Assembly: GCA_964035545.1 (NCBI GenBank) | Contig: OZ037766.1 | Coordinates: 31,030,273 to 31,094,272 of the forward strand | Reading direction: 5' to 3' | Length of the DNA stretch: 64,000 nt | From: Bugula neritina | Lineage: Eukaryota; Bryozoa; Gymnolaemata; Cheilostomatida; Bugulidae | Part shown: positions 1 to 64,000 of the stretch, piece by piece | Numbering within the stretch: position 1 is the stretch's first letter | Layout of the letters: each line of letters opens with the position of its first letter | Notes under the pieces: model-generated | What the model was told of the DNA's origin: nothing | The model's input: only the letters and a program-made list of their open reading frames with translations | Databases searched by the model: none | Program-made: the position numbers and the translations under genes

Positions 1-251
1 TTACAAGTATTGCTGTCAAATCTGCTTGGCTTTAAAGTGATAAACTGTCAAAGCATTTCTTTACTATCTTAGAATAGAAGAAGTTAATCTATTACTTTTT
101 AAGGAAAAAGTCAACCTTTATACATATTCAAAAAAATCAACTACCTTTGATATCAAGTTTAATAAGTTACAGTTCAATTTTAAAGTTAATTCTAGAATAT
201 GTAATTGTAAATCTAGCAAGCTACTGGCCATCTGCTTATTAGCTAAAAATA
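1..251. other. AT-rich flank, no gene seen
   Basis: AT-rich sequence with no open reading frame or motif that I recognise. It flanks the transposable element that starts at 252. Confidence 0.6.
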
Positions 252-1571
252 GGGGTAACGGGGGCACAACGGGCCGAATTTTGCATTTGTTGCTCTCATT
301 CGTCTGTTTTTCAAGTTACTATTTCAATAATCTCTAGTCTTAATGCTACATCTGTTGTCTATCACAGGTACCAGTTTGTTGTTTCTATCTTTTTCACAAC
401 TTTCAGAATAATGAAATTTTCATGACGAAAAAATTGGCCCATTGTGCCCCGGTACCGGGGTACAATGGGCCACTGGGTGGGGCACAACAAATATATTGAA
501 ATTTTGCGTATTTTGTTATATCTGATCTTTATTTATTTAATAATACAAATAAATAAAGATACACTTTCAGATCTAAAGCAAAATTCATGTTTTAGCTGTA
601 CAGTTTGTGCCACTACGGATAGCAGAGGAAGGCAAAATCAAACGCACGTCATTCGGTTCCGCAGTGCCATTATCATCACTGTTTAAAACTAAAAATGTTT
701 TGTTATTTTTACTTCAGAGCAACGTTTATTAAAAAAAGAACTTTACTAAAATGTATTACAAAATTCTGAGTGAACTTTTTTCAATGAACTGTAGCTAAGG
801 TGCATGCATGGCTGAGGTTTGTGACTGGAGTACGGAAGGGAGAGGGGGGAGCAAATGAGCAAATCACCATTTATTTCAGTCAAATGCATGTATATTCTCT
901 CAATGGTGTAATATATAATAATTATCATGACTATCTACTAGTAGCAACAGCAGAGTGTTTTGTATTATGTATAAAACGGCAAAGCTTTAACCTCACCAGA
1001 TGATTTGTATTAGGGGAGCTTCAACTTGTAGTTTTGTAATCTTACCATGATGTCTTTGATATTTTACAAAAAGGTCAGAAATGGCTATATTTATAGATTT
1101 TAGTAACAGTTCAACCAACTTTTTGGGCAAACAAACTAATAACAGTAATCAGGGTGCAATAATCAGGTGGCCCATTGTGCCCCGGTCAGCGTGGCCCATT
1201 GTGCCCCGTGTGGCCAAATTGAAAATAAATGTGCCTCAAGGAAAATTTATTTCAGTGTTTGCTGTTATACTAGTTAAGCATGGTAGAGACAAGCAATGGC
1301 AACAATATTAGTAAAATCTAGACTTCTTGCCTTTGAGTGTAAAAAGTTATAAGGCTTTAACGACATCCTAAAAAGTTTACAAAAAGTAGGTAAAAACAGT
1401 TTTTCACTCGCCTTTTCAATACGTATGTTCCACAAGTGTTGAAACTACAAAAGCTGAATAATTATGTCAATATCTTTTTATGAAAAAAAAATCACAACTC
1501 TAAGTCAATAAGTTCTCTCACAATTTGGCCGGCTTTTTGTACCCCTATGACCATTGTGCCCCCGTTACCCC
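252..1571. mobile_element. Non-autonomous DNA transposon with 18-bp TIRs and TA target duplication
   Basis: The ends are a perfect 18-bp inverted repeat: GGGGTAACGGGGGCACAA at 252-269 and its reverse complement at 1554-1571. Each end is flanked by TA (250-251 and 1572-1573), as expected for a TA-targeting element such as Tc1/mariner; the family is inferred. The 1.32-kb interior has only short ORFs and no recognisable transposase. The TIR-like motif GGGGCACAAtGGGCC recurs inside: as a palindrome at 436-471 and as two direct copies near 1168-1207. These could be subterminal transposase-binding sites. Confidence 0.75.
436..471. repeat. 36-bp near-perfect palindrome inside the TIR element
   Basis: Two copies of GGCCCATTGTGCCCC face each other across a central GGTACC, with one mismatch between arms. 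The arm sequence matches the subterminal motif of the surrounding transposon. Confidence 0.8.
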
Positions 1572-1828
1572 TACTGGCTTTCATTTAATAGTAAAAATGA
1601 CAACGTTGCGCATTGTTAACTAACCATTGCAGCATTTGTGGTGCTGGAATTCTATATATTTCTGTGGCAATCACTAAAACCAAATCTAACAACTAGAACT
1701 TTGAATCCCATGTATAAACAACATTACATCATGATTCCTTTTATTTAAAGATTTTTTTCCTCTCAAGATATTATAAAGCAATTCCTTTGGTATACCATAT
1801 ACTAGTATAGGCTAAAGTTGAATGTGTT

Positions 1829-4800
1829 TTAAATTAAAGGTGGATTGCTAGAAAAGTTAAACAGTTCAAAATCATTTTTGTATAGAATCTGGAGCTGTGT
1901 TAGCTGTAGTTTTGTTAGCTTTCTATAATAAAAAGAAAGGGGCTTGTGCTTGCCTCCCGTATTGCCCCATGAAGAATCAACTCTCATGTCTAGTAGATGC
2001 AAAGCTGTCTCCATATCTTGACTCATGTGATTAAAGTGTCCTAAAAGGTAGCAGAAATGTTTTATATAAATCTAAATTACTTAAATTTACAAAATTTCAT
2101 AGGTCTGCATATGATACATAAATTTTAATTATTTCTATCGAGAAAATTAACTCATTTAATATTTTTGGCAAAAGATTCGGAAAATTTTCACCTTTTTCAA
2201 CACAATAAAAACATTCAAAACTTTAAATAGCTAAAACAGCATATAATATTATATAAAAAATTTACGACTATTTGATAACAGAATATTTTCTATTAATGAA
2301 CCAAGTTTAATGAAACTTGTAAATCAACTTTGAAAACTGTTTTTTTCATCAAAGCACCATATTACTTGTCACAGACTAAGGTTTATGTTAATTAATCAAA
2401 GTGACTACTTCCCACTCACCAACTATATTAAACTTTATGAGACAAACGTTACAGAGAAGGTGTTGAGGTCTCCAGTGCATGTCCAGAAGTTCACCAGCCT
2501 GTGCAGAATTCAGGCTAACATTACTCTGCGTCTTTGCTTTTTCTAATATACAATCTATAAACTACATAACAGAATATACGTTTTATTACCATAATGTAGT
2601 AAAGCAGTATAATATATATTATACTTTCATCTATAGCTTCAATAATTCTGTTACAACCAAATTGATTAAATTTATATTGTATTCTTTGAAATTTATAGCA
2701 AAATCTGCTTAATTTTCAGCAAATCTTGAAAACTGTAATTTGATGAAATATAACTAGCCTACCTTTTTATTTAATAAGTTTAGTTGCAAGCTACTCATTG
2801 AACTAAGAGAGCATATCCGAACTTACTTGTGGGAATGTGAGTATCGGAGAATCTTTAGTCATCCATGAGCAAGGATTCTTCTGGGTTCTGGTATAAATTC
2901 CATTGTTCCTCAACGCCTTGTCCTTGTATGCAGAAACCAGTCTGTCATACGGATCTCTGAAATATGTTGGAATAAAATACAGTAGTACTAGTAATACTAG
3001 TACTACTAGTATTACTAGTAGTACTAGTATTACTAGTATTACTAATATTACTAGTAGTACTAGTATTACTAGTATTACTAGTATTACTAGTAGTACTAGT
3101 AATAGTGGTAAATGCGGTAGCAGTGGCAGTGATAGTATAGCAGTATCAGATGTGATGCCCAACATTTAACACTTCTTTGAAAAAAAACAGCGAAAGCAGC
3201 TGCATTAAAACTTTTTGTCCACTTCAGCTATACTTCAACAGCTGTTGCCGTGGTGCAGAAATAGTTGCTAAGGAACAGACCTCACAAAGATCATTCTATT
3301 GGCTAGTTGAGCTGTAGAGATGTTGACACTTTCAAACAGTGAATGTGGCGTCATGTTTATCTTTTCCCAAGGCGTCTGCCAGCCAGTTCTGTAACAAGAA
3401 GCGACATGAACACTCTTTCTATTCTATGAGTAGCAAAAATCTTATTTGAATTTAACTCAAATTATGCACACAATGTTGAAGTAAAATGCACACTACGCAT
3501 AAAAGTATTTTTTCCTTTTAAAAACAATGAGTTCTAAACCTGGAGTCATCTTGAAGAATGGCATTTACTGTCGCTTTCTCTTTAGATAACTCTTTAAACA
3601 GCATTGTCCTCCATGAGGTCCACCCGCATTTTGGGACTGGGCAGTACAGCAGTGACTTTTCTTCGTGTCTCAAGTAAGCCATATATTTATAAAGTGGGGT
3701 ATCCCTGGTTCTTCTTGGTATATGTGACCTACATACAGAGACCTATATAGCATTGAGTCATGCCGCAGCAACAGTATGCAACTGTAACTTGTGCTGATGT
3801 AAGATGAAGAAAACAAAACAAAACTTGTTTACTTTAATGAGTTTAACTACTTAAAATTGTAGTCTTTACAAGCCATTTCCTCACATGCGCAGTAAATTTA
3901 TTTTCAACTTGGCATATGAAAACATGAGCTAATTTGTCAAAATCACTTTTATAATATCTTCAATCTCCATGCAACTTTTGATGTCAAGGCTAAACAATTC
4001 TAAACTCCTGTATAACATGTATAGGCACTAAACTAAAACTGGGACGGCCAGGTTATAGTTCAATGCAAGTAGCTGCAGTTATGTTCATCTTAGATAACAT
4101 TGTAGTTCATCCATTAGCAAATTTTGATAACTGTTGTTCTGACACCTATATGTTTGGATTAAATAATAATGTATCACATAATAGTTATTATTATTAGAAG
4201 ACATTTCAGGAAAAGGAAGTAAAACCTTAATAGTGTAAATAGAAATGCACTGCTTCAATTAATTAAAAGTACTTAAGTGAAATTGCACCATTGTAATACA
4301 AAAGTAAGGCAATTCCTGAAACCTCTTGTACTAATAATATTAAGATATGTTTGGCAATACCTCATGGATCACAAAATTTTATTGGTAACACCTGTGTTAC
4401 CTGACAACACTCACCCTAGTTCTGGATGTCTATTGCAGACGTGTGTTATTCTCAAAGATCTCTTCAGAAGAGCTTCTGAGGCGTCATAAGAGAGGTCATA
4501 AGAAAGGTCTTTTTGACTATTACTTATATATCTCAAGGATTTCCAAAACCTCTAAAGTAATATTTACATGAACAACAGTGTAAAAGCTCACTAAAGTTTT
4601 ACAAATGCCACCTGGTAGATCTAATAAACTAATTATGTCCTTGGTGCTCATAACTTATCTAGAAATCATAAGTTTTGTCTGCTTTAGTATTTATATATTA
4701 TATATTCGCAAATAAAATGACATTGCAGTAGCTATTATATAAATGCAAAATTATATTTTCAAATGAAATAACTATTGCCTGTATAGCTAAGCAATTGTAG

Positions 4801-5158
4801 CTTTTACTCTGCTACAAAGATTAATAACCCCTCCCCCAACCTCACCTGGCTTTTCAAAAGCTGCTAGGTTATAATTACAGTGTTGTTGGAAATTTTCATT
4901 GATGTCAAATGTAAATAATAAACACTATTAATTAATCATTAGTTGAAAGAGAATGTTGATATGCTAGTAGATTATTTGCCATCAAGATATCACTATAAAA
5001 TTGAAATGTCTTAAGACTCTGTGAATCCAGCACAATGATCTCTATATACGTACCTGAGAAGTTTTGTTGACTAGAGTTATAGATCTCATTGAAAAGAAGA
5101 CATAAATGCTAACGGTAAGAATTAATGATGCTAGAACACATTTGTCCAAAGGCTTCAT
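1829..5158 (-). CDS. Carbohydrate sulfotransferase, CHST8-14 (HNK-1ST) type
   Basis: Predicted Golgi type II enzyme that transfers sulfate from PAPS to a glycan. Exons on the minus strand: 5158-about 5050, 4475-4415, 3728-3540, 3388-3281, 2956-2827, 2498-2420, 2040-1829; about 295 residues. Exon 1 encodes a short cytosolic start (MKPLDK), then a hydrophobic anchor. The 5'-phosphosulfate loop is CPVPKCGWTSW (exon 3). The 3'-phosphate motif FVRDPYDRLVSAYKDK is split by an intron. MHWRPQHLLCNVC and the C-terminal YKNDFELFNF are family signatures. All junction phases agree except exon 1 to exon 2: the good donor at 5053 breaks frame, and a GTATAT donor at 5049 restores it, so a small exon may be missed. 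The acceptor substrate cannot be told. Family confidence is high; the N-terminus is less certain. Confidence 0.88.
2980..3105. repeat. ACTAGT-rich microsatellite in a sulfotransferase intron
   Basis: A run of interspersed AGT, ACT and ATT triplets. It lies in the intron just upstream of the acceptor of the RDPYDRLVSAY exon. The open frames it makes on both strands are artefacts of the triplet repeat. Confidence 0.85.
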
Positions 5159-6471
5159 TTTCCTTTCTGTGTAGTAAGATTTGTCTTCTCTTTTACTTGT
5201 TTGAAGCCTAAAACTATAAAATATTAAATAATAGCTTTCATAAAATATTAGGGCCGTGTCAAGTCTAATTATAGTTACTATTAAATATGCTTCAGTGGTA
5301 TCCAATGAAGCCAAAGAATAATACGAATAATTCAACATTTAATGCCTTAATATAATATAAGAGTGGAACTAAAATAAATTATTTGCAATTTATTATAGAT
5401 AAGAGATAATAATATTTAAGAGTTATCAAAATGAAACTGATCAGTGTGACTCATACCTTAGCGTTGGCAGCTTAAGTCAGCCCCATATCTCAGCAGCATG
5501 TTGATTAATACACATAGTCAAGTTTTCTTTAACTCTAGAAATGTCAAATTGTGACATTGCTCGCTACAACTAAAATAGCTATGCGGTTTTATTGCAACTC
5601 AAGATACAATTCAGTGACATTAATACAATTATGCTGTGCATCCTTTTTCACACATGCGGTTATTGTTTTATTATATAGTTGTTACTTTGAAAGATAACTG
5701 AAGAGTCATTATCAGTTGTTGAAGTTTTATGACTTGCATAAGTAAATACTGCATCATTCCTACAGTAGTTCAAAAAGTTTAAATTATGTTCTAGTTTTAT
5801 GGCTAATTTAAGTAAGCTGTGACTGAAGTTGCCAACTGCATTGTAAAGCACAATACTGCGCCGAAACAATTGAATAAGTTATAATAGTTGTTTTCTTGTT
5901 GCAATGTAAATTGTTTTCTTCGCACAATAAGAAGAGTTCTCAGTTAGACATGAACTTTATTAAAGTTACAGGCGAAGTTCATGTTTTTATACCAGCAACA
6001 ATACATTATATTTCATTGGCTTAGAAATAATATAATATACAATTTGAAGTTGTTTTATCAATACACAATATTTTCTGCTTTACTACTACAGTGCACAAAG
6101 AAAAAAAAGTCATTACGATTTGCTGCCTATAACCTCCAGTTTTAAAAGGCAGTACTGTTTATCATTTCACTTCCAAAAATTATAAGCGAATATATCTAGA
6201 TAAATCACATGATAAATCGGCTACAAAAATAACTCGGTGAAACGAAAAAATGAAGTGCGAAAATAATTTTTTTCAAGAATGATTGTAGGTTGGAACAATT
6301 TATGCAAAGAAATAAAAGTTAAACTATAAACTAGAAAGCATTCACAGCGAATTGCAGGATCAAGTCACACATGATCTCCAATGTGACCAATCGTGATAGA
6401 GTTAACAGAGATTCACTGTGACATGTTCCACTTGTTGACACGTGCCACAAGTGCTTGAAAGGTGGCTGCAT
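5159..6471. other. Intergenic, between sulfotransferase 5' end and P450 3' end
   Basis: No coding signal found. It should hold the promoter and 5' UTR of the minus-strand sulfotransferase and the 3' UTR of the P450. No TATA box or other element is clear enough to call. Confidence 0.5.
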
Positions 6472-9400
6472 CTATCTTCTGTATAGTTTGATATCCAACT
6501 GCTTGTCAGGAGTGTAGAACACTTTCAGTATTCTGTCCAATTCTAGGGTTGAATCGACCAGCTCTATGCGGAATTGTCTAACCATCTGCGAATGTTCAAG
6601 AATATCGACATGAAGGCATCATGGTAATAAAATAGTATGCATGCATAGATAAGTTAACAATATTTATTATTATAGTAAAGAATTAGTAAATGTTAAAAAT
6701 TCTAAGTTACTGAAATTTCAAGTTTACATTATCTTTTTTGAAATAGTTAGTTTAAAGGAACTTGCAGTAGAACTGCTTCACTCAATCAACTTGAGTAGGT
6801 TACAGCCACACACTTACATGTATCTACTTTTAGCTTTTACATTTTCATTGTAATTCTATGTTTCATGGTAAAACAACTCCAAAGCTAAACTAAAAAACGT
6901 GGAAATTTACTTAAATGCTCTATTTTTTTCCTAGTTTAAATTTTAAAACTGAGATGAGAAATTAAAGTTATTTTTAATTGGATATTTCTGTCAAACTTTG
7001 CCATATGTCTAAATTATTTAATACACAATTTCTTATTTTTGATTGCATAAACGTCGAACTATGAAAAGGTGAACTATATTGAAATGCCACAAGTCTTTTG
7101 TGGTCACAAGTGACGAGTACATACCGTCATGGCTGCCATCATAAGTTCCTGTTCGGCAAATCGTCTGCCGATGCACATTCTAGCCCCGTGTCCAAAGGGT
7201 ATAAATGAGAAGGGGACGATACGGGACCTCGCCTCCCCCAACCACCGCTCAGGAATGTATTCCATTGGTCTGTGGAAATACTCTTCTAGATGGCAGATTA
7301 CATCACTTCCTGTATTGACTATAAACTACAATGTAGGATAGGAGCTCTCAACGTTCATACTCACTTATACTACAGGACAAGACAACACTGACCACTATGA
7401 CAAGAAAAGATAACTCTAAAAATCATTAACGGAGACCATTGCATGCATGATACACTCTCAAGTAATACCCATTTTGCTGAAAAGGCAATGGAACAATTAA
7501 CAAAAGATAAACAATAAAATTGGTAATATTATTCAGGCTGTTGAAATACCATACATTTCTTCATAATGCTTTCTTATTTTATATGAACATTCAACCTCTT
7601 CACAACTTAGATTATGCCCTGGAATTATGATTGCTTCGGCTGCATTTCAAATTTTTAGATTGCTATAAAAATTAAGATGAACTTTACGCAGTCAGAAACA
7701 AACTTTCATGATATAAGAATGGGTGGATGTGCTATCTTAGGTCAAAATACTTCCCTATTTTCACTTTTCTGTGTTTCGCAATATATAACCTTTACACTAT
7801 TAATTTTCTAATGTAACAGATGGGTAATCTATATATTCTAGTTCGAACCTTTTGCTGGAACAATAGAACATTCTAGTACACTAGATAACACTAGAGAGGG
7901 GGGTCTACACAATGTCAATTACACTCACCCCTTGTGGTACAGTGTAACCACTTAGTCTTACATCAGTTGTAGTTATTCTTACAGTACCAGTTACAGGAGG
8001 GGACAATCTACAGTAAATTTCAGTGTATAATTTGCAATTGGAAGCTGCCCAATATATTTCATAGAAGTCTAGTGAGCATAGATTTAATGTAATTAATAAT
8101 CAAGAAATGAAGCAGAGATTGAGAAAAAACTGAAATTGATATTTTAATTCTCTAGTTAAAATCAATATTTATTTACTTTTCATTAACATCTAAAAACCTG
8201 GCATAGAATTGGTGAAGTATTGTACTTACAAGTTAGCAAGCTAGTAAATTGATCTTTTAGCCAAATTTAGAGCTTTATTTATACGTATATGAACCACTAT
8301 TTTTAAAAATGTAGTGCATGTTCTCTTACAAAAAATGCTAGATAATAAAATTAGAAAAAATTTAATGAAGACCCATCTATAGAAACCTTAGCAAAGGGCA
8401 TAAATATGGCATCCACTGTTTTATTACACATATCAATAGTTAATATCTCACTTTGTGAATTTTTATAGGAAATAAATGGTAGTATTTTAGTTTAAAAGAA
8501 GAGCTATTATGCTAGTATGCATGGTTTTCATAAATCAAAAATTTTGATTTCACTAGTAGCCTGTAGACAACTCCAATAGTAGTCTGCAGATGATGTAATA
8601 TTATGTGTCACATAGTGCATGCCATACTCACCTCAGTGACTCCTTGACACATGCCTTCAGGTAGGGCAAGTTAGAGAGAGCACTTGCTGGCACCTGTCCA
8701 TCATCTGGCATGTGACACATAATTTCCTTATATAGGGTTTGTTGAACTCTGGGATTTCTAGCCAAGTGGTACACAAGAAAGGAAAGTGCATTTCCTGTCT
8801 ATACAATAGTAAGTCACATAAAACCGCTTCAGATGTGTGATATTGTGATATTAAAAACTTCAATTTGACTACGGTGAAGTTGTAAAACATGTTATTTATA
8901 GAAAATTCAAACTTTTCTAAATGATGGAATTGGGCTGTAAATACTTCTAAATTAAGATATAAATTCCACCTCAAAGGTGACTCACCGATTCAACGCCAGC
9001 TATAAACAACTCTTCAGCAAATAGTTTAGCTTCTTTAAAACTCAAATCATCTTTAGTCATGAGCTCCGAAAAGAAACAGTGTGGTTTATTCTTTATAGAT
9101 GCGCCTGTAAGAAAATAACAGTAGTTGCGCTCTCTTGTAAATCAAATAAAAATAGAGGATAACTCTCAAAATAAACAGATAAAACAGATAAAATATTTGC
9201 AGGGGAATTATTTTAATACATTAGAAATCAAAACCAAGACAGTAATGATAACAATTTTTATAAAACAAACTCAAAGCTGTAATGCTTATGAAAAAGCTTC
9301 CAAAACTAATTTCATAGTCACAAATAATAATTTAATTCCATTGCAATACCAAACTGTAAAATCAATTAACAGCTCACCAGCCTACTGAATAAGTTAAACC

Positions 9401-12400
9401 ACCAAACTAATGAACTATACTTGAACTTAGCATAAAAATCATTCTTGTTTACAATAATTTTAGGAATGGGGAAAAGTAGCAAACAAAGCGGCCACGGTTA
9501 GAAACTGAAAATTGTCTTTTGCACCGTCCAATTAGTTTGTAGAAAGTACGTCTGCAACAGCTATGATTCAACTTGAATTAGGTCAACAAATTCAAATGGG
9601 TAACCTATAATTTGAAGAAAACAGATATACCATCACTTGATTACACACTTATAATTGTTATCAAATCATCTCACAATAACTTACCAATAAGTGATACTTA
9701 AGCTAAATTGGAGTCTAGCCACAAATAGCTTATCAGAGATCAAAATAATAGTGAGTCCAATTTATAAAATACAACTAATTTAGAAGTGAAGACTTTGGTA
9801 CACCAAGCAAACGGTACACCTGACAGCAATATGGCGATGTAAAGTCAAACTCTGGTCAACTCAACATACCTATCTTACTGCCCTCCTTCCCACTAAGTTC
9901 AGAGTCTGGATACCCATAGCCCGAGATTAACTCTTCCATTAACCTGAATAAGTAACACCAGGCACTCTGTATACAGCATAACAACATTTTGGTTAAAATC
10001 AGTAGACCTCAGGCTTTTTAGTAATAAATGAATATTGCCAAGTTTCAGAAGATATGTAATTCATTTTATAGTGTTGTTTACTTGTCAGTCATTTATAACA
10101 TTGATTCAAGTTTTTAAATTTATATTTCTGTGTAATTAGTATAATGCTATATATTAATACTAAATCATCCATAGCTAAAGCTTCTGTTAAAAAGTTTAGA
10201 CACAGGACTCTGCACATTTAGGTCTAGGTAATACTGATCTATTTTTAGTTCTCTATATAAGTTACGATATAATATAATAGTTATAGAAGGATAACTTAAG
10301 AGCAACAAGACTAAATTACCAGATCATATCTCACACTATCGACTAACTTGAAGCTCTCTCGATGCTGGTATAACCAATCTTTGTATAGCCTTGTTTCCCA
10401 CAAAGCGCTCCACGGAGCCATGGCAAAGCCCCGAGTTGTGAGTGTAAACAGCTTGTCCATAGTGCTACACAGCCTGTTTCCTAGTGAATTAGGATCCTCT
10501 GTAAAGCTGTTCATTTCAGCTCCAATCAATATTTTACCTACAGCTGTACATATACATTAATATATTTACCTACGGCTTCACATATGCATCAATATGTAGT
10601 TAGCTACGGGCTGACATTATTTACATTAATATGACTACAAGCTTTAAGCAATCAACATATTTTTTAAGATTATTTTTGAAACAACATACGACTCTGAAAT
10701 TTCCTCCACGCTATTTTATGGTTATTGTAGAATATTGAAAGTTACAAGTTGTAAGCACCACCTACATTCAGCAGCAAACCGACACGCCCACAACCTGAAG
10801 TCAGTAATAACTATCTCATTAGAGTCCCTTCCCTTTTCATTGGACGTTGGATGAGTTGCTTTGTGATTGGATAATGCTGAGAGGAAGCTATTGCAGACGT
10901 CCAACTGCTGAGAATAAAACTGAGTTGCAGCCGACGGCACAAGGAATATCTTCTGCATTTTAGATCTAATCTCCGCCCATTCACTTCCATTGCTGCAAAT
11001 AGCCAGACGACACTGAATATACCCACTTATGCATACACACATATAGCATAGAATTATAGGAGTAAATTACACACTATAACATTATCATTAAATTGTTGAG
11101 TAAATAGTAAAGAGCTAGTACAAGGTTCAACCTCTAGTGTTTAACCCACAGTAGCCATGGTTACGGACCAACTTAAGGATATATTAGTATTTACTGCAAG
11201 ACGTGGTGAAAGCTTACAGGTGGCTGATGCTTGGCTCCAGATGTCCTCGTTTTATAGCCAGATCAAGAAGTGGGAGGACTGGTCTTAACGGCCACCGGCT
11301 GTCGGCTCTCAGCAAAGTACCAACATCTTCAGCAGAGTATATCTACAGCAGAGTATATCTACAGCAGAGTATACCTTCAGCAGAGTATATCTACAGCAGA
11401 GTATATCTACAGCAGAGTATATCTACAGCAGAGTATATCTACAGCAGAGTATACCTTCAGCAGAGTATATCTACAGCAGAGTATATCTATAGCAGAGTAT
11501 ATCTACAGCAGGGAATATCTACAGCAAGAAGAAATCAATAGTAACAAGAAATAATTTATTTTATTTTATAAATATACAATATAGACAATCTGCTAGATGG
11601 TTCTTTGAGACTTTCTGAACCCAAATAAACAGTGACTGTTTAATTATAAAGTAGAACGATCATTTTAGAGCCAACATAGATCAAGCTATATAATATTATA
11701 CAATGAATGTCATGTTATTGTCATTTTCTATTTGTAATGAGGTAACTAATAAAACAAACTATGCTTACTTCAACTAGATTTCCTGATGGATAACGAATAA
11801 CAGGCCCCATCTGGCGGCAGAGCTTCAGTTTCAAACAGTGAATTTTCTCAGGAGGGATAGACCCTGTAACAGAAATGAACATCCTGACTGTCTGTCTAGT
11901 ACATTACAGAAGGTGTTGAGTCTTCTATTTCATGATACAGTGATGTAAAGTTATGTTCATGCTTAGCAATAAATTTTACATCAGGCGAGTGTGTGGAGAA
12001 GCAGTTGAGTCAGGTTTATTGGAAAAATTAACATTGCAAACATATTATTATTCAATATAGGCCTACTGGTTTTATTTTCAGAAATTTCATTTCTTTAACT
12101 AACGAAAGAATTTACACTCTAGCCTGAGAAAAACTCTTCTATTTCAGTAAAAACACTACAGGGCAATGCAAAAAACTGCCAACAATTTCTGTCAAAAAAG
12201 TACTTAGCCTTAAAACTGCCACGATGAAGTATATTGCTGCAGTTTAACTATGATTGGCTGACATAATTACCAACTTAAAAAATATGAAGTAGATGGCAGC
12301 ATCGAACTCTTTAGACCGAGTTTCTCAGTATGACAGATTATGAATTAAGTTTTAAGGCTATATTAATAGTTGGTTTCCAACAGATGACTCCCAATTAGAC

Positions 12401-12787
12401 CAAAAAGCCCAAGTCACAGGTAGGTAATTTTACTCAACAGTTTCCAGTGTGTTATACCAGAGATACAAACTGATGGTGAAACACTGCCACCCTGTAGTGG
12501 CAAGAGCCAAATGACCTTGAACTTTGTACGCCTAAATTTTATTATCAAGTGTAGATTTTCACAGCTTATGGACCCAGAGTCAAATGTGGAACTTTTGTTT
12601 CAGCAGCCAAACAGATTTGAAATTATAATAAAAATAATAGATAAGGTCAAACTAATGGACGGCACAAGTGAAGGTTTTTACCAATAACAAAATATTGTAT
12701 AAGTAATGGTATCTTACCCAGAGGCTTCAGGTTTCTCATTAGAGTCCATCTTGAGAGTTGAGGAATAGAGGTGACACATTTAGTCAT
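6472..12787 (-). CDS. Mitochondrial-clan cytochrome P450
   Basis: Haem-thiolate monooxygenase. Exons: 12787-12718, 11863-11769, 11342-11218, 10992-10766, 10543-10320, 9966-9870, 9104-8986, 8798-8632, 8007-7929, 7325-7125, 6585-6472. All junctions are in phase and give a complete 505-residue protein, normal for the family. Landmarks in order: a basic N-terminus lacking acidic residues (MTKCVTSIPQLSRWTLMR), suggesting a mitochondrial presequence rather than an ER anchor; NGSEWAEIRSKMQK (C-helix); AGVESTGN (I-helix); KACVKESLR (K-helix ExxR, with the two lysines that bind adrenodoxin in mitochondrial P450s); PERW; and the haem-binding FGHGARMCIGRR. The I-helix is AGVES where AGxDT is usual, a conservative change. 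The substrate is unknown; steroid or xenobiotic oxidation is typical of the clan. The exon 3 acceptor lies in a minisatellite. Confidence 0.93.
11331..11522. repeat. 16-bp minisatellite, about 12 units, spanning a P450 splice acceptor
   Basis: The unit on the plus strand is AGCAGAGTATATCTAC, with variants CCTTC and TCTAT. On the gene strand it reads as a TAG followed by ATATACTCTG. That is the 3' splice site and first bases of P450 exon 3 (starting at 11342), repeated into the intron. The long open frames across it are repeat artefacts. Confidence 0.9.
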
Positions 12788-14135
12788 TTTGCTACAAGAA
12801 CTGTGCAACTACTTTGCCACAGTGTCAAACACCAACTATATTGATCTCCAGGCTAGATTGCAGCCTCTTAGTTATAATAAATGTCTTCACACAGTTGGTG
12901 GCGGAGCTTGACAATGCTGTAGCTAATACTACGTGGTTGTACAGCACAGCTTGGCGAAAAGCTTACTGTACAATAAGCACACTGCTTTTCTGATTATATC
13001 TAAAAGTATCAGCTACATACTTGAGGCTTTTTAAAACTGTATGATCCACCTTAAATTTATATACTTACTGTATAACATAGACCATCTCTAGATATATTTA
13101 TTTGATTTTATCAATAAGTAACAATGGGTTCATGCTAATTTGGGGGCTGGTAAACTATTTTCGCTATAAAACTGTATCTAGTATTATAAAATGTCAAGCT
13201 AATTGGAGATAAAATATAAACTAGATTATGGTCTTTGAGTACGCAGGAGATATTAGCTCTAAAAATAAACTATGCATTACATATCATATTGTTTATGATG
13301 TACATCTTTTAATAGCTCCATCCATTGTTTAATACGAACACCTATTATAGAATGCCAAGCAGAAAATGCACCATGTCAAGTAGAATATACTGTAGTGGGA
13401 TGAAGCAAAATTAGAAAAAAATTGGTCCTCTTCTAAAACACAGCATGAAATCTCAGTGCAGCTTTATTTTTAACAAGGAGATATATTTAGGAATTTCCTA
13501 TACTTGTGGAGGAAACCCAAGTAGTTGCAACATTTTAGAATTTAGATGAATAAGCTCATGTGAGTTAGATGTTAGAGGGAGCCACCCACTCTAGGTAATA
13601 ATTCTACCTCTACAAGTTTTGGTTTAGGCAAACAAATAATCTCGAGTAGATACTTTCACTCCTGCAACAGAGCTGCATTTAGCATGTCAGATAAAGTGGC
13701 ACCAACAGCTTCAACTGTGCAGTAATCCTTTCTTAAACATGCAAAGTGAACTGACTTTAATCATTATTCAAAACTAATAACACAGCATTAGAAGAGAGGA
13801 CATAACTCCAAAACTAATTTAAAAATCTACAGCTTAAAATATGAAGAAATCTGTAAAACTAGGTCGATACTGGAGGCAGAGAATTATTAGATAATAAATT
13901 AAAAAAATAAAACAAGAATATGGTTATAGTGCCAGTTTTGTGTCCTCAAATTTTGCAGCCTAGTAAAGCAAAAAGCGCAATTCTACCTTTCAATTATTAA
14001 ACCTACAACTAGTTCAACCAGTGTAATATGGTGTACTAAGCAAGTATCTCAATATTGATTGTAAGCAGGTAAATGGACAGTGTGTTATATTTCCCAAGTT
14101 TATTGTAGTCAAGAATAACAGATAACTACATTAAC
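12788..14135. other. Intergenic between P450 and RPL9
   Basis: No ORF or exon with a family signature. It contains the P450 5' flank and the RPL9 3' UTR. A minus-strand AATAAA is visible at 14104-14099. Confidence 0.5.
14099..14104 (-). promoter_or_regulatory. Polyadenylation signal of RPL9
   Basis: AATAAA on the minus strand, about 30 bases after the RPL9 stop codon. This is the expected distance for a compact ribosomal-protein mRNA. Confidence 0.6.
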
Positions 14136-15923
14136 TCATTGCTCGACTTCCTCAATGTTCAGCTTCTCAGACACATATATTCCGTCCAAGAACTTTCGGA
14201 TGTCTTTATTTTTCACTGAAGTACTCTGTTGGATTCTGGCAGCTAAAACACAAATCATCAAATTTATTACAAACTGAGAGCATTTGATTTATGGATGGCT
14301 GAGCATTGAGAGGCTGACTGCTGCTGCTTCAACACTTCCAGTGCAAATTTCTATTACAGATTTATTACAAAATATTTCTTAAAAGTTAAGAATGCAGCAA
14401 GAAATGAGCTGTTCAACCCAACAATTTATAAATAGAAATTAAGTATAGGCCTACGGCAGAAAATTAGTTGACCAATATTGAAGAGCGAGATGTTGGAGAG
14501 ATGGGGATATAAATTAGTTGCATACAGAAGAAAGAAGACAACTCCAGCCATGAACCCTGAACTCGACTGGCACAAAGAATAATCAAGTGGCATGTAGAAT
14601 AAATTGATATATCTCCATGTGACTATATTATTAGTAGAGGAAGAAGTCACCTACAGATCTAATTTTATTAAACCGATTAACCCTCAACTAACACAATGAC
14701 GGTTGGCAACAACCATAAAACCTGTTTTAGAAGTTATTTTGCACAAAAAACTGCATCTTTTACAAGTAGAGGATATTTCGTTGAAAACAACACTGCTAGT
14801 TAATAGTTAATGCAATTTCAGTTGTTAGTAATTTCCCGGCTTACGATGAGGCAGTAAGTTAAGGCTGACTCATGTTAAATGAGCTGATGATCAAGACTTG
14901 AGATTCAGACCCAAAGCATCATGATTACTACAGAAAGCCTATTGAGTGTCAAGTTGAATATAAAATCAATGAAATCGACTTACCAGCTTGTGAAACTGCA
15001 TCAATATCGTTTCCATCGATCTGGTACTCATCTTTACTTCCTGTGTTGGCTGCCGTGACTCCTTCGGGCATCATTACAATTCTGGTGTACTTTTCCCCCA
15101 GAAAGTTACGGATTTCAACTTTCCTTCCAGCTTCACTGATTGCGATGTTGATGGGAAAGTGAGCATACACACTCTTCATTTTGTATCTGTATCCCTAATA
15201 TTGAAAAATAAAATAGCTTTAAGTCAACAGCAGAAAGATAACACTAAAATATCAAGGGATGCCTTGTATAATAAGAGCTACTAGAAAGTTTTCACTGAAT
15301 CATAAGAAACCAAACACTTTAATATGGCTTATATATCAATATATTATTTAATCGCCATTCAATGAAAAAGGCACTAGCTTAAGGTAGGTTACTTGAAACT
15401 ATTGCTGCAAGAGCCAGTGCAGAAAAGAATATAAAATCAAATGACCAAGTGCTACAACTGTTAGCCTCACTAGAGGATTCTTAAAACTTGAACAATCGAA
15501 CTGATTACTAGTAGTAGTACTACTATAACATTATTCATCTATTGTATAACTAACAGCAACAGTAACACTAACTTCAACTTACTTTTAGTTTTAAGTTAAA
15601 CAACTTTGGCTTTAAGAAGTTCATTTAACAATTATAAAATTAAATATAATTGATATGTTATAGCTACTTACTCTCTGAACACCAGTAAACAGGTTCTGAA
15701 TGTGTGAGCATACAGTGTTGACAGCAGCCATCTCTTTCTTATTGCTAAACCATTTTTCTACTCGGATTGTATTTTTGCCTATGACGCGGATGTCAATTTG
15801 CAAATGACCAAAGTTACGCTTTATGGTGCCTCTTGGACCGGTCACGGTTACTTTCCTGGACTTTACAAAGAATTTGCAGTTTTCAGGAATGGGAATATCC
15901 TGAACACAGTGGATGGTCTTCAT
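14136..15923 (-). CDS. RpL9: Ribosomal protein L9 (uL6)
   Basis: Large-subunit ribosomal protein. Coding exons 15923-15672, 15194-14984 and 14242-14136 join in phase to 189 residues, close to the usual 190-192. It starts [15 protein letters not shown] and contains [44 protein letters not shown] and [19 protein letters not shown], all RPL9 hallmarks. The ATG at 15923 follows an acceptor at about 15929, so a non-coding first exon is expected. A donor at 16136 (GTAAGT on the minus strand) ends a likely 5' UTR exon containing a pyrimidine tract (TTCTTTTTC) that could be a TOP element. The acidic C-terminus EEVEQ is slightly divergent. Confidence 0.95.
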
Positions 15924-16137
15924 GTTGACTACAATGGTAGTAAACGGATGAATGTAATTGCAAGCAACGAAAAACACGAGCTATTGCCTAGCTAGTGAGT
16001 AAAATATATTAGAACTTTATAAAATAAAATCTACCCTTTTATTTCACTTTCATGAATTGCTCGATTACTGAAACTAAGCTTTAAATAAATTAGATTATAA
16101 TGTTGAATTAGATTGAATTCATACAGTTGTACTTACA

Positions 16138-16868
16138 TTCACAACACAGGAAACGAAAAAGAACGTAATGAGAACTCTGGGATATATTTATTTACAGCCC
16201 GTGTATCGGGTTGTATCATTTTATTCCGATTTTTAAACAGGCGCTCGTAAAGTACCATCTTACTATATAGCTCCGTTACTTCCACTTTGTCAGTTACTGT
16301 CAATTTTTCGATAGTTACTGGCAAGTTGAGCCACCTTTTAAGTTGAAATAAATAATTAATAGAATATATACTATTCACTAATATTAAATGATATTGCTTT
16401 TTTATTAGTTTGACTGTTTTCTTTGTCGCGTTGTGCTTCAATCTGCAGTGAAGTTCAACTTCATGTTTAAAAAGAAAAGTAATTTGTAAAACCCTCTCGG
16501 CTCTCAGTCTCACTCGTGACTCTGGCTCTAGCTCTTACTCTTAGTCTTAGTTACTCATACTGATAGTGATACTCATAATGAGAGTGAGTTCGTTAGTTAC
16601 TTTTACTCTTAGTTTTACAGTTTGAGTTAGTGAGTTACAGTTGGTGTGTTGCTTAGTCTTGGTCTAGCTATAAGTATAAGACTAAGAGTAAGACCTCAGT
16701 TACCTCCAGATTTCGATCATGCTAGACCACTAGGTAGCAGAAGCGGCATGCCTCATATGTTTACGGTTGGTCAGAAAGTAAAATGCATACAATAGTCCAT
16801 AAATTGGTTGCAGTGTGTGTTGCAATATTGTTGATTAGTACAGGTAAGTTAACCTGTCAATGTTTAGA
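16138..16868. other. RPL9 5' exon/promoter region and CTCT/TAGT-rich low-complexity DNA
   Basis: The part near 16140-16190 is the likely RPL9 leader. From about 16500 to 16680 the sequence is a degenerate array of CTC, TTAG and ACTC words with no coding potential. The 124-residue minus-strand ORF here shows no family feature and I do not call it. Confidence 0.5.
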
Positions 16869-17792
16869 TTATTCTGTGTGTAAATTAGTCTTGCAAGGAT
16901 TGTTCCCTTTAAGGTCACGGATTGTCCGTGGCAAGAAGCTGTTATAATAGCAGTTATTATTGGTGCTGACTGATCTTGGCTGTCCTAGTGTTTGGGCCCT
17001 AGTTTGGATAAAACTTTCCGGGGTATTTATTAGTTCGTCATACGCTGCAGAGAGTGCTGGGTGATATTCTTCCTTTTGGAGTATCCTCATAAGGAGTCTT
17101 AGCCGTTGAGTTCTTCTTCTTTCATCGAGGGCGGCCAGCTCCAGTCTTTCTTTTGCTTTTCGCACTCCTCTTCTACCCTTGATGTTAGCTATGGCTCTTA
17201 CTGCCCGTGTTTGTACCTCTTCGATGGAATTTATTTCTTTTGTAGTATAGGGGTCCCAAACAGCAGAAGCATAGTCTAGGTGAGGAAGGCATAGGGATTT
17301 GTAAGCCATGAGTCTCACTTTTTCGGGTGCCCAGTGCAAAGCCCTTTTGATCATCCCCAGTTGTTTGTTTGCTAGCAATATTTTGCTCTGGATATGATTA
17401 TCAAACTTCAGGTTGGCCTGTAGAGTCACTCCGAGGTATGTTGATTTGTCCACCTGTTGTAGAACTGTGCCATTTAACGTGTAGTGTGCTGGTATATCTT
17501 GCTCTTTGAATGCCATAATTTTGCTCTTTTTAACATTGAACTCCATACCCCACTTTGAAGCCCAACTTCCTGCTGCATCTATGTTCCTTTGAAACCTTAG
17601 TCTGTCTTGGTCATCTGAGACAGGCTGGTAGAGGAGGGTGTCATCTGCGAAGAGACCAACTTCACAATCAACACAGTCAGGGAGATCATTTATGAACACG
17701 AGAAACAGTATGGGGCCGAGCACAGAGCCCTGAGGTACCCCAGACGTCACTGGCAGTGGTTCTGACTTTTTGCCATCAAGTACGACCCTAAT
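16869..17792 (-). mobile_element. 5'-truncated LINE: C-terminal half of a reverse transcriptase
   Basis: Uninterrupted minus-strand frame ending at 16869. It holds TSGVPQGSVLGPILFLVFIN, the FADDTLLY catalytic box (the YADD/FADD aspartates), YLGVTLQANLKF and a thumb-like C-terminal region. This is typical of non-LTR (Jockey/CR1-like) retrotransposons; the clade is inferred. The frame stays open upstream of the first Met (VVLDGKKSEPLPVTSG) to about 17792 and then hits TATTACTATTAG simple repeats. The endonuclease and first RT motifs are missing. This is a dead 5'-truncated copy whose remaining frame is intact, so it may be fairly young. Confidence 0.9.
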
Positions 17793-17951
17793 CTTATTAA
17801 TATTAGTTATTACTATTAGTATTACTAATAGAGTAATACTATAGTAATACTAATACTTAATCTTAATTCTTATTCTTATGTCTTAAAGTTATTCATACTT
17901 ATAGTTCTAGTAGTAGTACCACTACTAGGTCTACTACTACTTACTAGTACT

Positions 17952-18024
<73 letters not shown>

Positions 18025-18064
18025 AACTAGAAGTAGACGTAGTACTTTCAGTTCTTAATTTCAA
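17793..18064. repeat. TAT/TTAG repeats and a (TAG)n microsatellite
   Basis: A degenerate TATTACTATTAG tract is followed by an AGT/TAG triplet run at about 17950-18020 with more than 20 units. The poly-threonine and similar ORFs across it are artefacts. It borders the truncated LINE end. Confidence 0.9.
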
Positions 18065-18419
18065 TTTTTTTTCAATTCACTTTCAGAATGACTATGAGTT
18101 TGAATGGCTGAAGGTGAATAGCAGAATTAGAGTAAGAATATTCGTACTGAGAAATGGCACTGTGATTGTCATTCACTCATTGGATTGTGAGAATGATTGT
18201 AAATGTAATACTTATACTAATACTGTAATAGTAATGCTTATACTTATAGTTATAGTTATAATATTAATTATACTTATACTTATAGATTATAATCACTCAT
18301 TAGTCATTATATATAGATATATATATATGAATTATAGTTATACTTATTCACCTAATAGCTTATAGTTTTACTGAATAACTAATATTAATACTATTACTTA
18401 TCCTTATAAAAAACTTGCG
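18065..18419. other. TATA/CTTATA low-complexity DNA
   Basis: Short degenerate repeats of CTTATA, TAATAC and TATAG. No gene is supported. Confidence 0.5.
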
Positions 18420-18621
18420 CAAGTTTATAGTCACTATCCCTGTGAGAAACCTCTGATGGAAAGAGTTTTTGTTAAATCGAGCTAAGGACTTGTTTAGATG
18501 CGGCACGGGAGCAATTATGACGGGATGCTCTTCCTAACATCACCAATGGCCTTTGTCGGGTTCGAACCCATGACTTCATGCTCACTAGGCAAACACTCTA
18601 ACCCCTAGACCATGGCTGCTT
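18420..18621 (-). mobile_element. tRNA-derived SINE
   Basis: Read on the minus strand, the head has an A-box-like TGGTCTAGGGGTTAG (about 18601-18615). About 35 bases later comes a B box, GGGTTCGAACCC (18558-18569): the internal Pol III promoter of a tRNA-like head. A body follows with AGGAAGAGCATCCCGTCAT and then a tail region. The B box is perfect, but the rest does not fold into a clean cloverleaf and has a long non-tRNA body, so I call a SINE rather than a tRNA gene. The downstream edge is approximate. Confidence 0.75.
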
Positions 18622-20046
18622 ATAGTTATAATTATAACAAATAATACTAATAGTAATAATTTATTTTAATTGGAAAAATCAAAATTACCTATATTTTTAT
18701 CTTTTTGGTAGTTGTGAGAGGCCTCTATCAATTGGATTTCTACAGAATCGATTGGAAATTGTCAAACTCAAGATCAGCTCATCAGATTTAATTTTACCAC
18801 AGTAGCAACAAGTGTCAAAATTGTGATAATCAAAATTACAGACTTTCTTAATTAATCTCAAGTGTTTTTAAAAAAGTTAAAATTATGTTTTTATTGCTAA
18901 ACTTTCATAGTTCTACAAACTGTGACTAAAAATAACCATATAATAGCACCTCGCTAATGATTAATTTAATTTTTTCTGCTGATTGATGTAAATTATGTGA
19001 AAAACTGCATTTAGTACAGTAGTCAGCTGCTGGCAGTTAACAACTCTAACATATTGTGAGTGCAAATCTCACTGAAGCTTTACTTGAGCTTTCCTAGTTG
19101 GATATGCTATACCTATGTTTGTATTGTTCTGGTTTAGTTTAGTTTTCTTTAAGCTGATGCAAAAAGGCATATAGAAAAAGGGTTTGCTAATTTAGTTCAT
19201 TAATTTAATTTAATTTGGTTTAGCCTACTGATGTTGAGTTCATGTTCCACTAGTGTGCACAAAATTTACTATGAAACCAATATGCTTGGGCATACTGCCT
19301 GAACTTGTACTCAGGTGATAGCCAAGATATATTTGTGAATAATGTAGCAGTGAATAACTGTAGCATGTCACAGATTCTTAGAAAACCTCAAGTTATAAAT
19401 AAAGTCAAGTGAAAACTTGTACAAGATGGCTTTTTATTATCTAAATTTTTTTCCAAGTTCATATTTTAAGTAATAAATCGCTAGGATCCAAATAACCAAT
19501 AAGCTTTGCAAATAATTAGTAACTATGAAAAAATTTATTCTCTATCACAATGGGCCATTGTTATCTCAGCCACAGCACATTTAGTAAAATCATTATGAGA
19601 GATAATTGAGTTGTCTTATAGACTCATGCAAATGAACCCATGAGTGTATCAATACATTTATTGATTAATCATGCAAACAAACAAAATGTCTTCTTGTTAG
19701 ATGGTAAATACAATAGGGTAATGAATATGATATAAAAGATGTCTATTGATTGCACTAGAATATCACAGTTAATAATTTTAACAAGACATTATAGTTCTCA
19801 TCACCAATCCGATTCGTTTAGTCTGCGACATATTTATTCTCGACATATATTTCTTTACATTGATAAACATCTAAAAACTGAAAACTAGTTCCAATTTTCG
19901 GCATTTTCAAATTTACCACAATTGTTTATCAGTGCAGCCACATCCTTAGTTTTGAGGTGCAAGACTTGTGACGAATTCCTTCTCACCATAATATCTATTC
20001 GGATTAATAAGCACTGTGATGATATAATATTTTAATTCTGCTATCA
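18622..20046. other. Intergenic upstream of the CHST15-like gene
   Basis: AT-rich DNA without recognisable coding sequence. It must hold the promoter of the plus-strand gene at 20047, but no clear core element is visible. Confidence 0.5.
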
Positions 20047-23000
20047 ATGTTTCGGAAAAGAAAGATTATATTAAAGCTTCTATTTTTTCTGGTGGTGTGT
20101 TTCATATTGTTATATTACGTTGATATAACTGATATAAAGGATAGTAGGAAAGCTGTTGCAGTTACAAGTTCTTCAAAGACTGTTACGGGTTCCGCACCAC
20201 CCACCAACGCATCAACACCACAAGGACCTAAAGGGTTAAAGGTCGTGTATGCCTCTATAGATCACTGTAAAAAGCCAGCATATAACCCTGACTACAGTGC
20301 TCTGTGTTACAATTCCAAAAATATAACGTAAGTGTAATGCCTTTATATGCTTCATCAGTATTCAATTGATAGATAATTTTTCAATTTTAAATATTTGAGA
20401 GAAAAAAGCTGCTTAAAATCTAAAGGAATCAGATTGCACTTGTGTGAGAAAAGCTATGTATATATTTTTAATTAGAAGAACCCAGTTACTGTAAAATGGT
20501 AAATTTATTTTTAACCAACTTTGACTTTAAATTAACTTCACTCCATTACATTCAACATTGAGTTAGGTCACTCTTTCAAAAGCAAGTAATGTAGTAAAAT
20601 TTCTATAGTCAGTACTCTGGTGTTTGTAGAAACTATAAAGGTGTTGGAAGTTTAGACTGCATAGCCAATCACATCTCATTGGAATAAGAAAATGTGGAAC
20701 AACAGATGTAATTAAATGGTTTCAGTACCACCAGAAAAACACTAAACTGCAAGTTAAAGTGAGTATGTATGTAGACATGCGTTGCATGTTTTCACTGAAA
20801 TTACTTTTAAAGCATACTAAAGCAGTAGCTAGTAAGAAATAAACAATATGCTCTAAAAGTTTTCTACCTTCCACCGCCTAGATCTGATTATAAGCTACGG
20901 CATTTCTTGCACACAATAGACAATGCATTCTGCAGAACAGGAAGGAAAGGTATTACTTCGCTATGATAATAATGGTGTGGTGAATGTATAATATTCTTGA
21001 ACACTTCATAGGGTGATAATATCCAGATATCTATCAAATGCCCCTTTGACTACTATAAGAGAGAAAGTGTAACAGATCCTGGTATGCAAAAGGATGTGAT
21101 GAGATATTCTCCTGGTAACATACTGTTCTCTGGTGTGAGAGGAAGAAATAACACTCATCTAATTATACAGACTACTATACAGTACTTAGCATTTCTGGAT
21201 GACCCAGAAAAGAGTAAATATCTGCTCACACTCAGGAATCCAACTGACAGGTATTGAAAGAATCTATTAGCTGGCTATATGATGAGTAAATATGATATTA
21301 TAGTTAGAAAACTACAAGATTATATTAATAATGTCAAAATCACACCTAATTTAATAATTATACATACCTATAATAATATACTCGTACATATACATGAGAG
21401 TTCAGGCATGCTTATATATATGCATATATAATTATAATATAATAGAATTATATATTTATATGTTATAGGTATAAAATTATTATATTATATATTATTATGC
21501 AGCTGCTGTACATATATTATTGAGTTATAAATATATTATACATTCTTATTAAAGAAGCAGTTTGCAAATGTTATTTTTAATTTATTGCACAACAGATGAA
21601 AAATTAACATCTATAAATTTCTTATTTATAATAATATGTAGACATTCTCACTCAATTTAATAGTGTAGTTTTTGACTAGATGCCTGGTTTTGGTATTTCA
21701 GACTGATTTCTTATCTCTTCCATGCCCACAAACAGAAGTGGATTTACCGTAATGTAGCTACTTCCAACTTCAATGCCACCCTTGTACATACTATCGTCAT
21801 CTCTTTGCTGGAGAAGGTAAAAGCATGTTTACAGAAGAATGGAGAGCTAGCATGTGTGTATATGTATAACTCTCGTGATGGCAACTTGGACGTAAGTGTT
21901 GTAAAATGCAATAATATTGCTTCATCTTATTGAAACATGCGATTCAACAGTGCACTTATCTTGCACTTACTTTGATGTTTGCACCTTGCACTTTGCTCTG
22001 CAATCTTATAGTATACATTATAATACATTATTCATTTGTTTATGTTTGAACTTAGTTCATTGAAATAATACAGGCCTATTTCAAACAAACTTGTTAACTC
22101 TACTTTTGTATTCTAGCAATAGCTGTCAAAAATTTTCAGTTAAATTATTTTATAATTGGGATATAAGTCAGTTATCGCTTGTATTTTTCTCAAGTATATT
22201 GCACATTCAAATAAGCAAAACTAGGTTATAATTGCATACAAACTTTGCAATATGAAAGAAGACTCCTGTATGCTCTAATTATTAAATTAAATAATTACTA
22301 ATTAAATTACAATGCCCGATCTCTTTAGCCTGGAAACAGTCTTAATTTGACTGGTATTTACAGTTTCTTATATTGCTAGCTATATATAAATTACCATATT
22401 GCAACTCATATTTTAGCTACCAACACAGTTTATCATTTTTTACAAAAATCTACCCGCTCATAACATCAACTAAATTTGTTTAGCCTACGTGGAAGTAACA
22501 ACATATATTTCAGTCAATATTTGGCAAGTTGCACTAAAACTTGTTTGTTTTCATTTCCTAAGATTAATAATTCAAATTATTGTTGCATGATTTTTATTGA
22601 ATATTTTAGCCTGTTATACAGCATGGAATGTATGTAGTGTATATTGAAGAATTGTTCAAGTTTATACCAAGGGAGCGAATCTACATTAATCAATTGGAGG
22701 AATATTCTCTTAACCAGGTAGTTTACATTTCAGTCACATGTGCAAATGCTGGCCAATCAATGCATTGCTCAGTTGCAATTTACTTTATAATTAAATACCT
22801 ACTGTTATACATTTATTATATTTATTGTATGGAGTTGTCTTCTATTGTACTATTTGGCTACATGGAAACATTAGTAGTTACAATGTTATGCTTGATGACT
22901 TATGGAACAATATTTACTAGCAACTGGTTAAGTATTTTATTGAATACATTTTATTAAAACATCTAAATCACAACAGCTCATAAACTTACATAACAATTAG

Positions 23001-23307
23001 CACGTATTAATTTGTATTATTTCAGCTTTTCTCAAAATTAAATGAAAGCATTGCATAGAATAGAAGTCTTGAAATTTGTTTGTAGCTGCAGACGGCAGCT
23101 AAAATGGTAGAATTCTTTGGAAGAAAACTGGACATAACAGAAGAAACAATTGCAACGTCATATAAAAGTAGGAACAAAGGCACTAAAACGGGCGTCCTCC
23201 CAGAAACTTTGAGTAAACTGGACAATTTTTATAGACCTTATAATCAACGACTAGCAACTCTACTGGGTGATAAGAAATGGCTGTATAATGGAGAGGCTAA
23301 GCAATGA
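20047..23307 (+). CDS. CHST15-like sulfotransferase (GalNAc4S-6ST type)
   Basis: Predicted Golgi type II sulfotransferase. Exons 20047-20327, about 20656-20758, 21012-21250, 21702-21891, 22610-22717 and 23086-23307 stay in phase and give about 380 residues. It starts MFRKRKIILK, then has a hydrophobic anchor. The PAPS 5' loop is LIGIRKCGTTDVIKWF. The 3'-phosphate region is LLTLRNPTDRLISYLFHAH, split by an intron. HGMYVVYIEELFKFIPRERI and LEEY follow, and the C-terminus LPETLSKLDNFYRPYNQRLA is typical of CHST15, which 6-sulfates GalNAc-4-sulfate in chondroitin. The substrate is inferred. It is shorter than vertebrate CHST15. The exon 2 acceptor may instead be 15 bases upstream (20641), also in phase. 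It is unrelated in subfamily to the sulfotransferase at 1829-5158. Confidence 0.85.
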
Positions 23308-23722
23308 TAGCTTTTTAATTATTTTTAATCAACATGCAAGCTAATATTAATTATTGTTAAATGCTCATATTTTACAATAATAATTCACTAACAAGCACAA
23401 ACGACAGCAAACTAAGGGACTGTATTTATATTACACACAAAACCAGCCAAATTGTACTACAAAATGTGGCTGCTGTAATTTGAATTAACATAATTTACAA
23501 TTCCCATGTGGTTTCCAATTTCTTCATATGAAAGCTTTTGTGCTGAGAAGATGACTAACTTCCAGTTAGGCTGTGGGGTTATTTTCTTTATTTAATTTAG
23601 CAGATTTTTTATTTTAAATATTTTCCATAATATTGTGTTGCATTGTGTTATTACTTCAATTGGTCACGGCATTAAAAACCAATTAAATTTATTAAAGAAA
23701 TAAAAGCTTGCATATGATTGGT
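23308..23722. other. Shared 3' region of the CHST15-like gene and RFC3
   Basis: Non-coding interval between two convergent stop codons. Poly(A) signals of both strands lie close together near its right end. Confidence 0.6.
23688..23704. promoter_or_regulatory. Facing poly(A) signals of convergent genes
   Basis: AATAAA is on the plus strand at 23699-23704 (for the CHST15-like gene) and on the minus strand at 23693-23688 (for RFC3). The two transcripts would therefore overlap in their 3' UTRs. Confidence 0.55.
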
Positions 23723-26700
23723 TCAAATGTATTCATCATCCATATCTGAGGTAAAGTCCAGGTGATCTACAAGACCTCCGTCCTTGTAACGCTGATTGAG
23801 TGACATAAACTGAATGATGAAAGCCTCCAGGTGAAATATATCCTTAGATCCTAGCTGTAGCCTGTGCTCATAGGTAGCAGCTATCTTCACCAACTCCAAC
23901 TTCAGTTTACCAGGAAGGGCTTCCAGAAGCTCATCAACCAGAGTCTAAAATAAATATCCACTCTGTATCCTTTATACATGGAAGTAAATGAAAATACTTG
24001 GTCAGCTCACATCCTATTGGCTAGATGCAACACAATCTAACCAATAATAGCATCCGTATTGTATTATATCGGAACACAACAGTACGGCCATTACACTTAC
24101 AGTTCTTATGGTCATACTTACAGTCACTATAGTTACACTTACAATCATAATAAATGTATGTACAATCTTTATAGTTGCACTTAGTCATTGTAATAGTACT
24201 TACAGTTATTATAGTCATACTTACAGTCATTATAGTCATACTTACAGTCATTATAGTCGTACTGGGTATCAAATGTATTTGTAGTTGATACAGCCGTTCT
24301 CTAATCTTCATCAGCCTGAAATTGTTTAACTTCATAAATTATAATGCAATCGGACCCTGTGACAAGGAACATAATTAGTAACACAGTCTATTTATTGCTT
24401 TGAGCATTAGGAAAGCAACTCCTAAATTTCAGAGTAGAATGATTACTGCAGTTGACAGCATTTAGTAGAGAACTGTCATTGGTTACAGTCATCCTCTAAT
24501 ATTAACTACAAATCTCTCATTACAACATAATGTATCAATATATTACCATATATCAATATATTACAATAGATCTACACCATATACGAACATAATATCATAT
24601 CAATATGTTACACCTTAAGTCATGCTGCAAAATAAATAATTACTAGAATAATTTAGACTTGAAGTTTTGTTCAAGTGTCCCAATCACAGCCTAGCACACA
24701 TGTTATATTAGACAGACATTTCTTTTGGCGTCACCTTAAATAATCATATAAAAATAATTATAAATACTTATGTTAGTTACAAAAATGTTTCAATTCATTT
24801 TTATAACCTTTCACTGTTGTAATCTTGAAATGCAAGCTGAGCCGTCTCTTGTATATACTGTTGCCATGGTAACGAAGGTACTGCTTGCCCTTTGCTAATG
24901 GGTTTCCTGTAAATGAGAGAAATGGTTCATAGCTTTTTTTAATTATAAAATTCATCCCTTACAATGGCATAAATATTGCTACATTATTATCAATACGTAA
25001 TCATTAAATAAAAACTATGCTGGTAAACTTATAGAAAATACTAGCAATCAACATCACTCTACACTTATTACTTAAATGAGATTTACTCAACTTATAAACT
25101 AAAAGTTAAAGTAAAATTGTGCTTTAAAAAAGCCCCATGATCCCAAAAGGCTGCAAAAAATATTTTCGATAAAAACAAGACATGCCAGTCATAAATTCGG
25201 AAAACAATAAGGACCAGTATATCTTTTACAACATAAAAGGAAGACATGCGACTGTGAACTGAATAATGGCATTAAAGCAGTTTACTCTTTAGTTTCGGAA
25301 ACACAAAAAGAATCTTACTGAGTCACATGACACGCCTCCAACATGAGAAGAGCTCTCCTCATATTTCTCTCCGACTTGACTACGATTTTCTCCGCGACAT
25401 CTTCGGGCAGAGTTATCCCCTCTTTGTGTGCCACCTCATTCAACACATGTAGCATCTGTAATGAAAGTTGGACCAGAGTCACTGAAACACAATCTAACTG
25501 AGGTAGAGCAGTAAATATGTGTTACAGTTGACCGAAGATGTGTCAAGGCTGACAGGGGAAGATATGGAACTGACTCTAGATATACAGAGTAGAGAAAGAA
25601 CTAAGTCAACTATTTACAAATATACAAAGTAAACATGAAGCCGACTATTTGCAGCTTCACAGAGTAGACACAAGCCTAGAAACACTGCCAGAATTCTCAA
25701 AAGTTTAGTATTTTTTCAAATAAAAAAACTGTTACACTACTGATATTTTTTGTAAGCAAACTAAATGTTCAACTGATTGACACACATGTAAACTGTAGCC
25801 AAAACAGTATTCTAAAACTGTTGATCGAGGTGAGTAATTTACAAACAGATTTTGAAACATGTCTTAAAACCAACTTCAGTGAAATTATTCAGTGTGAGTT
25901 TTCAGTTTGACTAGTCAATGTGATTATACAGTGTTACTAGTCAAAGTTCGACTAACCTCCTGTTTGGCAGGTGCTGCCACTCTAATAGGCAGGCAGCGAC
26001 TCCTGATGGCAGGTATGACTCGGCTAGTAGACGTACAGATGAGAATTAATCTGCACGAGGAGACGTACTTCTCCATGGTACGTCTCAGGGCGTGTTGAGC
26101 GTCCTTTGTAAGCTTGTCTACCTCATTCATTATGACCACTAGGGGGAGTTATACAGCAAGTTCTCACAACACAATAAGCTAACATGGTATTCAACTAACA
26201 TTAGCAGCGATATGTAAGATAAGATAGCTGGGAATTTAGGAGAAACTTCATATATGGTAAGATAACTTCAACAAAGTGTACAATGCCATAAAACAAATGA
26301 CAGTATAACTTTATATATTGAAAAACTCATTTTATGAAAAACAGTCAAAACACTCTATGAAATGAATTAGACATTGATTTTATCTGCTTTTTTAGTTTAA
26401 GCTCAATTACTTTTTTTATTTAACCTAATATTTACTTCATCACAATAGACCTAACGTATATAGCAGGTTATATATTTGTTGATTAGTAAATAAAAGAACA
26501 GCTTAATATTTTAAAAGCATGCAAGATGATGGCTAAAATAACTGAATTTTTTTTTAAAAAAGCAAATTTACTTCTTGAGAGTAAAACTCCTTTCATTACC
26601 TTTAAATCTTTTAGAGCCTGAAGTTCCACTACCGATACGGGCAGTTGACGCAAGATTCTTTATAACTTCCTGTATGACAACTCTATCGTGGATCCCGCAG

Positions 26701-28261
26701 TTGCTGTAAGAGTGATTAAAGTAGTTATTTATAGCACAGCTAATAATAATCATTTGTCATGTCCAGAGAATAATGGATAACGTGTTTATATTGATTATTC
26801 AATATCTCAAATAAAAAGTTTTTGGAAAAAATTAGCCAAAATATTGAAATTAAAACGACGTCTAACCTTGGGGTGACATCTACATGATAGTTTGTTGCGA
26901 TGGCTTTGAGTTCAACTTTAGCTCCAGATGGTGCTTTCATCTCCATATGCTCAAACCTCAGTTTGTCAATAGCCGACTCACCATAGACCTCTCGTAGAAA
27001 TGCCATAGCCCTGGTTTTTTTTCCTGCCCCACTCGGGCCATAAAACAGCAAGTGAGGAAAATCGCATCCTTCTTTCTAAAAATGACATCACAGAGCTATC
27101 CAATTAGTTTCCTGCGAACAAATCATGTAAGTTTCATTTAGACCTACTGGCAGTTTTATGCACAGAAAAAAAAAGAAGCTTTAAATCAAATATATAAAAA
27201 TTATTATTTATAAATTTACAACAAATATGGCCAGCTAATATTCTAAAAATATAAGATCAAGCATATTCCCTAGAGACTAGATCTGTGGTTAATCATATTG
27301 ATATTATTTTAAAATAAAATACCATATGCTCAAACTCTATTCAGGTTTATAGAAATACAATATCATAAAAATCAAACTCAGAGTTTAAGCTTTTCTATAC
27401 AGTTCACTAACACTAATCATTATACTTCTCGTGGTCATTAGAAAATCAAAAGGACTTCAAATGGAATTTTAATTTATAATAAATTTAATAATGATAGCAT
27501 AGTATTAACTAATACTAAAAGTAAAAATAATTAAAATTAGTAATTAAAACTAATACTAATAGTAAAAGTTTAAGTTGACCTAATCTAAAGTTACTGTTGA
27601 TAAATCAATAAATTCAAGTTACACTTACTGTTAGTATATATATTATATTATTATTATTATTATTATATAATACTAATAGTAACAATCTGAATCACAACGA
27701 CAATCACTTTGTGACAATTACAATGTGATTGTTATCCATATACTGATATAGAGCATAGCTGTAGCCTATGCCTATGGGCATAGCACTTAACTTAGCAAAG
27801 GTTGCAGATCTTCTATCAGTTACACTTACAGATTAAAGTTAATGTCTTACTTATAGTTATTGTTATGTTATTGTTATACTCATACTGGCCTGATGAACTT
27901 TGAGTTGAACTTAAATTTGATCAGTTAATGCTAAGCAATTCTTAAAGTTAAATTAAACATTGTGATCGTTCATTAGATCAACATATTTATATAAAAATCG
28001 TGCTAGTCACAATACACAAACTAAAACTCATTTACTCAAAGTGATTAATTTTTACTTTAAATTTGAACTGTCGAGTGAATATGCTATTGCTATACTTATG
28101 CTTAGTTTTACTGTTATAAAAAGGCACAATTTCAAATTCAATTTGAGTATCACTTCAATTAAACTGACCAATGCTATAAGTTGTTTCGCCTGTGAATCAT
28201 GATAACTCATTTGGTTCAACCTATGTGGTCGATGCTTGTCAACCCACAATTTTCCGCTCAT
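23723..28261 (-). CDS. RFC3: Replication factor C subunit 3
   Basis: Small subunit of the RFC clamp loader, which opens PCNA at primer-template junctions; nuclear AAA+ ATPase. Exons: 28261-28169, 27075-26867, 26703-26600, 26138-25957, 25455-25319, 24906-24808, 24315-24246, 23944-23723. All are in phase, giving 371 residues (human about 356). It starts [12 protein letters not shown]. Walker A is GPSGAGKKT. The Walker B position is [17 protein letters not shown]; the weak Walker B box is normal for this subunit. The arginine-finger-like SRC is in [13 protein letters not shown]. The C-terminal collar ends with [19 protein letters not shown] short acidic tail ([11 protein letters not shown]) extends past the usual end. 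The exon 7 donor at 24245 is followed by repeated copies of itself. Confidence 0.96.
24105..24262. repeat. About 21-bp repeats of the RFC3 exon 7 donor junction
   Basis: On the gene strand the unit is close to ATGACTGTAAGTATGACTAT. At least three near-identical copies are followed by more degenerate ones. Each good copy contains a full GTAAGT donor, and the 21-base period keeps the reading frame. Confidence 0.85.
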
Positions 28262-29207
28262 TTTGATTTTGTAGGACAGAGACTGTAAGTGTAAGTGTAA
28301 GTGTGAGCGCGAATGTAGTGCTTAAAATTTAAAACAAACTTGAAATGTGTTTAATCAGCAACGTGCATTAGTTTCCCGCGACGCATGCTCAAAGCACAGA
28401 ACTACTTATACATTGCATTCAATTGGATGTTCAACCGTGATCATAAATAACATGTTAAAGTTTTCGCTCCTTGCGCTTTTTAGACTTCAACGCTCTAGTT
28501 GGAAACACAACTCCAATAGCCATTTTAGAGAGAAATTCTTTGTAAACAGATATGGCGCAACAGTAATATTCCATTAGAATTCTACAGCACCACTATGTCT
28601 ATATATTATTTTTATAGTTAGAGGTCCATTTTCTGCATGTAAGGTCATAAGGGAAGGTAAAAGACATCACGTACTCTTTTTATCGTTTTATTGGTGAATA
28701 AATGAAAATAATGTAAGAATTTGCAACCACTAATGTAGCTGGGGTAGAAGAATGAATGCTGATTACGTGTATTGTAGATCAAAGCTATGTTTAAAATTTT
28801 TAAAATGCGCATTCTAATATAGCTTATTTGTGTTACAGATTTCAGTGATCACAAGAATTCATTTACAAATTATAAAGATGCCTACGTGAAACTATTTTTA
28901 ATAAAAGAAACAATTAGCAATAATATTTTACTTATAACATCATTATAATTGTTAATTGAAATGCTAACATCACAATGTGTTATCAAAATTAGTAGAATGT
29001 TGAATTATTGCAAGAATGTTAATTGCTTATAAAATGAGATGAGTACTTCTTCAGAATAATTTTGATTTATTTAATAATTATTAGTTTATTAGAGATTAAA
29101 AAATATATATATCACAACTACTACATTTCCTACATGCGTACATTGACTGTTTTCTTGTTGGCAGTATTTCACCTATTGTGTCATTTATGATATTACAGCA
29201 GTTCATA
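28262..29207. other. Intergenic between RFC3 5' end and the ankyrin gene
   Basis: No gene recognised. A short run of GTGTAA/GTAAGT words lies just upstream of the RFC3 ATG (about 28275-28310), probably in its leader or promoter. The rest is AT-rich. Confidence 0.5.
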
Positions 29208-30503
29208 CTAACATAATTTTATCTTAGCTGGTCTAGTTTCTTTCTGTTCCAAAATTTTTTCAAAACAGGAAATAACTTTAGAGTTTCTCCGAGACTTAGC
29301 TAAGACTACTGGTGTAAAACCCTCTCTAAAATTCTTGATTTTGAGCAGCTCTAAACGTTGCTGTAATGAGAGATTGTTTAATAAAATTTTGAGTGGTTCA
29401 CAGTAGTCACTGTAGGCTACACAGTGTACGGGTGTATCACCATTCTTATCCTGGATAGCCAGCAGTCTGTATAAGTCAGCTGCCTTTACTGTGCCGACTA
29501 TGCATTCTAGTATCTTCCTGTGGCTATTATTCACTGCACAGTGCAGAGCTGTTTCATCAAAGTCGTTTTGTTTCGTGAGTAGTCTGTGTAGATCAGCCGC
29601 ATGTAAAGAGTCAACTATGTATCTCACCATCTCCGCACAGCCCTTTTTACCTGCTGCTTCGTGTAAAGCCGTGTTTCCACTTTTATTCGGCATGAGAAGT
29701 GATTTGTAAACCAAAACATTAGGTAAGCAGCCCAGCATTATCCGTATTGCTGAGGTGTGGCCATATCTTGCTGCTTCGTGTAAAGCTGTATCTCCATTTT
29801 CATTTTGTATTAGAAGCAGTTTGTACAAGCCAGCTGGTGATAATGACTTTAGCATTTGGTTCATAGTTTCTGGGTGACCTCTGGCTGCTACGCTGTGGAG
29901 AGCAGTGTTACCACCTTTATTCTGCATGGTAAGTAATTGGTAGAAATTTTTTGATGGCACTAAGCTTGCTATACACTGAACTATGTTGGCATAGCCGTAG
30001 TGTGCTGCATGATTTACCACCGTATTACCATTTACATCTGCCATAGTAAGTAGTTTATATGCATCAGGTGCTGATACAGAAACTAACATACGTTCTACAG
30101 TTTCAACATCACCTTTATATGCTGCGCAGTTTATGGCTGTGTTACCATACTTGTTCTGTATACAGAGCAGTCTGAATCCGTCAGCCTCTGGTACAGAGTC
30201 TACTATGCATTTCACCGTCTTTACGTGGCCATTTCTAGCTGCTTCATGCAAAGCTGTGTTTCCATCTTTGTTCTTTATAATAAGAATGTTAGACAAGGTA
30301 GAAACTGGCACAGACTGTATAAAACACTCTACTAGTTCTACGCTACCTGCCAAGGCTAGGAGGATAGTTAGTGTGTCCCCTCCATCCTCCTGATGACTCA
30401 TCACTTCAAGTCTCTCAGATGTTGGTAAGAAGCTCAGTATCAACTTGAATCTTTTCAAATCTTTCATCCGTGTTTTGAGCCGGTGAAAATTTCTGTCCGC
30501 CAT
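29208..30503 (-). CDS. Ankyrin-repeat protein, paralogue of the caspase prodomain
   Basis: Intronless 431-residue ORF from ATG 30503 to the stop at 29208. After about 45 N-terminal residues (MADRNFHRLKTRMKDLKRF) it is built of about ten ankyrin-like repeats with a 39-residue period instead of 33: NKxGNTALHxAAxxGH, then a VKCIVxSV helix and a DLYRLLxxQ extension. The last unit (GFTPVVLAKS) and the preceding LLNNLSLQQRLELL closely resemble the end of the ankyrin array in the gene at 32232-36690, so the two are paralogues. No protease, death-fold or membrane segment follows. It is probably a protein-binding scaffold. A role as regulator of the neighbouring caspase is inference. Confidence 0.88.
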   Translation of the reverse strand: MADRNFHRLKTRMKDLKRFKLILSFLPTSERLEVMSHQEDGGDTLTILLALAGSVELVECFIQSVPVSTLSNILIIKNKDGNTALHEAARNGHVKTVKCIVDSVPEADGFRLLCIQNKYGNTAINCAAYKGDVETVERMLVSVSAPDAYKLLTMADVNGNTVVNHAAHYGYANIVQCIASLVPSKNFYQLLTMQNKGGNTALHSVAARGHPETMNQMLKSLSPAGLYKLLLIQNENGDTALHEAARYGHTSAIRIMLGCLPNVLVYKSLLMPNKSGNTALHEAAGKKGCAEMVRYIVDSLHAADLHRLLTKQNDFDETALHCAVNNSHRKILECIVGTVKAADLYRLLAIQDKNGDTPVHCVAYSDYCEPLKILLNNLSLQQRLELLKIKNFREGFTPVVLAKSRRNSKVISCFEKILEQKETRPAKIKLC

Positions 30504-32231
30504 TTCGTAGTACGCAACTATTTAATCACAGTGTATGGAATCTAGTAATTCTTAAAGCACATTATTGTGGCTGAAACCAGGAAAACTTTATGGATGAGTT
30601 CACAAGCATTAATATTGCGTTATGTGACACTCCTTTGGTGATTTCGTAAGACCATAAGATTAACTGCGAGATAAATTAGATTTTCGCCCAAAATTGAATG
30701 TAAAGATTCAACAATATATCAACAGATCTAGTGATATTTAGTTGTTTTTTCATTTGAAAAACAGTCAATGCTCAATAATGTTGCAATGCTTGTAGCTCTT
30801 GAGTCCCCAGAGTTGAATTTACACTCTCTATAAATGTGCTTATAGGTAAAAAAAATTAGTTTCTTCTATTGCAGGGGTGTCTAACCCTTTCAGAGCTTAA
30901 GGGCAGCTGAAATGCTTTTATAAATCCCAATTATTTACCGGTGCTTGTATAAGCTTTAGGCTAGGCTTTTCCACAAATACGCAGTTTTAGTCTATACCTA
31001 TGTAGATAACAGCTTTCCTGGTTTAAGAACCAGATGTGAAACATATTTTGATAGGGTTTTAAATAGTACTATATGCATACCAAATGCATGCACGCTGTAT
31101 AATTGGTACCAATTATTTAGTTTATGTATTCAGGTACAAGGCATTGTGAATATTTTTCCTGCAGCAAAAAATCTGTATTATCCTTGTAGCTGCAGCAGCT
31201 ACTGTTTGCATTAGTTTACAAACTTTAAAAATCATAAACAAATAAATATAACTCTTTGAATCTACTTTGAAACTGGCAGGCAGAGCCTGAATTAACAGAA
31301 CGAGAAACCTGCAGGTAATTAATTAATTTTTCACCAATAGTTTAAAGCTTGACTAAAAAGGCTTTCCTAATATGACCTAAACTTTAGTCAGTGAGTAATA
31401 CTGGAGTCTAAATAGATATTTTACATCTTTTTACTATAAGCATACTACATAGCTTTTATCTGAACCTGTTCTTATATATAAACTACAGCATTAAGTTAAT
31501 AAAAGTCATTGCATTGAGCAAAGAGTTGTTGTATTTTAAAGGATTCTTGAATTAGACAGAAACTAATGTGCAGTTTTCAAATTGAGCGAGTAAATAACTA
31601 CAATAACTAAATTTATTCAAAGTTATCTAGTCTCACTTTCATCATGGGAAGCAAGTCTTGCCTCTTTAACTCAGTGTTTCCTGAAGCAGGTGCTCTTTAC
31701 ATGTCAATTGTTAATCAACAACTACACCACCCTGGAAGGTCATGAATATGCAGGATGGTGATTGATTTTGGTTAGCTACAGTTCTATATTATTTGCTGCT
31801 TGTTTATTTACAATGTATTTAGAGCCATTAACGTTACAAATTACTTAAAGGGTTAAATAAGCAAAACTAGAATAAAACAAGTGTCACTGAAATAGTTGCA
31901 GTGAAAACCCACATTATACTATATAATTGAGAAATTAAAAAAAGTTATACTTATACAAGCTCATTAATGTAAACGCTCCAAGTATTAAAATGTTCAAACT
32001 TGTTGAAATGCAAACAAAAGCTGTAGTTCAAGCTTTAAATAAACAAATGCTGTATAACAAAAAGGTGGTATAGTGTTTAGAAAAAAATTTAAGAAGTAAA
32101 TTCTATTACAGTTAAAAACAGAAGCCATTTCTGATTAATTAGGAGAATGGTTAGTGTATGCTTCCTTAATTTGCTGTAAAATAATAACATGTTGCAACTG
32201 AAATGTTTCAGCACTATACTTCTATGCCTGT
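30504..32231. other. Intergenic between the ankyrin gene and the caspase gene
   Basis: AT-rich, with no ORF or exon signature. It should contain the 5' region of the ankyrin-only gene and the 3' UTR of the caspase gene. Confidence 0.5.
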
Positions 32232-35200
32232 TTAAGGTGTTACAGGATTATATTTAGGAAAGAGAAAAAGTTTTCTTTTCTTGGTTGGAAAACATTCACA
32301 GGTTGGTTGTTGTCCTCCTATACTGAAATCTCTTTTAGATGCTTCAATACTTTTAGCTCTCACCATCTCTTTCACCTGTAGATAATAATATAACAAATAT
32401 TTATAAGTGTTATCTTAAGGGTTGTGGGTACTGGGTTGTAGAGCTCTTGATTACCACATAGTTCTTTAATTTGTTGTTTGAGTCAGTAACTATATTGAAG
32501 TGTAAGCCACAGCTTAAAGAAGTACAATAATACTTCTATAATATTTGAACAAAACTGAAGTTTTGAATGGTAATTATATACATGTATATTGTAGTCACAA
32601 TTGTCTCTTGGAGATCAGTGGACTAGAGCCACCAATCATAGCGTGGAATCAAACGCAGTGACTAGAAAAGCAGTTTTTTGGAGCTCTTTAAGCTGGCTAT
32701 CTATAATGACCATAATCTAGCAACCTAAATTTGTTATCATTGTCTACACTATGTTTCTTGTAAAAACTGTAAAACATTAATTAATATCCTAAATAATTTC
32801 ACTTGAAAACGAAAGTGAGATGACAAAATTAACAAGACTAGTTCAAATATTCATTTAGTTTATTAGATGTATGCTACAAGTAAACTAATAGTTGAAGTAT
32901 TAGACTAGTTTATATATACATACATTGTTATATTATATGTGCAAAAGCCATCAGTGCCAATGAGTGAACTATAAAGAAGTTCTTATTCATTAAGCTTTTT
33001 TAACTCTAATGCTACCTTAGGCGTATACAATTTTACCTCTTCAAATATAGCCTGTATATCTTTGTCACAAGCATGGTTGAACAGAGAGACAGCTAGGGAC
33101 CGTATCATCCAGGTCCCCAGTCTTGTATGTCTGGCTGATCGGTAACCTAAAATCATATTATTACGACCAGATTGTAAATTATTTAGTCATCCTGGTAACA
33201 GCTGATGTTATTATTTAGTTAATTTTTTCCAACGTATTCATACCTTTCCACATTTACTTTTCCATATTTTTAGCATCTACATAAAATAATTACCTAGAAA
33301 ACTGGCTCTCAAAATAAACATGTCATCAGTGGCCAAATGGTCGCCAGGAAATGGCTTCTCTGTCTTAACTTCCTGTGTAGGTTCAACAGTGTCGTCACAA
33401 TAGAATCCTAAACTGTCAGGTTTTTCTGTGAACAAAATCCAGTTGGTATTCGTGCATGTCAATATTATGTAATGCTGATCACACACATTATGATACAGTA
33501 TGAATTATCACGTTGCACATTAATATATTACTATATTACCACACTACCACATCACCACATTAATATAATATTACACGTTACAACATTACACCTTTTCACA
33601 TTATACACATTCTTACAATAATTTAGCACATTACCACATTACTATCATAATGTAATAAAATCAGTAAAAACTCAACACAAACTCACCCCCACCACAGGCC
33701 TGTATAATAATAATCTTAGGTTTGCCAACCATCGACTGGAATCTATATGGAGACATCAAATCAAAAATGTCTGTCATCTTGATTGGGCGGCCATCTCGTC
33801 CATACAGAAAGTTTTCTGCCCCATGAGTCATGATGACTAATACACTGACTCCGAGTACTTCATAGTCAGGATGGTGTGTTTCTCTCTTTATGTCTGCTAG
33901 CATTTGCTTTATTGAAAAGGAGAACAAAATTTTGATATCTCCAACCAGTGATCTATTTTTATTAAAGTGCTTAAAAGTCAGTCTGTTTGGCAGCTTTATT
34001 TTCTACTTTTCTTAATAATTAATTTTTTTTCTAGCCTCTCATGTTAGTAAACAATACGTAGAAACCAATAGATTTGTTTGACCATATAACATTTAATACA
34101 ACTCACCTTGCTAGTAAGGTTAGTTTTTAGCTCACAGTCAAAGCTTAGCTGTTGAAACACATTCAAGATGTTCATCACATCAGTCTCAGAGCCATCTCTG
34201 TGTTCTAGCTGAACCTGACCAGGAGCTGGAGTGGCAGGTTTGTCAAAGTACCTGTTGTTGATAATCAGACATCTTCCTCTCACAGGTGCTGACATTCTGT
34301 ACACCTGTTTATAAACATAGTTTGGATATTTTTAACAGTTTTAGCGTATAACATTTCTTCTGAACCAATAACAACAGCTTTAGTTTGGTAGTATTTTATT
34401 AAAGCCATAAGTCTTAGTAGTTGGTTAAAATGCTTTATATAATGTTTATTATAGGTACATTTACGATTGATGACTAGAAACTGAAAAGCAAACAAAGAAA
34501 GGTATTAAATTGGAGTGTTAACGTAAAGACATCACAAAATACATGCGCATAATTTCACTACTATACAGCTATGGACCAAAATGTAGCCAAGCAGTCTGTT
34601 ATGCAGCAATAATAATAGAATTATGATGAAACAAAGCTTTTTAGTAGTAAAAAAAGTGATATAATAATTATTTCAGAAGTATTTAGAACAACAACATGCT
34701 ATATAATATCATGTCATAACAAATTGCATACAGATTTTTACTTTTGGTGATGTATTACAAAGAATATTTTTGCCATTAAATATATGCATGATTTTTTACT
34801 GATTCTTTGTAAAGTTTTAATACTTATTGTACATGTTCTGAATTGAATTTTTCTTTTGCAAAACTCCCCATAGAAGATATCATGGGGAGCTGAATGGCTG
34901 CATTGCTGTCCAAATTGTCACTCAAGCTGGTCTTGTCTAAATATTTGAGATCTGCGGTCAGTCTTTCAAGCCCTGTGAGAATATAGTAGGCCTATATATA
35001 CTCTGAATTTACTGCCTATGTTTGACTGAGTAAACCAACTGCACCGATTATGAAATAGATATTTTTTCAAACTAAAACTAATTGACATGTTTCCAGAAAA
35101 TTACTCATTTGTTACAAAATTCCAATATAAGCGGTTTCGTCTGACACTGTATTTTAGGCTTCCAGTCCAATTAGATTAAAACATCAACTGATTTGTTAAA

Positions 35201-36690
35201 CTTAAGCAGTTTATAGTGAATTAAGTTTTAAAATTATTACCTTGAAGTGCCTGTTCGTTTGCATTCAAAAATTCTTTAATGCAAAATTCTGCTTTGAGAT
35301 TGTTTTTAGATTTAGCTAATTCCAGTGGAGTGTAGCAGGGGTCTTTATAGTTTCCTACATTCAGTATTTTCATTCGCTCAGTTGGTGAAAGGTTGTTCAA
35401 CATATATCTTAACTTCTCTGTGTTACCATTGATTCCAGCTGTTCGATGCACAACAGTATCACCTGCATCATTTTCTATGCTGACTACCTTGTAGACAGCA
35501 TCTACTCGCACTGCAGCATCTATCAGGTATGTGAATGCTTCCATGTGGTCACCTGATGCTGCCTTGTGCAAAGCTGTATTACCAGATCTATCCTTCACAC
35601 TGAGTATTTTGTACAAATCATCTGGTGGTACTGAGTCTATTATACATTTCAGTGTTTCTATACAACCTGTGCTCTGTCCTCTTGCTACACAATGCAAAAC
35701 ATATTCTCCCTCTTTATTCTGTGATAGAAAAAGCCTAACCAAATCTGTTGATGATACAAGATCGGCTATACATTTCACTACTTCTGTATGCCCCCTCTCT
35801 GCTGCCAGGTGTAGTAAAGTATTGCCACTAGATCCGCATATTTGAAGTAGTTTGTATAGGTCAGCTACTGGTACAGAGCTCAGAATGTATTTGGTTATTT
35901 CTGAGTGGCATTCGCTTGTTGCTAAGTGCAGAGCTGTATTGTTTTCCTGGTCCTGAATGCAGAGTAATCTGTACAACTCATCCGCTGGCACAAATTCCAA
36001 TATGCATTTAACTGTATCCATATGACCTTCATATGCTGCCCAGTGCAGACATGTCTTATAATTCTCAAAGCTCTGTATGCTGAGAAGGTTGTACGATTCA
36101 CCGGCTGGCAAATAATTCAGCATGAATAACACGGTGTCTGTGTGTCCTTCACGCGCTGCACATTGTACAACTGTATTCCTTCCCCACCCCAACGTGTCCA
36201 TCTCCAACAATTGACGAAGCTTATCTGATGACAGAGACTCTGATATACATTTTATGATCTCTGTATGACCATAAGTTGCTGCCATATGCAAAACTGTTAT
36301 TCCATGAATTTTTCGAACACGAAATAGTCGGTACAAATCATTTGGCGACAAAGCGTCTACCACACACTTGACAATAGCTGTATGACCTCCACTTACTGCA
36401 TGGTGTATAGATGTACTACCATACCTATCTTGTTTGTTAAGTAACTTACAGAAGCCTTCTGGAGACAAAGATTCAGCTATACACTGCATAGTATCTGCAT
36501 AGCAACTTCTTGCTATTCGCATTAGCAAAGTTTCCCCTCTCTTCCCCTTTTGCTTGAGAACCTGATACTTGCTAGACTCTGATATAGAAGACAACACTTC
36601 TCTAAACTCCTCTGGATTTTTCATGCAATTTTTCAGCTTGCTGTACTTGCTAAACGACATTTCTATAACTCCCTCTCTGGTGGTGTCCAA
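32232..36690 (-). CDS. Ankyrin-repeat caspase fusion (cysteine protease)
   Basis: Exons: 36690-35241, 34972-34833, 34304-34107, 33906-33687, 33425-33294, 33146-33037, 32375-32232. All are in phase, giving 797 residues. Exon 1 encodes about eleven 39-residue ankyrin repeats. Exon 2 is a linker. The caspase p20 follows: VYRMSAPVRGRCLIINN, catalytic His in VIMTHGAENFLYGRDG, and catalytic Cys in IIIQACGGE (fits QACxG). An Asp-containing linker precedes the p10 segment GYRSARHTRLGTWMIRSL, where the usual SWR is SAR. The ankyrin array sits where initiator caspases carry DED or CARD. Weak point: the exon 2 donor is GTACAA. Without splicing there, the frame stops at 34824 and yields an ankyrin-only product; the caspase could then start at a Met in VYRM. 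The caspase domain is certain; the fusion is likely. Confidence 0.82.
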
Positions 36691-38557
36691 GGCAAAATAA
36701 CTAAAGCAATCGCTCTTTTTTGTATTATTTGTTAATCAGTTATTGATTATTGGCATTCCAATTGTTGCAGTGCGTTGCTTTTCTTTTAGGCTGGCCACCA
36801 AACCCCCTATAATGTATAGCTGTTTACTTCTCATAGATGTGCAAAATCATTCTGTTTGTTTGATAATGATCGATTGCATGTGAAAAGCTTCGTTATAATT
36901 GTAATATAGCTTTTAATTATCATAATAGGCTGTAAAACTTGTGTGATGTTATATATAAATTTATACATTTCAATTCCTATATTAGAAAATTTAAAATTAA
37001 GTATTTAAAAATTGAATTTATTTTGGGAATTTTTAGGTATAAAAGTAAATGGATATTTGCTTCTCAATGTGACATGAAGAGGGTAACTTTTAATTAGATG
37101 ATCTCAATAATCACTGTCAACTTTTGCAAATTTGTATGTCAGTTTATCTGCATGTCTGGTGTTGATAATCTTTTACTAAGTGAAGTTGCCCCATCTTGAT
37201 TTTTTTAATTAAATTTTTAATGACTGCACTACAATATCCATAAAGGCATTTCTATCTAGTAGATATATATAATTTCTCAATAAGAATCTAAAAGAAATAT
37301 AAATTTAAAATGATTTAAGGGACATCAAACCTTTGTTAAACAATACAATTGTTAAAAGTCCCACAAATCACAACATTTATAAATATAGTGAAATTAAAAT
37401 AAGCATTGATGTTTTATTCAACAATTTAAAATTACTGCTGGCCAGTTATTTTTTAAACTACAACACAGCACAGGCCTATTAGTATGTAATGTATGTAAAA
37501 TATGAAGCGCGAATAGCGTTATTTTGGAGTTGTGCCGTCCCAGTTTAGAGAATCTACGAAAGAGCAGAAGCTGGAGCGATAATGACGCACTAGGGTGGAG
37601 TCGCGATTTATTTGCTAGTTGACCAATGAGCGGCCATTTCCAAGTTCAAGGACTTTATTAACTTTGAGATGAGAACTGAAAATGTTAGGTGTTAGAAACA
37701 AAACTAGTGGTGCCTTTAGCTTGTAAAGAAATACTGCAATTACAACGCCGTTGGAGAAGTTAAATGCCCTAAAATTGGGCATAATATTAAAGGCTCTTTA
37801 TTGGTAGTTAAATCGTTATTAATGAACTCAATTCTAATTCTTCACCTTTGACACTTGAAACCAAATTGAAACTCAAACTCAGTTAAACTATAACTACGTC
37901 TACTTCAGTACTTGAAACTTTCAACGACGTTGACTTGTACTTGATCCTGTACAGTTGTAGTACTAATACTGAATCTAGTAGCTAGTTGGTGCTTGTTACA
38001 GAAAATTTAAATTCTAGTTTTCTTTTAAAAATTGTAACTGTTCCATGTTCGTATTGAATATCTAGTTCTACTACTAGAATTAGAAGTAGAATTAAAAGTG
38101 AATACATCGAATATTGAATTGAATTTGAATATCATAACACTTATACAATTATGTGGAACATGTAAAATTAAATTTTTTCCTATTTCAACTGCACCTTGAC
38201 TTGCAGTGTGATACTGTGTATGTTACGGTAATGCTATTAGTATTAGTATTACTATTACATTAGTATTACTATTAGTATTAGTAAGTCACTAACTCTATGT
38301 GAGTGACATTGAGAGTCAGTCTCACTAACTCAGGCCGGTTTGCTGTCAAATTACTGTTAGAACTCAACGCTTTCTACAAAGAATTTTATTGCAATTACCT
38401 GTCAAGACAGTGAGACACACAGTGACTGCGAGTTGGATTATCAGTCTGAATTTACATCAGTATCTCCCCCATCATATCAGATTGACATGGCTCACGGGCT
38501 CATTGCTTGACAAAATATATTTGGAACTTAGCTTGCTCTTAAAACACAAGCCAAGTA
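36691..38557. other. Divergent promoter region between the caspase and SEA-mucin genes
   Basis: The two genes are transcribed away from each other across this 1.9-kb stretch. A relatively GC-richer patch near 37500-37620 could be a promoter. TAGTATTA and CTAGAATTAG low-complexity tracts lie near 37970-38300. No coding exon is recognised apart from possible 5' UTR next to 38558. Confidence 0.45.
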
Positions 38558-41500
38558 ATGGATGGTCAGCAACAGTTTCTCAAACCCGTGAGTATAATAA
38601 TAAAAAAATGACTTATTTATAGTTCATGTTTGTATTTATTAATTTAAAGTTCAATTAGGAATTTATCGTTGGATTTGATGGTCATAAGACACTAAGTAGC
38701 CTGCTGTAGCAGTCCAACAATTATTCAAAAATGTTTTGAAGAGTATGGCAGATGCAAGATAATATTCAATAACATAAGTCATTTTAGTTTGGTTTATTTA
38801 TATAAAGTACAAGTACAATTATGGTCATTTCATTTTTTCACTGTGCACACACTAAAATTCCCCCAACCAAATATCTGGTATTTATCTAAACTCTTGATAA
38901 GTTTTGCCTAAATATAAGTAGCTATGCCTTGTTCCAAAAGCACATTTGGTATTTTAAAAATGCAATTTTAATTTTGATAATGATGTCATGTATTGACAAA
39001 GTGGACTGTGGGAACAATACTCTACTTTTTTAGTTTCAGTATGTTTTATTGCTAAATTTATGTAATTCAAAAACTAATGGAGCAGAGTGAGTTGATAAAT
39101 AACATATCCTCTCCTTTTGAGCTCCTCAACATATTTAACAAAGACACTTAATATGTACATTATAACTTTATAGTCTTGAGTTGGAATAATTTCCCCAAAC
39201 AGGTTTTAGCTGGTTATCTGATACTGGCGTAGGGTTTTTGTAGTTTCTACAGTAGTCATTGCTTGCTGGGGTATTGTTCTGCTTTGTAATGGTTAGCTAG
39301 AAAGCATACTCTGTATGTTTGTGTAGTAATAGTGGCTGAAAGTTGAATTCTCAAAGTGACGTATCTCTCATGTAATTAACTACTTGTCAAAAAAAACTGG
39401 AAGTGTTTCTATACATACGAATAATTAAACATTGTTTAATTGATATTAGAGGTGTATGCACACTCAGAATTCTTAGTGGACTTTTTAGTAATCATAAGTT
39501 GAGTTTGTGTTTGTTGTTTAATTAAATCATTCTTATAGGACAATAGAATTCATGGTTCACTGCCTTGTAATGAATATACGCACTGGCTTGTTTATTTTTT
39601 ATAAGCACGCATTCAAATGATTATTCTGAACAAAAGAGTCGTCATAAAGCTATATGCAAATTGTAAATGATTACATAAATGCAGTATACAAATATGCAAC
39701 AGCTAGTTGTGACTCAGAACTCCTCCTAACTTCGATGGCCTCTTAATTTATTCGTTGAGGAAATTTTATTGTACCATTTCGTGGTTTACAGATGCTTTCT
39801 GAGAATATGTTAAGCATAATATGATTAGATGATATCCAGTTTTCTATGATGGGCAAAGTTGGTCTACTCTAGTAATTATTATTATTACATATCTTGTGAT
39901 ACTCTCAGGGTTTTCTTTTTCATCAAATTTACTTGGGAATTGAATGATTACTAATTTTACCATAAAAATGGAGTAGTTCAAATTGTTCTACGTATTATGT
40001 CTATCATCTGCACATAAGAAATATTTTTTTAACTTTAATTTGAAAGAGCAGACTTGCTTATCAGTTACTCTATAAAGCTACTCTGATGTTTTTTAGTTTG
40101 GTGAAAGTCTGATTTCTTCTTAAATCTAGACTCATGGCGTCATTAGATGTACTGCTCTAAGTGTTAAAACTGTTTATAGCCTTGCTTTAATTATGGTCAC
40201 TTGTATATTTATTTCATTATATACCATGAGCATATGTATTTGGTAGAATGAACATACATATGTTACAAGCATAATATATACTGTGAGCTTAAATTTAATG
40301 AACATATAATATACCATGTGCATATATTGTATTGTATATATTATGAGCGTGTATATCATAAGCATATGTACTTTCAAACTCAAACATGGCAACAGCTAAG
40401 TATCTATTTGAATAGTAACAAGTTTTTATGGCAATATTGAATTTCTACTTTCCCTATTTTTACCCCTTATTAATGCTCTATAATATATAGTTTTCAATTG
40501 TATCATATAAATAAAGGTAAAGACTTCCTTGAATTTAACACAAAAGAATAAAGCACACTGGCTTTGTGTAGCCTGCTAGTACAAACAGAATAGCCTATGT
40601 ATTATAAGTAGTGTTGTACACAAGCCATTACAAGATATTTGAAATGATTCTAATACTAATTACCTCCCATCATAGTTACATGAAGAAATAGCTGGGTGTA
40701 GCTCTTCAAACCCAACTCAGGAATTTTAATCATAAATCATACTGCATAACCTCTACTTTATGCTGGTCTTCCTGCTTTCTATTTCAACTACAAAGTTGAT
40801 GTGTTTGATGTTTAAAGTTGTTATTAAGCTATGAGTAGATGGTACCACGTGTAATTGTTTATTGGCAGCACTTGATGGTGGTTTATTGGCAGCAAGGCAG
40901 GACAGCTGCAGTTTGTCAACTTTGAATGTTATGTAATCTTCGGTGGCTCTCTCATTTAGACTTGGTTCTTTTCTCATGAGTTTTCTCTGTCTGGCTGTAA
41001 GTCAGCCAGCTGCTAGTTTCTGCAGAGTCTGCATTATTCTCTTAGATCCCAGCTGTCTTTAGGTGAAATTGTTTCCTCCATAAGAAAATGAATTAAATCA
41101 TAAATGATTGTGGTGTTTAGGTTAACATTGCAGGACTCTGGAATTTTGAACTAGTGGAGAGACCCTCTATGGTTTAACGTAAAAAGCAATGCCAATGGTT
41201 ACCAAGTTGTAAAAATTAGCTTTTCTGATATAATTGTTTTTAAGATTTTAACTTTACATCTATAAATAGCTATTATCTTCATGAAGTAATGACCTAGCAG
41301 TTATGCTGTGTCATACAGTAACGTGTTAGCCTTGTTGTTACTCTGTTGCTATGGTGATGTGTAACTACACCTTAATATGGGTGGACCTAATCACCTGTGC
41401 TTAAAAATGTCATTTGATTTTTATGACATCCTTTATACTGAACAGGCTAACGCAGTAACTCGAACCAGTGGCAGACTGGGTCTGACATGTACTGTAGGTA

Positions 41501-44500
41501 CATGCAGGTGTACTCCTCACCAGTTGGCTGCCGGCAGCATTATTGGCAGCTTCTTCTAGCTGACATTTTGACTCGTAGGTTTTGACAATTCATTGTTGGG
41601 AGTTGTCCTCTCATTGTTCCTAAGTATGAAAAAAGGTCCCATGCTGATGTCTGTATATCTGATAATGACCGAATTTCACCTTTGGTTTAGGATTAGAGTG
41701 GTTAATATTTGTAGCAAGCCATCAGAATTATTCTATAAGCAGGTTGGAGGTAACTAATTGCAGCAGTTTGTGGGTCTCCAGTTTAGGTTGTAGTTTTGTG
41801 CCCCAACTTCAAACTTGAGACCCACAAACTGCTGCACTCAGTCACCCCTAACTCGGAGCTGCTTATAGAACAACTCAAACCACCAGGCTATCCTCTTAGT
41901 GAGTTTTTACCATATCTGAGATGGTTGCCAATAAATTTTATCTAGAGTTGGAATAACTTGATAAGTGACCAGTGTGAATAATAGATTATACACTGGAGAC
42001 AGGTGGATAACTGAACATGTGAATTGATTTCAGGTGCAGCATGTGCCCTTCTACGTGAAAAGACCAATCACCATTGACGCATCCTCCCACCCTCAACTCT
42101 TTGCTTATGCTAATGGAGGTAACAAACCAGCATCTTACAGCGTGGACCTATCACACCCCAGGTGAGTTATCTCAGCCAATAAGGAGGCAGCTTTGATAGA
42201 CACGGTGTTTAGAAGAGTTCAGAAGTTGCTGACCTTCTGTTGTCTGTCTCAACGTATAATTTACAAGTCTCAGACGTGTCAAGCTATTGATAGGTTCATT
42301 ATCTTTGTTATTTGAGATGTGTGCTACTCACTTCTAGATAATATCACACATGAGATTGTCTACCTGCTTTGCCTAATGCCAAGATAATGATAGTTTATGA
42401 AAATTTCACTTTCTTCGAAGAAATTTTGAACTATTCTCCTCATAAAAGGATAAGGCAGGTGAAATGTCTAATAAAAAGTAAAAAACTAGCAGAGAAAAGG
42501 CTTTAAATTATTGTTTAAAGCCTGCCCCACCCAATTTTCAAGTTAGTTTGGTATCATAAACAAGAATACTTTATATATTCCCTAATGAACGCTTAGTTCC
42601 AGCAGGATGTTAGACGTGAGCATATTTTCTAGGTTTGGCCGACCTAAGCAAACTGACCAACTATCTGAGCCGATCAACAGAGCTCAGAGTAAAAGCCTTA
42701 GAGATGTGTTTGAAAAGGCAATACTGAGAGGGGACGTGGCTATATATTCTCCTGGTATTTCCTTGAATACTTTGTTACATTCTCAGTCTATTTGTCTCAT
42801 AATATCTTGTGCTGTATTTTAGTAAATAGTTCACTTGTTTCCTACTTTATTGAAGATGAGGACAGTGGAGTGATGCGAAACCCCAGCTTCATCACAGCCA
42901 GTCTTCCTAGACCAGACAAGCATAAACAGAAGTCTGCCACAATTGGTGGTGACAACTACATGCATATAGGTGAGTGTAATATGTGTTAACGCATGCATGT
43001 AGGTGAGTATAATATGTGTCAACACATGCATGTAGGTGAGTATAATATGTGTCAACACATGCATGTAGGTGAGTATAATATGTGTCAACACATGCATGTA
43101 GGTGAGTATAATATGTGTCAACACATGCATGTAGGTGAGTGTAAATTTTGTACTTTCTACAACATATACTCTTTTGCAGTATTTAGTTTGACTTTTGTAT
43201 GACATTTTTTATTAAGTCAGTTCGAGCTTTATTTGAGAACTAAGTAGGCTTTGGGATACCATGCTGACACCTGGTATCTTATGCTGACACCTGGTATCAT
43301 ATGCTGATACCTGGTATCTTATGCTGACACCTGGTATCATATGCTGACACCTGGTATCATATGCTGACACCTGGTATCACATGCTGATACCTGGTATCAT
43401 ATGCTGACACCTGGTATCTTATGCTGACACCTGGTATCATATGCTGACACCTGGTATCATATGCTGACACCTGGTATCATATGCTGATACCTGGTATCAT
43501 ATGCTGATACCTGGTATCTTATGCTGACACCTGGTATCACATGCTGACACCTGGTATCTTATGCTGACACCTGGTATCTTATGCTGATACCTGGTATCTT
43601 ATGCTGATACCTGGTATCTTATGCTGATACCTGGTATCTTATGCTGACACCTGGTATCACATGCTGACACCTGGTATCTTATGCTGACACCTGGTATCTT
43701 ATGCTGACACCTGGTATCTTATGCTGATACCTGCAGGTAAAAGTGGTTACCGGAAGAGAAATGACTACTTTGTCGACAGCTCCAGCGACTCCGACAGCGA
43801 CAGTGGGAGGGGAGGGCAGCACAATGACGCGTACGTTGATGACGCAAGCAGCACTGTTTCCGACGAGATGTTCAAGTCTACCAGTGAAGGGCCCGCTCAT
43901 TCTACTGGTTCGATACTACTGTAGAACTTAGTCTACTTGTATTGTAATATTTATCTCTGGTGTAATATTTCTGGTGTAATATTTGTGGGTAGTGGATGTA
44001 GTGTACTATATGCAGTGTAATAATGTATTGTAGCATTTACAGTGTAATGTTTGTGGTAGAACATTACACCCTGTTTAGGTATGACTACTTAGGTATGATA
44101 GGAAAGTTTACTTAACTTGAGTGGACATGGCTTTTTCTACACTCTCAAACTCTACTCTACATTGTAGAAACACAAAGACCCAAACGGGTATCACTACAAG
44201 TTGATATTGTGTGTAACTGCATTTACATTATATAACGTTTCTTTTTCTTCTATACGTTATTACTCTGTTATGTTCTAATACACCCACCTTTATGCTATGT
44301 AATCTATACTGAATAACATTTACATTTATATCTGTTTGGAAAGAAGTAGATGATAAAAAGCTGTTACAGTGTAGCAGTAGTTCTGGAAAAGCTGGTTAAA
44401 TATATCAGCTGTAGCAACGATTTCTATTTTTCAAGTTTCGAATATTTTTTTATAAAAACTTACTTTGATAATAAAATTTTGAGATTGTCAATTATATAGT

Positions 44501-47500
44501 TACATAACACCATTGTTTGTCTCTCATTTTTCTCTATAAATGCTAGTTGAATCCTTATTCGCCAGTTTGTGAAAGTATTTTTTAATTAAGACTCTTTTGT
44601 AGAAGAGGAAGAGTTTCACGTGCAGCCACTGCCCCACCTTCTCGATGTGGAAGTGGGTCACCAGGCCGGGCGGTCAACTCTGGGGGGTTTCTTCAAACCC
44701 AAGTACCGTGACTATCCCCGTAACAATGTGCACCGCAGCTCTGAGCGAGAGCATAAGGAAACTATAGACTCCGGAACCAGTCGTAATTTCCGAAACCTAC
44801 ACCGAAACTCTATTTCTCTAAACAAGGGGGATAACTCCGTACACAGAGATGGGAGTATGTTAACACATAGACAAGAACCAAGTAGTGACAGTGGTAGGTT
44901 ACCACGAACTAAGTTACTTATGGGAGAAAGGACTCAGACGGACTTAGTGCCCAATATTGGTACAGACTGGGACAGTATAGCCGTTGAAACTCAGGGTAGT
45001 GCTAGACAGGGTCGGATTGAAAGGCGGGACAGTAGGGGTGGCAGTCACAGCCCTCGCATGAGTCATAACAAATATTTACCGAAGAAAAGGCGGAATTCAA
45101 GGCCTCGATCTCCCCGATTAACCAGTCAAGACACAGCTTTCAATGGTTAGTCACTAAAGATTAGTATCTCCTTCTACATGCAGTTCTCACGTCATGTTTA
45201 TAGGAATGTATATCATTTTCATTGTCACTCACTTGGCAAGAAGAGTTAACTTGGTAAGACATGGCTGGCATCTTTGCGTTTCTCTTAGACATAATTTGTT
45301 ATGCCCAATGAGCAGTGATATGTGATACGCATCTCTGTTCTTCACTGGACTCAATCTTCTTATTAATTGTTTCCATAGCAACCGTATTTTAGTCCAACAG
45401 CAACACACCCATAGCCTGGGTTTCTTGCCTATAGCTAGTAACGTAAGTTTGGATTGCGTTTAAAGGTCCCCTTACTAAAATAGCTTTTGGCAGTTGAAAG
45501 CCAGCGGTGGCTGTGTGATTGGCTGACCACCTCACTTCACTAGCTATCATAAGTTTGTGTGACTTGAGTTGTATCTTCTGTGTAGATCTAGACAGTATTG
45601 AGGTGCTCAGCCCCGAGATTCAGAGACGACAAAGTCAACCTTTAGCTGTACCGCAACATCAGCGTGAGTAGTAGTACTAGTAGTAGTAGTAGCAGTAGTA
45701 GTAGCAGTAGTAGTACTAGTAGTAGTAGTAGTACTAGTGGTAGTAGCGGTAGTAGTAGTACTAGTGGTAGTAGTACTAGCGGTAGTTCTAGCGGTAGTAA
45801 TACTGGCGGTAGTAGTAGTAGTAGTAGTACTAGTAGTAGTAGTAGTAGTAATAGTTGTAGTAGCAGCAGCAGTAGTAGTAGTAGTACTAGCGGTAGTAGT
45901 AGTAGTAGTACTTATAATAACTAATAACCTGCTACATTGTTCAGGTCAAGGACGTCTCACAGCCGAGGGAACTCCCTTGGAACAGATGGAGTTGGAAGAC
46001 CCGCCGTGGATGAAGGCAGAGATCAGAGAGAGGAGACGTCGGAGGAATAAGAAGATCTGTGTAGCGGTGGTCATTCTCACTCTGCTGGGGGTTGTGGCTG
46101 GGTTGGCGGTCCTCCTCTCTCAGGTTCTAGTTCCTAAGGCTGAGGTGTCCAGCACTTCCTTACAGCCTGGTGAGTCATCAGCGTTTTGTTAACTGCAATT
46201 TTATTGGTCATTTGTGTGCTAGCTTTATTGTAATTGGTTATTGTCATGCGTTTTGATAGACTGTGGTTGTGTTAACTACATCTGGATTGGGTAATGAAAT
46301 GTGAACTAATATTCTATTGGTTGTTCTTTTGTTGCCGTTTCTCTGCTATTCACTCACAAACCTGTGCACTGCTTATGACAATGTGGAATATTTAGTTGGT
46401 TTTCTCAACACTTTTCTGGAATCTTCACGTTAATATTTGGTAGTTTATTCTGGCTGCTGATTCTTGGAGAATATGTTTTAATCAAATAATCCAGTAAAAT
46501 GGTTGTTTCTAGTATATTTCACTGTTCCTCTACTGAAGGTAGCAATAAGGCCTCTTCAAAACTTATCTAGTTGATAAGTTATGCTATTACCTAGACTTAC
46601 CACCAGAGCAGTTATTAGAAACTTTGCTATTTTGGCTCTCTGCATGGCATAGAATTGTTTTGCAATACTGTTGGGTTATTTTGTAGTGTCAGTGATACAA
46701 ACCACAACCCCAGTTCTATCCACTACAACCGCATCCACTCTTGAAACTCAAAATCTAAGTAAGTGCCAACCAAGTATGATCATGCAAGCAATTGTTAGAC
46801 TTCCTAGTAAGCTAAGCAAACTAATATCTTTGTTTTAGACACTAAATGTTATTTCTCAGATAAAAACTTGCCAATATTGTATGCCTTATTTAACACGAAT
46901 GTCAGTTCTTATTCTATAATGCCGTTATTTTGGGAAAATGGCTGATGTCAGCTTAGAGTATTGGTGATTCCAGTGATTTAGAATATTGAGTATTCCAACT
47001 TCAATCCTACTGCCTTTTGGCACTGTATCTCTTATCCACATGTTGTTATTTTTCCACATATCATTAGGTTATTGGGTGTGCACGGGTTACACCCATTTAG
47101 TAATCATTTACCTAGATGATAATGTGAACTCTAGTTTATGCTAAGTATACCACTGTGTCAGTGAAGCATTAAGCGTAAACATTGATAATTTATGTTCCTT
47201 TTTCCTTTCAATTAAGTCTAAGCTTAGTAGTCTTACACAGTATAAGGAGTAATAATGGAATTTGTTACATCATAGATGTAAAAAATAAAACATTTTCAAA
47301 TGGAGCCTAAGCTTACTCTTCTCATGGTGTCAATGGAACGAATCAAAGTGAAAGTTGGCATTATTTTAGGTTTTTATTCGTTTTATTTTTGGAGTTGTTG
47401 TTATTGCTATCATAAATCTCTCTTAGTTTAGATTCAATATTTTTAATTCTGTGCCATCTTCAAGACTATCTAGGTATTTTAATTCGGGATATTTTCTACA

Positions 47501-50500
47501 TTGGAGTTGCCCTATTTTATAAAACAAGTATTGCTAAATAGTCATACTGCTACTTTTCAATAGTTGTTCGAATGTGTTTGTAATTTCTAGCTCTGACATT
47601 CGACGGCTCCATGAGAGTACTGAATAAGGAGTTTGAAGTAGCTCTACAAAATCTCAGTAGCCCACAATCTATAACCCTGGCAAATGACTTTTGTGGCACG
47701 GTATGTTATCCACTCTAACCTAATGTAAATGTAAACCTTGACCTTGCTTAGAGTGCTTATACTGCATAGCTGTGGCTTCTCTCTTTCAGATGAAGAATGT
47801 CTTCACACTGAATGCCTCCAACAATGACTTCACATATGACAACTGCAGTGTGACCAAGTTCATGTGAGTCACAACTCCTACTTTCTGTGTGTCTGCTGCA
47901 GCCTTTCTATGTTGATAACATCATCAGTACAGTTTTGTCTTTTGCTGGCATAATTCCTGCTATTCAAACGCTATGCTAGGTTGGTGGGAGCTTTGGTTAC
48001 TAGTATTGATTGTAGGCGCTATTTCGTGTGGGTTGAAGAGCTTTTATATCCACTGATTTTCTTATAATCATAGCCCAACTTCTTTAGTCGGGGAGAAAAT
48101 TTAGGCATCAGAAAAACACAAAAAGCCTAAATTTTTCTTACCAATTGTAAATAACTTTTATATAGTTTTGGGTTACAGCTTTTGCAATCTAGGTTTTGGA
48201 CAATTGCTTGTCAAAGAGACTCTTTTCAAATCTCCGCAATTTTGAGCCGTTGCAATCTTAAAGCTACCTGAGTGGATAAAAATGTGTGTTGTCATAAAAT
48301 TTAAAGCTTCACCTGTCTTCGATATTATATTTTTTTCTAAAATTCGTTATGATTGGGAGGTTTCATGCTGATTGGCTGCGAACTCTTAATACGATTAGCA
48401 CCAAACTCGCAATGACTGCTTTTCATCACCACGTAAATTCGCTAGAACCATCTCTGGGTGAGTATTTCTAGCTCTTTTGATCACTTCTACTCTTTGTGAA
48501 TGTGTAAATGTTGCTAGTAACTTCTTAGTGCAGTAGTTGGCTGTAGCCAGAGTCAATGTTTTAGTTATTACTTGTATTTAAACTCAGTCTAGATTCTCAC
48601 AGTTGTGTGCTGTTGTTTTTTTAGAAATGGCAGTGTGATAATAAAGTTTGAACTGTTGCTGTTGACTTCAGGGTTGCCTTCTACAAACTATAGTGATCCG
48701 ATGGACATTATAACTATGGGACACTTTTGCCGCACTAATGTGAAGGACAATTCTTCTTGCTTGTTTTATTATTCAGATTTTGAGCTAACCCTTTTCAACA
48801 CTTCATATGTCACATCATATAACAAATCTACTTTCCCAGCTTTGGTATCATCCAGCATGTCTCCCATTGCACCTCTCTTTTCACTGAATGCTTCAACTTC
48901 AACGCCAGCTCCATCTGCCCCTTCAGCTCCCTCAAGCACTTCTGTCAAATCCCATTTGATCAGCTCAATAGAACGAGTGACTATCACTCCAAAACATTCT
49001 AAAGCTTCTACTGAAAAATCTACCAATGTTCTCTCTACAAGGAAACAGTCAATTAATTCTTCATTTAAGTCTCCCAGTGAGCCAGTCAGCTTTTCAAGTT
49101 TGAATTTTCCAGTTACATCACCTAGCCTAAATTCAATTAAACCATCAACCTTCTCTGCCGTCTTATCCTCTCAGTCACTGTCAACTATGACACCTCCTAC
49201 ATTTCCACTGTCCTCACCTATACCTGTGTCCATGTCACACCCAAAATTTTCATTTGCTTCTGTTTTTCCTAAAACAACACCAAAACCAGTTGATTTACAT
49301 ATTTCATTTCCTACTCACCAAGCATCATCCCCCCACGATTTAGCATCATCTACCACAACACCACCCACTGCGAAATCCAAGACCGCTGATGCTGCCTTTT
49401 CAGTATCAACAAATTTGAAACACCTCAAACCAACGCCTAGTGTATCACTCACAACAAAACCACCTGCCAAACCAATTGATCGGCTTACCATCAGAATTTC
49501 CAGCCCTACACAAAAGCCAATTCAGTCTGGCAAATCAGTTGTTTTTCCGTCCACCAAATCTTCAAACTCTAAAGATAAGAACTATAATTATAAAACTGGA
49601 ATTGATCATTGGCCAATTGCTACTCCTCCATGGAAACGATATGACTCATATTTTCATTAATTAGCTTGACCAAATCTCACCATATATGACATTAATATAT
49701 ATTTTACTTTGTGCTTACTGTTCAGGTATTTTGTGACAATTTAGTAGATTTATTCAGTTTTAATATCTGTTTAGAAAATTATTAGTTTTTTTGTGTTTTT
49801 AAATTAACAATTTAAAATGTTTTTTTTTTGATTATTGTGATACTTATCAAGATAATTACCTTCTGTTGATCACTCAACAACTGTTTTTGTTTTTATATTA
49901 ATAAACTCTCAACACTCAACCATTGCTTCTTGTCTTGCTGCTGGGAACTGGCTTACATGTTGTGCTGGATGTTACACTGTTTGTATTCTACTAAACTTCC
50001 TAAATTGCTTTCTAACTAGCAAGGGAGCGGATGAATTCCTCGCTGTAATATAATTAAAAGAAAACAACTAAATTATGCAGGTAAGATTATCGCTGCAGTT
50101 TATGTTGGTCGTGTAAAATTACTTGTAATAATTTGGTTAAGCTCCCATTATTTCAAGCCCCTATTTTACTTGCTGTTTTGTAGGGAGGGCAGTATTGTCA
50201 TAGATTTCAACTTGAACATCATTGCCAGAGTGAAGGGAGCAAGTACATCTAACTCTGTTGGAATAGGTGCTGTTGATAAGGTAGATCAAGCCAGAAAAGT
50301 TAATCAAATAAAGCAATTTACCAACAAAGAGTGGGCAAAACCGAATCCCGGTGGCGAGAGCTGGGTGGTTGATAACGTGAGACTGGAGTTGAACACGACT
50401 GAAAGTGATAATGAGCAGCACATTGACAAGTCACTGAATGTAACTGAGTTACCAACTTCTAAAAAACTGAAGCTAACCGTTACTCCTGCACCAACTACAA

Positions 50501-53500
50501 ACCCTACCACTACTACTGTTTCAACTACCACTACCCCTATGCCTACTACCACTACTAGAGTTCCCTCTACAACAACATCAACTAAAGCCACTGTCAGCTC
50601 AACTACTATGGTGGCTACCACCCGTAGATCAACGACAACAACTACGTTCTTTACTACAACGACTGAATTGCAAACCACAACAACTTTATCGCCTGCCACA
50701 ACAACTGCATTGCCAACTACGACAACCATGTCACCAGCCACAACACCAACCACAACACCAAATACAACGCCAACCACAACACTAACCACAACAACTGCAT
50801 TGCCAACCACAACAACTGCATTATCAAGCAGGCCTCCATCAAGATCAGCTTCCACAGCAGTGCCAGACAGTGATTCTGTTGCATCAGAAGAAGTGAACAC
50901 TGAAGGTGTTATTCCATTTACTTCTTCCAGGGCAACAGCTAGCACATCAGTAGCCACACCTAAACCAGTAACTCAAAGCCTTACTACTTCAAGCAACGGT
51001 AGTTCTGAATGCTTTATACATTTCTTAACGGAAAATTGTAACACTGCTTATTATCAATGTGGCACCACTAACGACCAAATACTATGCAGGAAGGGTATGG
51101 CATTGACATTAGAACTCACTCCATTTCCTTGGAACGATTCAGCCTGTACTATTCCAATAAACATATCTGCAGATAGCTCGACTTCTCTGAACGACAGTTG
51201 TCCTATTGAACGACAGTTTTTGCGTTACAATTGCCCTAGTCTCTTACAGATGGCGACACTACCTATGAACAACCTCGACTACATACCAGATTGTTGCCCA
51301 GTTGACTATATATTTGACAAGAATAGTAATACTTGCGAAGAGTGCATAGATTGTAGCTCAGCTGAATCTGAAGATGATACTGCATAGAAAGTGTCGTATA
51401 TTTCTTGTGTAGAAATCTTCAATCTAACTTGTTGAACTGGTAGAATATTTATTCAATATTAAGTTGCCCATTTTTGAAATGTTAAATTTCTGACTTCAGA
51501 TTTCTATATTTATCAAAGTTAGAGGTTTTCATTATCATACAAATAACATACTGTATAATCATATTTTTAATCCGTCCTTCAAAACTACTTATCTTCTCAT
51601 CATGCTAACATTTATTTATGGTGACAGAATATTTTGTTAATGTTATGGTGAAAGTCACATATTTATATAACATATTTTGCGCATGATACATATCGATATA
51701 ATGCAATTGTTGGTAATGGTAACATGTAATTGCGTTAGGCATTCAGTATTTAGCCTTTACTCTTTATTTTTCACAATAATTTATCATGGTTATCTCAAGT
51801 GTGTTATTATTAAAAATTTTCTCCCTTTAAAATCGTAAAAACATCGCACAATTTATGACATAAGGTAGCTTATATTTATTATAGCATTCCAAATAATTCA
51901 ATATTAGCAAATACATAGAGTTTACACTTCTTAATATTGCATTTGTTAGTCAGGTAGATTTTCTATGTTCTGTTCAACTATATTTGTAAAATTAACACAC
52001 TTTGTAAGAACGCATAACAACACTTAAGCTAGTATTTTTAGCTTATTTTTTGTTATTAAAGAAACGTAAATTTTTATGGTGATTTTTAAAGCATCTTTGC
52101 TGAAATTTTTAATTTATTCTTTATGTGTAATAATACCTTGAAAACATATTTTATAGCGCAATAAATTGATGAGTGTTTAAATGTAATTGTGTCATGTTTT
52201 GTGAATAATTTTTTTCCAAGTTTTGAAAATTCGGCGGTAATATCTTCACCAACTGTGTTTATCAACACATATCACTTTCTAGGAACGAGCGTTATGCCTA
52301 TTTGGTGGCTACGTAAGATTCATAAGCAGAAAATATAAAATAAACAAAAAGCAAAAGTACATCGTATATTTTTACAATTAATTTCTTATTTACTTCATCA
52401 TATATTGGCATACCAAGCTCCCAACCTAGCTTAGCATATCTGCGAAATCATACATCTTTTGTATTAAATGTTGATGACTGTATATGTGGAATGCGGTGTA
52501 TCATGTAGAAATGGCAGCATCGTGATAGAATTCAGGTTAGAGTTTATGGCAGCACCCAACACTTCTCTATCCACTGAGTGCGAGTCAGGTGCCGACAACT
52601 GCACCGACAGTTGGACAGAAGAGAGTGTAACAAATCATTTGAAAACACATTTTGGTAAGTGGCAGCAATAGACCATGTAAAACTCAGCCAATCAGCGAAG
52701 TGTACCAGGTCAATGTCTTACCATTGTAACTGATATAAAATTCTGCAAGTTCAATTGCAAAATGCATGCTTCTAAAAGCTAGTTGTGCAACTTTTTTTTT
52801 CATGCATTATTTAATTTCATATCTTAAATTGATGACTCTTGAAATGATTTTTTAAAATGTCTAAATTAAGTATTTATAAAACGCAATTAAAAATTGCATG
52901 TCTAGAAAAATGACCTGGTACACTTTTGCAACTTAAGGCCAATTATTACATAAGGGTCATTTTACTTAATTTAGTACACACTCGAAATCTTCAGTTTTTA
53001 GCTATTTTTCACAATTTAGCTGGTAATGAGCATGGTTTTTTGGCCAAAACTAGTTAAGCACCAATAAATACACCTAAATAATCGAAGTTCTTTTTAATTT
53101 TGTTTCATTTCCCACGTTTTTCCCTAATTATTCAGCTAGTTTTGGTTACGGACCGTTACGGTTTTTTCGTAACGTCCGTGCATATAGAATATTAAGTGCA
53201 TATGACAATGACCTGTGCTTTAATGTTGGGGAATCCCCTCCCAGCCTTTGCTGTTATGCGTAATTAAAACCAGCACATAAAAATACCATGTATAGTAAAT
53301 TTCAATGGATTTGGAGCAAACTTTAATGTTAGGTCATAATTTGCTGGTGTGTACTAAATGAAGTAAACTGACCCATAACTGCCAGCTTAGTAGTTATTTG
53401 TTGTTGCAGCTTGAATGGGTTATTGTTTAGCATTGGAAGCTTGCAGTAAACATCTGTGAATTTGGTACATGACTTTGATTGGCTGGTTTTTGAATGGCCC

Positions 53501-56500
53501 TTTAGTATATGCATCTGGATGGCTGGGTAGTGTAGACCCGCCTACATCTAGCTAATGTACAGTAGCCAATCCACAGTAGTATTACGAAATTTCTGTTTAA
53601 CAAATGAAATATTCTGGTCATTTGTTTTGTACTTTACAATAGTAAATATTCTATTCAACTAGAATTTTATTGTATGTAAGCCATGGGAACTACTAAGAGG
53701 TTAAATCAACCACCCATGCTGGTAATATTGTAGCTCACAGTCATAGCAAGTCCACACCATATAAATATACACATAAGCTATTATGTGCAGCTTATGAATG
53801 CTGAAATGACCCAATTTCTTACTTTCAATTTGAAAAAAATTGTATTACATATTCTGCCACTTCTGCACCAGGAACTTGTTTTCCTTTTAAATTTTGAAAA
53901 TAGTAGTCAGTTTCTATAGCAGTCAACATCCACAATAAACAACGTAAGCTTTCAAATAAACTATTAATATATGAAATATTAGTGTGGAAACAATGTAATT
54001 TATTCATTGCTATGATGAAAAATTACAAGAATATTATATAAAAGCTAGATATAGATTTCTAGTAAAATGGCACAGGTAAAAATAACACATTTTTACTTCA
54101 AATTCTAAATTTCATCAGTCACCAATGGTGGCTGTAGATTACAGAGAGCACAGCAGACTATCACAATCTTGTCTAATAGAGGTGCCAACACCAAGTTCAC
54201 ACCTCCAGGACCATTTAAAATATTGAACTCCTTTATTCTTTTGATTGCTCTTTCGACATGGATTCGAAGGTTAGCAATCAACTTTGTTTGCAGTAACTGC
54301 ATTTTAGTCATTTGCAAATGGCCTCTTTTCCCAGGTGGTATGGCCAACTTGGCTCCAGCGCCTATAAGTTCTTCTTCAATAAGAAAGCCTCTATCTGCCA
54401 TGACCACATCATCTGGGTTTATGAAGTCTAAGAACCCAGAGTCATTAACTACACACTTGTCTGAGGCTCTACCTCCCATTCCATGCGAAATAAAGCAGAT
54501 AGTGCCCCTGGGTGTAATTGCAACCAAATACTTAATGGTGTTGATATTTTTATACTTACTCCATGTTAAATATTGAGCCAGCTTTGATTGAGGTTTGCAA
54601 ATGAATATTTCTGTGTAGTCTATAATGCACCTAATGTTAGCATATTGGCTTTGAAAGCTCAGAGGGATGTTCTTGTTGGAAAAACTAATAGATTGTTCAG
54701 TTCTCTTGCTAAAATATCTAATGTGTTTTTGAAGGTTTTGCTTGCTAGCAATCTAGAGATATAAAAAAGGCCAGCAAGTATTTGAAACTGTAAACCTTGA
54801 CGCAGCTTCATCAAAGCCAATAAAAGTTTATCTTGTCTTGTTAACTTTTTTCTGAGAGTGAGAACTTTCATCTTCAGACATATAAATCTAAATATAGTAA
54901 ATAAAGAATGAAAATTAAATTATGATTCAAATTATATGTATGTGCTAAATAAATTTTGTGCTTAGTTTGTATTCATTCAGCAGTTTTTACCCTCTGGTAA
55001 GTAGCTTCAGTTATATTTGCAACAACTATGAAGTTCAAGAACTGCTAGCTGAAGGCTTGACCCAATATATCACCATCCAAACAGAATGTAATGTGTGTCA
55101 ACATGTGTTACGTAATGCTGTAACAGTACATAATAAGCTAGTTGTATGAATACATGCTTTGAATGAAGTCATGAGTTTAAACAAATAGTGTTGACCAACA
55201 ATTATTACTTCATTTTATAATTATACTATAACTAATTCAAACCCATATTATTTCTAGAATAGCATTTAATAATGTTTGTGAATGAGTGAAACTAGTAACA
55301 AGTGTAAACCATTTTAGTTTTAAACACTGAGTTAGTTTCAGCTAAAAATTAGATTAGGAGGCCACTTTTGATAAGCTTTAAAATAACCAAGGAAAATTTA
55401 AGTCAAAACAATTTACTTTTTCTGGAGAAAGTGAGTCAATTTGTCCACAAATAAAAGACTGCTGCTTGTTTAAATAAAACCCTAAACTAAATAAGTCGAA
55501 GCATACAGATGACCACTGTGGTATTTATGAATATCTTACATAAAACAACATCTTTAATAAAAAATGTATGAATGATGCACTCACACTGCAACAAATTTAA
55601 TTAAAATGACAGTTTTACTACACATCAAATTTAATCAATGTAGAAATTTTAGCATAGTGAAACTTGCATTGTTTATTTGTAATAAACCATAGTCTATCTT
55701 TGCAATAAGAAAATCATAATTTTTACCTTGCTAAAAAATAGTATAGAGAACGTGTAGGTATTCCAGTATAGAATTTAGTTTGCTCATCTGTAGTGGTGAA
55801 AGTTTTAAAAACTTACTTTTTCAATAGTTGCTTTTTGTTTAAAGGTGGAACTTTTTGAGCCTTTTCTTCCAACTTTTGATTTTCGTCTATCAATAGAATG
55901 TGCAGATCTTTTTTTTGAGTAGTTGATGGTTCTGGTAACTCAGTTACTTCTGATGAAGTCTGACTATGAGGATGGCTGTCAGATGAGTTCTGTTGCTCTA
56001 TATCAGCTGACTCTGTTGAAGACGTTTTTGTTCGCTTCCTTCACATGTTTCATTAAAACCACTGTTTTTTGTGCGTCTTACATTATATGTTTTAGTGCGT
56101 TAGTAACCCAAATGAAAGATTGGAGTTGGATTTTGCTCAGTGGGCTGACCATCCTTATGATTATGATAGTCTGCTATGCTCTCTGTAATCTACAGCCACC
56201 ATTGGTGACTGATGAAATTTAGAATTTGAAGTAAAAATGTGTTATTTTTACCTGTGCCAATTTATAGAAATCTATATCTAGCTTTTATATAATATTCTTG
56301 TAATTTTTCATCATAGCAAGAACTAAATTACATTGTTTCCACACTAATATTTCATATATTTATAGTTTATTTGAAAGCTTACGTTGTTTATTGTGGATGC
56401 AGTTGACTGCTGCAGAAACTGACTACTATTTTCAAATTTTAAAAGGAAAACAAATTCTTGGTGCAGAAGTGGCAGAATATGTAATACAATTTTTTTCAAA

Positions 56501-59500
56501 TTGAAAGTAAGAAATTGGGTCATTTCAGCATTCATAAGCTGCACATAATAGCTTATGTGTATATTTATATGGTGTGGACTTGCTATGACTGTGAGCAACA
56601 ATATTACTAGCATGGGTGGTTGATTTAACCTCTTAGTAGTTCCCATGGCTTACATACAATAAAATTCTAGTTGAATAGAATATTTACTATTGTAGAGTAC
56701 AAAACAAATGACTAGAATATTTCATTTGTTAAACAGAAATTTTGTAATACTACTGTGGATTGGCTACTGTACATTATCTAGATGTAGGCGGGTCTACACT
56801 ACCCAGCCATTCAGATGCATATACTAAAGGGCCATTCAAAAACCAGCCAATCAAAGTCATGTACCAAATTCACAGATGTTTACTGCAAGCTTCCAAAGCT
56901 AAACAATAACCCATTCAAGCTGCAACAACAAATAACTACTAAGCTGGCAGTTATGTAATAATTGGCCTTAAGTTGCAAAAGTGTACCAGGTCATTTTTCT
57001 AGACATGAAATTTTTAATTGCGTTTTTATAAACACTTAATTTAGACATTTTAAAAAATCATTTCAAGAGTCATCAATTTAAGATATGAAATTAAATAATG
57101 CATGAAAAAAAAGTTGCACAACTAGCTTTTAGAAGCATGCATTTTGCAATTGAACTTGCAGAATTTTATATCAGTTACAATGGTAAGACATCGACCTGGT
57201 ACACTTCGCTGATTGGCTGAGTTTTACATGGTCTATTGGAGTAATAGTAGCAGTTTTGTGAAAGAATGTGTGTATGCGTGTTCGAACATATGTATTTGGT
57301 GTGTGTACACACACACACACACACAATATGTTATCTAGATAAATTATATAACTTGTGATTAGTGTTGGGAAAGTTTCAAAAGTCTGTCAGCTGTAATAAT
57401 TCTATAGGAGCTCATGTTGTCAACTTGATAATTAGTTTGTCTGTTAACTTTGCAGAGAAAGAGTCTCTTAAGGATGGAAACAACCTAACCTTTGAGAAGG
57501 CGAGTCTGAGTGTAGAGAGAAAGAGTCCTGGGAGAGCACCGACTAAGCCGTCTGTAACCACCAACTCTTCCGTGCCTACAGTAACAGATAGAGCTAATAC
57601 TACTACCACTACAGTAGCCACTACAGTAGCTACTACATCTACTCAGTCCGTTACCACAACACTTACCACACCTTCAACAACTACCTCTAATGCACCATCT
57701 ACCACTACTACTTTATTAGAAACCACAGAAAAACCCACTGGTACGGAAAATATAGCATTCTTGAGTTTTTGTACTGTGCAATGTGATTTCCTTGCTTAGT
57801 GTTTTTTGTACAGATTTATGAAGGAGGTTTAATCACACAGCTAAGTCACCAAATCTATAGCATCCAGATATTAATATTTTATTGTCAATTCTGTCACAAT
57901 TTCATTAACGAGTGTGTACACCTTGATGAGAGTTATCGGTTATTTTGCATTTTTATAAAGGCTAGTGGTGATAAAACCTCTTTTTTCTTAGTTTTATCAA
58001 GTTAAACACAAAAACATGTGATTGGGTTTTGCTAAGCTTCCTGTTGCCATGTAAGCTGTAGGTTTAATTTTGATTTAGTAAGTAGTAGGTAACATATTCT
58101 GTTCAGGTACATATTGAACAGGATAGAAAAAAGTGGTTGGAAATTGAAAGCTGATGGCAAATTTTGTTTGCTTATTAGTCATTGGCCAGTTTAATATTAC
58201 TACCATAGACTAGTGAAGTTACCATATATTTGAAGTTGCAGGGCTGGCCCTCTTCATACCCTCAATCAACAAGTTTGTAGCTTCAATGGAACTCTATGCT
58301 ATAGCTTCTACCTTTTGCTCTGAAGCGGTTTTCAATTTGCTGTCAGCTAAATTTATCACAGTTGTATTTCAGTAGTTGAATTCTCAACTTGTTGCAGCTA
58401 ATTCTGTGATGCTTCTAATCAACATTTCAGTTACTACCAGGGAGATCTCCATGAGCAGTTCAGCACAGACTCTGACTGACACTCACTCATCCACTCTGAA
58501 CTCTGTCACTTCTACTACTATGACCTCTACTTCTACCTCACCTGTCTTTAACAGTTTTGGTACCACTGGTGGTACTACTAGTGGTGGTACTACTGCTACT
58601 ACCACTGTAGATCTCACTACTCATTATCCTGCCAGTCCTACTCCCACTACTATCAGTGCAACCACTACTACCTCTACTCTCAGTCCGACTACTATTCCCA
58701 CTACTGCTCCCACTACTAGTACCGCTACTACTACTCCCACTACTAGTACCGCTACTACTACTCCCACTACTAGTACCGCTACTACTACTCCCACTACTAG
58801 TACCGCTACTACTACTCCCACTACTAGTACTACTACTATTCCCGACACTACTGCTACTACAACTACCACTACTCCCACTTATACTCTCTCTACTACTACT
58901 AGTACTACTACAACTACTACTACTGTTGCTACTACTACTCCCACTACTACTACTACTACCACTACTACTCCCACTACTACTACTACTCCCACTACTCCCA
59001 CTACTACTCCCACTACTACTCCCACTACTACTACTACTCCCACTACTACTACTCCCACTACTACTACTACTACTCCTACTACTACCACTACTCCCACTAC
59101 TACCACTCCTATGACCACCACTACTACTACTACTCCCACAACTACTTCTACTACTACCAGTGCTCCTGCTACTACTACACTAACAGGTTAGAAAGAGCTG
59201 TTTTATTTTTCTGCTGGTGTGGGGTCATGGTTGAGGGTGCTCTTCCTTATCTGGTATCAGAGCGGTACCGTCTACTGTACGGCTCTCTTACCATTGCATA
59301 CCTCCATTTCATTATTTCATAGAGGTTTGGTTTGTTTCCAAATAACCTTTGGTTTAGAGGGGAAAATTGCATGATTTTGCCTTGGCCTGGACTCCAATCA
59401 CAACTAAGTGAATAGTGTTCAATAAGTGAGTAATTTACAGACTGGCTTTACATCGGTATCTTCTTGAGCTATCACCCAACCTTCAACTATTCTTTCCCGT

Positions 59501-61004
59501 TTCGATCATTTTCTTATTTGATTATGGAGACGGTATAGTCAGCTTCAACTGGTAGTTTCATACATTATTTTGTTAGCCAAGAACAATTTATACAGATTCA
59601 CAGTGCATTTCAATTCAAAGCAGTTTCAAGCTGTAAGTGTATGAAACTGTGGTTTTTTTATGCAGAGTTTTTATACCCCCTAAACACACTTTGCCGTAAA
59701 GTAGACTGTAAAGTAAAATGTCAGCCATTTTTAATGTATCCGGACCGAAGTTTTCAAAGTCTGCTATTGGGTACGATATGACACCTCATTGGACATTTAT
59801 ATTCAATGAGTTGATGAGAACGTCTCATTGTTCAATAGAAGTCTGACACAATTTTTTTTAATCCATCAGTGCTTGATCCTGACGTACCGTAACTTCGTAC
59901 GGTCAGCTCGGACATTGTGAAAAATGTCTGCCATTTGACGATACCGTTGACGTTACGCAAAGTGTGTCTAGGGGGCAAGTATGTATATGTACTAAATTCC
60001 TAGCTGAGAGTATTTCTTACAGCTTTAAAACCTTGAGACCGCTCTTTCTTTTCATAGAGTATGTGACATGCTTCTACTAATATCACTGTTCGCACCTACT
60101 TTCTTCCATTTTTATAAGAGTATATACCATAATACAACCTAGAAAATAGTTCTACACAATGGCAAGCAATGTTTTTACTCTTGCGTAGGGTGTGCTGCCG
60201 ATGGTAAGATAAACGCTGGTATGTACGAAGACGAGGAAAATTGTACTAGCTACTACGTTTGCTATGATGACATAGGTCCTAGAACTAATAACTGCTTACC
60301 AGGCACTATGTACAAAAAGGAGACAGAACATGCTGGCGGATGCGTAACGTAAGTGGCTGCTCTGTTACATGTGATATATCTTTGTCGGGAAGTGCCAACC
60401 AATGAAAATATCTTGACAAGGGTCTGTTTGGTGCTGTTACAATTACTCATCTTGCACACAATGGCAGGTGTCTGCCAGGTGACAGTTACTTACCGTGTAC
60501 CCACAATGGCAGGTGTCTGCCAGGTGACAATTACTCACCATGTACCCACAATGGCAGGTGTCTGTCATGTGACAATTATTTACCATGTACCCAGAATGAC
60601 AAATGACAGTTTCTCATTCTGCAAACAGTGACAAGTGTCTGTTCATGTGACAGGCACTTGTCATTATCTGTCACTTGACGAGTGTCTGTCATGGTCATGT
60701 GACACTAGTGTAAGCACAGTGACAGGTGTCTTTCTGCTGTCATGACAGTTACTTGTGTCTATCACGTGACTTACCCACCATAAAGTCGCAAGTTAATATA
60801 TGTGTTTGGACTTATTAAAATATTTAATATTTTTACTTAACCTTCACTAATTTGTACAACAATGTGTCATTCTAGAACTTGCTGGTATCTGTTTGTTCAT
60901 GTCTCATTCCATTTGAATCTTATGACATATTAGATTTGTCTTCTCATTTTAGCTGTGATACTAAAGTTTGCCCCACATGCATCCCCCTTTCTACAGAATA
61001 TGAG
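38558..61004 (+). CDS. Type II membrane mucin with SEA domain and CBM14 module; continues past 61004
   Basis: Exons: 38558-38587, 42034-42161, 42603-42754, 42856-42969, 43737-43907, 44603-45145, 45586-45663, 45945-46169, 46687-46758, 47591-47700, 47790-47863, alternative exon c 52509-52654, 57456-57740, 58431-59186, 60189-60348, 60953-61004; in phase throughout. Start MDGQQQFLKP. A long charged, Ser/Arg-rich cytosolic part ends RERRRRRNKK, followed by the anchor ICVAVVILTLLGVVAGLAVL. Basic residues before it imply N-in. A Thr-rich linker and a SEA domain follow (LTFDGSMRVLNKEFEVALQN ... FCGT ... YDNCSVTKF, then NGSIVIEF). Next come Thr/Pro mucin repeats and a chitin-binding peritrophin-type domain (CTSYYVCYDD ... 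CLPGTMY). Exon 3 has a NAGNAG acceptor. Exon 5 can also read to a stop at 43922. Two other terminal exons are listed separately. Likely an epithelial surface or cuticle-contact mucin. Confidence 0.82.
41731..41875. repeat. Imperfect hairpin in mucin intron 1
   Basis: The inner arms 41761-41784 and 41811-41834 match 23 of 24 bases as inverted repeats around a 26-base loop. Weaker pairing continues outward (TTCTATAAGCAG against CTGCTTATAGAA). It could be a small fold-back MITE or a structured RNA. Confidence 0.7.
42970..43140. repeat. 33-bp minisatellite repeating the mucin exon 4 donor
   Basis: About five units, each containing CATGCATGTAG followed by GTGAGTATAATATGTG. The first bases copy the exon 4 end and its donor at 42970. 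The period is 33, so each extra donor would add 11 in-frame codons. Confidence 0.9.
43254..43733. repeat. 20-bp minisatellite ending at the mucin exon 5 acceptor
   Basis: About 24 units of TTATGCTGACACCTGGTATC, with GATACC and CATA/CACA variants. The last unit reads GATACCTGCAG and forms the exon 5 acceptor (exon begins at 43737). Confidence 0.9.
45664..45920. repeat. (AGT)n microsatellite starting at the mucin exon 7 donor
   Basis: The donor GTGAGT runs straight into AGTAGTACTAGT triplets for about 250 bases. The poly-Ser and poly-Val ORFs here are artefacts; exon 8 begins only at 45945. Confidence 0.9.
48625..49660 (+). CDS. Alternative terminal exon a of the SEA-mucin gene
   Basis: After a TTTTTTTAG acceptor the phase-2 frame joins exon 11 (ending 47863) and reads NGSVIIKFELLL, the last SEA strand with the G-S cleavage motif. 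About 330 residues rich in Ser, Thr and Pro follow, ending at a stop at 49660. Joined to the common exons it gives a 910-residue protein. Two cysteines occur near the start (GHFCRTNVKDNSSC). There is no chitin-binding domain. An AATAAA at 49900 fits its own 3' end. No donor is needed, so this is a terminal exon; the mutually exclusive use is inferred. Confidence 0.8.
49900..49905 (+). promoter_or_regulatory. Poly(A) signal after alternative exon a
   Basis: AATAAA about 240 bases after the stop of exon a, followed by T/GT-containing sequence. It supports use of exon a as a true 3' terminal exon. Confidence 0.5.
50184..51387 (+). CDS. Alternative terminal exon b of the SEA-mucin gene
   Basis: After TTTTGTAG the phase-2 frame gives EGSIVIDFNLNI, again the last SEA strand. 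Then come about 80 residues, a Thr-rich mucin stretch (PTTTTVSTTTTPMPTTTT and similar), and a Cys-rich end: SECFIHFLTENCNTAYYQC ... LCRKGMAL ... PWNDSAC, resembling a degenerate peritrophin-type chitin-binding domain. Further cysteines follow (DCCPVDYIFDKNSNTCEECIDC), with a stop at 51387. Joined to the common exons it gives 966 residues. The valine-rich minus-strand ORF across it is a shadow of the Thr codons. Confidence 0.8.
52954..53374. mobile_element. Nested 421-bp MITE with ATAA target duplication
   Basis: The ends are imperfect inverted repeats (GGGTCATTTTACTTAATTTA on the left; the right end complements it with a few changes). ATAA flanks both sides (52950-52953 and 53375-53378). The right arm of the host transposon preserves the empty site, with a single ATAA. 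No coding capacity. Confidence 0.85.
54105..54875 (-). pseudogene. DDE transposase (DDE_Tnp_4 type), frameshifted
   Basis: The N-terminal part (TRQDKLLLALMKLRQGLQFQ ... AGLFYISRLLASKTF) resembles the helix-turn-helix region. After a frameshift near 54680 the frame continues with NIPLSFQSQYANIRCIIDYT, TWSKYKNINTIKYLVAITP, VVMADRGFLIEEEL and RIHVERAIKRIKEF, ending at the stop at 54105. The probable catalytic triad is present: Asp in IIDYTE, Asp in ADRG, Glu in HVERA. The frameshift and the lost 5' portion make it inactive. The family is the THAP-containing ISL2EU/Harbinger relatives. Confidence 0.85.
56102..56165 (-). pseudogene. THAP-domain-like C-terminal fragment of the transposase
   Basis: Encodes HKDGQPTEQNPTPIFHLGY, resembling the end of THAP-like zinc fingers fused to such transposases. 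The upstream part, with the zinc-binding cysteines, is missing: the sequence switches at about 56164 into the inverted right arm. Confidence 0.6.
57307..57325. repeat. (AC)n microsatellite
   Basis: A run of about nine AC dinucleotides in the intron before mucin exon 13. Confidence 0.9.
60455..60600. repeat. 45-bp minisatellite in a mucin intron
   Basis: Three and a bit copies of a unit containing ACAATGGCAGGTGTCTGCCA then GGTGACAnTTACT and CCGTGTACCC. Degenerate TGACAGGTGTCTGT words continue to about 60770. It lies about 100 bases after the donor of exon 15. Confidence 0.85.
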
Positions 61005-61179
61005 GTGAGACTCACTACTAACGACAAGATAAATATGATTTCAATTTATACTCTTTTCTTTGCTCACAATATTATATACGCAGCATGTCACATGGTGTTG
61101 AACTTTACTTGTATGGTTAGATGTAATATATACTCTACAATGTCGGTAAGTTGTCTTGCTCTTCTACTCTACCTTCCAT

Positions 61180-63520
61180 TTGTTTGTCTCCGCCCACTGT
61201 AAGCTTACTATATACTGCAGTCTATGTCTCCGCCCACTGTGAGCTCACTATATACTGCAGTCTATGTCTCCGCCCACTGTGAGCTTACTATATACTGCAG
61301 TCTATGTCTCCGCCCACTGTAAGCTTACTATATACTACAGTCTATGTCTCCGCCCACTGTGAGCTTACTATATACTGCAGTCTATGTCTCCGCCCACTGT
61401 GAGCTTACTATATACTGCAGTCTATGTCTCCGCCCACTGTGAGCTAACTATATACTGCAGTCTATGTCTCCGCCCACTGTGAGCTTACTATATACTGCAG
61501 TCTATGTCTCCGCCCACTGTAAGCTTACTATATACTGCAGTCTATGTCTCCTCCCACTGTGAGCTTACTGTATACTGCAGTCTATGTCTCCGCCCACTGT
61601 AAGCTCACTATATACTGCAGTCTATGTCTCCGCCCACTGTAAGCTTACTATATACTGCAGTCTATGTCTCCGCCCACTGTGAGCTTACTATATACTGCAG
61701 TCTATGTCTCCGCCCACTGTGAGCTCACTATATACTGCAGTCTATGTCTCCGCCCACTGTAAGCTTACTATATACTGCAGTCTATGTCTCCGCCCACTGT
61801 AAGCTCACTATATACTGCAGTCTATGTCTCCGCCCACTGTAAGCTCACTATATACTGCAGTCTATGTCTCCGCCCACTGTGAGCTTACTATATACTGCAG
61901 TCTATGTCTCCGCCCACTGTGAGCTTACTATATACTGCAGTCTATGTCTCCGCCCACTGTGAGCTAACTATATACTGCAGTCTATGTCTCCGCCCACTGT
62001 AAGCTTACTATATACTGCAGTCTATGTCTCCGCCCACTGTGAGCTTACTATATACTGCAGTTTATGTCTCCGCCCACTGTGAGCTTACTATATACTGCAG
62101 TCTATGTCTCCGCCCACTGTAAGCTCACTATATACTGCAGTCTATGTCTCCGCTCACTGTGAGCTTACTATATACTGCAGTCTATGTCTCCGCCCACTGT
62201 AAGCTTACTATATACTGCAGTCTATGTCTCCGCCCACTGTAAGCTCACTATATACTACAGTCTATGTCTCCGCCCACTGTAAGCTCACTATATACTGCAG
62301 TCTATGTCTCCGCCCACTGTGAGCTTACTATATACTGCAGTCTATGTCTCCGCCCACTGTGAGCTTACTATATACTGCAGTCTATGTCTCCGCCCACTGT
62401 AAGCTTACTATATACTGCAGTCTATGTCTCCGCCCACTGTGAGCTTACTATATACTGCAGTCTATGTCTCCGCCCACTGTAAGCTCACTATATACTGCAG
62501 TCTATGTCTCCGCCCACTGTGAGCTTACTATATACTGCAGTCTATGTCTCCGCCCACTGTAAGCTCACTATATACTGCAGTCTATGTCTCCGCCCACTGT
62601 AAGCTTACTATATACTACAGTCTATGTCTCCGCCCACTGTAAGCTCACTATATACTACAGTCTATGTCTCCGCCCACTGTGAGCTTACTATATACTGCAG
62701 TCTATGTCTCCGCCCACTGTGAGCTAACTATATACTGCAGTCTATGTCTCCGCCCACTGTAAGCTTACTATATACTGCAGTCTATGTCTCCGCCCACTGT
62801 AAGCTCACTATATACTGCAGTCTATGTCTCCGCCCACTGTGAGCTTACTATATACTGCAGTCTATGTCTCCGCCCACTGTGAGCTTACTATATACTGCAG
62901 TCTATGTCTCCGCCCACTGTAAGCTTACTATATACTGCAGTCTATGTCTCCGCCCACTGTAAGCTCACTATATACTGCAGTCTATGTCTCCGCCCACTGT
63001 AAGCTTACTATATACTACAGTCTATGTCTCCGCCCACTGTAAGCTCACTATATACTGCAGTCTATGTCTCCGCCCACTGTGAGCTTACTATATACTGCAG
63101 TTTATGTCTCCGCCCACTGTGAGCTCACTATATACTGCAGTCTATGTCTCCGCCCACTGTAAGCTCACTATATACTGCAGTCTATGTCTCCGCCCACTGT
63201 GAGCTCACTATATACTGCAGTCTATGTCTCCGCCCACTGTAAGCTTACTATATACTGCAGTCTATGTCTCCGCCCACTGTAAGCTTACTGTATACTGCAG
63301 TCTATGTCTCCGCCCACTGTAAGCTCACTATATACTACAGTCTATGTCTCCGCCCACTGTGAGCTTACTATATACTGCAGTCTATGTCTCCTCCCACTGT
63401 GAGCTTACTATATACTGCAGTCTATGTCTCCGCCCACTGTAAGCTCACTATATACTGCAGTCTATGTCTCCGCCCACTGTGAGCTTACTATACACTGTAG
63501 TCTATGTCTCCGCCCACTGT
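61180..63520. repeat. 40-bp satellite array, about 58 units
   Basis: The unit is TCTATGTCTCCGCCCACTGT followed by GAGCTTACTATATACTGCAG. Variation is concentrated at two sites: G or A after CACTGT, and T, C or A after AGCT. It lies downstream of the last recognised mucin exon (ending 61004), probably in the next intron. No open frame with gene character covers it. Confidence 0.95.
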
Positions 63521-64000
63521 GTTCTGATCCATTCTGGAATGTTACTTGCCTGTGGCGCGTAGTGCTGAGGTATTCTCTGCATCGTGAAGGTGTTATCTGC
63601 AATACAATTACTGCAGATAGTTGTTACAGGTGCTATAGCTTGCAGGTGTGCTAGGTAGTATATTATGTAGTGTATGCTAGGTAGTATATGATGTAGTGTA
63701 TGCTAGGTAGTATATTATATAATGCTGCTAGGTAATATATTATATAATTTACATCAGCCTCATTGTCAAACTGGTTGGCAAGGGTTACTACAGCGATAGT
63801 GGCTATCTGTAGAAAATTATATTATGCAGTATTTAGCAACTGTGTAGTGTGCAGCTACGTAGTTTATACAGGTGCTACACGCTATCTGTTGCTATTCACT
63901 CAATTACTACTGTATCTTCACACAGTCAACATTCTCAGCATGAATATGTGTTCTGGAGTTGCCTTCTTCCTGCTGTGGAAAAATAAGAAAACGGTTTTCT
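63521..64000. other. Flank of the satellite, no exon assigned
   Basis: Contains about four degenerate copies of a TGCTAGGTAGTATATTAT unit (63645-63755). The next mucin exon is expected here or beyond the window, but no stretch has a convincing splice-and-frame match. Confidence 0.5.

Follow-up and report, generated by a model that had tools for sequence, protein, structure and literature searches.

Splicing that diversifies the ectodomains of surface proteins mostly swaps whole domains or loops. In MUC1, MUC16 and others, which are type I proteins, the mucin region lies ahead of the SEA domain. A working criterion for transmembrane mucins is a Ser/Thr/Pro-rich domain together with a SEA domain (PMC1552070). 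In matriptase, a type II protein, cleavage of the SEA domain falls between G149 and S150, after which the fragments remain tightly bound and shedding requires a second cut further on (PMC5567652); thus, a cut need not mean that the outer fragment is shed. Human GPR110 (ADGRF1) has a SEA domain whose GSIVA site lies some 24 kD away from the N-terminus; its exons 1-6 encode 23 kD, and exon 6 can join a terminal exon 7a (PMC2830182). These two masses suggest that the border between exons 6 and 7 falls at the SEA site. At the Drosophila locus mod(mdg4), common 5′ exons are followed by one 3′ exon out of many alternatives, through trans-splicing and from separate promoters (PMC12692577). Among the literature matches listed, the portions of text available describe no SEA system with alternative exons.

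The gene studied here was placed on chromosome 2 (OZ037766.1, 31068830-31096997, assembly GCA_964035545.1) of Bugula neritina, a bryozoan, for the most part within a stretch of 64,000 nucleotides (the window). The Ensembl annotation of this assembly rests chiefly on aligned transcripts. Like matriptase, TMPRSS11D and TMPRSS6, it would have a cytoplasmic N-terminus, a single membrane span and a SEA stem, and its SEA profile matches TMPRSS11D and TMPRSS6; unlike these proteins, it has mucin-like heads and three alternative C-terminal SEA halves. Transmembrane mucins are membrane proteins that have a PTS-rich region and either a SEA or a VWD domain; this gene contains a PTS-rich region, a SEA domain and a membrane span, and so shares with MUC1 and MUC16 the Ser/Thr/Pro-rich and SEA elements of the criterion quoted above, but its mucin comes after the SEA domain, and therefore the outer chain would be the C-terminal one. 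Exon 7a of GPR110 supplies only several residues and a truncation without a second SEA half, unlike the alternative exons of this gene. The likeness to mod(mdg4) is that shared 5′ exons are joined to one of several 3′ ends. The mod(mdg4) product is not known to be a surface protein, and we know of no split domain in it.

The constant part of the gene consists of 11 exons totalling 1700 nt, which form a single open frame and encode a long tail, one membrane span and the N-terminal half of the SEA domain (positions are those of the window):

38558-38587, + strand: exon 1, putative start codon (MDGQQQFLKP), from an open frame and a gtgagt donor
42034-42161, + strand: exon 2, predicted cytoplasmic tail, open frame
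42633-42754, + strand: exon 3, predicted cytoplasmic tail, open frame
42823-42969, + strand: exon 4, predicted cytoplasmic tail, open frame
43737-43907, + strand: exon 5, predicted cytoplasmic tail, acidic and serine-rich, open frame
44603-45145, + strand: exon 6, predicted cytoplasmic tail, open frame
45586-45663, + strand: exon 7, predicted cytoplasmic tail, open frame
45945-46169, + strand: exon 8, single membrane span VAVVILTLLGVVAGLAVLL, mean hydropathy 2.97
46687-46758, + strand: exon 9, short Thr-rich linker, open frame
47591-47700, + strand: exon 10, SEA N-half part 1, ending in phase 0 after FCGT, open frame and SEA match
47790-47863, + strand: exon 11, SEA N-half part 2, ending in phase 2 at the cleavage loop, open frame and SEA match

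The motif RERRRRRNKK just before the span in exon 8 suggests a type II orientation. Exon 11 closes with ...NCSVTKF plus AT, its last base being 47863 (chr2:31078135); an earlier note, which had placed its phase-2 end inside the SEA domain, was therefore correct. Between exon 11 and the next exon, a 27-codon hydrophobic ATG frame lies at 47973; nothing ties this frame to exon A.

Downstream, three alternative branches follow on the same strand:

48625-49660, + strand: alternative last exon A, with NGSVII SEA C-half, S/T/P-rich stalk, conserved 30-residue tail and stop
49900-49905, + strand: AATAAA 3′ of exon A
50184-51387, + strand: alternative last exon B, with EGSIVI SEA C-half, Thr-rich stalk, 12-cysteine end and stop
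52160-52165, + strand: AATAAA 3′ of exon B, in addition to ATTAAA at 51809
52509-52654, + strand: exon C1, NGSIVI SEA C-half part 1, open frame and SEA match
57456-57740, + strand: exon C2, end of the SEA C-half, then mucin stalk
58431-59186, + strand: exon C3, T/P-rich mucin stalk
60189-60348, + strand: exon C4, CBM14-like domain at 20.3 bits, below the cut-off of 22.1
60953-61004, + strand: exon C5, after which the C branch extends beyond the window

Exons A, B and C1 (starting at chr2:31078897, chr2:31080456 and chr2:31082781, respectively) each follow a YAG acceptor, all in phase 2, and open with the motif G-S-[VI]-[VI]-[VI]. The joins read I-NGSVIIKFEL for A, M-EGSIVIDFNL for B and I-NGSIVIEFRL for C, and the frame of exons 1-11 stays open through each of them. 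These results bear out the common strand at 48625, 50184 and 52509 and the frame-keeping that had been noticed earlier. The accompanying claim that the exons diverge completely after this strand is wrong: each branch carries on through a C-terminal SEA half that is its own, and only then does the mucin stalk begin. The two stops described earlier are present (A at 49660, B at 51387), but the single AATAAA was an undercount, since poly(A) signals follow B as well. The layout is that of alternative last exons, i.e., one common donor and, for every 3′ end, a compatible acceptor, a stop and a poly(A) signal.

Membership of the SEA family was assessed with Pfam (PF01390, cut-off 26.4 bits). The N-half alone scored 24.2 bits, and SEA-only constructs scored 29.7 with A, 32.8 with B and 33.0 with C, as compared with 23.7 for the N-half plus a hand-made scrambled decoy; in longer constructs the values were 25.7 (A, just below the cut-off), 30.3 (B) and 29.8 (C). 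The G-S motif is at the expected place in all three exons, and both residues are invariant in 7/7 aligned C-halves. A profile built from six SEA domains of the same genome matched, among solved structures, TMPRSS11D (E 6e-4), ADGRF1 (0.008) and TMPRSS6 (0.012), and the SEA domain of a single isoform gave only chance matches in a sequence search of solved structures. When the N-half plus the half of C was searched against the genome, no match outside the gene appeared at E up to 1 among the best candidates scored; thus, no nearer N-half partner is known for A, B or C.

It could be argued that only one branch is real, the other two being cryptic exons of rare use or the decaying remains of duplicated exons. 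The C-halves are only 21-32% identical in pairwise comparison, which indicates that the three exons are not fresh duplicates. In addition, A and B have open counterparts. That of A is B. neritina EB796_021193, carried by a contig of 172 kb, with 269/313 aligned residues identical (86%), and substitutions are concentrated in the stalk (204/246 identical, against 65/67 for SEA half plus tail; Fisher p 0.002). The counterpart of B, P0001 from JGI contigs, is 88% identical (347/395) and keeps 12/12 cysteines; here conservation is hardly better in the SEA half (63/72) and the cysteine end (117/132) than in the stalk (143/167), and this lack of a clear difference is a point in favor of a single real branch. 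The frames themselves, of 344 codons in A and 400 in B, were open in 0/20000 random sequences of matched dinucleotide make-up. Dead copies at 48625 and 50184, which the earlier note had named as one condition against its proposal, are disfavoured by the open counterparts, and we set them aside for both exons.

The case against the C branch is that the acceptor tract of C1 is weak (7/17 pyrimidines) and that a transposon lengthens the C1-C2 intron by about 4.6 kb. Set against this, the frame of C continues through four more exons in the window, and the branch carries CBM14 domains as well as a stop and poly(A) signal of its own: outside the window, a second CBM14 is followed by a stop at L011:2725 and AATAAA at L011:2747, and the last C exon passes Pfam CBM14 (PF01607) with 23.3 bits against the cut-off of 22.1. 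On this evidence, a single functional branch is unlikely. Codon usage was scored as well, with the true frame coming out ahead in B, C1 and C4; for the whole of exon A, however, a minus-strand frame slightly outscored the true one (0.100 vs 0.044), and the score was therefore dropped as evidence.

Of the mucin or chitin-binding heads proposed earlier, chitin binding is supported for C and finds no support in A or B. Exon A (S+T+P content 43%) is without a recognisable head domain in a Pfam scan, and a genome search with its start gave four weak non-self matches, the best of which (E 0.003, 32% identity) is on genome sequence C7. The S+T+P content of exon B is 41%. Its cysteine end matched no Pfam family at E up to 10, no relative among solved structures and no second copy in the genome, and resembled the C heads at chance level only; its structure, predicted from two sequences, had a mean pLDDT of 36.5. 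Isoform B residues 400-780 found no relative among the best 8000 candidates, a weak negative, as P0001 lay outside the length limits. A trypsin or protease domain was not matched by Pfam in A, B or the scanned pieces of C, i.e., the branch apart from exons C3 and C6 and the greater part of its final exon.

A further alternative is that A and B are genes in their own right, or 3′ units with promoters of their own, that are trans-spliced to the anchor as at Drosophila mod(mdg4). The outline is alike in that locus, namely common 5′ exons and several 3′ units (PMC12692577), and public annotation treats EB796_021193 as a stand-alone protein of 319 residues, with an internal Met start and without the anchor. 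This entry presumably stems from the 2020 draft, whose annotation used AUGUSTUS with transcriptome hints. In-frame ATG codons were looked for 5′ of the SEA strand in both A and B, and there are none, so that separate genes for A or B were rejected; exon C1 has one 14 codons upstream. Because A, B and C lie on one strand, at most 4.7 kb from exon 11, ordinary cis splicing suffices, and we consider trans-splicing highly improbable.

Thus, the gene probably encodes a type II, matriptase-like SEA anchor, and its three 3′ ends would exclude one another as alternative last exons. Exons 1-11 would encode a 566-residue anchor, comprising the cytoplasmic tail, one span and the SEA N-half. We infer that in vivo exon 11 is joined through its phase-2 donor to A, B or C1, with A and B serving as last exons with poly(A) signals of their own and C being used if both are skipped. 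The chosen exon would bring a different SEA C-half, which pairs with the common N-half to give an unchanged fold, and then a different mucin stalk; the tip beyond the stalk would be the conserved 30-residue tail in A, the 12-cysteine end in B or two CBM14-type domains in C. By analogy with matriptase, the completed domain may then cut itself at G^S, the halves staying bound; nearly all of the anchored chain would therefore come from the constant exons, and all of the outer chain from the exon chosen. No more than about three residues separate the exon border from the predicted border of the mature chains. The earlier proposal of a type II anchor with a SEA N-half and three alternative exons at the self-cleavage site accordingly finds support in the sequence; the shedding that it also proposed need not follow from a cut at this site.

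Chance occurrence of the joint was assessed with a DNA pattern consisting of YAG, one base and X-G-S(AGY)-[VIM]3-x-[FY]. In the window, it occurs on the + strand exactly at A, B and C1, with 0 occurrences on the - strand and 0 in 300 random sequences of matched dinucleotide make-up. Genome-wide it occurs at 23 places, of which 12 belong to one satellite, leaving 11, and the backward pattern at 0. The phase-0 version has 9 places (7 from one satellite; backward 0) and the phase-1 version 4 (backward 3), none of them within 25 kb of a SEA match of the genome. Other SEA domains read in the genome comprise eight N-halves (two partial) and eight C-halves, one C-half per domain, and 8/8 of these C-halves start, at the cleavage site, with a phase-2 acceptor. 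The studied gene is therefore not alone in having an intron there, and special placement is ruled out. What distinguishes the gene is that it has three C-halves, against one in each of the eight other domains.

These counts are a point for the view that three isoforms exist but that their SEA domain serves just as a stem and is left uncut, the joint being a by-product of an old intron: since 8/8 other C-halves start there, its position needs no special explanation. This view opposes the cleavage part of our reading only, and is compatible with the splicing part. Against it, G and S, the residues cut in matriptase, are kept in all three C-halves, and we regard it as rather doubtful. The fuller proposal, to which we give an even chance, is a split-domain exchange in which the single SEA half held in the membrane folds with any of three strongly diverged halves, cleaves it and then carries it non-covalently. 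Exon choice would then replace the whole outer subunit and leave the anchor and its long cytoplasmic tail constant. In such a system, the splice border lies inside one domain, at the bond which that domain is expected to break, and this suggests a use for the intron at the SEA cleavage position. If true, it is a natural experiment in which one N-half must fold with three C-halves of so little mutual identity, and it equips a colonial animal with three surface coats that share a single tail in the cytoplasm. Should the two halves be able to dissociate and pair anew, anchors that have reached the cell surface could even trade one head for another.

A version of the pattern with TCN serine gave 9 matches, 5 of which adjoin SEA N-halves; the backward control gave 10, so that this count alone proves nothing. 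One of the other 4 matches, at genome position C1:30885093 (NGSVIVEF), may mark a further SEA gene.

The constant exons 1-11 (38558 to 47863 in the window, which spans bases 31030273-31094272 of contig C2) form a single open frame of 1700 nt, i.e., 566 codons plus two bases, with a presumed start-codon position in exon 1. Their translation yields, in order, a long hydrophilic tail, a hydrophobic stretch, a short linker and the N-half of a SEA domain (PF01390), namely the part preceding the predicted G^S self-cleavage site. The hydrophobic stretch, VAVVILTLLGVVAGLAVLL, starts at residue 446 with a mean of 2.97; it is the only strongly hydrophobic one, and an Arg/Lys run lies just ahead of it. 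The phase is 0 at the end of exon 10 (after FCGT) and 2 at the end of exon 11 (after NCSVTKF). Three alternative branches follow, beginning with exon A (48625, 761 nt from exon 11), exon B (50184, 2320 nt) and exon C1 (52509, 4645 nt). The phase-2 joint claimed in the earlier note is borne out; that is, each of the three has a phase-2 acceptor followed by G-S-[VI]-[VI]-[VI]. The branches end as follows.

Exon A, plus strand: stop codon at 49660, AATAAA at 49900.
Exon B, plus strand: stop codon at 51387, ATTAAA at 51809, AATAAA at 52160.
C branch: exons C1-C5 inside the window and two further exons in L011, the sequence beyond it (borders of these two placed by eye); stop codon at L011:2725, AATAAA at L011:2747.

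The most economical reading would be that a single donor chooses among two proximal last exons (A and B) and one distal exon chain (C). The acceptor tracts of A and B are good, with 12 and 13 pyrimidines per 17 positions; that of C1 has 7, and those of the constant exons 8-14. Because the acceptor of C1 is the weakest of the 17 counted (7/17), splice-site strength suggests that the C branch probably needs help or freedom from competition.

Beyond the shared strand the three sequences do diverge, as had been noted, but not into unrelated heads at once: each exon continues with a SEA C-half. Identical aligned residues between the C-halves number 11/53 for A/B, 12/56 for A/C and 20/63 for B/C. 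The N-half alone scores 24.2 bits against the Pfam SEA model, rising to 29.7, 32.8 and 33.0 when joined to A, B and C, respectively; these matches stop at profile position 72-77 of 106, and the final part of each C-half was assigned by length and by eye. For comparison, the N-half joined to a C-half from another SEA gene of the same genome scored 39.4, and joined to a hand-made scrambled decoy 23.7. A profile built from six SEA domains of the B. neritina genome, three of them the isoforms of this gene with their common N-half, matched the solved chains of TMPRSS11D (E 6e-4), ADGRF1 (0.008) and TMPRSS6 (0.012), whereas a single-sequence SEA search of solved chains did not recover these three.

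The pattern at the joint was compared with chance. In the window, the phase-2 SEA-strand DNA pattern occurs three times on the plus strand and never on the minus strand, and it occurs in 0/300 random sequences of equal dinucleotide make-up. Genome-wide scans (295 contigs, 215.85 Mb) found it at 23 places, 12 of them in one satellite, and the backward control gave 0; the remaining 11 comprise three in this gene, three in other SEA genes (loci L005, L009 and L037) and five unconfirmed as SEA exons. The available text of the Darwin Tree of Life report on assembly GCA_964035545.1 gives 216.00 Mb, with chromosomes 1-3 of 35.64, 33.58 and 32.42 Mb (PMC11480708). With TCN serine codons the pattern has nine matches, five inside SEA genes (backward, 10). 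The phase-0 version has two matches plus seven from one satellite (backward, 0) and the phase-1 version four (backward, 3); no match of either version lies closer than 25 kb to a Pfam SEA match in the genome scan.

Elsewhere in the genome, eight further SEA N-halves and eight C-halves were read, one C-half per N-half: two pairs at L005, four in the tandem cluster L006-L008, and one each at L009 and L037, where the N-half is known from its first part and the exon with the second part was not located. These searches score the best candidates only, and SEA gene counts are lower bounds. All eight of the other C-halves read open, at their GS strand, with a phase-2 acceptor. Thus, an intron at the SEA cleavage site is general in this genome, and the peculiarity of the present gene is to have three C-halves per N-half. 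A phase-0 intron just past FC, or its equivalent, splits four N-halves by eye, this gene's among them. Around three weak Pfam SEA matches (of 11), no C-half strand was found within the 10 kb examined. The four pairs of L006-L008 (C2:12.932-12.958 Mb) are very similar and probably a recent SEA gene cluster. Locus L005 (C2:997000-1006999) encodes a hydrophobic stretch, two SEA domains, Thr-rich stalks and, by eye, an LDL-receptor-like cysteine stretch.

Exons A and B each have a counterpart protein. Exon A matches the B. neritina protein EB796_021193 (172-kb contig), probably from the 2020 draft genome, at 269/313 aligned residues. Identity is higher in the SEA half plus tail (65/67) than in the stalk (204/246; Fisher p 0.002), to which the gaps (12 columns) are confined, the missing start aside. 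The EB796_021193 model begins at an internal Met, leaving out 25 residues at the start of exon A, so the GS strand lies outside the comparison. Exon B matches the JGI-sourced protein P0001 at 347/395 residues and 12/12 cysteines; P0001 starts with the V-I of the strand, which leaves the G-S of exon B likewise outside the comparison. By part, identity is 63/72 in the SEA half, 117/132 in the cysteine end, 143/167 in the Thr stalk and 24/24 in the linker. Since the SEA half and cysteine end are hardly better kept than the stalk, this pattern alone does not demonstrate that the SEA half is under selection. Open frames as long as A or B occurred in 0/20000 random sequences of like make-up each, and the exon B SEA half alone was open in 24/20000. 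Codon usage did not distinguish the exon A frame from a minus-strand frame and was not relied on. For residues 400-780 of isoform B, no relative appeared among the 8000 candidates scored, a weak negative, since P0001 fell outside the length limits of that search and was missed. The protein differences from the window, 14% for EB796_021193 (labelled B. neritina) and 12% for P0001, would fit separate lineages sharing one species name.

The heads differ. The C branch carries two CBM14-like domains, in exon C4 (20.3 bits, below the cut-off of 22.1) and in the last exon (23.3 bits), alike at E 2e-4. All 12 cysteines of exon B sit in its 132-residue C-terminal stretch, which matched no known family in Pfam or solved structures; its structure prediction was a failed model (mean pLDDT 36.5). 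Exon A has no recognisable tip domain and ends in a conserved 30-residue tail (49568-49657). Because 29/30 of these residues match EB796_021193 although the preceding stalk varies, the tail is likely to be functional.

Matriptase, as described in the available text of PMC5567652, has the topology proposed here: as it matures, its SEA domain is split between G149 and S150, the halves keep the ectodomain on the membrane, and shedding requires another cut. Cleavage requires the Ser hydroxyl and strain (same text); G-S is kept by exons A, B and C1. By analogy, the SEA domain would be cut and the heterodimer held, and the outer part would be lost through force or further proteolysis. Against the joining of the branches to the anchor, the public annotation of EB796_021193 has no link to it, and an in-frame ATG 14 codons upstream of C1 leaves room for a separate start.

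There are precedents for type II SEA stems, for SEA mucins and for alternative last exons. Among the papers listed, and in the available texts of PMC2830182, PMC6954182 and PMC1552070, no splice choice was found that falls within a single SEA domain and provides alternative C-halves at the point of scission. The nearest system known from these is human GPR110, where exon 6 can splice to a terminal exon 7a; exons 1-6 amount to 23 kD, with the GSIVA site about 24 kD in from the N-terminus (PMC2830182, available text). Judging by these masses, the exon 6 border may fall at the SEA site too, but the exon 7a choice merely truncates GPR110.

The introns contain several repeats. A DNA transposon occupies 52666-57238, between C1 and C2; its minus strand encodes a DDE_Tnp_4 transposase (146 bits). 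Its two arms are inverted repeats, 93-99% complementary, recovered as six pieces with a total of about 1.1 kb per arm. The intron past exon C5 has a satellite (61185-63521) whose 40-bp unit is present in 58 copies. Ahead of exon 5, a 20-bp repeat runs for 23.6 copies (43261-43733), its end three bases from the exon. Two long single-exon open frames on the minus strand (29208-30521 and 35221-36735) have translations that are ankyrin-repeat-like by eye.
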